DNA from: Loxodes magnus
Lineage: Eukaryota > Ciliophora > Karyorelictea > Loxodida > Loxodidae
Direction of reading: 5' to 3'
NCBI GenBank assembly: GCA_946699065.1
Contig: CAMPDV010000433.1
Span: 62,001 to 126,000 of the forward strand
Length of the DNA stretch: 64,000 nucleotides
In this document: positions 1 through 64,000 of the stretch, piece after piece
Numbering within the stretch: position 1 is the stretch's first letter
Layout of the letters: each line of letters starts with the position of its first letter
Made by a program: the position numbers and the translations under genes
Notes under the pieces: generated by a model
The model's database searches: none
What the model was told of the DNA's origin: nothing
The model's input: the letters and a program-made list of their open reading frames with translations, nothing else

Positions 1-1503
1 ACTTAATTAATCAATAATAAAGAAATTTTATTATTAAAATAACAGTATTCCTTAATTTTTAAAAGTCTGGTCTTAATAAAAAGAAACATTAAAAATCTCT
101 AAAATAAAAGATATTTTCAAAAAGGCAAATCATCCACCACTCCTGGTAATGCCAGCGAAAATCTAAGATTAAAAAACCAAGTTTATTATAGAGTAATCTG
201 TTAAATAAAAAGCACCGCCTAAATACTCTGCTGCGTTTTATAGAAAGAAACAGTTTTCGATTCTATTTATTTTTGATCTTTAAGATCAGGCGAATCCACC
301 ATTACTAGCATTGTTTGCGATTATTTGAGATTAGTTAATCAGATCTATTGATGAGTTTTAATATAATCATAAAACGCCACCCAATTATACTGCTGCGTTT
401 TATTGAAATAGACAGCTTTCGATTCTACTTAATCTAGAATTTGATAAAATGGCGAATCCACCTTATGTTGCTTTATTTGCGATTATTTGAGATTAGTTAA
501 TAAATTCTATTCTTGAGTCATCTCTTAAATAAAGAGCTCCACCCCAGACCTCGGCTGAGTTTTAAAGAAATGAACAGTTTTCGATTCTACTTAATCTAGA
601 ATTTAATAATCAGGCAAACCCGCCTTCATAGGCTTTATTTGCGATTATATCAGATTAAATAATCAATTCTATTTTTGAGCTATCATATAAATAAAAGACG
701 GCACCCAATTATACTGCTGCGTTTTATTGAAATAAACAGTTTTCGATCTTATTTATCTTTGATTTTTATAAATATGCGAATCCGCCTTATTTAGCTTTAT
801 TTGCGATTATTTGAGATTAGTTAATCAGATCTATTATTGAGTTGTCATTTATCTAAAACACGCCATATTATTACTCGTCAGAGTTTTATTGAAATAAACA
901 ATTTTCTATTTTTGTAATGTTTGTATTCTTAAGATAAACAAAGGTTTTTTTCATTTGAGTAACTTAAATATTTATCAAGCTTATTTAAGAGTTAATTGCA
1001 AATATGAAAGATCTTTCTTATTATTCTCATCCTATTATTTTTATGTTTTGAATTGATAAATAGTCATTTTGCATATAAATTTAAATTGATTTATTTTGGA
1101 TATATATTTCTGCTATTTTTGATTAGTTTAAGCACATTTCTTATTAGTATTCCTATTAAGAACAATTTTCATATGTCTTTATAGTGATATTTTTTTCTTT
1201 TTATCGTAATGCTCCTCCTCTCACTATTTCGCAACTATCCAAGCATTATGTACAGTTCAAACAATCCATTAAATGCTTATGTGGAGACATTAAGACCGTG
1301 TGAAGTTTACCTTCTTCTAGATTGTATAATGCTTAAGATATTGAAATTAGCGGGAATTCTTTTGTTCCTATTGATTAGTTCAGATTAAGAGCTTGAAACA
1401 CTTCGGGTATTGTAACATATATTTCATTAGACAGAGCTACTATACTGTAATTTTGAAAAAGAAATAAGGTAGATAGAAAAACCATTCTTATCTTCACTTC
1501 CAT
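1..1503 (-). CDS. Beta-helix surface protein, copy 1 (5' part, cut by window edge)
   Basis: The ATG is at 1501-1503 on the minus strand and the frame stays unbroken for 501 codons to the left edge, if TAA/TAG are Gln and TGA is Trp. It starts with a basic n-region and a hydrophobic stretch typical of a signal peptide (MEVKIRMVFLSTLFLF). An N-terminal domain with a CxxCxxxC motif follows, then four units of a 54-residue beta-helix repeat and the first post-repeat residues. It is colinear with copy 2 over the first 159 codons with no indel. Codon 159 is TGA (1027-1029), where copy 2 has TGG. Other in-frame TGAs sit where the repeat has aromatic residues, for example FAWL against FAYL. There are only four repeat units against 18 in copy 2. 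The gene continues beyond the window. The product is probably an extracellular domain of a membrane protein. Confidence 0.72.
230..877 (-). repeat. 162-bp tandem units of copy 1 (four units)
   Basis: A conserved GCGATT (minus-strand AATCGC) recurs at 317, 479, 641 and 803, exactly 162 bp apart each time. Each unit codes for 54 residues, that is two 27-residue beta-helix coils. The units here are more diverged from one another than those of copy 2, so this array was homogenised less recently. Confidence 0.85.
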
Positions 1504-3405
1504 TTATATTAGCTAATAAAAATTCGCTAAAGTACTTGCTTTTTGATAATTTTTTATTTAAAAAATGTCGAAATTTTATTTAATAAATAATTTAAAAATT
1601 GATTGCGTTGCAAGGCTTAATCTGAGTTACACATAATTCTCTTTTTAGTTCTGTTTATGATTTTCTTTTTATTTTTAAGTACTTTGTTTCATTATTTATG
1701 TAAAGTAATTAAGATACCTTGCAGTGCCTGTTCGATGACCATTTTAAATAAGCTGCTTCATTTGCAACTGTTCTCCTTCATCTTAAATTTCTCTCTTCTC
1801 TAGGATTAATTCAGTTTCTTCATTTTATTTTTTGATTTACTTTAATCTCAATGATGCTTCGTTTCGCTTTCTTCTGTAAATATATTCTTTCTAATCGCAG
1901 CTAAATCTTTTGAATTGCTCTTATTCTTTAGTCAATTATTTTTCTTGAATTTTTATAATATAAGCATCTCTTTTATAAATGTCACTAATTCTCACGGCAA
2001 TAGCATCACTTCTTTATATATTTGATTGATCATTGTACAATTGACTCTACTTACTCTACTTTCATCTTTTCTGCTTAATTTTCTATATTTTTGAAAACTC
2101 ATCACTTGTTTTTATACTACATCTCCAAGTTTTGATGTTTCTTACCTCTTTTCAATCTAAAAATTTCAATATACTCGAAACTTTCCTAGTTAATTCTTCT
2201 CATTTTTAAATTGTTTTATTAATACTATAATAATCTCTTATTTTTCGACTTTCCTTTTAAATATTATGATTTCTTTCTAGTGATTAGAAGCTTTAAGCAC
2301 CAGTCGTTGAATGGTAATTTCCTTTTTAAAAAAATTTTGATGTAAGTTCTTTTTGTGTTAATATTTTAGAATATTTTCTTTAACCAAGAGGTATTTATTA
2401 CTGAGGAGAATAAAAGCTTTGATATTTTTGCTTCATCTACTATTTGTCTAAGGCTTTTTTTCTGCTTTACCCAATAGAAAGCTAGGAACAAGATTTGAAA
2501 TATTGGTTTATTATTTTTTTAATTGTATAATTTATTAAAAGAAAACATTTCTAAGGTAATTTTTATCTTTTAGATTGTTTATTTATTTTATAACTAAACT
2601 AGCACTAATTTATGCTTATTTTAATGTTTCTACCAGCTTACTGCAGAAAAAGATAAAAGTTTTAGATATTCACTAAATGCTCATAAATTTTATTTAAAAG
2701 CTAAAGCAATGATATCTATTTAAGTATCAGGCTCTAACTTTTTACTATACTTAATTCTTTATTTCATTAAGATTTAGTTAGTTGAAGTTTAAAGCAGAAA
2801 TAAGCATTCAATTATTTAAAGGAATGATTAGTACAGAACTTAAGGATTTTAATTCGTAGAGTTTTGCTCCTGAGAATAAGATTTGAAGTTACATATTTTT
2901 AAGAACTTAAGCTTAGGAGGTAAACTCTATTTTACTCTGTTTATCGTTTATATTAATGGTTTCATAATTGAGGAAGATCAAGTTCCTTTTATGGAGTAAT
3001 TTGGCAATAGAAAGAAAAAAATTAGGTAGAAACAAGATTATGAAGCAATCTCGATAATCCTTTTCATTTGGTGTTTTTTCGAAATACTGACTTAAGTTGA
3101 CAACTTTATTTGAAAAGTACCTCTTTCTTCTGATTTATTATTAAATGTTTGCAGGCACATCAAAGATTAAATATTCTTAATTTTACTAATTTTAAATATA
3201 ATTATAGTAAGAAGTTCAGTTAACTCTTTATCATGTTTCTAGTATCTTTTCATATCATATTTTACATTTAATTTTGCAACTCTAACAGGATCTTTCTGGC
3301 TCTAATGTTTGTTGCTTAATTTATTTAAATTATTATAATATCATTTTTTAAATTTAAATTTTGTCTCTTCAATATTTGCAGCTTTTAAATATTATTATTT
3401 TGGAT

Positions 3406-3414
3406 TTTCCCGCC
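3406..3414 (-). promoter_or_regulatory. GGCGGGAAA motif, linker 1
   Basis: A strikingly G+C-rich nonamer in A+T-rich surroundings, in the context ATTATTATTTTGGATTTTCCCGCCTAA (on the plus strand, shown here as one run with the motif at its right). The same context recurs in linkers 2, 3 and 4. The nonamer equals the textbook E2F/DP site; function here is a guess. Confidence 0.35.
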
Positions 3415-4565
3415 TAAGTTACTCCTTTTATATTTATTATTAATGTTAAATTGTTCTTATATAACTTTTTGTTTTAGTAGAATAATTTTGCTATATTTCC
3501 TTTATAACCAAATATAAAATTTCGTCAATAATTTGTCTGAATTTTGTTTAACTCATTTAAAATAGTGATGATCTTTTCATCTGTTTCTTTTAAATGAATC
3601 TTCAGTACTAATTTAGTTCATCTAGAATTTCAATTAGTAATTTATTCTTTAAATTTTCTTTTTATTTGCTTAAGCAATAGTCAAAATACCTCTTGCAATT
3701 AAGAAGACTTACTTACATTTTGCAATTAAAGTTAGGTACTCTTTGTACTTTCTATTGTTTTTAAGATTCTGAGTATATAGTTTTATTATAAGATAACTTA
3801 GTTTTATAAGTTTTACTCTTCTTTTTTATCTTTTAAGACTTACAAGCTAGGTATTGTTTCAATTTCGTCTATATTTGAATAGGCATTTTTTGCTGTTTTT
3901 TTTTAATAATAAGTTTCTTCTGCTTTTTTATAAGATGAGGATTCCTAATCTGGATTTGAGTATTCTATAAGATTCTACTCTTTCAAATTTATAGGATTTG
4001 CAAGTATGACTAAAATTCAGATATTCTAATTTATGAATAGTTTTCTGCTAAAATCTATGATTCAGTGCTTTTATCAATTTTTCTAATTTATGAATATCGT
4101 TTACTTAGTGATCTCTACATTATTTATCTTTTATCTCTAATTTAATCTATTTTGTAATTAACTCTACTTCAATAATGCATTCTCTTATCCTTTATCTTCA
4201 AGATATTTATATTTTCTTTTATTTTTTATCTTCTTTGTATGAATCTCTCCTGATGCTGCTCTTTAACTATCCGAATTTTGTAGGAAAAAAGTATTACAGG
4301 CTAAAAATCTTAAAAGATGAGTTGTATTTGACTGTTTAAATTTTAAATTGAAATAGAACTTGATAAGTTTCTAAATGATTTTAGCATTAATTATTTTTAA
4401 CTTAGCTATTAAACATTCTAGGTCTTATGATTTAAATTAGCTTTTATGAAATTCTATCTTTATTAGATGTTTAAGTTTACTATCTTTTCACCTAAATCAA
4501 TATAAAATCTTTTTAAAATCTAATTTTATATCTTAAGAGCTAATATTTAAAATTATTATTTTAGC

Positions 4566-4574
4566 TTTCCCGCC
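4566..4574 (-). promoter_or_regulatory. GGCGGGAAA motif, second in linker 1
   Basis: This lies 1,160 bp from the first motif. Its right flank CTTAAATATTTATATA differs from that of the first motif, but the left flank again has ATTATTATTTT. The paired spacing suggests that the linker itself is made of diverged units. Confidence 0.35.
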
Positions 4575-6529
4575 TTAAATATTTATATATTTAAATTCTT
4601 TGAGTATAATAATTTTTAAATTCACTTACATAGTCACAATACTTAATCATTTGTTAAATAAATTTAAATCACTATATTTAAAAGTTTACTATATTTTGAG
4701 TTTTCTTCTTTTAATGATTAGAGCTCTTATCCCTTTTTCGAATAAATATTTTATGTAGTCATAGCTCCTTAATCCTTAAAATTAAATATAACTCATATAT
4801 TTTTAATATTTTTCTCTTTTTTTACTATAATTTATCAATTTCACTCTTTAGATGCTTTCTATTCTTCATCCATGGGAATATCGAAGAAATATTTTAAACT
4901 TATTTTAATCATTTTCTCAATTTACCAATCTTGGATATCTTTTAAACGTTAGATCGTTTTTGTCAAATAAAATATTCATTAGATTTCATTTGCATTAAAA
5001 CTCTCATTTAACCTTTTTGTAGCATATTTTACTGATTCTATAGCCCTTATGTTTGGTGATGCTTTCTTGTAGTTAGCAAGGTTATCTTTTCATGTGTCAT
5101 TCCTAATTTAGTAAATGAAATAAGATTAGATATAATAAATTAAATGATTTATGAGTTTTGATTTAGTAGATTTTTATAAATTAAGTAGTTAAGTGAATGT
5201 TTAAGTTAGCCTGACTTTATATTATTTACAATACTTTAATATTATTATTTTAATTTTTTTCCTGTCTAAATTATTAGCTTTAATGCTTTTCATTTGAATA
5301 GATTTACGTAATTTTAGGAATTGATAGATAAAATTCTATTTAATCTTTGATTAAAATGCTTTATTGATATTAAGTTTATCAACCTTAAATTTTAAGATTT
5401 GCTTAGTTTCTTTGAATCTTAGTTATATTTTTATGCTTAAAGTTAATTTAATATTTGAATGTTGCTAATTATTTGATGATAGTGCAATAGTTTAATATGT
5501 ATCTTAGTGTCTTATATTTCATAATATTTTTGTATTATTTCATACTAATTAAATTTCTAGTGCTTTTAGTTTTCTTTGTCTGTTCAAGGCTTTTTAAAGA
5601 TATTTTCATATCTATTATTCTTCCAGGTTCTCTAGATTAAAGGGTAAGCAATAATATTAATTTTAATATTATGGAGATTTTATAGTCTATAATTATACAG
5701 AGCTAGATTTCTTCTGCTTTATCATTTCGTTTGACCCACTTCTTTATGCTTAAATATCTTCAAAAAGACGTAATTTATGAATTATTACTTAGACACCTAA
5801 AAAGTAAATAAATTAGTTAATTGTAAATTTTATAAAAGGATTATTTCTTGCTTATAACTAAGAGTGTATAACTATATATTTCCATAAAAGATTTAAATTA
5901 TTTATTAATTAAAGAAATTATTTATTTAATTTTTTAGTTAAAAGTATAAAAATATTTAGATTTGCTATTTGGTTTGTAAATCCTTATTAATATTCTTACA
6001 CAACTTATATTCTAAAGATTTTTTACTCAGATATTTAGAGATATCAACCTACACAGAAACCTACATCTTGTATATTTTTTATTTCTTAATTCCTTCATAT
6101 TAAAACTATTTTTAAGTAACTTCTTATTAATTAATTAAATTTCATTTCGAGTAATTTAAAACTATCAAAGAAATCTTCAGATAAATAATAAAATTACATT
6201 ATTAAATAGTTAAAAAATAAGTGAAGTTAATTATGAAAACTTTCAACAAGATAAAAATTCTCTTAGCTTTTAATATATGATACTTATGCACCTAAATTTA
6301 GTCCACTTAGGTTAACTTATTAAAATATTATATTGCATTCATTAAAAAGAATAGGAATTATTAATTTTTTTGCTTTATGTAACCGATAAATAAGCTTTAA
6401 AAATTAAGGTGGTGGTTTGTATATAATGCAATACTTTAATTAAAGCTTTCAGTATCCAGAAAAAGGAGAAAAATTATTACACTATGCTATATATAAAATA
6501 TTTCTCCATCATTAGGGAATTTCACCCTT

Positions 6530-6830
6530 TCTGGAGTTCAACATTTCAAGCTCATTGCTCTATTTAAATTTTCTTGTGCAAAAGGAGGATAACGAGTTCC
6601 TATCTGCGATTTTTTATTAGACTTTTAGTTCTTCATCCCTGTTAATTCTTGATTATTGCTTAATCTTCTTCCTCTTATGAATGCTTTCATTTTTGTTAAG
6701 AAAATCTTGCTTAATTGGATTTTTTTTACCGCTTTGCTTATCAGAAATCCCGTTTTTTTAATTTTAGTTTCGGACTGTCCTGATATAGGTAGGATTCACA
6801 GCAGAAGCATCACTTCTTGATCGGGATTAG
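6530..6830 (-). other. Protein-like N/Q/K-rich frame, linker 1
   Basis: One minus-strand frame gives a soluble, Asn/Gln/Lys-rich stretch (with segments such as NPTYIRTVRNQNQKNG and KQDFLNKNESIHKRKK). The same frame is readable in linker 3 (plus strand) and linker 4 (minus strand), where substitutions remain compatible with a polar coil. A second frame over the same bases is also readable. A start, an end and a function cannot be assigned, and the stretch may be a gene remnant. I know of no family it belongs to. Confidence 0.3.
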
Positions 6831-7290
6831 CTTCTTCCGAGATACAACTTAAAAGTCAGACTATCGTTGGGATAGATTCTAAAGGGGGAAAATTAATAAA
6901 TGATTAATTTATTGAGCAAAAGCATTGCTAGTTTTCAGATGATATAAATAAAGACTAATTGCTAATCAACCTTCATATATTATCTTTTTTATTATGATTC
7001 ACCTAAAAACTTGATATTAAGAATTTACAAGATAGTTTGACCAATTAACAATCAAAATGAGATCTTAATTACCTTAAAGGAAAAATGATTGAATAAAACC
7101 AGAAAAGCAAGAGGCAAAAAATTATCTACTTAAATTAATTTCATGAAAACAAAGGTTTATCTTAATTAAAAATAGAGAATAAAATATTAAATTTATAATA
7201 TTTACTATTTACTAAATATAACAATAGATAATTAAAAGGCATTAAGAAGAATTAAATACAACCACTCTACCTCTACCTTTAAGAAACTTA

Positions 7291-8784
7291 ATGTAGATGG
7301 ATAAAAATGAAAAGCCTAATTATAATAATAAATATGAGTGGAACTGATTATGAGCTAAAATACTAAATAAAAAGAGAGTTAAGACAAATATTTATAAAAG
7401 GTAATTTCTATAATAAATTCAGGGTAATCTAGCTGCCAATGATAGTAGAATAAAATAATAATTGGGGTAATAATAGATTCAGAAGTTTAGAGTAATATAG
7501 ATTTTGTTTTTATATTAATTATAACAAAGATATTGCTTATATAGAATTACTAAAGATAGTAACCATTAAAGATTATCCTAGTGATTAAACATTACTATTT
7601 TAAAAAGTTTAAGTTATTAGCTATCTTTCTAAAAGAGTAAAATAGATTAGAAATGCTATATTTTATTTCTTCATGTCCTATAATTTAAATTTTAATGAAA
7701 ACCTTTTTTACTCTAATTTGAGATTTTAAGTGAAGACATAAATATGTTTATAATCGAAAGTAAAACAAAGTTTTTAAGTTTTAATCTTTAATGAAAATAA
7801 TAGATTAGTCTATTTATACGTTGCTTTAAATATAATCCAAGGAAAGATCTAATATAAAAATTAATTCAGAAACTGTGTTAGCCAAGTAAAGAATAAATAT
7901 GTTTTCAAATATTTAAAACAATTAATCTTCACTAACTTCAATGCAATAAACTATAGGAAATGCAAGAAATAATAACTAGTTGCAGTCATGATAAAATTCT
8001 GAGTCTTATTATTGTTGCATCTGATAATAAAGATTAAATGAGATATGCTTTTGCCTTATGTCTAATTATTAATAAATAGAAATTTAAGAAACTAATATTA
8101 ATCAAATGCTGCTTTAAATATTTTCCATGAGATCAAAAGGAAATTTAGTTAGAAGTTAAATTTTCTTGTGTAGAAAGTTGAAGAACTTCAAGTTATTTAC
8201 AAGAATCTAATTTATGGTAAAATTAAATCCTTAAATATTATATATTTTATTAAATGAAAAGATTCCTTTGCATAAAAATATGATTTTACCTATCTATTCT
8301 AAAATTCTTAATTAATTATAGAAAAAAGTTTAAAAATGACCCACTTACAATTTTTGACTTAAATCTAGCATAAGAAAGAAATATATGGAAACTTTTTAGT
8401 TAAATAGTGGAATAACTTAATGAAGATTTCATATAATAATGTTGATCTCTAATCATTAATTAGATATTTAATATAGTCAAAAGAAATCTCCAGAATTTTC
8501 AAAAGAGAAAATAAGATGAAGAATTAGAGCAAAATTATGAAATTATTTTAGTTTTTATCATTAAAATCAATAAATATTTAATAGCTTAAAGATTGTATTG
8601 GAAAATTAAATTTAGATGAAATCCTTTACAAGCCAGAAAACTAAAAGTAATTTAAAAGAGCTAGCTAAGAAAAAAATGGTAAGAAGGAGTCCAGTAAAAG
8701 AAATTATATTAAAAAAACCAAGGAAGAATTTTTAAAAGTTCAAAGAATGCCAAAAAAATAGAACAAATTGAAGTAGAAGATTGA
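7291..8784 (+). CDS. Hypothetical protein in the unique centre of palindrome 1
   Basis: This stretch is not repeated elsewhere in the window. From ATG 7291 one frame runs about 497 codons to TGA 8782-8784, with about ten TGA codons read as Trp. The middle and C-terminal parts read as a plausible soluble protein; the first 150 codons are less convincing. A segment near codons 235-270 (LIIVASDNKDQMRYAFAL) vaguely resembles the core of MULE-type transposases, where a hydrophobic strand is followed by a D and a FAL motif. I could not find the expected catalytic Asp/Glu set. Because all three stops are sense here, an open frame alone is weak evidence, so this call is tentative. The C-terminus is very Lys/Arg-rich. 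Confidence 0.3.
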
Positions 8785-11699
8785 GAACAAAAAAACTTCA
8801 GAATTAAGCTATCTTAAATCCTATTTAACATTTATATTAACACTTAAGTTTCACAGCAAAAATAATTATAAATTTCCGTCATGCTTTAGTATCATAATGA
8901 TGCAAAATTAAATTCTTTGAAGTAATGTATATAATCCTATCAAATCTAAGTTCATAAAGCATGAGAAAAATATTAAAGGAATTAAAAAACCATTAATAGA
9001 TGTATAAAGCCAACTTTTTATTTATTTTTAAAGCTAATTCTTATCATTTTAATAAGCATATAAAAGAGAGATTTAAAGTTTCTTCTATTTATTTGATTAT
9101 AATTAAAGATTATTTAAATTAAGTGATAATTGATAATTGACTTTATAGATGTTAAATAAGAATATAGAGAAAATTAAATCCCTTAAGTGTAAATGTAAAA
9201 TAAATAAAATATTTCTAACACTAAAGCTTCATACTCTTTCGACTTTTATTTTGAATTTCTAGTTATGCAAGTATTTTTAATAAATGCTTTGAAAGATAAT
9301 AATCAAAATTTCTATTTCAAGATGTTTAATCCAAAGCAATTAAAACATAAACTAAGTATTCAAATAAAAAGGATTTTATTTTTAAGTGCATTATTCAAAG
9401 AGTTTTAGATGCAAAGAACAATATTCAAGTTTTTATTTAGTAATTTGATTTCAGATTTTATGCATTTTTAAATCTATAAATTCTACATTAATTGTTGGAA
9501 ATTACCTTATATATATTAAATCACTCATGTAAGTTTTTATTTCTTAGAATTATCTATCTTTTAATCTAGATAATTCCTTATGTCTTAATTAAGGTCACAT
9601 GTAAATATGTAATTATATAAGTAAAGCTCTTCAAAGAAGGAAAGGAGATTGTTAATCAAATAATATCTATTTTGCAGCTTTTTACAAAAGTTAAAAGCTT
9701 AGATCCGATCTTTATCAACTGATAATTTTTTCTGAATTATTTATTAAATTTAATATAAATAATTTCAGTAAATTGAGTAAGTTTTGAATTAACCAATATA
9801 AATCTTGCAGTAGGCTTCATTGAAGCTTTAAATTGTAGTTCTACAGAAATTGTTTAAATTTAATAATTAACATAATTAATATCTATTTTTATGTTTTTTC
9901 TATAATAAGGATAATCCTAATCTATTTTGTATTTATAAGAAAAGCTTTTCACATCATTAAAGTATTAAAATCCTTATTTTTTAATTATTATTGAAATGCT
10001 TTCCTATAGTAGGCTCAGGATTATCTATATTAACTTTCCTAATTTCATAAAATAACTGTAAAATTCTTAAAATGTTATGGGTTTGAAAATTATTTAATTT
10101 AAGGCTAAATAGGATAATTTTTTTGAAATATTATTATCTGTCTAAAAAGATTTTCTTGTTATAAGCCTCTTGCTTGCATCTATTTTGTCCCATATTCCTT
10201 TAATTCCATTTTAAATACTTCATAACACTAGCTCACTACTGTTTTCAATTTTTTGGAGTATAAATAATCTTACTAAATTCTTGAAGTGCAATGGAATCAC
10301 ATTTATAATAAAGAAATTAAAAATCATATTTTTTCACAGCATCTAGATATATTTATTCAGATTTTTTAAGCTATTTTTAAGTTAATTTTCTAATGCAAAG
10401 CACTCCGATTATGTGACTTATTGCTTTTAAGATATTAATTAATGATTGAACTTTAATTTTAAATTAACTAGTTAGTATTACTTTTCTTATATAATTAGCT
10501 AACTTCAAATTAAAAAATCCATTTAAGTTGTATCCAATTAAAAACTCTACTTTTTCGTTAAATAAATCCTAAATAATTTTTTTAACTTTGCCATAAAATC
10601 ATTTCATCTTTCCAGCCTTTGCAAGCATAATCACCCCAAGATTCTATTAATTTTATTATTGATTTAAATTTAAACTTAAGACTAAAAACTAGTTGTTCAA
10701 TTATTTAGATGTATGGATTAAGGATTATTTTTAATTAAGCTTAATTTAGACTAATATCGATTCCCCGCTTGAGAGCAATTACAATTTATACACAAAATCC
10801 TTAAGAATATAAAAGACAAAAAGTTTGTCTATATTATTTTGAAATTATAGTAAGATTATTTCATAATTATTCGGTTTAAGTATCTTAACTATGTTCTGCA
10901 ATGGTTTAATTAATTTATAATTAAGAAAGTTATGATTATATGTGAGGTTTTATATTTCATTTTAAGTTTTTTCGTCGTAAAGTTTATAATTCATAAATCT
11001 AGGTTTCCTTTAGTCTTTTTATGAGCTTTAATTAATTAATACATTAAAAGCTCTAGATAAAATAGAAATGATTTAGTCATTTATAAGATTAAAAGCAATT
11101 TAGTTAAATATAATCATAAATACAGTTATTTAAAGATTTATGGAAATCTAATAAATAAATATGTTAAAGTGCTTATTTAGCTATTTATAGTATTAATTCT
11201 AATTTAACTTATAAATGTTTTATTAAAGTATCTTATATTTTCTTACCTTTTCTAACATGCTTCATTTTCAAAAGATTCTAAGGATATTTTTATTGTAACA
11301 TGGATAAATCTGTTTTTCTAACTATAACATGTAACTTTGCACAGTGCTAAAAATGATGTTTCCTTTTTATTGCTTTGTGGAAATTTTTAATAGAACTGAA
11401 ATAACTTTATATATCTCTTAGTTATTAGCCCTTTTTATTAGCAACGTAGCAAGTTAATATAAATAAGCATGTTAAAACAGTAGTAAATCTAATTGTATTA
11501 TTAAATAGTTAAAACCAATAATATAATACTTAAGGTATTAGATACTTTTCTATTCAATTAATAGAATTTCTTATCTTTATGTAGGTATTTTGAATGTTCT
11601 CCTTTTGATAAAATCTTTAAAAATAAATGAAAAATGTAAAAGCATAAAAGACACTTAAAGATAAAAATAAGTAATAATATTTGATTAAATACATATCAA
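8785..11699. other. Unique A+T-rich segment without a recognised gene
   Basis: A non-repeated stretch between the arms of palindrome 1. A plus-strand frame continues through 8785-9750 but becomes Ile/Leu/Lys/Asn-dominated, as random A+T-rich DNA would. No motif, RNA gene or repeat was recognised. Confidence 0.5.
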
Positions 11700-13005
11700 A
11701 TAAAAGAATATAGTTATACACTCTTAGTTATAAACAAGAAATTATCCTTTTATAAAATTTACAATTAACTAATTTATTTACTTTTTAGGTATCTAAAATA
11801 AATCCTATATTACGTCTTTTAGAAGATATTTAAGCAGAGAGAAGTGGGTAAAACGAAATGATAAAGCAGAAGAAATCTAGCTCTGTATAATTATAGACTA
11901 TAAAATCTTCATAATATTAAAATTAATATTATTGCTTACCCTTTAATCTAGAGAACCTGGAAGAATAATAGATATGAAAATATCTTTAAAAAGCCTTGAA
12001 CAGACAAAGAAAACTAAAAGCACTAGAAATTTAATTAGTATGAAATAATACAAAAATATTATGAAATATAAGACACTAAGATACATTTTAAACTATTGCA
12101 CTATCATCAAATAATTAGCAACATTCAAATATTAAATTAACTTTAAGCATAAAAATATAACTAAGATTCAAAGAAACTAAGCAAATCTTAAAATCTAAGG
12201 TTGATAAACTTAATATCAATAAAGCATTTTAATCAAAGATTAAATAGAATTTTATCTATCAATTCCTAAAATTACGTAAATCTATTCAAATGAAAAGCAT
12301 TAAAGCTAATAATTTAGACAGGAAAAAAATTAAAATAATAATATTAAAGTATTGTAAATAATATAAAGTCAGGCTAACTTAAACATTCACTTAACTACTT
12401 CATTTATAAAAATCTACTAAATCAAAACTCATAAATCATTTAATTTATTATATCTAATCTTATTTCATTTACTAAATTAGGAATGACACATGAAAAGATA
12501 ACCTTGCTAACTACAAGAAAGCATCACCAAACATAAGGGCTATAGAATCAGTAAAATATGCTACAAAAAGGTTAAATAAGAGTTTGAATGCAAATGAAAT
12601 CTAATGAATATTTTATTTGACAAAAACGATCTAACGCTTAAAAGATATCTGAGATTGGTAAATTGAGAAAATGAGTAAATTAAGTTTAAAATATTTCTTC
12701 GATATTCACATGGATGAAGAGAAGAAAGCATCTAAAGAGTGAACTTGAGAAATTATAGTAAAAAAGAGAAAAATATTAAAATATATGCGTTATTTTAAGG
12801 ATTAAAGAGCTATGAATACATAAATATTTATTCGAAAAAGGGATAAGAACTCTAATTATTAAAATGGGAAAACTCAAAATATAGTAAACTTTTTAAATAT
12901 AGTGATTTAAATTTATTTAACAAATGATTAAGTATTGTGACTATATAAATTTAAGTGAATTGAAAAATTATTTTACGCAAACAATTTAAATATATAAATA
13001 ATTAA

Positions 13006-13014
13006 GGCGGGAAA
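13006..13014 (+). promoter_or_regulatory. GGCGGGAAA motif, linker 2
   Basis: This is the inverted counterpart of the 4566 motif, with the right flank GTTAAAATAATAATTTT. Confidence 0.35.
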
Positions 13015-13560
13015 GTTAAAATAATAATTTTAAATATTAGCTCTTAAGATATAAAATTAGATTTTAAAATATTTTATATTGATCTAAGTGAAAAGATAGT
13101 AAACTTAAGCATCTAATAAAGATAAAATTTCATAAAAGCTAATTTAAATCATAAGACCTAGAATGTTTAATGGCTAAGTTAAAAATAATTAATGCTAAAA
13201 TCATTTAAGAACTTATCAAGTTCTATTTCAATTTAAAATTTAAACAGTCAAATACAACTCATCTTTTAAGATTTTTAGCCTGGAATACTTTTCTCTTACA
13301 AAATTTGGATAGTTAAAGAGAGCAGCTTCAGGAGAGATTCATGCAAAGAAGATAAAAAATAAAAGAAAATATAAATATCTTGAATATAAAGGATAAGAGA
13401 ATGCATTATAGAATAAGAGTTAATTACAAAAATAGAATAAATTAGAGATAAAAGATAAATAATGTAGAGACCTCTAAATAAACACTATTCAGAAATTAGA
13501 AAAATTGATAAAAGCACTGAATCATAGATTTTAGTAGAAAACTATTCATAAATTAGAATA

Positions 13561-15470
13561 TTTGTATGATACATTTGCGAAAAATATGATGGTTAAAAGG
13601 TATCAGTGCCAATCTCGTAAAAAGTAAGAGATTCGAAACTTAAGGTGAAAAAACACAGGAATTTATAGTAAAAAGGTGAAAAATATTAATAGAGAGATCT
13701 TTATAAGTAACTAAAGGATAAAATAATGATAATAATGAAAATAAGATTTAGCAATAGTAATTAAGAGAAGAAAAGGAATTATTAAAATAAGTAGAATATA
13801 AATTCGATAAACAAAATTTGTAATCGTTTATTTACTATTTATGCTTGAATTATCTAAGAAAGAATAGGTAAGTCCTCATAAAAAGCCAAAAGCATAATGA
13901 GTTAGCATAAAAAATCAGAGCAATTTCACATAATTAAAAGAGAAAAAATCAATAAAAAAATATCAAAAATTTTATAACTAAGATTAGCATACAAAATGTA
14001 AAAGCAAAAACTAGATTATTGTTAGAAGGGAAAAATGTTTTTACACTTGAAATTAGATTAATATTATTCAGAATTGATTATAAAATATAATAAAATTTAC
14101 TAAACGTTAGAGGAGCTTAAAAGAAGAGAATGAAGATTATTGCAGCAAGAGATTGTAAGTATGTTCTTAAAAAAGGAAATTAAAAAGAAATTGATGAACT
14201 AATATATCTTTTAAACGTGATATACTTATACATGAAGGGCTTTGAAGGAAAGTTTATTGGTATGATAAAATAAAGAGTTCTTGAAGCTTATTTAATAAAA
14301 ATAAATAAATATTAAAGGCGGGAAAGGCTAAAATAAAATTATTCGAAGAAAGCATTGATAGAGAAGATAAAATAATAATAAAAGAAAACAAATTAAAACA
14401 ATTAATTAAGAATAATAAGTCTTAATTCATAAATCCATATTATTTCGATTATTATTCAAAGGTTAAATTAATTATTAATAAGCTTAATTAATTATAAAAG
14501 GCAGATACTATTACCTCTCTTTTAAAGAAATCATTAAATAAATTGCAAAAATTAGTTGATCAAGACTTATTAGATGAGTTGATATTTTATCTTGCAAAGA
14601 GATAAAGAAGCATTGATAAGATAGTATATTAGTAAGGTATTAATGGCAAAGGTTGAATATGAAAAGAGAAAAAATTGATAATTATTACATAGTTAGTTCA
14701 ATATTTGCTATTTATAATTTAGTATAAAATGACCCTATGGCCCATACTCTTATATTCAGTTGACAATTTGATGCTTATTCAGAAGAACAATTTGGTGATT
14801 CACATGCATTCTCAAAGAGCTAAAAGTTAAAATATTCAATAAAAGGTAATAAATTATATAGCAATCAAAGCTTATTAAGAATGATAATCTAGAAAGAATT
14901 AGGCCAACTAAAATTATTATAAATATAAAAGTGAATAGTAAATCGGTTCCTTGGAACAAAATATTTGAAAGAGAGTTGAAATTACCTAAAATACTAGCAT
15001 CAGAGCTCTTTATTTACGAAAACTAAGAAAATAATTAAAAAAACTCTTAAAATTATATTAGCTTCAAGTAAAGGTTAAAAGATAGATGTATCAAAGGATA
15101 AATAATAATAATAAACATTTGAAGCATTATTAGCAATTATTTAGAAGTATATCTAAGCTTATCTCTTTTTAAAGTATTATTAAATTATTATTTATAAAAA
15201 TACTAATTTACTAACGCTTTTTGACATAAATGAGAGGCATCTCATTAATAATAATTTATAAATAATAATAGCAATAAAAGGAAAAGTATTTAAGGAATAA
15301 TCTCAAATAAATAGAATTAAAATTAAGAAATCTAGAAAAAACTAATTTGCTCATTTTATCATTAAGCATAAAAAGATATCTTTAGTTATTAAATCTTAGT
15401 AATAAACAATCAATACTTTGCATAAGCAATAAGATACATCAAACCAACAAGAATCAGTTTGAATTATCAC
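13561..15470. repeat. Extra 1.9-kb segment present only in linker 2
   Basis: The flanks ATTCATAAATTAGAATA and TCTGAATTTTAGTCATAC are contiguous or nearly so in linkers 1, 3 and 4, while here about 1.9 kb lies between them. The insert has its own GGCGGGAAA motif at 14317 with the usual flanks, so it looks like one more unit of the same linker series (kept here, lost elsewhere) rather than an unrelated insertion. No target-site duplication or terminal inverted repeat was seen. No gene was recognised. Confidence 0.55.
14317..14325 (+). promoter_or_regulatory. GGCGGGAAA motif inside the extra segment
   Basis: Context ATAAATATTAAAGGCGGGAAA, followed by GGCTAAAATAAAA. It lies 1,311 bp after the previous motif and 1,781 bp before the next. 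Confidence 0.35.
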
Positions 15471-16097
15471 TTTTTATCTCCCTATCTGAATTTTAGTCAT
15501 ACTTGCAAATCCTATAAATTTGAAAGAGTAGAATCTTATAGAATACCCAAGTCCAGATAAGGAATCCTCATCCTAAAAGAAAGCAGAAGAAAGTTATATA
15601 TTAAAAAAAAAGCAGCAAAAAATGCCTATTCAAATATAGACGAAATTGAAACAACACCTAGCTTGTAAGTCTTAAAAGATAAAAAAGAAGAGTAAAACTT
15701 ATAAAACTAAGTTATTTTATAATAAAGCCTATATACTCAGAATCTTAAAAACCATAGAAAGTACAAAGAGTACCTAACTTAATTGCAAAATTTAAGTAAG
15801 TCTTCTTAATTGCAAGAGGCATTTTGACTATTGCTTAAGCAAATAAAAAGAAAATTTAAAGAATAAACTACTAAATAATATTGATAATCTAGATGAACTA
15901 AATTAGTATTGAAGATTCATTTAAAAGAAATAGATGAAAAGATTATCGCTACTTAAATGTGTTAAACAAAACCCAGACAAATTATTGACGAAATTTTGCA
16001 TTTGCTTATAAAGGAAAATAGCAAAATTATTCTACTCAAGCAAAAAGTTATATAAGAACAACTTAACATTAATAATAAATATAAAAAGACTAACTTA

Positions 16098-16106
16098 GGC
16101 GGGAAA
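16098..16106 (+). promoter_or_regulatory. GGCGGGAAA motif, third in linker 2
   Basis: The counterpart of the 3406 motif, in the context TAACTTAGGCGGGAAAATCC. It lies about 1.9 kb upstream of the B copy 2 start codon. Confidence 0.35.
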
Positions 16107-18037
16107 ATCCAAAATAATAATATTTAAAAGATGCTAGTATTGAAGAGACAAAATTTAAATTTAAAAAATGATATTATAATAATTTAAATAAATTAAGCAA
16201 CAAACATTAGAGCCAGAAAGATCCTGTTAGAGTTGCAAAATTAAATGCAAAATATGATATGAAAAGATACTAGAAACATGATAAAGAGTTAACTGAACTT
16301 CTTACTATAATTATATTTAAAAATAATAAAATTAAGAATATTTAATCTTTGATGTCCCTGCAGACATAAACTAATAAATCAGAATAAAAAGATATATTTC
16401 AAGCAACTATCATATGAAAAGGCACAATTGTCGATTTATAGTCAGTATTTCGAAAAAAACATTTTATATAAAAGGATTAACGAGATTGTTTCATAAGCTT
16501 GTTTCTGTTTCTTGCCTAATATTTTTTCTTGTTATTACCCAAATTACTACATAAAAGGAGCTTGATCTTTCTCAATTATGAAACCATTAATATAACTGCT
16601 CAACAGAGTGAAATAGAGTTTACCTGATAAGCTTAATTTCTTAAAAATATACAATTTCGAATCTAATTCTCCTAAAAAAATTCTACGAATTAAAATCCTT
16701 AAGTTCTGTACTAGTATTCCTTTAAATAATTTAATGCTTATTTCTGCTTTAAACTTCAACTAACTAAATCTTAATGAAATAAAGAATTAAGTATAGTAAA
16801 AAGTTAGAGCCTGATACTTAAATAGATATCATTGCTTTAGCTTTTAAATAAAATTTATGAGCATTTAGTGAATATCTAAAACTTTTCTCTTTTTCTGCAG
16901 TAAGCTGGTAGAAACATTAAAATAAGCATAAATTAGTGCTAGTTTAGTTATAAAATAAATAAACAATCTAAAAGATAAAAATTACCTTAGAAATGTTTTC
17001 TTTTAATAAATTATACAATTAAAAAAATAATAAACCAATATTTCAAATCTTGTTCCTAGCTTTCTATTGGGTAAAGCAGAAAAAAAGCCTTAGACAAATA
17101 GTAGATGAAGCAAAAATACCAAAACTTTTATTCTCCTCAGTAATAAATACCTCTTGGTTAAAGAAAATATTCTAAAATATTAACACAAAAAGAACCTACA
17201 TAAAAAAATTTTTAAAAAGGAAATTACCATTCAACGACTGGCGCTTAAAGATTCTAATCACTAGAAAGAAATCATAATATTTAAAAGGAAAGTCGAAAAA
17301 TAAGAGATTATTATAGTATTAATAAAACAATTTAAAAATGAGAAGAATTAACTAGGAAAGCTTCGAGTATATTGAAATTTTTAGATTGAAATGAGGTAAG
17401 AAACATCAAAACTTAGAGATGTAGTATAAAAACAAGTGATGAGTTTTCAAAAATATAGAAAATTAAGCAGAAAAGATGAAGGTAGAGTAAGCAGAGTCAA
17501 TTGTACAATGATCAATCAAATATATAAAGAAGTGATGCCATTTCCGTGAGAACTAGTGACATTTATAAAAGAGATGCTTATATTATAAAAATTCAAGAAA
17601 AATTATTGACTAAAGAATAAGAGCAATTCAAAAGATTTAGCTGCGATTAGAAAGAAGACATTTACAGAAGAAAGTGAAGCGAAGCATCATTGAGATTAAA
17701 GTAAAGCAAAAAATAAAATGAAGAAACTGAATTAATCCTAGAGAATAGATAAAATAAAGATGAAGGAGAACAGTTGCAAAAAAGCAGCTTATTTAAAACG
17801 GTGATCTGACTAGAACTGCAAGGCATCTTAATTACTTTACATAAATAATGAAACAAAGTACTTAAAAATAAAAAGAAAATCATAAACAGAATTAAAAAGA
17901 GAATTATGTGGAGCTCTCATTTAGTCTTGTAAAGCAAACAATTTTTTATATTATTTATTAAATTAAAATTTCGACATTTTTTAAATAAAAATTATCAAAA
18001 AGCAAGTACTTTAACGAATTTTTATAAGCTAATAATA

Positions 18038-21000
18038 ATGGAAGTGAAGATAAGAATGATTTTTCTATCTGCCTTATTTCTTTTCCAAAATTACAGTATA
18101 GTTGCCCTGTCAAATGAAGTATATGTTACAACACCTGAAGTGTTTCAAGCTCTTAATCTGAACTAATCAATAGGAACAAAAGAATTCCCGCTAATTTCAA
18201 TATCTTAAGCATTATACAATCTAGAAGAAGGTAAACTTCACACGGTCTTAATGTCTCCACATAAGCATTTAATGGATTGTTTGAACTGTGCATAATGCAT
18301 GGATAGTTGTGAAATAGTAAGAGGAGGATCCTAAGGATAAAGAGAAAAAAATATCACTATAAAGACATATGAAAATTGTTCTTAATAGGAATACTAAATA
18401 GAAATGTGCTTAAATAATTCCAAAATAGCAGTAATATAAATTATTAAAAGCACAATTTAAATTTTTATAAAAAACGAAAATTTAGTAATATAAAATATAA
18501 AAATAATAGGATGGTAATAATAAGAAAAATATCTCATAAAGGCAAATAACTCTTAAATAAGCTTGGAAGATATTTAAGTTACTGAAATGAAATACAGTTT
18601 TGCTTATCTTATAAATACAATCATAAATAAAATTAGCAATTGCTCGTTTTTATAAAACTCAGCACAATAAATAGGAGGCGTTTTTTATTTAACAAATTAT
18701 TCAAGAATAGATTTGATAGTCCAATCTCAAATATTTGCAAATAATGCAAGTAAAGGAGGTTTCGCATATTTACAAAACTCTTATATAAGTAGAATCGATA
18801 ATTGCACATTTTAATAAAACACAGCTCAATAAATAGGAGGCGTTTTTTATTTAACAAACTATTCAAGAATAGATTTGATAGTTCAATCTCAAATGATTGC
18901 CAATAACGCTAGATTCGGAGGATTCGCCTATTTACAAAACTCTAATATAAGTAGTATTGAAAATTGCTCATTTCAACAAAATTCAGCATAATCTTAGGGA
19001 GCAATTTTTAACTTAGCAGACTACTCAAGAATAGATTTGATAGTCCAATCTCAAATATTTGTCAATAACGCTAGATTAGGAGGATTCGCCTATTTACAAA
19101 ACTCTTATATAAGTAGTATTGAAAATTGCTCATTTCAACAAAACTCAGCATAATCTTAGGGAGCCGTTTTTAACTTAGCAGACTACTCAAGAATAGATTT
19201 GATAGTCCAATCTCAAATGATTGCCAATAACGCTAGAATCGGAGGATTCGCCTATTTACAAAACTCTTATATAAGTAGAATCGATAATTGCACATTTCAA
19301 CAAAACTCAGCATAATCTTAGGGAGCCGTTTTTAACTTAGCAGACTACTCAAGAATAGATTTGATAGTTAAATCTAAAATGATCGCAAATAACGCTAGTA
19401 GAGGAGGATTTATCTCATTGTAAAACTCTTATATAAGTAGAATCGATAATTGCACATTTTAATAAAACTCAGCACAATAAATAGGAGGCGTTTTTTATTT
19501 AACAGACTACTCAAGAATAGATTTGATAGTTCAATCTCAAATGATTGCCAATAACGCTAGATTCGGAGGATTCGCCTATTTACAAAACTCTAATATAAGT
19601 AGTATTGAAAATTGCTCATTTCAACAAAATTCAGCATAATCTTAGGGAGCAATTTTTAACTTAGCAGACTACTCAAGAATAGATTTGATAGTCCAATCTC
19701 AAATGATTGCCAATAACGCTAGAATCGGAGGATTCGCCTATTTACAAAACTCTTATATAAGTAGAATCGATAATTGCACATTTCAACAAAACTCAGCATA
19801 ATCTTAGGGAGCCGTTTTTAACTTAGCAGACTACTCAAGAATAGATTTGATAGTCCAATCTAAAATGATCGTAAATAACGCTAGTAGAGGAGGATTTACC
19901 TCATTGTAAAACTCTTATATAAGTAGAATCGATAATTGCACATTTTAATAAAACTCAGCACAATAAATAGGAGGCGTTTTTTATTTAACAGACTACTCAA
20001 GAATAGATTTGATAGTTCAATCTCAAATGATTGCCAATAACGCTAGATTCGGAGGATTCGCCTATTTACAAAACTCTAATATAAGTAGTATTGAAAATTG
20101 CTCATTTCAACAAAATTCAGCATAATCTTAGGGAGCAATTTTTAACTTAGCAGACTACTCAAGAATAGATTTGATAGTTCAATCTCAAATGATTGCCAAT
20201 AACGCTAGATTAGGAGGATTCGCCTATTTACAAAACTCTTATATAAGTAGTATTGAAAATTGCTCATTTCAACAAAATTCAGCTGAATGATCCGGAGCAA
20301 TTTTTAACTTAGCAGACTACTCAAGAATAGATTTGATAGTTCAATCTCAAATGATTGCCAATAACGCTAGATTAGGAGGATTCGCCTATTTACAAAACTC
20401 TAATATAAGTAGTATTGAAAATTGCTCATTTCAACAAAATTCAGCTGAATGATCCGGAGCAATTTTTGACTTAGCAGACTACTCAAGAATAGATTTGATA
20501 GTCCAATCTAAAATGATCGCAAATAACGCTAGTAGAGGAGGATTTACCTCATTGTAAAACTCTTATATAAGTAGAATCGATAATTGCACATTTTAATAAA
20601 ACTCAGCACAATAAATAGGAGGCGTTTTTTATTTAACAAACTATTCAAGAATAGATTTGATAGTTAAATCTCAAATGATTGCCAATAACGCTAGATTAGG
20701 AGGATTCGCCTATTAACAAAACTCTTATATAAGTAGTATTGAAAGATGCTCATTTCAACAAAATTCAGCTGAATGTTCCGGAGCAATTTTTAACTTAGCA
20801 GACTACTCAAGAATAGATTTGATAGTTCAATCTCAAATGATTGCCAATAACGCTAGATTAGGAGGATTCGCCTATTTACAAAACTCTTATATAAGTAGTA
20901 TTGAAAATTGCTCATTTCAACAAAATTCAGCTGAATGATCCGGAGCAATTTTTAACTTAGCAGACTACTCAAGAATAGATTTGATAGTTAAATCTAAAAT

Positions 21001-24000
21001 GATCGCAAATAACGCTAGTAGAGGAGGATTTACCTCATTGTAAAACTCTTATATAAGTAGAATCGATAATTGCACATTTTAATAAAACTCAGCACAATAA
21101 ATAGGAGGCGTTTTTTATTTAACAAACTATTCAAGAATAGATTTGATAGTTAAATCTCAAATGATTGCCAATAACGCTAGATTAGGAGGATTCGCCTATT
21201 TACAAAACTCTAATATAAGTAGTATTGAAAATTGCTCATTTCAACAAAATTCAGCATAATCTTAGGGAGCCGTTTTTAACTTAGCAGACTACTCAAGAAT
21301 AGATTTGATAGTCCAATCTCAAATGATTGCCAATAACGCTAGAATCGGAGGATTCGCCTATTAACAAAACTCTTATATAAGTAGAATCGATAATTGCACA
21401 TTTCAACAAAACTCAGCATAATCTTAGGGAGCCGTTTTTAACTTAGCAGACTACTCAAGAATAGATTTGATAGTTCAATCTCAAATGATTGCCAATAACG
21501 CTAGATTCGGAGGATTTACCTCATTGTAAAACTCTTATATAAGTAGAATCGATAATTGCACATTTTAATAAAACTAAGCCCAATAATACGGTGGCGTTTT
21601 TTATTTAACAGATTACTCTTTAATAAACTTGGTTTTTTAATCTTAGATTTTCGCTGGCATTACCAGGAGTGGTGGATGATTTGCCTTTTTGAATATATCT
21701 TTTATTTTAGAGATTTTTAATGTTTCTTTTTATTAAGACCAGACTTTTCAAAATTAAGGAATACTGTTATTTTAATAATAAAATTTCTTTATTATCGATT
21801 AATTAAGTACCGAAAATAATTTTATTTGATTTTTTGGTTCTTTAGATTTTTTAAATAATAATATTTCTTTAGTTTAAGGATGTGCCTTTTATTAAAATTA
21901 TCATCAATTTGGAAATGTACTACTATTATTCGTTTTAAATTTAGATTCAAATAACTTAACAAATTATCTCTCTCCTAGGTAAGAAATCAATGGTTCCTCC
22001 TATTTATAAAGTTAGAATTTTACAAAATTCGAAAATAGCAATTTTTATTTAAATTTTTTAAAGCAAGTTAGTAACAATTTTTGATTGTATGATAAAAATA
22101 AAAATTCATTTATTTAGACAATTAATGAAGAGAGCTATGAAACTTTATGTTCTCTTTGCTCTTAGTCGCTAGAGTTTTGTTCGTCATGTTCGCAAAATAT
22201 TTCTATTTGCAATTCGTGTTTTTCCCCTAAGAAATTATCTTAAAATAAATGTCTTGATAACTGCACTTCAAACGAGTAGGATTATGACGGAAATTCGATT
22301 TGCGAGCCATGCAATTAAATACTTCTAAATTGTTTAGAATGTAATTCATCTTAAGTGGAATGCTTATTTTGTGAAAGTGGATTTTGAATTAATAATGAAA
22401 AGTAATGTTAGCTTTGCTCTGATTAAATTTAATATTGTGAACTTTGTTCTATTGATGGTCTAAATTGTTTAAAATGCTAAAACCAAAATAAATTGTTTTT
22501 AGGATAATGCTACTAGAATTGTCCTGAAGATACTTATTAAATTTCGCCATCTGAGTGTAGTTACTGTAATAACTCAATCAAAAATTGCTAAAATTGTTCG
22601 AGTGATGGAACAATTTGTCTTAATTGCTATTATCCATTCAAGCTAACTAATTAATAATGTTTATTTAATTGCATTTAATCTGAACAGGATTAAGACAAAG
22701 ATTTTATATGCCAAACATGCAGTTAGATTATTTAGTTTTGCGACAAATGCACAGAAGAAGGTATTAACTGTATTTAATGCTCAAATCCTAAGAAATTGAC
22801 TTAAAATAAATGCTTAGATACTTGCGATGTAACATAATAAGATAGTGATACAAACGGAATATGTCAGAATTGCTACGTTGTTTTATCTCATTGCGTATAA
22901 TGTAATCAAGCAGGATCTCAATGCACCAGCTGTAATTTAAGATACTATATTGGAGCAGATAACTTATGTCATTCTTGTTCTGATTTCGATCCCTTCTGTG
23001 CAGCATGTACAAACGATGGCTGTGTTTAATGCTCAAATCCTAAGAAATTGACTTAAAATAAATGCTTAGATATATTTGATTCTAATTAAAAGGATATAGA
23101 TTAAAACATTATAAAGGACTTAAACTTAACAAATTTTTCAGAAAAATTTGTAAAAATTTCTTGAAATATAAAATTAGTTTTAGCTTCTATAACTGCTGCA
23201 TTTGGATATTCTAAATTAGTTGTTAGTTATGGCTCCTCCAATTGTTGTTAATCTTTTTGATTTGCTTAGTTTTTAGATGAAATGATGAAAATAACAGGCT
23301 TCATATCGGTAATGATGCCTAATGTTTTATAAGCTCTATATTCATTAAACAAAGATATTAAATAGATAATTATTGACTTTTTATGCTTAAATTTAGATTC
23401 TAAAATTGATTCTTAATAAAAAATATGATATAACCTATAAATCTAAGGTATTAATACATCTACTTTTATTTCAAATGCAGCTTGTGAATTGTTTAGTATT
23501 AGTATATGCTATTTAGTTTTTTATATAATTTGATAATTAAAAGATAATAATAATAAGATAGGAAAATATATGGAAAAAACGTATGAGAATTATAGATATT
23601 CAGCCTTTATAAGAACAGGTATTAATGTTGCTTTAGGTTTGATGATTTCTATTTTATTATAGATTAGATTTTAAAGCCTAGAAGCTTTATACGTTACTAT
23701 GAATACTTTTATCTCATATTTCTTTTTAGTAAGCTTTAATATACAGATTCTAATGATCATTTTCTGTTGTACAGTATTCATTTAGATAAAGAAATACTAT
23801 TTATTAAATCTTGCAATATTTAATGCTTAAGAAGCAACAATGGAGCTAATAATGGCAAAGAAGCAATAAGAATAAAGATTTAAAAATCTATTTGATGAGC
23901 TTAAAGAAACTAATAGACCTTAAGTTATATACTTCTATGCTATTTTTCTTGTAAGAAGAATAGTAGTTGTTTTCATCATGATCTTAGGTTAAAATCAGCC

Positions 24001-24772
24001 AGAACTTCAAATTTCATTAGCTTCATTTTTATAACTGATGTGGATTTGATATTTGATAAAATATAAACCTTTGAATAGCAAAATTATATTTATAATAACT
24101 ATTATCAACGAAATTTGGATTTTTATTCTACTTATACAGTTTTCATTTTACATTCATCCAATTAGCAACAAATTAGAATATTTAGCCTTTTTAATTGTAG
24201 TAGTAACTATGGTTATACTAATATCTAATTATACAATCGCTTTGGTTTTAATTGTTTATAGCATTTATTAAGAAAGAAAATAAAAAGCTGAGTAAGTAAG
24301 AGTTTAGAGTTTGTAAGTATAAATCGAACAAAATACAACATCGAGAGATATCCATAATACTACTACTTCTGGAATCCAAAACGCAGGACAAGATTTTAAG
24401 ATTATAGATGAATCAGTTTGGAAAGAGAAAAATCAAACTTAAATCTAGGAATAAAAAAGTGATAACATATTTATAGAAAATGAGAGGTAAGATGAGAGAA
24501 ATGAACAATTACAAATTGAAGTTTAAAAAAATTCTTAATTATAAAAATATTAATAAAATTACAAATATTTTAATTTATAAATTCATAAATTAAATATAAA
24601 TGAAATATAGATATTATTAGTATTCATCAAAAATTTAAACTCAGAACTTCATTAACACATATAAATACACATATTTAGAGATATTAAATAAATTGATGTC
24701 ATAAGAGTTCACAAAATCGATAAGATAATTAATGTAGTGTATAAAAAATTCAATTAATCGCGCAAAAATTGA
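18038..24772 (+). CDS. Beta-helix / Cys-rich / multi-pass membrane surface protein, copy 2 (complete)
   Basis: One frame from ATG 18038 stays in register for 2,244 codons without a single indel. Layout: signal peptide (1-25); N-terminal domain with CLNCAQCMDSC (about 85); 18 perfect 54-residue beta-helix repeats (about 213-1185); a Cys-rich, CxxC-patterned stalk like ciliate furin-type repeats (about 1368-1685); seven or eight hydrophobic helices (about 1700-2080); and a Gln/Glu-rich cytoplasmic tail. The likely role is a plasma-membrane receptor or adhesin. Twelve in-frame TGAs occur before the tail (20288, 20450, 20936, 21677, 21827, 22082, 22385, 23162, 23258, 23426, 23531, 24047) against four TGGs (18512, 24041, 24116, 24419). 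At least seven of the TGAs recur in copy 4. The end is uncertain: I chose TGA 24770, which is followed by a second in-frame TGA at 24788. The protein could end earlier at a TAA in the tail. Confidence 0.82.
18676..21591 (+). repeat. 162-bp tandem array, 18 units, coding
   Basis: The anchor AGATTTGATA recurs every 162 bp from 18709 to 21463, with no indel in 18 units. Each unit encodes two 27-residue coils (pattern GGFAYLQNS...CSFQQNSA and GAIFNLADYS...MIANNA), typical of right-handed beta-helices. Units fall into three sequence types, set by the segment before the anchor: type 1 (CAATAAATAGGAGGCG), type 2 (TAATCTTAGGGAGC) and type 3 (GAATGATCCGGAGC). Their order is 1 1 2 2 2 1 2 2 1 2 3 3 1 3 3 1 2 2, so type 1 returns every three or four units. 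This implies expansion of blocks of three units, about 486 bp. A partial 19th unit caps the array. Confidence 0.93.
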
Positions 24773-24866
24773 TACCAAGAACAACGGTGATAAAGATCGG
24801 CAGAGATAAGCCTTCATTCAGGATGGTTAATATTAGCATTATAAATTCTGACTGAAATGCCTTATA
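24773..24866. other. Short spacer between the B gene and the next gene
   Basis: Only about 95 bp separate the chosen end of the B gene from the next ATG, with the same orientation. No conserved promoter element was recognised. Confidence 0.4.
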
Positions 24867-26071
24867 ATGATTAATTACAATCTTAAATGGAACTTGCTAA
24901 AAGAAGAATAAAGAAATTGATAAAAACTTAAAAATTTAAATCTAGAAATCACTCTATATGGAGAAGATGAAAAAAGCAAAATAAGCAGAAAGTAAGAAGT
25001 TAAAGTATCTGCTTTATAGTGTTAACAGCTTTGAGCTAATTGAAGAAGTTTGAAAAAGTAAGAATGAGTGCATTTGCATGAATAGTAAAGAAGATAAGTA
25101 CGAAAAGAAGTTAATGCTTATCTTTGCTTACGATACTAATATTTTAAATTAACAAGTCACTTTGATAGACTTAATTCTACATTACAAAGAATTTGAATAA
25201 GCTCTTTGTTAATCTGCTTCTAGTATAATTTTTTGTATGGATTTGGCGTCTCCTTGTACTCTCATTGCTATTATATTTTCTTTATTTTATAGTTTAAAAG
25301 TGATGCTTTCGATAGTTGGAAAACTTTTACTAAAATGGGCTTTGGAAGTAGATTCCTTCTTAGTATCTTAGAGTAATTTAAGTACCCTGAAGATACATAT
25401 ATCTGAAGAAATTATCTCTTTAGCATCAAACAAATTTCCCATAATTAAAAAATTAAAGTAATTGAATCTAAAATGTAGATATTTTTTAACTAAAAATCAA
25501 TAAAATCAGATTATCATTCATAAGGTTGCTCACTTAATTTGGTAGTATCGATAGTATCGTTTAATTTATATATATTTACTATCTAAGGAGAGATTACCTT
25601 AGGATTGCTGGTTTAAGAAATGTTGAAGCACAAATTTAGTCAATTTTTGGAAGTCTTAGAAAGCTAGCTCTGTACTCGTAAGCATCAATGAATTTCTTTT
25701 AAATCTCTTCTATATCAGACTTTTAAAGCTATGGAAAATTACGTTAGTTAACTAGCTCTCAGATAGGTCTCATTTAGTACATAAGTTCTAATTAATTTAT
25801 TTGAATTATAGCGATCCCAGATCTGTTATTTTAAGACTTTAGAGCACCTAAATAGATTATTTTAGTTATTGTATTTTATTTATTGTTATATAAAGAAGAG
25901 TCAATAAGATTTTAATAGAACTATAGGATATTTTATTATTTTCCATTTTTTAAGTATACTATAAATAAATTAAATTTGATTAAATAGCTTTAAAAAATCA
26001 AATCAGGTTAAATATATCTAAATTAGCAAGAATTAAATAGTTAAATACAACAAATAATTAAATAAAAGTGA
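24867..26071 (+). CDS. Hypothetical protein downstream of B copy 2
   Basis: ATG 24867 opens a charged N-terminus (Trp, Lys and Glu rich). A GT...AG interval at 24992-25019 (28 nt) moves the frame onto a long protein-like stretch. This stretch contains FELIEEVWKSKNECICM, a hydrophobic segment near 25250-25310 that could be a membrane helix, and a polar C-terminal part. A further frame change lies in 25550-25610, where another short intron is likely but was not pinned down. The C-terminal frame contains FIWIIAIPDL, with TGA as Trp (about 25805), and is repeated in inverted form at the right edge of the window. Two TGAs nine bases apart (26069 and 26078) follow the last protein-like residues and are plausible terminators. 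No family was recognised. Confidence 0.5.
24992..25019 (+). other. Probable 28-nt intron
   Basis: It starts with GTAAGAAG and ends with CTTTATAG. Removing it joins two protein-like frames that are one base out of phase. Splicing is inferred from the frame only. Confidence 0.4.
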
Positions 26072-26654
26072 GAAATCTGAAAAAATAAAGGAGGGATAAC
26101 CATATTAAATTAAATTAAAATAAAAAAGAAATAAACTATTAAGAGTTTTTAGTTGATTGCTTTTATTTGTAATATAAGATAATTCTATAAGCAATAGTAT
26201 ATTTTATAATATTTCAAAAATACTTTAAAACATAAATAACTAAAATTCAAATTTTTAATAAATGAATAAAGATAACAGGATAAGTTAAAAGCATAAAAAC
26301 ATATTATAATATATTTTAGTTAAATTTCAAATACCACTAACCAAAACTCTAAGTTTAATTATAGATATATACTTAATCTTGATATTTAATAGATTGAAAG
26401 AAATATAAAGAATAAACTTTTGAATTTATTAATAGTTAGAAATGTGGGCAATTGAAGAATATAATTTTAAGATTAACAGCAAATAATTAAAGTTTGCTGA
26501 ACTTATTAATAATAATTAATGAAATATATAGCATCTAGATATAGAACTTAAAAGTTATTTCTAAAAGTCTTTTAGTAAGTAATTTTAATAATAAATAAAT
26601 TTTATTTTTCTAAATTGTTTTATATTTAAAAATAATTTTCTTTAGTCTAAAGAT

Positions 26655-27527
26655 TCAGAGTTTTTATGATTTCTATGTAAGTTAGTATAATTTTGAAAAA
26701 AAATAAAGAATAAATTGAAGATAAAGCGAAGATGTTTGTTTTACTTAAAACATAGCTACAATCTCTTTTCTTTTATCTATAAATTATATGTGCCTCTCAG
26801 AATATAAAAATAAATTAAGTGCCAAGTTTTATTTTTCTTTTCTCTTAATATTTTTATAGCCTTCATCTAACGTTCTTTCTTTACTCTCAGATAATCTGCA
26901 TTTTATTCCTTTACTATTGTAGCAAACTTTATTAAGAATATTATAATTTTCATTATTTATCATTTTATCCAGGATTTTGAATATATTTATGCTTTAACAG
27001 TAATGTTTTTGTTAATTTCTATCTGACTAAGTTTCCTCTAATTGAAACCTTATTTTTTACTTGGATAATAATCGTTATTTCCTCTTCATTTAAGTTGATT
27101 GTGAAAAACGTTGATTTTTTCTTCGAATTCCGTTATTATTACGAAAACTTAGTTTATTTTATTTTAAGTAAACTCTTTTCTTATCTTTTACTTTCAGTTT
27201 TTATCTTTTTAAATTTTAAAAGGAATATTTTCTTAAAGTAGCTTAATAAATTCCAATCTCTTCGTTTTTGGATAAATTCTAATTGCCTTTATATATTGGC
27301 ATTGATCTCAACTTTTTTATTTTAAGAGCATCTGTTCTTATTATTTTTGCTATATTTATAATTTTGTATTTCTTTTTTCGTTCTCTTACCTTTTTGTCTT
27401 CTCTATTAATGAACTACCGAATTCTTTTAAATAGTTTAATATTCACTTAGCTCAATATTCGTCGAAATTTTATCCTAAAAATAATTTTCCTATCTGATAC
27501 TCTTTAACCTTTTTCTTTAAATATATT
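26655..27527 (-). CDS. Basic hypothetical protein, left arm
   Basis: The stretch between TGA 27528-27530 and TGA 26655-26657 is free of TGA for 290 codons on the minus strand. The translation is very rich in Lys and Arg (for example KIIFRIKFRRI) and becomes acidic/polar in the C-terminal half. There is no good start codon near the 5' end; the first in-frame ATG sits about 80 codons in. The right-arm copy has two compensating 2-bp shifts, so selection on this frame is doubtful. Since TGA seems to be sense in this genome, TGA-free length is weaker evidence than usual. Confidence 0.25.
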
Positions 27528-27530
27528 TCA

Positions 27531-28845
27531 TTCTAATTTTTACTAAAATGTTTTCCCTCGCAAATAATTTTACTTCCTACAGTCATAGCAATTTAAATTT
27601 TTGTAAATTTCGTGCTGAGTTTAACCTTTAAAGCTATATAATAAAAGCAAAGTTAAACTCCTTCTCTTGTTAGAATTTCTATTTCAATATTCTAGCTTTG
27701 ATCCTCAGTACTTCGTAGAGGTGCTTTGAATCGCTAATTCTGTTGTAATTTTAAGTATCTTTTGTAGATAGATTTGATTTCTTAGTTTCAGGTACTATTG
27801 TTAGATGTTAGTAAATTTTAAATGACTAGAGGAAGTTAAAATGTTTATTGAATATATTTGAATTGTTTAAGCTATATAAGTATTACATTTATCAGTCATA
27901 TTTTCAGTTGCTTATTTGATAATCTCTCTTTGATTCTTTTGCTTATAAGATATGTTTATAAGTGTTTCCATTAAAAGATAGTATGTTTCTAATTTTACTT
28001 ATAATTTATTAAATTAAAGTTGAAGAGATACAAATAATAATAAGCTAAGAACATCCTAAGTTATATCTAATCTATACTTAAGAAAGATATCAAGTAGAAC
28101 TAATTTTATTTAATTTATACCCTAATACACTTAATATAGCTTAATTATAACCAAAATTCTAATCAAATAAGATTTACATTTTTAATCTATATTCATCTTT
28201 ACCTAATACTGTACAAAACAAAGTAAGGTAGAGAATAGACTTTAGCATCTATTATATATACTAACGTTTAAAAGCTTAGAACAAACTAATGTGGTTAATA
28301 ATAATAGCTAAGCTAATGAGGCTATTAAATAAAGGTAGTTCTCTTAAGTTAAATATAATATTTTAATAATAAACTATAAATATTTCAAAAGCGGGAAATT
28401 TTCTTTATTTTAATTATTTTAGTATGCTTTTTGGAAGTAGATTATTCAATAGATAGTGTAAATTAACCTAATTTTTATTTAATTAATAAAAGGAAACTTC
28501 TTTATGGATTCATATATTTAGTTTTTTAATCAAATAAACAGCTTCTATTTTATTATTTTAATGATATAAATAAAAAGAACTTTAGTACATTTTTACCTTC
28601 ATAGAGGAACAACAAAATAAGAAATTTATCTTTTTTATCTAATTTAGTCAAGGAAAGTTACATTAAATCCAAAATATATTAGAGAATAAAGTATCAAAAT
28701 ACTCTTTACAAGAAACAATCCCACTTAAAAATTAACAATCATTAATGAGTTTTAAAAATTGACTAATATTATTGAGCTTTTTAAATGTAGAAGTTAATAG
28801 ACATAAATTTAACAAAAATTAAAATTTAGGGAGAATCAGTTTTTA
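27531..28845. other. Segment of module E without a recognised gene
   Basis: A+T-rich, conserved in the right arm. It contains one variant motif, GCGGGAAA at 28391-28398. No convincing reading frame. Confidence 0.45.
28391..28398 (+). promoter_or_regulatory. GCGGGAAA variant, module E left
   Basis: Context TTTCAAAAGCGGGAAATTTTC; mirrored at 61398-61405. It lacks the first G of the linker motif. Confidence 0.2.
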
Positions 28846-31800
28846 TCAACAAATCTAGAATTAATAAGAAAATTTTTTTAAAAGAGTACAACGAAAATGC
28901 TAAAAATCACAAATTTTTGGAATTTAAAAACGTATATGCAACTAAATTTGAACTTAAATAGACGAAATCTTATATTATACAAGAAAATTATTTGATGTTT
29001 TAGACGTTTTTTATAAAATAAATTAGCAAAGTACTATTCCTGGAATATTATTTTGCTTAACATTGGTGAAAATTTCATTTACTCTATAATCACTAAGATT
29101 ATAATTTAATCTTTTAACTAAACATTTGAATTCGTCTTTATCTACTGTTCCTGATCTATTACCTTCCAAATAAACTAGTACAAGTAACTCTCTAACATTA
29201 CAGCTTCCTTCTTTAAACTTCTTGATAAGATCATTTCATTACTCTTACTAAATTGCTTAAAAGAATTAAGCATCATCTTAATTCTCTTCAAATTGCTCAT
29301 CATAAATTTGTTAGATTCTATATAAAGCTAGGTGGGTTTTTTGAATAAGATCCAAGTCGAAGTTACATATAGAGTTAAAAGACTCCTGCAGCTAACTATA
29401 ATCACCATTAGCTAGATGAATAATTCCTAGAATCGTAATTTGAGGTACTTTGAATATGTTTCTAATATATTAAAAAATAATATGATAGTTATTCTTAAGC
29501 TTTATCTAGGTATTTTAATTTTAAATGAGTTCTTATAGCTACAGCAACTACATTATGCTTTCCTCCTTTATTGGAAATTGCTGATTGAACATACTTTAAT
29601 TCCTTGTAAGCCCAGCCATAGTTTTTATTCTTCAGTCAATTTTTGATCCTGCTAAACATTGATAATTACATTTTATTATTGTTTAATAGATTTGCTTTAT
29701 ATAAGTATATTAGAGTATAATATCTGCATGAAGTAGTTGAATACCTTTTGCTAGAAAATATCTTCTTCTACATTCAGAGCTATATTCTATATACATTAGA
29801 ATATTTCCTTTCCTTCATATTGCTTCATTTTAAAGCTGAACAGTATCAAGCAAGTGTTCTTAAAAGTCCTCCTGCTTCTTTTCTAACTTAATCTATTCTA
29901 CCTTAGAAATATAATTAAGCAATTTTATGTTCCGTATAAAATCTATTGCTAGATTCTTGTTCTTAGTTTATAGGATCTATTAATACACTTGCTCTACTCT
30001 AAATAGTTCAGAAAGAAATTGGAAGTAGTTTTCATCTACGTAGATTTACTATTACTTCATCTAAAATAAATGATTATTCATCAGTTTGATTGTTTTTTCC
30101 CATACTTTAAAGCTGTAAGATATATCTCCTATCATCATTGAGAATAGAACATGATAAATGAGATTGTTAATACTAAGGAGATCTAATTTATTTTTATTTA
30201 AAATTAGTTCGTAAATCTGTTCATGAGCTTTCTCACTTTTTTGCTATATTTTATCGAATTGCTTATCATGCTCTTTTACTATTTCAAATAGTATTTTATG
30301 ATCCACAAATGATATCGCTTTTGCCAAAAAATCTATTTTCCTGTCTTGCTGCTTAATATCAGTTATAAGTTCTTACAGTCACGTTTATTAGCTAGGATTC
30401 AGCTTTTTGTTTTTGAACTTTTGTAGCTAATATTACTAAAGCTTTTACAAGACACTATCAAGTTGTAAGTAGAATATAAGTTCGCAAGCTTTTTAGATGT
30501 AATCGAATTTTTCGGTTTTCCTTTCATCTTACATTTCTGCTATTTCTTACACTTTCAAATTCTTTAAGCTTTAGAACTTCATTAAAGAAGTTAAAGTAAT
30601 ATATCCTTACAAGTTAAGCTTAAATCAACTCTCCAAGAAGTGATACTATTAAATATCACCGTTGCAAGCTATAAGGAAGGCTTTGACAAAAGAGGTAATT
30701 TCATAATGAGATTATTAGGTTTAAGCTTTTGGATGAAAGTAATTAGCTGCTTTTGGGTTTGATTGAGCTCAAGTTACTTTCTTGTCTTCTTAAAAATGGT
30801 TAGCAAGTGATAGAATGAGATAAATAAATCCAAGCTTTAGATGCTAAGCATCTTCCCTATCTTACTTAAATAAAGATCCTCAACGCAGTTTAATATTAAT
30901 TGCAAACAATAAGCGATTACTGTTATCTAGTCTTCTTAATTCTTTTCCGTTGCCAACATTTTTAAGTCAGAATCCTAGATAACATTTTATAAGAATTATT
31001 ACATGGAAAATGAAGCAATCTTAGGGTTTGCAATGAACTAGTTTCACTGATAAATTTTATGGGAATCTTTGATCTCGTTGATAGGTCAGTTGAAGAAGCG
31101 AAGTAAAGTAAAGAATCTTTTGGTAATTTAAAGTTATTATTAGTTTTCTTATTAATTGCTCCTTTGAACTGTTCTTCTACTAGTATTTCCATGTAAGGAA
31201 ATTTCAGAGTTATTCATTGCGAATAAGAACTTTTATAATATTTTAAGCAAGTTCTTTATGATCGTTTCTTAATCATTTGCCCGTTAATCAAGTTAGAAAT
31301 TTAAAATTTGGTTTAATTTAACATTCTGCTGTTCCTTCAATCAGGACTATTTCTTATTTTTTACTAAGCTCTTCAATATTTCATCCTAAAATTATCCATT
31401 TGTTATAAAGATTTTTATCCTTTGCTCAGAAACTCCCAAATTTACAAGCTACTGGGTGAATTATTCAAAGTCATTATATTTGAAGTACTATTAATCTTTC
31501 AATTTAAGTTTAATAATAAAGTTCATATCTCCATCATAATAATTCTCAGCAAAAAGCTTCTCTTTATGTTCATTCTCTTTCATCTCATTTAACTGCTGAT
31601 ATATTATACTAGCTCCAAATTTTACAGATTGAAGATTAAGAGCAGTTACTTTTCTTATTGCCTTTTAACTTTGTTACCTAGACATTTCTATTGATTATTT
31701 TTTTCAGTTTCTTTTTAATTTTTTCTTTAGGAAATTTTTTAATAGAACTTTGATTTAACTATCGAAAAACAGATTGGAGTTCTGTTATTCAATCACTGAT

Positions 31801-32573
31801 AGAATAAAACGATTATTCCAAATTTAAGTGATTGATTCTTCTTTGCTGTCGAGTAAATTCTGTCACTTTCTTCTTCCTCTTCTTGAATACTTCTTCTCTA
31901 GGTTTCCTTTAGTTTTTGCTATAATTTATTCTTTAGCATTAGCTTTACTTCATTTTCAAAGATTAAGCTTGTTTCATCTAGAATAGAATCAGATTCCTCT
32001 TCGATAATGTTAGGGGAAAAATACTAACTAGCTATCTAATTAGCTGAACTGATTTTAGCTGAGTAAAATCCGCTATTTTATAACTTTGAAGCGATTTTTT
32101 AAAGATTTCCGTTAGTCCATTTCTTAAGTTTAGCTTGCTTAAACAAAATCATGATTTATTTTTATATATAATTTTAAGTCTTAGTGACTGTTCCTTTACT
32201 TAACATATTGTAAAAAATCTCTTTTGAAGTTCGTATTTAATCACTTTTGCTCAAGTTTTTTATGGGTTTATCCCAAGTAAATATGCTTAACTTGTCGACT
32301 TCATACCTTGATCCTTCTTTTATATAATTTACATTTTTTAAAAATTCTTATGCTGAAAAACATTAGATAGATGTGGCTGTTTGCATTTCTAAGTACTTGG
32401 AGAAGTCTGATACTTCGTAATTTCCATTTTATCAAAATATTCTTTGGCTATTTCTTATTTTATCTTATCAAACGATTTTTTATCATATTCATTTCTTTTA
32501 CTCCATTCTTTGCGATCCCGATATTATTAGTGTTTTCTAATTTCTATTTATTTTAATTTTTTGTCTTTCTAAA

Positions 32574-32598
32574 CTAAGTTTATCTTTAATCTCCTTAC
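32574..32598 (-). other. Probable 25-nt intron, left EF-hand gene
   Basis: On the minus strand it begins GTAAGGAG and ends AACTTAG. It is identical in position and sequence to 55986-56010, and its removal restores the frame in both arms. Confidence 0.4.
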
Positions 32599-33250
32599 TA
32601 TAGCTAATTCAAAATTTGTTTGCAATGAAATTTGATACATTTTTATAGTCTCATTGTATAAGTTCTAAGATTATTTTCCTTTTTTTTCTATCTCTAGTTA
32701 ATTCATCAATTTACTGTTTTATATTTATTTCTTAAATTTCTACCTGTTAAGCATTCAGACAGTAAGCAAAATGTTTCCTATAATGTTTTTCTCTGATGGT
32801 ATAATTTTAGAAATTTTCATCTTTGATGTGCAGATTATTATTCCCTTCATTTTATCTCAAAGTTTTATTATAATGCTTCTAGTTAGTTCTTTAAATGTCA
32901 ATTAACATTATTCAACTATTTCTTTCTTTGAAAGTATTTAACGCTAGTTGCTTGTTGTAAATTATAGATTCTGCTATAATAAAACTAGCTAAATCTTAAC
33001 TATTGATGTAACTGTTGCATTTTATTTTGCTTCCTAGAAAGTTAATTTTTTCTGTAATTAATGTAATTGCTAGTAATTGGAAAATTTATCTATCTTTTAG
33101 ATAATCTTGTTTAACGTTGAACTGCTAAATTGTAGATACTTTTACTTTTCCTAAAATTTTTTGTTTATGCAAGATTCTTTTTTTATGTCACAAGGCTAAA
33201 TAGATTTTATCTATTTTTACTTTATAAAAATACCTGCTAAGGTTGATGAC

Positions 33251-33281
33251 CTGAAGTATCTCTTTTGAAATTATTATTTAC
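33251..33281 (-). other. Possible 31-nt intron near the start, left EF-hand gene
   Basis: It begins GTAAATAA and ends ACTTCAG on the minus strand, and joins the ATG-bearing first exon to the main frame. The mirrored interval is 55303-55333. Confidence 0.3.
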
Positions 33282-33368
33282 AATTATAAAAAGCGTAATG
33301 GATATTTCTTGTCTTTCAGTATTCTTTTTCTTCTACTTGATTTGATTATTAAATAGTTGAAATATCAT

Positions 33369-34072
33369 ATTTATCACTTTTCTATCCAAAATAAATTGTT
33401 CACTTTAGTTGGTTCTTATTTGCGACTTCTATAGCTGCTGTTTTAGAAAGCTTTTGACTATACACAACTAATTATTTTTTTAATTTAAAAATAATAAAAA
33501 TGCTTTCTCTTACTATTAGCTTTATAGTTCATATAATTACCAAAATGTTTTATTTTTAGAACAAATATCATTAATACTTGATGATATTAATATAATGAGA
33601 AAAACTTAAAAAGGTTAGATAGATTTACTTTTTTTTTAAAAGAGTTCAGAACATTTTTTAAGTATATTTAGTATGCTCTTCTTGTCAATTTTTTAAAAAA
33701 GTGAATAAAATACATAAATGCAAAGCTTGTATATTATTTACGAAATAGTAAAAAATTAAAAATTTCTAGCTAACATAATTTCTTAGATATTTACGCAACA
33801 TAATTTATAAATAACGAGCTATCTTTCCTTTTTGCTTGGAAAGTATTTATGAAAATTTTAATTTCCATAAGCTTAGCTATCTATTGCTTAGCATAAACTA
33901 ACTATCCTATTTATTCTTTTATTATTCCTATATTTCTTTCTAGAGTATTCTATCTCCTAAAATACTCTTCTTTAGTAAAGTATTACTGTAAATAAAATAT
34001 CCTTCTTTTAAGTATTTTGCTGTTCTATTATCTACTTTATTAAATATCTTAGTTTGATTTAGTTAAAAATGA
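33369..34072. other. Intergenic part of module E
   Basis: Very A+T-rich and mirrored in the right arm. No gene or site recognised. Confidence 0.45.
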
Positions 34073-35581
34073 ATAGCAATATAAGAGTTTAAAGTCTATA
34101 AATATAGATTAGCTATAATTATTTATTTTTAGGTTAATTAATATTCAAAGAGATATTTAAGCTATCATTATCTAAGAGAATAATACTACCTAGTTAAATC
34201 CATTATTCTTTATAACTAGAAGCTAAAGTATCTCACTAATAGAAAAAGACTCTAGTAGCTAAATGTTAAGAGTGAAAGTATAAAAGATTATCTGGAAAGA
34301 AACTAAATAATCCCTTTAAATTTTAACTTTTGCACTTATAAGAAACAGGAATGTATAAATGCAAGGCTCAAGTTAGCTCCTTTGATATTGAAATTGTTTA
34401 GCATCCACAAATTAATTAGAGAAAATCATAACAAAGTTACAAGTAATTTGATAGGAAATTCTGAAAACATTGAAATTGTTTGTAGCAATAGCTGGAAATA
34501 AAAATTTAAATACCAGAAACTTTCAAAAGCCAAAACTCAGATCTTTCAAGCCTAAAATAATTTTGAATAGAGATAGTAAAATAAAAAGGTTGTAAAGAGA
34601 TAAAAGAAACAGTATTGGCTATCAGTTTAGTTAAATTAATAAATCTATTCCTTTAAACTCTTATAATAAGCTTTATATTATAATCTTTTAATTTACTCAA
34701 AAAGATATAATATGTTTCTATATCTATCTTTTAGTAGCCAACAACAATATAATATTTAAATTAAGATGCAAAGAATTAGCTTCTCACTTTAATATTTTAT
34801 TAGTTAAATGTATTTAAGAAACATAAATAATGAGGCTAAAGATTAATTAAAGAAATCTAATAAAAATTATAACTAAAGCATAGTAATAAATAGTAGAAGC
34901 CTATTTAATTAAAACTTTTAATTTACTAGTAATGTTTAGATAATGCTATAGTAATTACTAATTAAACATATGCTTTAATTATAATTAGTCAAGCTTACTT
35001 ATTTCACTATAAATTAAAAAACAAAAGATACAATTTAAAAAATTGAAAAATTAGAGAACAGCTTTAATCTCTTATTTACTCTTAGTTCTTCATAAGCTAA
35101 CGGAGAAATGGGCTTAACTTCTCTAAACCTAGAACTAATGGCTAAGCCTAAAATATTAAAGAGATAAAAAATCGGATTAGCAAATGAGAGCGATAATGAC
35201 AAAATCTAAAAATAAAAAGCTACTCAGCCTCTAAATAAAAAATATTTATACTTATAGACTTTATCAAAAATACTGGAGATTATTGAAACCAAAAGAGTAA
35301 TAAAATTGATTGAGAGAAAACGTATAAACTTTGGCAGAATATCATAGACATAAAATATTAAAAAAAAGCGAAATTAAGCAGTTAGGGACAAATTAAAGAC
35401 ATTTCTTCTATCAGTACGTATTTCTATTCGAGGAAAGCAAAAATTTAATAAAATGAATTTTGGATTTGCTCAATAAAATTTAAAAATGCTATAGACAATT
35501 AAAAGAAAACAAAACATTAATTGCATAACCTTAAAGTAGATTTTCCTTTAACTAGAAAAAATATAAAAAAGCGATTTATGA
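34073..35581 (+). CDS. Gln/Lys-rich hypothetical protein, left arm
   Basis: After TGA 34070-34072 the frame has no TGA for 502 codons, ending at TGA 35579-35581. In-frame ATGs are late (34712, then 35108 after ANGE). The translation has a central region rich in Gln, Tyr, Phe and Leu and a basic C-terminal third (for example KILEIIETKRVIKLIERK). The right-arm copy is open in the same frame for most of this length, then loses one base near the end and stops at 53013. Substitutions between arms include many amino-acid changes, so constraint is not evident. Divergently oriented from the EF-hand gene. No family recognised. Confidence 0.35.
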
Positions 35582-36208
35582 AAAGAAGCAAGAAAAATAT
35601 GGGTAAAATTCTAATAAAGCGCAGATATAAATAAAACTAAATTAGATAATTAATCTAATTCTATATAAAGCAGGCTTGTATTTTAGATTTTTTAATATAT
35701 CTAAGAAAACACCAAAATTAATTTATCCTTGGCAAAAAAAGATTTTAAAGATACTGGTTTTAGTGTGAAAGTCTTAATAATATTTATCAATAGGATTAAA
35801 AGGTATAATGAAAAGCAGGTAAATTTGCTATTATTGAAGTAAATAAAATGTAAATAGATGGTTTAAAAATAAAAAATTCCCAGTTTTATTTATTAATTAA
35901 AGTTAAAATTAGAGATTTAAATTAACTTAAAGAAAGATTATAAAATTAAATATTATTTTAGCTAATCTCATTATTATAACCACTATTTTATTTATAAGCT
36001 TAACAATCTTAATTAGTCTAATTATCTTTAATTAGCATTTCAATAAAATATTCCCTTATTATTATTTAGATTCTAGTAATTCATATTGATGGTATTATAT
36101 TCATTAATACCTAATAACAATTTCCTTTGCTAAATTAATAATACTGCTTAATTAAGCAAATAATATTTAATAAGAAAAGCTTTAATCTTAAAATAAAGCA
36201 ATTATATT
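35582..36208. other. End of module E, no gene recognised
   Basis: A+T-rich, about 95 percent alike by eye to its mirror at 52372-53012. The boundary with the linker is set where homology to linker 1 begins (TTCTTCTTAATGCATTTT). Confidence 0.45.
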
Positions 36209-36599
36209 ATTTCTTCTTAATGCATTTTATTTATCTATTGTTATTTTAGTAAATAGTAAATATTATAAATTTAATATTTTATTCTCTATTTTTAATTAAG
36301 ATAAACTTTTATTTTCATGAAATTAATTTAAGTAGATAATTTTTTGCCTTCTTGCTTTTCTGGTTTTATTCAATCATCTTCCTTTAAGGTAATTAAGATC
36401 TCATTTTGATTGTTAATTGGTCAAACTATCTTGTAAATTCTTAATATCAAGTTTTTAGGTGAATCATAACAAAAAAGATAATATATGAAGGTTGATTAGC
36501 AATAACCTTTATTTATATCATCTGAAAACTAGCAATGCTTTTGTTCAATAACCTAATCATTTATTAATTTTTCCCCTTTGGAATCTATCCCAATGATAT

Positions 36600-36960
36600 T
36601 CTGACTTTTAATTTGTACCTCGGATGAAGCTAATCCCGATCAAGAAGTGATACTTCTACTGTGAATCCTACCTATATCAGAACTATCTGAAACTAAAATT
36701 GAAAAAACGGGATTTCTAATAAGCAAAACGGTCAAAAAAATCCAACTAAGCAAGATTTTCTTAACAAAAATGAAAGCATTCACAAGAGGAAGAAGATGAA
36801 GCAATAATAAAGAACTAACAGGGATTAAGGACTAAAAATCTACTAAAACTCGCAGATGAGAACTCGTTATCTTCCTTTTGCACAAAAAAATTTAAATAGA
36901 GCATGAAACTTGAAGGGCTGAATTCCAGAAAGGGTGAAATTCCCTAATGATGGAGAAATA
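36600..36960 (+). other. Protein-like N/Q/K-rich frame, linker 3
   Basis: Counterpart of the 6530-6830 remnant. The polar frame here reads TSTVNPTYIRTIWNQNWKNG and onward, with TGA where linker 1 has CGA (Arg) or TAA (Gln). These changes look neutral, which argues for a remnant rather than a maintained gene. Confidence 0.28.
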
Positions 36961-38957
36961 TTTTATATATAGCATAGTGTAATAATTCTTCTCCTTTTTC
37001 TGTATACCGAAAGCTTTAATTAAAGTATTACATTATATACAAACTACCACCTTAATTTTTAAAGCTTGCTTAATGGTTACATAAAGCAAAAAAATTAATA
37101 ATCCCTCTTCTTTTTAATGAATGCAATACAATATTTTAATAAGTTAAATCTAAGTGGACTAAATTTAGGTGCATAAGTATCATATATTAAAAGTTAAGGG
37201 AATTTTTATCTTGTTGAAAGACTTCATAATGAACTTCACTTATTTTTTAACTATTTAATAATGTAATTTTTTTATTGATATGAAGATTTCTTTTATAATT
37301 TAAAATAAGAGTTAGTTTTATATTACTCGAAAATAAATTTTATTAATTAATAAGAAGTTACTTAAAAATAGTTTTAATATGAAGGAATTAAGAAATAAAA
37401 AATATACAAGATGTAGGTTTCTGTGTAGGTTGATATCTCTAAATATCTGAGTAAAAAATCTTTAGGATATAAGTTGCGTAAGAATATTAATAAGTAACAA
37501 AAATAAAAATTATATTTAAATACCACAAGCAAATCTAAATATTTTTATACTTTTAACTAAAAAATTAAATAAATAATTTCTTTAATTAATAAATAATTTA
37601 AATCTTTTATGGAAATATATAGTTATACACTCTTAGTTATAAAAAAGAAATAATCCTTTTATAAAATTTACAATTAACTATTGATTTCCTTTTTAGGTGT
37701 CTAAGTAATAATTCATATATTACGTCTTTTTGAAGATATTTAAGCATCAAGAAATATACCAAGTGAAATGATAAAGCAGAAGAAATCTAGCTCTGTATAA
37801 TTATAGACTATTAAATCTTCATAATATTAAAAATTAATATTATTGCTTACCCTTTAATCTAGACCATCTGGAAGAGTTATGGATATGAAAATATCTTTAA
37901 AAAGACTTGAACAGACAAAGAAAATTAAAAGCACTAGTAATTTAATTAGTATGAAATAATACAAAAATATTATGAAAAATAAGACACTAAGATACATATT
38001 AAACTATTGCACTATCATCAAATAATTGACAACATTCAAATATTAAATTAACTTTAAGCATAAAAATATAACTAAGATTCAAAGAAACTAAGCAAATCTT
38101 AAAATTTAAGGTTGATAAACTTAATATCAATAAAGCATTTTAATCAAAGATTAAATAGAATTTTATCTATCAATTCCTAAAATTTACTCAAATCTATTAA
38201 AATGAAAATATTAAAGCTAATAATTTAGGCGGAAAAAAAGTTAAAATAATAATTCTAAAGTATTGTAAATAAATAAGATATTAGATCTATATTTTAAATA
38301 AGATATTCTAATAATATAAAGCCAGGTTAATTTAAACATTCACTTAACTACTTCATTTGTAAAAATTACTAAATTAAATCTCATAATTCATTTAATTTAT
38401 TGTATCTAAACTTATTTCATTTACTAAATTAGGAATGACACATGAAAGGATAACCTTGCTAACTACAGGAAAGCATCACCAAACATAAGGGCTATAGAAT
38501 CAGTAAAATATGCTACAAAAAGGTTATATTAAAGTTTGAATGCGAATAAAATCTGATGAATATTTTATTTGACAAAAAAGATCTAACGCTTAAAAGATAT
38601 CCGAGATTGGTAAATTGAGAAAATGAGTAAATTAAGTTTAAAATATTTATTCGATATTCCCATGGATGAAGAATAGAAAGCATCTAAAGAGTGAAATTGA
38701 TAAATTATAGTAAAAAAGAGAAAAATATTATAGACGAATGAGTTATATTTAAGGATTAAAGAGCTATGACTACATAAAATGTTTATTCGAAAAAGGGATA
38801 AGAACTCTAATCATTAAAAGAAGAAAACTCAAAATATAGTAAACTTTTTAAATATAGTGATTTAAATTTATTTAACAAATGATTAAGTATTGTGATTATG
38901 TAAGTGAATTGAAAAATTATTATACTCAACCAACAATTTAAATATATAAATATTTAA

Positions 38958-38966
38958 GGCGGGAAA
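38958..38966 (+). promoter_or_regulatory. GGCGGGAAA motif, linker 3
   Basis: Counterpart of 13006; context TATTTAAGGCGGGAAAGTTA. Confidence 0.35.
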
Positions 38967-40067
38967 GTTAAAATAATAATAATAATATTAGCTCTTAAGA
39001 TATAAAATTAGATTTTAAAATATTTTATATTGATCTAAGTGAAAAGATAGTAAACTTAAGCATCTAATAAAGATAGAATTTCATAAAAGCTAATTTAAAT
39101 CATAAGACCTAGAATGTTTAATGGCTAAGTTAAAAATAATTAATGCTAAAATCATTTAGAAACTATTCAAGTTCTATTTCAATTTAAAATTTAAACAGTC
39201 AAATACAACTTACTTTTTAAGATTTTAGCCTGGAATAATTTTCTCTTACAAAATTTGGATAGTTAAATAGAGCAGCATCAGTAGAGATTCATGCAATGAA
39301 GATAAAAAATAAAAGAAAATATAAATATCTTGAAGATAAAGGATAAGAGAAGGCATTATTGAATAAGAGTTAATTACAAAAATAGATTAAATTAGAGATA
39401 AAAGATAAATAATGTAGAGACCTCTAAATAAACACTATTCATAAATTAGAAAATCTGAATTTTAGTCATACTTGCAAATCCTATAAATTTGAAAGAGTAG
39501 AATCTTATAGAATACCTAAGTCCAAATTAGGAATCCTCATCCTAAAAGAAAGCAGAAGAAACTTATATTTAAAAAAGAAAGCAAAAAATGCCTATTCAAA
39601 TATAGACGAAATTGAAACAACACCTAGCTTGTAAGTCTTAAAAGATAAAAAAGAAGAGTAAAACTTATAAAACTAAGTTATCTTATAATAAAACTATATA
39701 CTCAGAATCTTAAAAATCATAGAAAGTACAAAGAGTATCTAACTTTAATTGCAAAATGTAAGTAAGTCTTCTTAATTGCAAGAGGCATTTTGAATATTGC
39801 TTAAGCAAATAAAAAGAAAATTTAAAGAATAACTACTAATTGAAACTCTAGATGAACTAAATTAGTACTGAAGATTCATTTAAAAGAAACAGATGAAAAG
39901 ATCATCACTATTTTAAATGTGTTAAACAAAACCCAGACAAATTATTGACGAAATTTTATATTTGCTTATAAAGGAAATATAGTAAATTATTCTACTAAAA
40001 CAAAAAGTTATTTAAGAACAACTTAACATTAATAATAAAAATTAAAGGAGTAACTTAGGCGGGAAAA

Positions 40068-40076
40068 TCTAAAATA
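40068..40076 (+). promoter_or_regulatory. GGCGGGAAA motif, second in linker 3
   Basis: Counterpart of 16098; about 2.0 kb upstream of the B copy 3 start codon. Confidence 0.35.
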
Positions 40077-42072
40077 ATAATATTTAAAAGATGCAAATAT
40101 TGAAGAGACAAAATTTAAATTTAAAAAATGATATTATAATAATTTAAATAAATTAAGCAACAAACATTAGAGCCAGAAAGATCATGTTAGAGTTGCAAAA
40201 TTAAATGTAAAATATGATATGAAAAGATACTAGAAACATGATAAAGAGCTAACTGTATTTCATTTTATTATTTATTTTAAATTAGTAAAATTAAGAGTAT
40301 TTAATCTTAAAAACTGTATTATTAATTAAGATAAAATTAATTTAAATGAAATTTAGTATAATTTATTGTATATATCCATACATAAGAGCAAAGACATCTT
40401 ATAAAAGATATTTTAATTTCTCAAAATTACTTTTTTGACTAAATTAACTTGAAAATCTTGCAATAATCAACTTATAGTTAGTATTTCGAAATAAACATTT
40501 TATATAAAAGGATTATCGAGATTGTTTCATAATCTTGCTTCTGTTTCTACCTAATTTTTTTCTTTCCATTGCCCAAATTTACTCCATAAAAGGAGCTTGA
40601 TCTTCCTCAATTATGAAGCCATCTATATAAACGATAAACAGAGTAAAATAGAATTTACCTGCTAAGCTTAAGTTCTTAAAAATATACAACTTCAAATCTT
40701 ATTTTCAGGAGCAAATCTCTACGAATTGAAATTCTTAAGTTCTGTATCAATCATATCTTTAAATAACTGATTCCTTATTTCTGCTTTAAACTTCAACTAA
40801 CTAAATCTTAATGAAGAAAATAATTAAGCATAGTAAAAAGTTAGAGCCTGATACTTATATAAGTACCATTGCTTTAGTTTTTAAATAAACTTAAACATTT
40901 GAGTGAATATGTAAAGCTTTTATCTTCTTCTGCAGTTAGTTGGTAGAAAGATTAAAGTTATCATAAATTAGTGCTAGTTTAGTAATAAAATCAAATAAAT
41001 AAGCAGTCTACAAGATAAAAATTAACTTGAAATATTTTCTTTTAGTTATTCATTTACAAATAATATAACTATATTTCAAATCTTGTTCCCAGCTTTCTTG
41101 GGTAAAGCAGAGAAAAAATGCCTAGACAAATAATAAATGAAGCAAAAATAATAAAAGTCACCTTACCCCAATAATAAACACCTCCTGAGATAACAAGAAA
41201 ATATTCTAATATACTAATACGAAAAGAACTTACATCTAAATTTTATGAAAAGGAAACTACCATTCAACAGCTTGCATTTTCAGCTTCTAATCTCAAGGAA
41301 TAGATCATAGTACTTAAAAAAGGAAGTTGAAAACTAAGAAATTTATTATTGAAAGAATAAAACAATTTAAAATTGGAATTATCAACTAGGAGAGGATTAA
41401 GCATATTAATATTTTTAGACTGAACATTGGTAAGAAACTTCAAAACTTGAAGACGTAGTAAAAAACAGGAAATTAATCTTCAAAAATGCAGAAAATTAAG
41501 CAAAAAAGATGAAGCTAGAGTAAAAAAAGACTATTGCTCAATAATCAAGTAGATAAATAAGGAAGAGATTACATTATTGTGAGAGCTAGTGACATTTATA
41601 TAAGAGATGCTTATAATTTCAGAAATTAAAGAAGAAAAATTGACAAAAGAATAAGAAAAATCCTAAAGATTTTAATGCGATTAGAAAGCAGATGCTTACA
41701 GAAGAAAATGAAACGAAGAAACATTGAGATTAAAGCAATACTAAAAATAATATGAAGAAACTGAGTTAATCATAGAGAAGAGAGAAATTCAAGATGAAGG
41801 AGAAGAGTTGCAAATGAAGCAGCTTATTTAAAACGATGATCTGACTGACACTGCTAAACATCTTAATTACGTTACATAAATAATGAAGCAAAAGACTTGA
41901 AAATAAAAATAATAAAATAAAAAGAAATAAAAAGAGAATGATGAGGAGCTTTCATTGAGAGTTGCAACGCAAATAGCTTTAAAATTATTTATTAATTTAA
42001 AATTTTAACTATTTTTTAAATAAAAATTTATCAAAAGTAAGTATTTTAACAAAATTTTGTTAGCTAATATAA

Positions 42073-42950
42073 ATGGAAGTGAAGATAAGAATGATTTTTC
42101 TATCTACCTTATTTCTTTTTCAAAATTACAGTATAGTAGCTCTGTCTAATGAAATATATGTTACAACACCCGAAGTATTTCAAGCTCTTAATCTGAACTA
42201 ATCAATAGGAACAAAAGAATTCCCGCTAATTTCAATATCTTAAGCATTATACAATCTAAAAGAAGGTCAATCTCACACAGTCTTTATGTCTCCACATAAA
42301 CATTTAATGGATTGTTTGAATTGTACATAATGCATTGATAGTTGTGAAATATTGAGAGGAGGATTCTAAAGATAAAGAGAAAAAAATATCACTATAAAGA
42401 CATATGAAAATTGTTCTTAATAGGAATACTAAATAGAAATATGCTTAAACTAATCAAAAATAGCAGAAATACATATCCAAAATAAATCAATTTAAATTTA
42501 TATGCAAAACGACTATTTATCAATTCAAAACATAAAAATAATAGGATGATAATAATAAGTAAGATCTTTCATATTTGCAATTAACTCTTAAATAAGCTTG
42601 ATAGATAATTAAGTTACTCAAATGAAAAAAAGCTTTGCCTATCTTACGAATACAAACATTACAAAAATCGAAAATTGTTTCTTTCAATAAAACTCAGCAA
42701 AATAAGTGAGTGGCGTTTTTTATTTATGAGGTAAATCAATAATAGAATTGATTATCTAAACTCAAATAATCGCAAATAACGCTAATAGCGGAGGATTCGG
42801 TATTTTATCAAATTCTAATTTAAGTATAATCAAAAACTGCTTATTTCAATAAAACGCAGTCAAGGAATGAGGTGGTGTTTTTTGATTAAAAGATAATTAA
42901 TTAATAGAATTGATAATCTAATCTGAAATAATCGCAAATAAAGTTGAAGA
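42073..42950 (+). CDS. Beta-helix surface protein, copy 3 (3'-truncated)
   Basis: ATG 42073 begins the same signal peptide and N-terminal domain as copies 1 and 2, in one frame to the breakpoint. Codon 159 is TGA (42547-42549), as in copy 1, where copy 2 has TGG. About two beta-helix units follow, with TGA codons in the places of aromatic residues (FYLWGKS, KEWGGVFWLKD). At about 42945-42953 the homology ends inside the second unit, and the sequence switches to the minus-strand membrane domain of copy 4. The gene therefore has no stalk or membrane part unless it is transcribed into antisense sequence. It is a casualty of the inverted rearrangement and may be inactive despite the clean frame. 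Confidence 0.65.
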
Positions 42951-45900
42951 CGTTGCATTTGAAATAAAAGTAGATGTATTAATACCTTAGATTTATAGGT
43001 TATATCATATTTTTTATTAAGATTCAATTTTAGAATCTAAGTTAAAGCATAAAAAGTCTATAATTATCTAATTAATATCTTTGTTTAATGTAAATAGAGC
43101 TTATAAAACATTAGGCATCATTACCGATATGAAGCCTGTTATTTTTATCATTTCATCTAAAAACTAAGCAAATCAAAACTATTAGCAACAATTGGAGGAG
43201 CCATAACTCACAACTAAATTAGAATATCCTAATGTAGCAGTTATAGAAGCTACAATTAATTTTATATTTCATGATGACTTTACATAGCTTTCTTATTACT
43301 TTGTTAAGTTTAAGTTACTTATATTATTTTAATCTATATCCTATTAACTAGAATCATAGTTATCTAAACATTAATTTTAAGTCAATTTCTTAGGATTTAA
43401 GCATTAAATACAGCCATCGTTTGTGCATGCGGCACAGAAAGGATCGAAATCAATGCAAGAATGGCATAAGTTATCTGCTCCAATATAGTATCCGAAATTG
43501 CAACTGGTGCATTGAGATCCTGCTTGATTACATTATACGCAATGAGACAAAGCAACGTCGCAATTCTGACATATTCCATTTGCATTGCTATCTTATTGTG
43601 TTACATCGCAAATATCTAAACATTCATTCAAGGTCAAAACCTTTGGGCTCTAGCATACATTGCAAATTGCAACTTATGAATCATTTCTTATTTATTGAGC
43701 GCAGAACTAGCAAAATGGAATAACTAGCTAGCAATTCTCACATATATTATTTTAATCTATATCCTATTAACTAGAATCGCAGTTATCTAAACATTAATTT
43801 TAAGTCAATTTTTTTGAAAGTGAGCACTATCTGCAATTTAAACCGTCTTCTGTGCAGATATCGCAAAACTAAATAATCTAACTGCATGGTTGGCATATAA
43901 AATCTTAGTCTTAATCCTGTTCAGATTAAATGCAATTAGTTAAGCATTATTAATTAGTTAGCTTGAAAGGATAATAGCAATTAAGACAAATTGTTCCATC
44001 ACTCGAACAATTTTAGCAATTTTTGATTGAATTATTGCAGAAACTACACTAAGATGGAGAAATTTAATAAATATCTTCAGGACAATTCTAGTAGCATTAT
44101 CCTAAAAACAATTTATTTTGGTTTTAGCATTTTAAACAATTTAGACCATCATCAGAACAAAGTTCACAATATTAAATTTAAATTTAATCAGAGCAAAGCT
44201 AACATTACTTTTCATTATTAATTCAATGTCCACTTTAACAAACTAAGCATTCCACTTAAGATGAATTACATTCTAAACAATTTGAAAGTATTAAATTGCA
44301 TGGCTCGCAAATTGAATTTCTGTCATAATCCTACTCGTTTGAAGCGCAGTTATCAAGACATCTATTTTAAGATAATTTCTTAGGGGAAAAACACGAATTG
44401 CAAATAGAATTATTTTGCGAACATGACGAACAAAACTCTAGCGACTAAGAGCAAAGAGAACATAAAGTTTCATAACTCTCTTCATTAATTGTCTAAATAA
44501 ATGAATTTTTATTTTTATCATATAATCAAAAATTGTTACTAACTTGCTTTTCAAAATTTAAATAAAAATTGCTATTTTCGAATTTTGTAAAATTCTAACT
44601 TTATAAATAGGAGGAACCATTGATTTCTTATCTTGGAGCGAGATAATTTGTTAAGTTATTTGAATCTAAATTTAAAACGAATAATATTAGTACATTTCCA
44701 AATTGATGATAATTTTAATAAAAGGCACATCCTTAAACTATAGAAATATTAGTATTAAAAAAATCTGAAGAACCAAAAAATCAAATAAAATTATTTTCGG
44801 TACTTAATTAATCAATAATAAAGAAATTTTATTATTACAAAAACAGTATTCCTTAATTTTGAAAAGTCTGGTCTTAATAAAAAGAAACATTAAAAATCTC
44901 TAAAATAAAATATACTTTCACAAAAGCAAATCATCCACATTCATAGTAAAACCAGCAAAAATCTAAGTCTAAAAAACCAAGGTTAATACTGAGTGATCTG
45001 TTAAATAAAAAAAACAAATCGATTTAATTAGCTGAACTTTTTTGAAATCAGAAAGTTTATATTTTTTCAATAAAAAAAATATCAATGAAGAGAATACTCT
45101 TTTGCAGGTTTTATTTGCGATTAGTTGAGATTGGACTAAATATCTTTTCGTGATTAATCTGCTAAATAAAAAAATGCTTCGTTAGATTGAGCTGAGTTTT
45201 ATTGAAGTGAGCAATTTTTATTCTACTTATACTAGAGTTTTATAATGACGCAAATTCTCTTTTATTAGTCTTATTTGAACTTAATTAAGATTGGACCAGC
45301 AACTTTTTTGATTAGTCTGATAAATAAAAACGGCTTCGTAAGATTGAGCTGAGTGTTCTTAAAGTGTGATATTTTAGATTCTACTTATACTAGAGTATTA
45401 TTATAAGGCGAATCCTCTTTTACTAGTCTTATTTGCGAATAGTTTAGATTGGATTAGCTAGCTTTTCTTGATTAGTCTGCTAAATAAAATGTGACTTCAT
45501 AAGATTGAGCTGAGTTTTATTAAAGTGAGATATTTTAGATTCTGCTTATACTAGATTTTTATAATAAGTTAATTCTCTTTTATTAGTCTTATTTGCGATT
45601 AGTTGACATTGGACTAACAAGCTATTGCTTGATTAGTCTGCTAAATAAAAATCTGCTTCGTAAGATTGTGCTGAGTTTGATTAAAGTAATCAATTTTGAT
45701 GTTTCTTATACTAGATTTTTATAATAAGTTATCACTCTTTTGCTAACCTTATTTGCGATCAGTTTGATTGTACTAGCAAATCTTTTCTTTATAAGTCTGC
45801 TTCGTAAGATTGAGCTGAGTCTTATTAAAGTGAGATATTTTAGATTCTACTTATACTAGAGTTATATTATAAAGCGAATCCTCTTTTACTAGTCTTATTT

Positions 45901-46586
45901 GCGAATAGTTTAGATTGGATTAGCTAGCTTTTCTTGATTAGTCTGCTAAATAAAATGCGACTTCATAAGATTGAGCTGAGTTTTATTTAAGTGAGCATTT
46001 TTTTTATGATTGTATTTTTATAAAAGTAAAAGTTTCTTTCCGTTGATTTACTTAAATTTCTCCCAAACTTGCTTAGTTTTTATTTCCTTTATTAGGTATT
46101 TTTTTATTTTTCTTGGGTTTAATTTTTGAGATTTTAACTACAAATATTTGTTTTGTGAAAAAATTATGATTTGATCTTTTTAGATTATATTACTGCTATT
46201 TTTAAATGGATTAAGCACATTTCTTTTTATTTTTCTTATTAAGAACAATTTTCATATGTCTTTATAGTGATATTTTTTTCTCTTTATCTTTAGGATCCTC
46301 CTCTCAATATTTCACAACTATCCATGCATTATGTACAGTTCAAACAATCCATTAAATGCTTATGTGGAGACATTAAGACCGTGTGAAGTTTACCTTCTTC
46401 TAGACTGTATAATGCTTAAGATATTGAAATTAGTGGGAAATCTTTTGTTCCTATTGATTAGTTCAGATTAAGAGCTTGAAACACTTCGGGTGTTGTAACA
46501 TATATTTCATTAGACAGAGCTACTATACTGTAATTTTGAAAAAGAAATAAGGTAGATAGAAAAACCATTCTTATCTTCACTTCCAT
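42951..46586 (-). pseudogene. Beta-helix surface protein, copy 4 (decayed)
   Basis: ATG at 46584-46586 on the minus strand. The N-terminal domain matches copy 2, but the beta-helix region (about 45000-45980, about six units) has repeated frame changes. The post-repeat, Cys-rich and first membrane segments (44800 down to 42955) remain recognisable. The 3' end is lost at the breakpoint, after the equivalent of 23490 in copy 2, so the last membrane helices and tail are missing. At least seven TGA codons of copy 2 are also TGA here, even next to changed residues (GFW in copy 2, GHW here). A fragment between 43421 and 43723 that is open under the standard code is only an antisense shadow of the Cys-rich part. 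Confidence 0.75.
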
Positions 46587-48519
46587 TATTATTAGCTAAT
46601 AAAAATTCGCTAAAGTACTTGCTTTTTGATAATTTTTATTTAAAAAATAGTTAAAATTTTAAATTAATAAATAATTTTAAAGCTATTTGCGTTCTACATT
46701 CAATGAAAGTTCCTCATAATTCTCTTTTTAGTTCTGTTTATGATTTTCTTTTTATTTTTAAGTACTTTGTTTCATTATTTATGTAAAGTAATTAAGATAC
46801 CTTGCAGTGCCTGTTCGATGACCATTTTAAATAAGCTGCTTCATTTGCAACTGTTCTCCTTCATCTTAAATTTCTCTCTTCTCTATGATTAACTCAGTTT
46901 CTTCATTTTATTTTTTGATTTACTTTAATCTCAATGATGCTTCGTTTCATTTTCTTCTATAAGTATCTTCTTTCTAATTGCAGTTAAATCTTTTGAATTG
47001 CTCTTATTCTTTTGTCAATAATTTTTCTTGAATTTTTATAATATAAGCATCTCTTTTTTAAATGTCACTAATTCTCACGGTAATGGCATCACTTCTTTAT
47101 ATATTTGATTGATCATTGCACAATGTTCTCTGCTTACTCTAGCTTCATCTTTTCTGCTTAATTTTCTATATTTTTGAAAACTCATCACTTGTTTTTATAC
47201 TACATCTCTAAGTTTTGATGTTTCTTACCTCTGTTCAATCTAAAAATATTAATATGCTCTAAGCTTTCCTAGTTAATTCTTCTCATTTTTAAATTGTTTT
47301 ATTAATGCTACAATAAATCTCTTATTTTTCGACTTTCCTTTTAAATACTATGATTTCTTTCTAGTGATTAGAAGCTTTATCCGCCAGTCGTTGAATGGCA
47401 ATTTCCTTTTTAAAAAATTTTGATTTAAGTTCTTTTTTTGTTAATATTTTAGAATATTTTCTTTAACCAAGAGGTATTTATTACTGAGGAGAATAAAAGT
47501 TTTGGTATTTTTGCTTCATCTACTATTTGTCTAAGGCTTTTTTTCTGCTTTACCCAATAGAAAGCTAGGAACAAGATTTGAAATATTGGTTTATTATTTT
47601 TTTAATTGTATAATTTATTAAAAGAAAACATTTCTAAGGTAATTTTTATCTTTTAGATTGTTTATTTATTTTATAACTAAACTAGCACTAATTTATGCTT
47701 ATTTTAATGTTTCTACCAGCTTACTGTAGAAAAAGAGAAAAGTTTTAGATATTCACTAAATGCTCATAAATTTTATTTAAAAGCTAAAGCAATGATATTT
47801 ATTTAAGTATCAGGCTCTAACTTTTTACTATACTTAATTCTTTATTTCATTAAGATTTAGTTAGTTGAAGTTTAAAGCAAAAATAAGCATTCAATTATTT
47901 AAAGGAATACTAGTACAGAACTTAAGGATTTTAATTCGTAGAGTTTTGCTCCTGAGAATAAGATTTGAAGTTACATATTTTTAAGAAATTATAAGCTTAG
48001 CAGGTAAACTCTATTTCACTCTGTTGAGCGGTTATATTAATGGTTTCATAATTGAGAAAGATCAAGCTCCTTTTATGGAGTAATTTGGGTAATAACAAGA
48101 AAAATATTAGGTAAGAAACAGAAACAAGCTTATGAAACAATCTCTATAATCCTTTTATATAAAATGTTTTTTTTGAAATACTGACTATAAATTGACAATT
48201 GTGTCTTTTCATACGATAGTTGCTTGAAATATATCTTTTTATTCTGATTTATTAGTTTATGTCTGCAGGCACATCAAAGATTAAATATTCTTAATTTTAC
48301 TATTTTTAAATATAATTATAGTAAGAAGTTAAGTTAACTCTTTATCATGTTTCTAGTATCTTTTCATATCATATTTTACATTTAATTTTGCAACTCTAAC
48401 AGGATCTTTCTGGCTCTAATGTTTGTTGCTTAATTTATTTAAATTATTATAATATCATCTTTAAAATTTAAATTTTGTCTCTTCAACACTAGCATCTTTT
48501 AAATATTATTATTTTGGAT

Positions 48520-48528
48520 TTTCCCGCC
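48520..48528 (-). promoter_or_regulatory. GGCGGGAAA motif, linker 4
   Basis: Counterpart of 3406; flank TTGGATTTTCCCGCCCAAA. Confidence 0.35.
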
Positions 48529-49673
48529 CAAATTACTCTTTTTATTTTCATTATTAATGTTAAATTGTTCTTATATAACTTTTTGTTTTAGTAGAATAAT
48601 TTTGCTATTTTCCTTTATAAGCAAATGTAAAATTTCGTCAATAATTTGTCTGGGTTTTGTTTAACACATTTAAGTAGCGATAGTCTTTTCATCTATTTCT
48701 TTTAGATGAATCTTCAATACTAATTTAGTTCATCTAGATTATCAATATTATTTAGTAGTTTATTCTTTAAATTTTCTTTTTATTTGCTTAAGCAATAGTC
48801 AAAATGCCTCTTGCAATTAAGAAGACTTACTTAAATTTTGCAATTAAGTTAGGTACTCTTTGTACTTTCTATGGCTTCTTAAGTCTCTGAGTATATAGTT
48901 TTATTATAAGATAACTTAGTTTTATAAGTTTTACTCTTCTTTTTTATCTTTTAAGACTTACAAGCTAGGTGTTGTTTCAATTTCGTCTATATTTGAATAG
49001 GCATTTTTTGCTGCTTTCTTTTAATATATAAGTTTCTTCTGCATTCTTTTAGGATGAGGATTCCTAATCTGGACTTGGGTATTCTATAAGATTCTACTCT
49101 TTCAAATTTATAGGATTTGCAAGTATGACTAAAATTCAGATATTCTAATTTATGAATAGTTTTCTGCTAAAATCTATGATTTAGTGCTTTTATCAATTTT
49201 TCTAATTTCTGAATAGTGTTTATTTAGAGGTCTCTACATTATTTATCTTTTATCTCTAATTTAATCTATTTTGTAATTAACTCTTATTAAATAATGCATT
49301 CTCTTATCCTTTATATTCAAGATATTTATATTTTCTTTTATTTTTTATCTTCTTTGCATGAATCTCTACTGATGTTGCTCTCTTTAACTATCCAAATTTT
49401 GTAAGAGAAAATTATTTCAGGCTAAAAATCTTAAAAGACGAGTTGTATTTGACTGTTTAAATTTTAAATTGAAATAGAACTTGAATAGTTTCTAAATGAT
49501 TTTAGCATTAATTATTTTTAACTTAGCTATTAAACATTCTAGATCTTATGATTTAAATTAGCTTTTATGAAATTCTATCTTTATTAGATGTTTACTATCT
49601 TTTCACTTAGATCAATATAAAATCTTTTTTAAATCTAAATTTATATCTTAAGAGCTAATATTATTATTTTAAC

Positions 49674-49682
49674 TTTCCCGCC
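49674..49682 (-). promoter_or_regulatory. GGCGGGAAA motif, second in linker 4
   Basis: Counterpart of 4566, 1,154 bp from the previous one (1,160 in linker 1). A third, GGCGGGGAAA, lies at 50361-50370, where linker 1 has only a decayed form. Confidence 0.35.
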
Positions 49683-51639
49683 TTAAATATTTATATATTT
49701 AAATTGTTGGTTGAGTATAATAATTTTTCAATTCACTTACATAATCACAATACTTAATCATTTGTTAAATAAATTTAAATCACTATATTTAAAAAGTTTA
49801 CTATATTTTGAGTTTTCTCATTTTAATAATTAGAGTTCTTATCCCTTTTTCGAATAAACATTTTATGTATTCATAGCTCTTTAATCCTTAAAATAACTCA
49901 TATATTTTAATATTTTTCTCTTTTTTTACCATAATTTCTCAAGTTCACTCTTTAGATGCTTTCTTCTCTTCATCCATGGGAATATCGAAGAAATATTTTA
50001 AACTTAATTTACTCATTTTCTCAATTTACCAATCTCAGATATCTTTTAAGCGTTAGATCGTTTTTGTCAAAGAGAATATTCGTCAGATTTTATTCGCATT
50101 AAAATTCTTATTTAACCTCTTTCTAGCATATTTTACTGATTCTATAGCCCTTATGTTTGGCGATGTTTTCTTGTAGTTAGCAAGGTTATCTTTTCATGTG
50201 TCATTCCTAATTTAGTAAATTTAAATAAGTTTAGGTATAATAAATTAAATGAATTATGAGATTTAATTTAGTAATTTTTATAAATGAAGTAGTTAAGTGA
50301 ATGTTTAAGTTAGCCTGGCTTTATATTATTTACAATACTTTAATATTATTATTTTAGCTTTTTCCCCGCCTAAATTATTAGCTTTAATATTTTCATTTTA
50401 ATAGACTTGAGTAATTTTAGGAATTGATAGATAAAGTTCTACTTATTTTTGATTAAAATGCTTTATTGATATTAAGTTTATCAACCTTAAATTTTAAGAT
50501 TTGCTTAGTTTCTTTGAATCTTAGTTATATTTTTATGCTTAAAGTTAATTTAATATTTGAATGCTGTCAATTATTTGATGATAGTGCAATAGTTTAAAAT
50601 GTATCTTAGTGTCTTATATTTCATAATATTTTTGTATTATTTCATACTAATTAAATTTCTAGTACTTTTAGTTTTCTTTGTCTGTTCAAGTCTTTTTAAA
50701 GATATTTCATATCTATTATTCTTTTAGGTTCTCTAGATTAAAGGGTAAGCAATAATATTAATTTTTAATATTATGAAGATTTAATAGTCTATAATTATAC
50801 AGAGCTAGATTTCTTCTGCTTTATCATTTCACTTGGTATATTTCTTGATGCTTAAATATCTTCAAAAAGACGTAATATATGAATTATTACTTAGACACCT
50901 AAAAAGGAAATCAATAGTTAATTGTAAATTTTATAAAAGGATTATTTCTTGTTTATAACTAAGAGTGTATAACTATATATTTCCATAAAAGATTTAAATT
51001 ATTTATTAATTAAAGAAATTATTTATTTAATTTTTTAGTTAAAAGTATAAAAATATTTAGATTTGCTATTTGGTTTGTAAATCCTTATTAATATTTCTTA
51101 CACAACTTATATTCTAAAGATTTTTTACTCAGATATTTAGAGATATCAACCTACACAGAAACCTACATCTTGTATATTTTTTATTTCTTAATTCCTTCAT
51201 ATTAAAACTATTTTTAAGTAACTTCTTATTAATTAATAAAATTTATTTTCGAGTAATATAAAACTAACTCTTATTTTAAATTATAAAAGAAATCTTCATA
51301 TCAATAAAAAAATTACATTATTAAATAGTTAAAAAATAAGTGAAGTTCATTATGAAGTCTTTCAACAAGATAAAAATTCCCTTAACTTTTAATATATGAT
51401 ACTTATGCACCTAAATTTAGTCCACTTAGATTTAACTTATTAAAATATTGTATTGCATTCATTAAAAAGAAGAGGGATTATTAATTTTTTTGCTTTATGT
51501 AACCATTAAGCAAGCTTTAAAAATTAAGGTGGTAGTTTGTATATAATGTAATACTTTAATTAAAGCTTTCGGTATACAGAAAAAGGAGAAGAATTATTAC
51601 ACTATGCTATATATAAAATATTTCTCCATCATTAGGGAA

Positions 51640-51960
51640 TTTCACCCTTTCTGGAATTCAGCGCTTCAAGTTTCATGCTCTATTTAAATTTTTTTGTGCA
51701 AAAGAAAGATAACGAGTTCTCATCTGCGAGTTTTAGTAGATTTTTTGTCCTTAATCCCTGCTATTTCTTGATTATTGCTTAATCTTCTTCCTCTTGTGAA
51801 TGCTTCCATTTTTGTTAAGAAAATCTTGCTTAGTTGGATTTTTTTAACCGCTTTGCTTATCAGAAATCCCGTTTTTTTAATTTTAGTTTCGGACTGTTCT
51901 GATATAGGTAGGATTCACAACAGAAGCATCACTTCTTGATCGGGATTAGCTTCATCCGAG
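51640..51960 (-). other. Protein-like N/Q/K-rich frame, linker 4
   Basis: Third copy of the remnant seen at 6530 and 36600. It shares KQDFLNKNGSIHKRKK with the others and differs by single substitutions. No start or end defined. Confidence 0.28.
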
Positions 51961-53012
51961 GTACAAATTAAAAGTCAGAATATCATTGGGATAGATTCTA
52001 AAGGGGAAAAATTAATAAATGATTAGGTTATTGAGCAAAAGCATTGCTAGTTTTCAGATGATATAAATAAAGACCAATTGCTAATCAACCTTCATATATT
52101 ATCTTTTTTATTATGATTCACCTAAAAACTTGATATTAAGAATTTACAAGATAGTTTGACCAATTAACAATCAAAATGAGATCTTAATTACCTTAAAGGA
52201 AGATGATTGAATAAAACCAGAAAAGCAAGAGGCAAAAAATTATCTACTTAAATAAATTTCATGAAAATAAAGGTTTATCTTAATTAAAAATAGAGAATAA
52301 AATATTAAATTTATAATATTTACTATTTACTAAAATAACAATAGATAATTAAAATGCATTAAGAAGAAATAATATAATTACTTTATTTTAAGATTAAAGC
52401 TTTCCCTATTAAATATTATTTGCTTAATTAAGCAGTATTATTAATTTAGCAAAGGAAGTTGTTATTAGGTATTAATGAATATAATACCATCAATATGAAT
52501 TACTAGAATCTAAATAATAATAAGGGAATATTTTATTGAAATGCTAATTAAAGATAATTAGACTAATTAAGATTGTTAAGCTTATAAATAAAATAGTGGT
52601 TATAATAATGAGATTAGCTTAAATAATACTTAATTTTATAATCTTTCTTTAAGTTAATTTAAATCTCTAATTTTAACTTTAATTAATAAATAAAACTGGG
52701 AATTCTTTATTTTTAAACCATCTATTTACATTTTATTTACTTCAATAATAGCAAATTTACCTGCTACTATCATTTTCATGATACCTTTTAATCCTATTGA
52801 TAAATATTATTAAGACTTTCACACTAAAACGAGTATCTTTAAGATCTTCTTTTGCCAAGGATAAATTAATTTTTGGTGTTTTCTTAGATATATTAAAAAA
52901 TCTAAAATACAAGCTTCTTTAGATAGAATTAGATTAATTATCTAATTTAGTTTTATTTATATCTGCGCTTTATTAGAATTTTACCCATATTTTTCTTGCT
53001 TCTTTTCATAAA

Positions 53013-54490
53013 TCACTTTTTATATTTTTTCCAGTTAAAGGAAAATCTACTTTAAGGTTTTGCAATTAATGTTTTGTTTTCCTTTAATTGTCTATTGCAT
53101 TTTAAATTTTATTGAGCAAATCCAAAATTCATTTTCTTAAGTTTTTGCTTTCCTCGAATAGAAATACGTACTGATAGAAGAAATGTCTTTAATTTATCCC
53201 TAACTGCTTAATTTCGCTTCTTTTTAATATTTTATGTCTATGATATTCTGCCAAAGTTTATACGTTTTCTCTCAATCAATTTTATTACTCTTTTAGTTTC
53301 AATAATTTCCAGTATTTTTGATAAAGTCTATAAGTATAAATTTTTTATTTATGGTTGAGTATCTTTTATGTTTAGTTTTTATCCTTATCGCTCTGGTTTG
53401 TTAACTCTAATTTTTTATCTCTTTAATATTTTAGGCTTAACCATTAGTTCTAGGTTGAGAGAAGTTAAGCCCATTTCTCCGTTAGCTTATGAAGAACTAA
53501 GAGTAAATAAGAGATTAAAGCTGTTCTCTAATTTTTCAATTTTTTAAATTGTATCTTTTGTTTTTTAATTTATAGTGAAATAAGTAAGCTTGACTAATTA
53601 TAATTAAAGCATATGTTTAATTAGTAATTACTATAGCATTATCTAAACATTACTAGTAAATTAAAAGTTTTAATTAAATAGGCTTCTACTATTTATTACT
53701 ATGCTTTAGTTATAATTTTTATTAGATTTCTTTAATTAATCTTTAGCCTCATTATTTATGTTTCTTAAATACATTTAACTATTATAATTTTAAAGTGAGA
53801 AGCTAATTCTTTGCATCTTAATTTAAATATTATATTGTTGCTAGCTACTAAAAGATAGATATATAAACATATTATATCTTTTTGAGTAAATTAAAAGATT
53901 ATAATATAAAGCTTATTATAAGAGTTTAAAGGAATAGATTTACTAATTTAACTAAACTGATATCCAATACTGTTTCTTTTATCTCTTTCCAAGCTTTTTA
54001 TTTTACTATCTCTATTCAAAATAATTTTAGGTTTGAAAGATCTGAGTTTTGGCTTTTGAAAGTTTCTGGTATTTAATTTTTTATTTCCAGTTATTACCCC
54101 AAACAATTCCAATGTTTTCAGAAATTCCTATCAAATTACTTGTAACTTTATTATGATTTTCTCTAATTAATTTGTGGATGCTAAACAATTTCAATATCAA
54201 AGGAGCTAACTTGAGCCTGGCATTTATACATTCCTGTTTCTTATAAGTGCAAAAGTTAAAATTTAAAGGGATTCTTTAGTTTCTTTCCAGATAATCTTTT
54301 ATACTTTCACTCTTAACATTTAGCTACTAGAGTCTTTTTCTATTAGTGAGATACTTTAGCTTCTAGTTATAAAGAATAATGGATTTAACTAGGTAGTATT
54401 ATTCTCTTAGATAATGATAGCTTAAATATCTCTTTGAATATTAATTAACCTAAAAATAAATAATTATAGCTAATCTATATTTATAGACTT
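53013..54490 (-). pseudogene. Gln/Lys-rich hypothetical protein, right arm
   Basis: Mirror of 34073-35581. From about 54490 the same frame is free of TGA to 53016, with TGA at 53013-53015, reached after a one-base deletion that changes the last 40 or so codons. In-frame ATG at 53474 matches the left-arm 35108. It differs from the left copy at many residues (for example VCSNSW on the left, VWGNNW here). Confidence 0.3.
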
Positions 54491-55215
54491 TAAACTCTTA
54501 TATTGCTATTCATTTTTAACTAAATCAAACTAAGATATTTAATAAAGTAGATAATAGAACAGCAAAATACTTAAAAGAAGGATATTTTATTTACAGTAAT
54601 ACTTTACTAAAGAAGAGTATTTTAGGAGATAGAATACTCTAGAAAGAAATATAGGAATAATAAAAGAATAAATAGGATAGTTAGTTTATGCTAAGCAATA
54701 GATAGCTAAGCTTATGGAAATTAAAATTTTCATAAATACTTTCCAAGCAAAAAGGAAAGATAGTTCGTTATTTATAAATTATGTTGCTTAAATATCTAAG
54801 AAATTATGTTAGCTAGAAATTTTTAATTTTTTACTATTTCGTAAATAATATACAAGCTTTGCATTTATGTATTTTATTCACTTTTTTAAAAAATTGACAA
54901 GAAGAGCATATTAAATATACTTAAAAAATGTTCTGAACTCTTTTAAAAATAAAAAGTAAATCTATCTAACCTTTTTAAGTTTTTCTCAGAGAATTAATAT
55001 CATCAAGTATTAATGATATTTGTTCTAAAAATAAAACATTTTGGTAATTATATGAACTATAAAGCTAATAGTAAGAGTAAGCATTTTTATTATTTTTAAA
55101 TTTAAAAAATAATTAGTTGTGTATAGTAAAAAGCTTTCTAAAACAGCAGCAATAGAAGTCACAAATAAGAACCAACTAAAGTGAACAATTTATTTTGAAT
55201 AGAAAAGTGATGAAT
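54491..55215. other. Intergenic part of module E, right arm
   Basis: Lies between two divergent genes; A+T-rich; mirrors 33369-34072. No element recognised. Confidence 0.45.
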
Positions 55216-58200
55216 ATGATATTTCAACTATTTAATAATCAAATCAAGTAGAAGAAAAAGAATACTGAAAGACAAGAAATATCCATTACGCTTTTTATAA
55301 TTGTAAATAATAATTTCAAAAGAGAGACTTCAGGTCATCAACCTTAGCAGGTATTTTTATAAAGTAAAAATAGATAAAATCTATTTAGCCTTGTGACATA
55401 AAAAAAGAATCTTGCATAAACAAAAAATTTTAGGAAAAGTAAAAGTATCTACAATTTAGCAGTTCAACGTTAAACAAGATTATCTAAAAGATAGATAAAT
55501 TTTCCAATTACTAGCAATTACATTAATTACAGAAAAAATTAACTTTCTAGGAAGCAAAATAAAATGCAACAGTTACATCAATAGTTAAGATTTAGCTAGT
55601 TTTATTATAGCAGAATCTATAATTTACAACAAGCAACTAGCGTTAAATACTTTCAAAGAAAGAAATAGTTGAATAATGTTAATTGACATTTAAAGAACTA
55701 ACTAGAAGCATTATAATAAAACTTTGAGATAAAATGAAGGGAATAATAATCTGCACATCAAAGATGAAAATTTCTAAAATTATACCATCAGAGAAAAACA
55801 TTATAGGAAACATTTTGCTTACTGTCTGAATGCTTAACAGGTAGAAATTTAAGAAATAAATATAAAACAGTAAATTGATGAATTAACTAGAGATAGAAAA
55901 AAAAGGAAAATAATCTTAGAACTTATACAATGAGACTATAAAAATGTATCAAATTTCATTGCAAACAAATTTTGAATTAGCTATAGTAAGGAGATTAAAG
56001 ATAAACTTAGTTTAGAAAGACAAAAAATTAAAATAAATAGAAATTAGAAAACACTAATAATATCGGGATCGCAAAGAATGGAGTAAAAGAAATGAATATG
56101 ATAAAAAATCGTTTGATAAGATAAAATAAGAAATAGCCAAAGAATATTTTGATAAAATGGAAATTACGAAGTATCAGACTTCTCCAAGTACTTAGAAATG
56201 CAAACAGCCACATCTATCTAATGTTTTTCAGCATAAGAATTTTAAAAAAATGTAAATTATATAAAAGAAGGATCAAGGTATGAAGTCGACAAGTTAAGCA
56301 TATTTACTTGGGATAAATCCATAAAAAACTTGAGCAAAAGTGATTAAATACGAACTTCAAAAGAGATTTTTTACAATATGTTAAACAAAGGAACAGCCAC
56401 TAAGACTTAAAATTACATATAAAAAGAAATCATGATTTTGTTTAAGCAAGCTAAACTTAAGAAATGGATTAACGGAGATCTTTAAAAAATCGCTTCAAAG
56501 TTATAAAATAGCGGACTTTTTCTCAGCTAAAATCAGTTCAGCTAATTAGATAGCTAGTTAGCATTTTTCCCCTAACATTATCGAACAGGAATCTGATTCT
56601 ATTCTAGATGAAACAAGCTTAATCTTTGAAAATGAAGTAAAGCTAATGCTAAAGAATAAGTTATAGCAAAAACTAAAGGAAACCTAGAGAAGAAGTATTC
56701 AAGAAGAGGAAGAAGAAAGTGACAGAATTTACTCGACAGCAAAGAAGAATCAATCCCTTAAATTTGGAATAATCGTTTTATTCTAGTTAGTGATTGAATA
56801 ACAGAACTAGAATCTGTTTTTGATAGTTAAATCAAAGTTCTATTAAAAGATTTCCTTAAGAAAAAATTAAAAAGAAACTGAAAAAAATAATCAATAGAAA
56901 TGTAAAGGTAACAAAGTTAAAAGGCAATAAGAAAATTAACTACTCTTAATCTTCAATCCGTAAAGATTGGAGCTAGTATAATATATCAGCAGTTAAATGA
57001 GATGAAAGAGAATGAACATAAAGAGAAGCTTTTTGCTGAGAATTATTATGATGGAGATATGAACTTTATTATTAAACTTAAATTGAAAGATTAATAGTAC
57101 TTCAAATATAATGACTTTGAATAATTCACTCAGTAGCTTGTAAATTTGGGAGTTTCTGAGCAAAGGATAAAAATCTTTATAACAAATGGATAATTTTAGG
57201 ATGAAATATTGAAGAGCTTAGTAAAAAATAAGAAATAGTCCTGATTGAAGGAACAGCAGAATGCTAAATTAAACCAAATTTTAGATTTCTAACTTGATTA
57301 ATGGGCAAATGATTAAGAAACGATCATAAAGAACTTGCTTAAAATATTATAAAAGTTCTTATTCACAATGAATAACTCTGAAATTCCCTTACATGAAAAT
57401 ACTAGTAGAAGAACAGTTCAAAGGAACTCCAAAAGGAGATTAACTATACCTACTCCAATGGATTTTATTCTAAACGTATTTCTAAAAATTAGCAATTTTT
57501 AGAAAGTAATGTGTCTCTTAATCTAGTCTTCGCTCTAGTTTTATTGAATAAAATAAGAATAAACAATAATAAATATGAAAATGCTTAAGAGAAGCTTTAA
57601 GATATACAAGCAGCTGTTTAATGCTTTTCCAATTATTTAGTTATGTCTAATAAAAATATTGTTATGAACCCTGAAGACTTCAACTCTGAATTAGCCTTTA
57701 GTCTACTTTCTCTTGCTACTGAAACTCAAATTCCTATGAATAAGAGCTTTTTAAAGACCCGTTTTAGTGATTACTGTGACAAAAGTCTAAAGCAAGAAGT
57801 AAAGATCTAAATATTTTAGAATAGCAGAGAAATAATTAATAGATACATGCTTTTAAATCCTTAAACCTGCTATGAAGACTAAATTTCTTGTATGCAGGAA
57901 TAGACTGAATCTGAGTAAGATCATATGAGACTTTCAATAGTGTTTTTAGATTAGATGCATAGAGATATACAAACAAAAAGGAAGGAAGGAAGGAAGGAAG
58001 GAATAGAATAGATTAACTAATATTCTATATTTGCCAAGGATAAAAGCCAATACGATATAGAGGAATTTGTGAATCATGACAGAATTCTGTCAAAAAATAT
58101 CTCAAATTCCTGAAGTCTTTGTGTTAAAATAAAGTAGATGCCTTGACTGATAAATTTAGCAAGTAGATACAATATAAACTGAATTTTAACGAGCAACAGA

Positions 58201-60949
58201 TGACTAGCTATCGGTCCTTATGAGGAATTTTAAACTCCCATGATCTTATCAAATCAGAATCAGCTTAAATTATGAGATAATATTTGCAAAACTTAGCGAT
58301 AGGATGAAATGTGAATATCTACGTAATAGAATCAGTACTAGCTGTGGTTCACTAAAACTATAGTAGCTTGGTGGTAAACGAAATTTGCTGAAAATATGAC
58401 TGCAATCAAAGCCTTCTTAAAACCTTCTTCTTTTCAATAGAAAACGAATTTGCTAAATAAGACTACACAAGTTTTAAAATATCAGTTTGGTTGTTAGTAT
58501 GCAAAATGACAGTGAAAGCTATTAATAGAAGATCTATCATAGCAAAGGTGTTTTTTGCCTTAGTGAATATTTACAGAAAAAAATATGAAGGATGGAAGCT
58601 TTTTATAAAGATATTCTATACTCATCCAGATAGCAATTAATAAGAAAACTAATAATAACTTTAAATTGCCAAAAGATTCTTTGCTTTACTTCGCTTCTTC
58701 AACTGACCTATCATCGAGATCAAGGATTTCCATAAAACTTTTCAGTGAAACTAGTTCATTGCAAACCCTAAGATTGTTTCATTTTCCATGTAATAATTCT
58801 TATAAAATGTTATCCAGGATCCTGACTTAAAAATGTTGGCAACGGAAAAGAATTAAGAAGACTAGATAACAGTAATTGCTTATTGTTTGCAATTAATATT
58901 AAACTGCGTTAAGGATGTTTATTTAAGTAAGATAGGGAAGATGCTTAACATCTAAAGCTTGGATTTATTTATCTCATTCTATCACTTGCTAACCATTTTT
59001 AGGAAGAAAAGAAAATAACTTGAGCTCAATCAATCCCAAAAGCAGCTAATTACCTTCATCCAAAAGCTTAAACCTAATAAATCTCATTATGAAATTACCT
59101 CTTTTGTCAAAGCCTTCCTTATAGCTTGCAACGGTGATATTTAATAGTATCACTTCTTGGAGAGTTGATTTAAGCTTAACTTGTAAGGATATATTACTTT
59201 AACTTCTTTAATGAAGTTCTAAAGCTTAAAGAATTTGAAAGTGTAAGAAATAGCAGAAATGTAAGATGAAAGGAAAGCCGAAAAATTCGATTACATCTAA
59301 AAAGCTTGCGAACTTATATTCTACTTACAACTTGATAGTGTCTTGTAAAAGCTTTAGTAATATTAGCTACAAAAATTCAAAAACAAAAAGCTGAATCCTA
59401 GCTAATAAACGTGACTGTAAGAACTTATAACTGATATTAAGTAGCAAGACAGGAAAATAGATTTTTTGGCAAAAGCGATATCATTTGTGGATCATAAAAT
59501 ACTATTTGAAATAGTAAAAGAGCATGATAAGCAATTCGATAAAATATAGCAAAAAAGTGAGAAAGCTCATGAACAGATTTACGAACTAATTTTAAATAAA
59601 AATGAATTAGATCTCCTTAGTATTAACAATCCCATTTATCATGTTCTATTCTCAATGATGATAGGAGATATATCTTACAGCTTTAAAGTATGGGAAAAAA
59701 CAATCAAACTGATGAATAATCATTTATTTTAGATGAAGTAATAGTAAATCTACGTAGATGAAGACTACTTCCAATTTCTTTCTGAACTATTTAGAGTAGA
59801 GCAAGTGTATTAATAGATCCTATAAACTAAGAACAAGAATCTAGCAATAGATTTTATACAGAACATAAAATTGCTTAATTATATTTCTAAGGTAGAATAG
59901 ATTAAGTTAGAAAAGAAGCAGGAGGAGACTTTTAAGAACACTTGCTTGATACTGTTCAGCTTTAAAATGAAGCAATATGAAGGAAAGGAAATATTCTAGT
60001 GTATATAGAATATAGCTCTGAATGTAGAAGAAGATATTTTCTAGCAAAAGGTATTCAACTACTTCATGCAGATATTATACTCTAATATACTTATATAAAG
60101 CAAATCTATTAAACAATAATAAAATGTAATTATCAATGTTTAGCAGGATCAAAAATTGACTGAGGAATAAAAACTATGGCTGGGCTTACAAGGAATTAAA
60201 GCTATGTTCAATCAGCAATTTCCAATAAAGGAGGAAAGCATAATGTAGTTGCTGTAGCTATAAGAACTCATTTAAAATTAAAATACCTAGATAAAGCTTA
60301 AGAATAACTAGCATATTATTTTTTAATATATTAGAAACATATTCAAAGTACCTCAAATTACGATTCTAGGAATTATTCATCTAGCTAATGGTGATTATAG
60401 TTAGCTGCAGGAGTCTTTTAACTCTATATGTAACTTCGACTTGGATCTTATTCAAAAAACCCACCTAGCTTTATATAGAATCTAGCAAATTTATGATGAG
60501 CAATTTGAAGAGAATTAAGATGATGTTTGATTCTTTTAAACAATTTAGTAAGAGTAATGAACTGATTTTATCAAGAAGTTTAAAGAAGGAAGCTGTAATG
60601 TTAGAGAGTTACTTGTACTAGTTTATTTGGAAGGTAATAGATCAGGAACAGTAGATAAAGACGAATTCAAATGTTTAGTTAAAAGATTATTATAATCTTA
60701 GTGATTATAGAGTAAATGAAATTTTCACCAATGTTAAGCAAAATAATATTCCAGGAATAGTACTTTGCTAATTTATTTTATAAAAAACACCTAAAACATC
60801 AAATAATTTTCTTGTATAATATAAGATTTCGTCTATTTAAGTTCAAATTTAGTTACATATACGTTTTTAAATTCCAAAAATTTGTGATTTTTAGCATTTT
60901 CGTTGTACTCTTTTAAAAAAAATTTTCTTATTAATTCTAGATTTGTTGA
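55216..60949 (+). CDS. Large EF-hand-ended protein, right arm (fuller copy)
   Basis: Inferred exons: 55216-55302, 55334-55985, 56011-57475, 57493-58120 and 58138-60949, about 1,800 residues. The protein is helical, polar, rich in Gln/Lys/Glu, with no signal peptide and no obvious membrane helix, so probably cytosolic or ciliary. An EF-hand-like loop (GNRSGTVDKDEF, about 60635-60670) near the C-terminus suggests calcium binding. The run from 58138 to about 60680 is unbroken. In-frame TGAs that fit Trp include 55394, 55670, 55931, 55973, 56879, 57242, 58111, 58221, 58305, 58389, 58704, 58746, 59166, 59412, 60528 and 60558; about eight TGGs are also used. Problems: an unresolved frame change at 56200-56290, one extra base near 56515, one missing near 56820 and two missing near 60688. 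It is thus either mildly decayed or affected by sequence errors. No family recognised. Confidence 0.58.
55303..55333 (+). other. Possible 31-nt intron
   Basis: Starts GTAAATAA, ends ACTTCAG, in phase 0 after 29 codons. It is the only simple way to join an ATG to the main frame; the left arm has the same interval with one substitution. Confidence 0.3.
55986..56010 (+). other. Probable 25-nt intron
   Basis: Starts GTAAGGAG and ends AACTTAG. It joins KFWISY to a continuing polar frame, in phase 1. Identical in the left arm. Confidence 0.4.
57476..57492 (+). other. 17-nt intron, GTATTTCTAAAAATTAG
   Basis: Phase 0, between an AAC and a CAA codon. Without it the downstream hydrophobic stretch (SNVSLNLVFALVLLNK) is out of frame. 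Its length is supported by the deletion arithmetic described in the findings. Confidence 0.6.
57980..58003 (+). repeat. (GGAA)6 microsatellite in coding sequence
   Basis: Six GGAA units, 24 nt, eight codons, encoding a Lys/Glu/Gly/Arg run (RKEGRKEG). It lies inside the segment missing from the left arm. Changes of one unit would shift the frame. Confidence 0.8.
58121..58137 (+). other. 17-nt intron, GTGTTAAAATAAAGTAG
   Basis: Phase 1. Its removal joins SNSWSLY to ALTDKFSKQIQYKLNF and opens the frame that then runs unbroken for about 2.5 kb to the EF-hand. Confidence 0.62.
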
Positions 60950-62270
60950 TAAAAACTGATTCTCCCTAAATTTTAATTTTTGTTAAATTTATGTCTATTA
61001 ACTTCTACATTTAAAAAGCTCAATAATATTAGTCAATTTTTAAAACTCATTAATGATTGTTAATTTTTAAGTGGGATTGTTTCTTGTAAAGAGTATTTTG
61101 ATACTTTATTCTCTAATATATTTTGGATTTAATGTAACTTTCCTTGACTAAATTAGATAAAAAAGATAAATTTCTTATTTTGTTGTTCCTCTATGAAGGT
61201 AAAAATGTACTAAAGTTCTTTTTATTTATATCATTAAAATAATAAAATAGAAGCTGTTTATTTGATTAAAAAACTAAATATATGAATCCATAAAGAAGTT
61301 TCCTTTTATTAATTAAATAAAAATTAGGTTAATTTACACTATCTATTGAATAATCTACTTCCAAAAAGCATACTAAAATAATTAAAATAAAGAAAATTTC
61401 CCGCTTTTGAAATATTTATAGTTTATTATTAAAATATTATATTTAACTTAAGAGAACTACCTTTATTTAATAGCCTCATTAGCTTAGCTATTATTATTAA
61501 CCACATTAGTTTGTTCTAAGCTTTTAAACGTTAGTATATATAATAGATGCTAAAGTCTATTCTCTACCTTACTTTGTTTTGTACAGTATTAGGTAAAGAT
61601 GAATATAGATTAAAAATGTAAATCTTATTTGATTAGAATTTTGGTTATAATTAAGCTATATTAAGTGTATTAGGGTATAAATTAAATAAAATTAGTTCTA
61701 CTTGATATCTTTCTTAAGTATAGATTAGATATAACTTAGGATGTTCTTAGCTTATTATTATTTGTATCTCTTCAACTTTAATTTAATAAATTATAAGTAA
61801 AATTAGAAACATACTATCTTTTAATGGAAACACTTATAAACATATCTTATAAGCAAAAGAATCAAAGAGAGATTATCAAATAAGCAACTGAAAATATGAC
61901 TGATAAATGTAATACTTATATAGCTTAAACAATTCAAATATATTCAATAAACATTTTAACTTCCTCTAGTCATTTAAAATTTACTAACATCTAACAATAG
62001 TACCTGAAACTAAGAAATCAAATCTATCTACAAAAGATACTTCAAATTACAACAGAATTAGCGATTCAAAGCACCTCTACGAAGTACTGAGGATCAAAGC
62101 TAGAATATTGAAATAGAAATTCTAACAAGAGAAGGAGTTTAACTTTGCTTTTATTATATAGCTTTAAAGGTTAAACTCAGCACGTAATTTACAAAAATTT
62201 AAATTGATATGACTGTAGGAAGTAAAGTTATTTGCGAGGGAAAATATTTTAGTAAAAATTAGAATGAAAT
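60950..62270. other. Segment of module E right without a recognised gene
   Basis: Mirrors 27531-28845. Variant motif TTTCCCGC at 61398-61405. No convincing frame. Confidence 0.45.
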
Positions 62271-63110
62271 ATATTTAAAAAAAGGTTAAAGAGTATCAGA
62301 TAGGAAAATTATTTTTAGGATAAAATTTCGACGAATATTGAGCTTAGTGAGTATTAAACTATTTAAAAGAATTCGGTAGTTCATTAATAGAGAAGATAAA
62401 AAGAAAAAGAAAATTCAAAATATAGCAAAAATAATAAGAGCAAGCTCTTAAAATAAAAAAGTTGAGATCAATGCCAATATATAAAGGCAATTAAAATTTA
62501 TCTAAAAGCAAAGAGATTAGAATTTATTAAGCTCCTTTAAGAAAATATTCCTTTTAAAATTTAAAGAGAGATAAAAACTGAAAGTAAAAGATAAGAAAAG
62601 AGTTTACTTAAAATAAAATAAACTAAGTTTTCGTAATAATAATGGAATTCGAAGAAAAAATCAATTTTTTTCACAATCAACTTAAATGAAGAGGAAATAA
62701 CGATTATTATCCAAGTAAAAAATAAGGTTTCAATTAGAGGAAACTTAGTCAGATAGAAATTAACAAAAACATTACTGTTAAAGCATAAATATATTCAAAA
62801 TCCTGGATAAAATGATAAGTAGTGAAAATTATAATATTCTTAATAAAGTTTGCTACAATAGTAAAGGAATAAAATGAAGATTATCTGAGAGTAAAGAAAG
62901 AACGTTAGATGAAGGCTATAAAAATATTAAGAGAAAAGAAAAATAAAACTTGGCACTTAATTTATTTTTATATTCTGAGAGGCACATATAATTTATAGAT
63001 AAAAGAAAAGAGATTGTAGCTATGTTTTAAGTAAAACAAACATCTTCGCTTTATCTTCAATTTATTCTTATTTTTTTTCAAAATTATACTAACTTACATA
63101 GAAATCATAA
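62271..63110 (+). pseudogene. Basic hypothetical protein, right arm
   Basis: Mirror of 26655-27527. A 2-bp loss (near 62440) and a 2-bp gain (near 62565) put the intervening part in another frame, and the left-arm terminal TGA is absent (CTCAGA instead of CTCTGA). Either this frame was never coding or this copy has decayed. Confidence 0.25.
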
Positions 63111-63711
63111 AAACTCAGAATCTTTAGACTAAAGAAAATTATTTTTAAATATAAAACAATTTAGAAAAATAAAATTTATTTATTATTAAAATTACTTACT
63201 AAAAGACTTTTAAAAATAACTTTTAAATTCTATATCTAGATGCTATATATTTCATTAATTATTATTAATAAGTTCAGCAAACTTTAATTATTTGCTGATA
63301 ATCTTAAAATTATATTCTTCAATTGCCCACATTTCTAACTATTAATAAATTCAAAAGTTTATTCTTTATATTTCTTTCAATCTATTAAATATCAAGATTA
63401 AGTTTATATCTATAATTAAACTTAGAGTTTTGGTTAGTGGTATTTGAAATTTAACTAAAATATATTATAATATGTTTGTATGATTTTAACTTATCCTGTT
63501 ATCTTTATTCATTTCTTAAAATTTTGAATTTTAGTTATTTAGGTTTTTAGTTTTTATAAGTATTTTTGAAATATTATAAAATATACTATTGTTTATAGAA
63601 TTATCTTATATTACAAATAAAAGCAATCAACTAAAAACTCTTAATAGTTTATTTCTTTTTTATTTTAATTTAATTTAATATGGTTATCCCTCCTTTATTT
63701 TTTAAGATTTC

Positions 63712-64000
63712 TCACTTTTATTTAATTATTTGTTGTATTTAACTATTTATTTCTTGCTAATTTAGATATGTTTAACCTTATTTGATTTTTTAAAGCTATT
63801 TAATAAAGTTCAAATTATTTATAGCATACCTAAAAAATGGAAAATAATAAAATATCCTATTGTTCTATTAAAATCTTATTGACTCTTCTTTATATAACAA
63901 TAAATAAAATGCAATAACTAAAAAATCTATTTAGATGCTCTAAAGTCTTAAAATTGCAGATCTGAGATCGCTATAATTCAAATAAATTAATTAGACCTTA
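63712..64000 (-). CDS. Hypothetical protein, inverted copy of the 24867 gene (partial)
   Basis: Enters at the right edge on the minus strand with SNQFIWIIAISDLQFQDFR, matching the left copy (SNQFIWIIAIPDLLFQDFR), including the TGA read as Trp. It runs to TGA 63712-63714. Downstream of DFRA the two copies diverge through small indels. The 5' part lies outside the window. Confidence 0.45.

Follow-up and report, generated by a model that had tools for sequence, protein, structure and literature searches.

Published codes and the window examined

A code with all three stop codons reassigned is striking, but it has already been published for karyorelicts and Condylostoma. In the accessible parts of that literature, UAA and UAG are read as glutamine (Gln) and UGA as tryptophan (Trp), with context-dependent termination, in both Parduczia and Condylostoma, where UGA use amounts to 0.120% and 0.042%, respectively (PMC4967479). 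For Loxodes magnus, the available text on the 706 Mbp MAC assembly gives NCBI table 27, in which UGA encodes Trp and is the only stop, together with introns with a mode of 17 bp and a G+C content of 33.5% in coding sequences and 18.6% in 3'UTRs (PMC11441545). A tRNA-Trp(CCA) with a 4-bp stem is described for Condylostoma and Blastocrithidia and reported also in Loxodes in the accessible portion of PMC13092985, and the part of a further account that is available assigns UGA to termination and UAR to Gln in Loxodes, with no mention there of sense UGA (PMC6935857). The code with UAA and UAG as Gln and UGA as both Trp and stop is thus known and not new, since articles such as PMC4967479 already describe UAA=Q, UAG=Q and UGA=W. 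An earlier reading of this DNA from its sequence only had named the right tables (27 and 28) for the published karyorelict code, and its presentation of that code as a surprise does not stand for the same reason.

The window, i.e. the whole 64 kb stretch analysed here, corresponds to positions 62001-126000 of contig C433 in the L. magnus assembly (705,730,643 bases, 7,843 contigs) and has a G+C content of 21-30%. Read with table 11, it holds no open reading frame of 150 aa; ARAGORN found no tRNAs in it, Rfam gave no match and the viral_contigs scans returned no relatives. We consider it very probable that the window uses table 27 and that its gene B, which belongs to a multicopy family, is translatable. 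As in other users of this table (Loxodes, Parduczia), UAA and UAG occur within genes and swap with Gln codons, UGA occurs internally with an apparent Trp signature, and UGA ends the eRF1 gene. In contrast to Parduczia, where the accessible text gives 0.120%, UGA is the main Trp codon here and makes up 0.53% of gene B (12/2,244 codons). With Condylostoma magnum (table 28), the window shares sense meanings for all three stop codons.

Gene B, its relatives and its 3' end

Gene B (18038-24772, forward strand) begins with an N-terminal domain, continues through 54-aa repeats and a Cys-rich region, and ends in a probable membrane tail. With TAA and TAG read as Gln, its frame covers 2,244 codons before a final TGA at 24770 and contains 4 TGG and 12 internal TGA codons (20288, 20450, 20936, 21677, 21827, 22082, 22385, 23162, 23258, 23426, 23531 and 24047), and our recount agrees with the earlier description of a single frame of this length and composition, free of indels. 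TGA accounts for 0.53% of the codons in this frame, whereas the two alternative forward frames contain 2.36% and 2.32%; the openness of the gene B frame is beyond chance. While the number of TGAs holds, their full independence does not: the 12 amount to about 10 independent ones, because those at 20288, 20450 and 20936 (20288..20938, forward strand) fill one column in three 54-residue tandem repeat units, the intervening sister unit having TGT. TAA and TAG are found internally throughout gene B and eRF1 and are therefore sense codons for Gln, and the Gln columns of the gene B repeats hold CAA, TAA or TAG interchangeably, which bears out the earlier assignment of both codons. Table 10 (Euplotes), where TAA and TAG are stops, does not describe such genes, and neither does table 6, which allows no TGA inside functional genes such as the gene B family and Pelota.

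At the protein level, Chlam_PMP was the Pfam family above the cut-off, matching within the repeats; a phage ssDNA-binding match, likewise in the repeats, was taken as chance. A two-sequence model of residues 1-568 predicts a beta-helix from about residue 140 (mean pLDDT 72.6). Its structural matches are weak, with two at an E-value of 0.001 or less (best 5.7e-4) and TM-scores of 0.08-0.39 among those listed. Gene B thereby resembles beta-helix repeat proteins (Chlam_PMP, antigen 43, pertactin) in its short repeats predicted as coils of a right-handed parallel beta-helix, but it additionally carries a Cys-rich region and a part that probably spans a membrane, and the weak match denotes a resemblance in fold only. 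The tail is probably membrane-spanning, judging by the look of its sequence (its model is poor, mean pLDDT 35.1), and a protein search with residues 1290-2120 (E up to 0.001) found no relatives. A role at the cell surface would be a guess.

Large, diverged duplications make up much of the window, the main inverted pair being 25782-42863 versus 64000-45810 (82-97.5% identity), and at least five copies of the gene B family (A, B, C, D and F) lie in or beside it. Gene A (1..1503, reverse strand) is present with its first 501 codons (5 TGA, 1 TGG) and runs on in frame into one flank (L031); gene F, in another flank (L033), has one frame change, next to a run of A. Copies A and B need none, and only four bases separate A from F. 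Gene D (42073..42945, forward strand) is truncated to its first 291 codons with 4 TGA. Gene C (42930..46586, reverse strand) comprises an N-terminal part, decayed and frame-broken repeats and a 668-codon tail that keeps one frame, includes 7 TGA and is cut off at 42930. The inverted duplication (25782-64000) is imperfect; its junction lies at about 42.94 kb, with the truncated gene D directly next to the tail of gene C where this is cut. When both inverted arms were scanned for a synonymous excess that would betray further genes, no clear gene emerged, and 1-base indels were numerous.

The end of gene B at 24770 appears doubtful from the comparison of copies, as A and F are without this TGA because of a single additional base some 30 bases before it. 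The same absence would suit a code of the Condylostoma type (table 28), in which TAA and TAG also terminate and one of these codons near 24500 would close gene B; the gene has no in-frame TGA from 24050 to 24770, while G+C falls to 8% at 24501-24600, near its 3' end. On the other hand, eRF1 ends at TGA, and L. magnus is reported, in the accessible text of PMC11441545, with UGA as its only stop, which makes a table 28 code very unlikely. Across 24401-24772 as a whole, G+C drops to 8%, the copies diverge and no in-frame TGA is conserved.

Conservation, selection and exchange at TGA codons

The seven tail TGAs of gene B at 21677, 21827, 22082, 22385, 23162, 23258 and 23426 (21677..23428, forward strand; codons 1214 to 1797) are all TGA in copy C (7/7), over 608 aligned codons with 87.5% amino acid identity, and since B and C share them they are older than the divergence of the two copies. 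Five of these sites are also TGA in A and F, which have TGG at 23258 (codon 1741) and TAA at 23162 (codon 1709). Two further TGAs, at 23531 and 24047 (codons 1832 and 2004; 23531..24049, forward strand), are common to A, B and F, in a stretch so nearly identical that it carries little information.

Selection was assessed by shuffling the same changes over the sequence and comparing the number that were synonymous. Between the tails of B and C, each of which reads in one frame, 45.5 changes were synonymous versus 31.6 in shuffles (p 0.001), the excess lying mainly in codons 1450-1709, and copy-specific TGAs numbered 0 versus 4.4 expected (p 0.012). Because the alignment was made on translations, the gaps between them (2, 57 and 1 codons) necessarily comprise whole codons. 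Likewise, synonymous changes reached 47.3 versus 31.7 in A-B and 47.3 versus 31.8 in B-F, values attained by 0 of 1,000 shuffles in either pair. The excess was not significant for the tail in A-C (23.7 versus 18.7, p 0.08) and C-F (p 0.055). In the N-terminal part it was found in B-A (p 0.006) and B-D (p 0.03), and was not significant in A-D (0.17), B-C (0.09), A-C (0.50) and D-C (0.62). Judged from these substitution patterns, purifying selection acted on the TGA-bearing tail as the pairs B-C, A-B and B-F diverged.

Such a history is hard to reconcile with a decayed family in which TGA is a stop (table 6) and the TGAs are old nonsense mutations copied along with the repeats. Decay does occur here: the family lies within large duplications, the repeats of copy C and one copy of the unrelated gene E are plainly broken, copy F has its one frame change, and three of the gene B TGAs copy a single repeat unit. 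However, the shared TGAs predate a divergence marked by an excess of synonymous changes and by the absence of new TGAs, copies A and B are without frame change, the A:G ratio of TGR suits a codon pair, and Pelota carries an internal TGA as well, so that we regard decay as highly improbable. By comparison, the 5' and repeat region of gene C in its best alignment to B (77% identity) has 23 indels in 1,520 columns, 21 of them not multiples of three; gene B needs no frame change. Within gene C (44980-46586), the repeats are heavily frameshifted while the 668-codon tail is intact, as if the two had separate histories. We also considered gene B as a Tetrahymena-like germline pseudogene and rejected this, as the shared TGAs and the selection test weigh against it.

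TGA as a sense codon is well supported, because it is shared among diverged copies, the frame was later under selection and Pelota contains an internal TGA. Which residue it specifies is addressed by the sites at which the copies vary. At codon 159 (18512..18514, forward strand), B has TGG where A, D and F have TGA; at codon 1741, B and C have TGA where A and F have TGG; at codon 2128 (24419..24421, forward strand), B again has TGG, whereas A and F have a TGA that may be the real stop of these two copies; and codon 1709 is TGA or TAA. TGA and TGG are thus exchanged at three of four variable sites. Under a null drawn from the A-B substitution spectrum, where each change has a 12% chance of a TGA/TGG outcome, three of four has P 0.006, and two of three, without codon 2128, P 0.04; these counts cover TGAs outside the repeat arrays and up to codon 2128. 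When codon 219 of gene D (TGA versus ACA or AAT in other copies) and two gene E sites are added, the values become P 0.043 (3/7) and, without codon 2128, P 0.16 (2/6). The exchange therefore favours Trp, short of proof, because P rises to 0.043 and 0.16 once all varying sites are included.

Gene E (57002..60560, forward strand) is unrelated to B and helical-looking, with 11 TGA and 5 TGG in 1,173 codons, read in three pieces around two candidate 20-nt GT..AG introns placed by eye (57416-57435 and 58115-58134, forward strand). No relatives were found by a protein search with 58134-60560 (E up to 0.1) or among solved structures, and nothing in Pfam scored above the cut-off. Its broken inverted copy (29100..31700, reverse strand) is without 1,207 bases and differs by four small indels, and the TGA or TGG sites that vary between the two are TGG/CGG and TGA/TAA. 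Pooled over B, the part of A in the window, D, the tail of C and gene E, counts that are not independent because related copies and repeat units are included, TGA occurs 39 times and TGG 10 times (80% A). This lies within the range of the other seven A/G-ending pairs (AAR 69, TTR 72, TAR 78, GAR 79, CAR 86, AGR 91 and GGR 98% A), and the earlier remark that the ratio fits an A+T-biased Trp pair is upheld.

A sense TGA with another residue, e.g. Cys (as in Euplotes) or Tyr, could draw on the repeat unit with TGT where three sisters have TGA, on the frequency of Tyr at two other TGA repeat columns and on a BLOSUM average in which Tyr leads without codon 159 (0.36 versus -1.35 for Trp), but TGA alternates with TGG at three sites, the tRNA-Trp is of a form linked to UGA reading and the published karyorelict code is Trp, which leaves this reading with next to no probability. 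The BLOSUM average over all 6 columns (Trp 0.71, Tyr 0.63) was dropped as evidence, as it hangs on codon 159.

tRNA-Trp, release factor genes and the use of UGA

A scan of the genome for a Trp-type tRNA pattern gave 143 matches versus 19 for a reversed control pattern. Among the 100 listed of these 143, 91 have one tRNA-Trp(CCA) core, in tandem arrays on C67 (at least 48) and C148 (at least 43) with spacings of about 190 and 241 bases, respectively; two more matches among those listed are CCA-type and not called tRNAs, and seven are UCA-type. The array copies read were tRNA-Trp(cca) in four of four cases from the two arrays, and among the UCA-type matches listed, none of the four of seven tested was a tRNA. 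Positions 27-31 are ATCGA or TTCGA and positions 39-43 TCGAC, so that the top pair (27/43), read by eye, is A.C or T.C, and by cloverleaf position the anticodon stem has 4 bp with its top pair unpaired in all four copies. The search for a tRNA-Trp proposed earlier thus led to a CCA form with a 4-bp anticodon stem in two arrays. It agrees with the described 4-bp-stem system in its CCA anticodon and mismatched top stem pair, seen in four copies from two arrays; it differs in that it is here a candidate UGA reader and that the RNA folded alone is without the arm, minimum-energy folding of the bare tRNA-Trp not returning the cloverleaf anticodon arm.

The eRF1 gene (L045, contig C196) has 436 codons, the full set of eRF1 domains, 4 TGG, no internal TGA and TGA as its stop, which is the one gene in which TGA was seen as the end. 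Table 27 implies a depletion of sense UGA and UAA some 20 codons ahead of the stop, and in eRF1 internal TGA is absent over the whole length. The regions that we take to be TASNIKS and YxCxxxF read RAQNIKS and FLCENTF. Two eRF1 loci (L045 and L046) lie about 35 kb apart on this contig and are 90.7% identical over 1.8 kb. The first 353 codons of Pelota (L044) contain 2 TGG and one internal TGA, in the conserved domain 3, followed by a candidate 17-nt GT..AG intron; together with the 20-nt candidates of gene E, this suits the intron lengths reported for L. magnus. The TGA falls in a non-conserved column (N, F, A, A and V in five solved relatives), and replacing it by seven residues gave domain-3 scores of 57.0-59.5 bits, with Leu best and Trp at 57.9. 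Pelota hence supports TGA as sense and not Trp specifically, because residue swaps hardly shift the score. Conserved genes with only TGG for Trp and TGA as their end had been named as the pattern that would speak against sense TGA; this is seen in eRF1, where it fits a code with UGA as both Trp and stop, and Pelota has an internal TGA instead.

Taken together, Trp as the meaning of sense TGA is supported, less directly than sense itself, by the TGA/TGG exchange, the A:G ratio, the tRNA-Trp(CCA) with its 4-bp stem and the published code of the species, and gene B is very probably an ordinary gene despite its apparent stop codons. In such a code, UAA and UAG would be read as Gln, and UGA as Trp within the gene and as stop near the mRNA 3' end, closeness to that end presumably setting termination against sense. 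The 4-bp-stem tRNA-Trp(CCA) may be the UGA reader, and gene B would be expressed. The window offers a worked example in which the comparison of paralogues alone reveals sense UGA, in a genome with the UGA-linked form of tRNA-Trp, and genes of this kind would be fragmented or labelled pseudogenes if annotated with table 11 or table 6.

Families B and E encode Trp mainly by UGA, unlike the conserved genes eRF1 and Pelota, although a pair of conserved genes is too small a sample for a rule. One tentative explanation, to which we give rather less than even credence, is that sense UGA is sorted by gene class, with fast-evolving multicopy genes drifting to the 75-80% of Trp codons expected from A+T, while conserved translation genes might keep UGG because an ambiguous UGA would be read more slowly or at greater risk. 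If true, UGA use would record, gene by gene, the strength of selection against UGA ambiguity.
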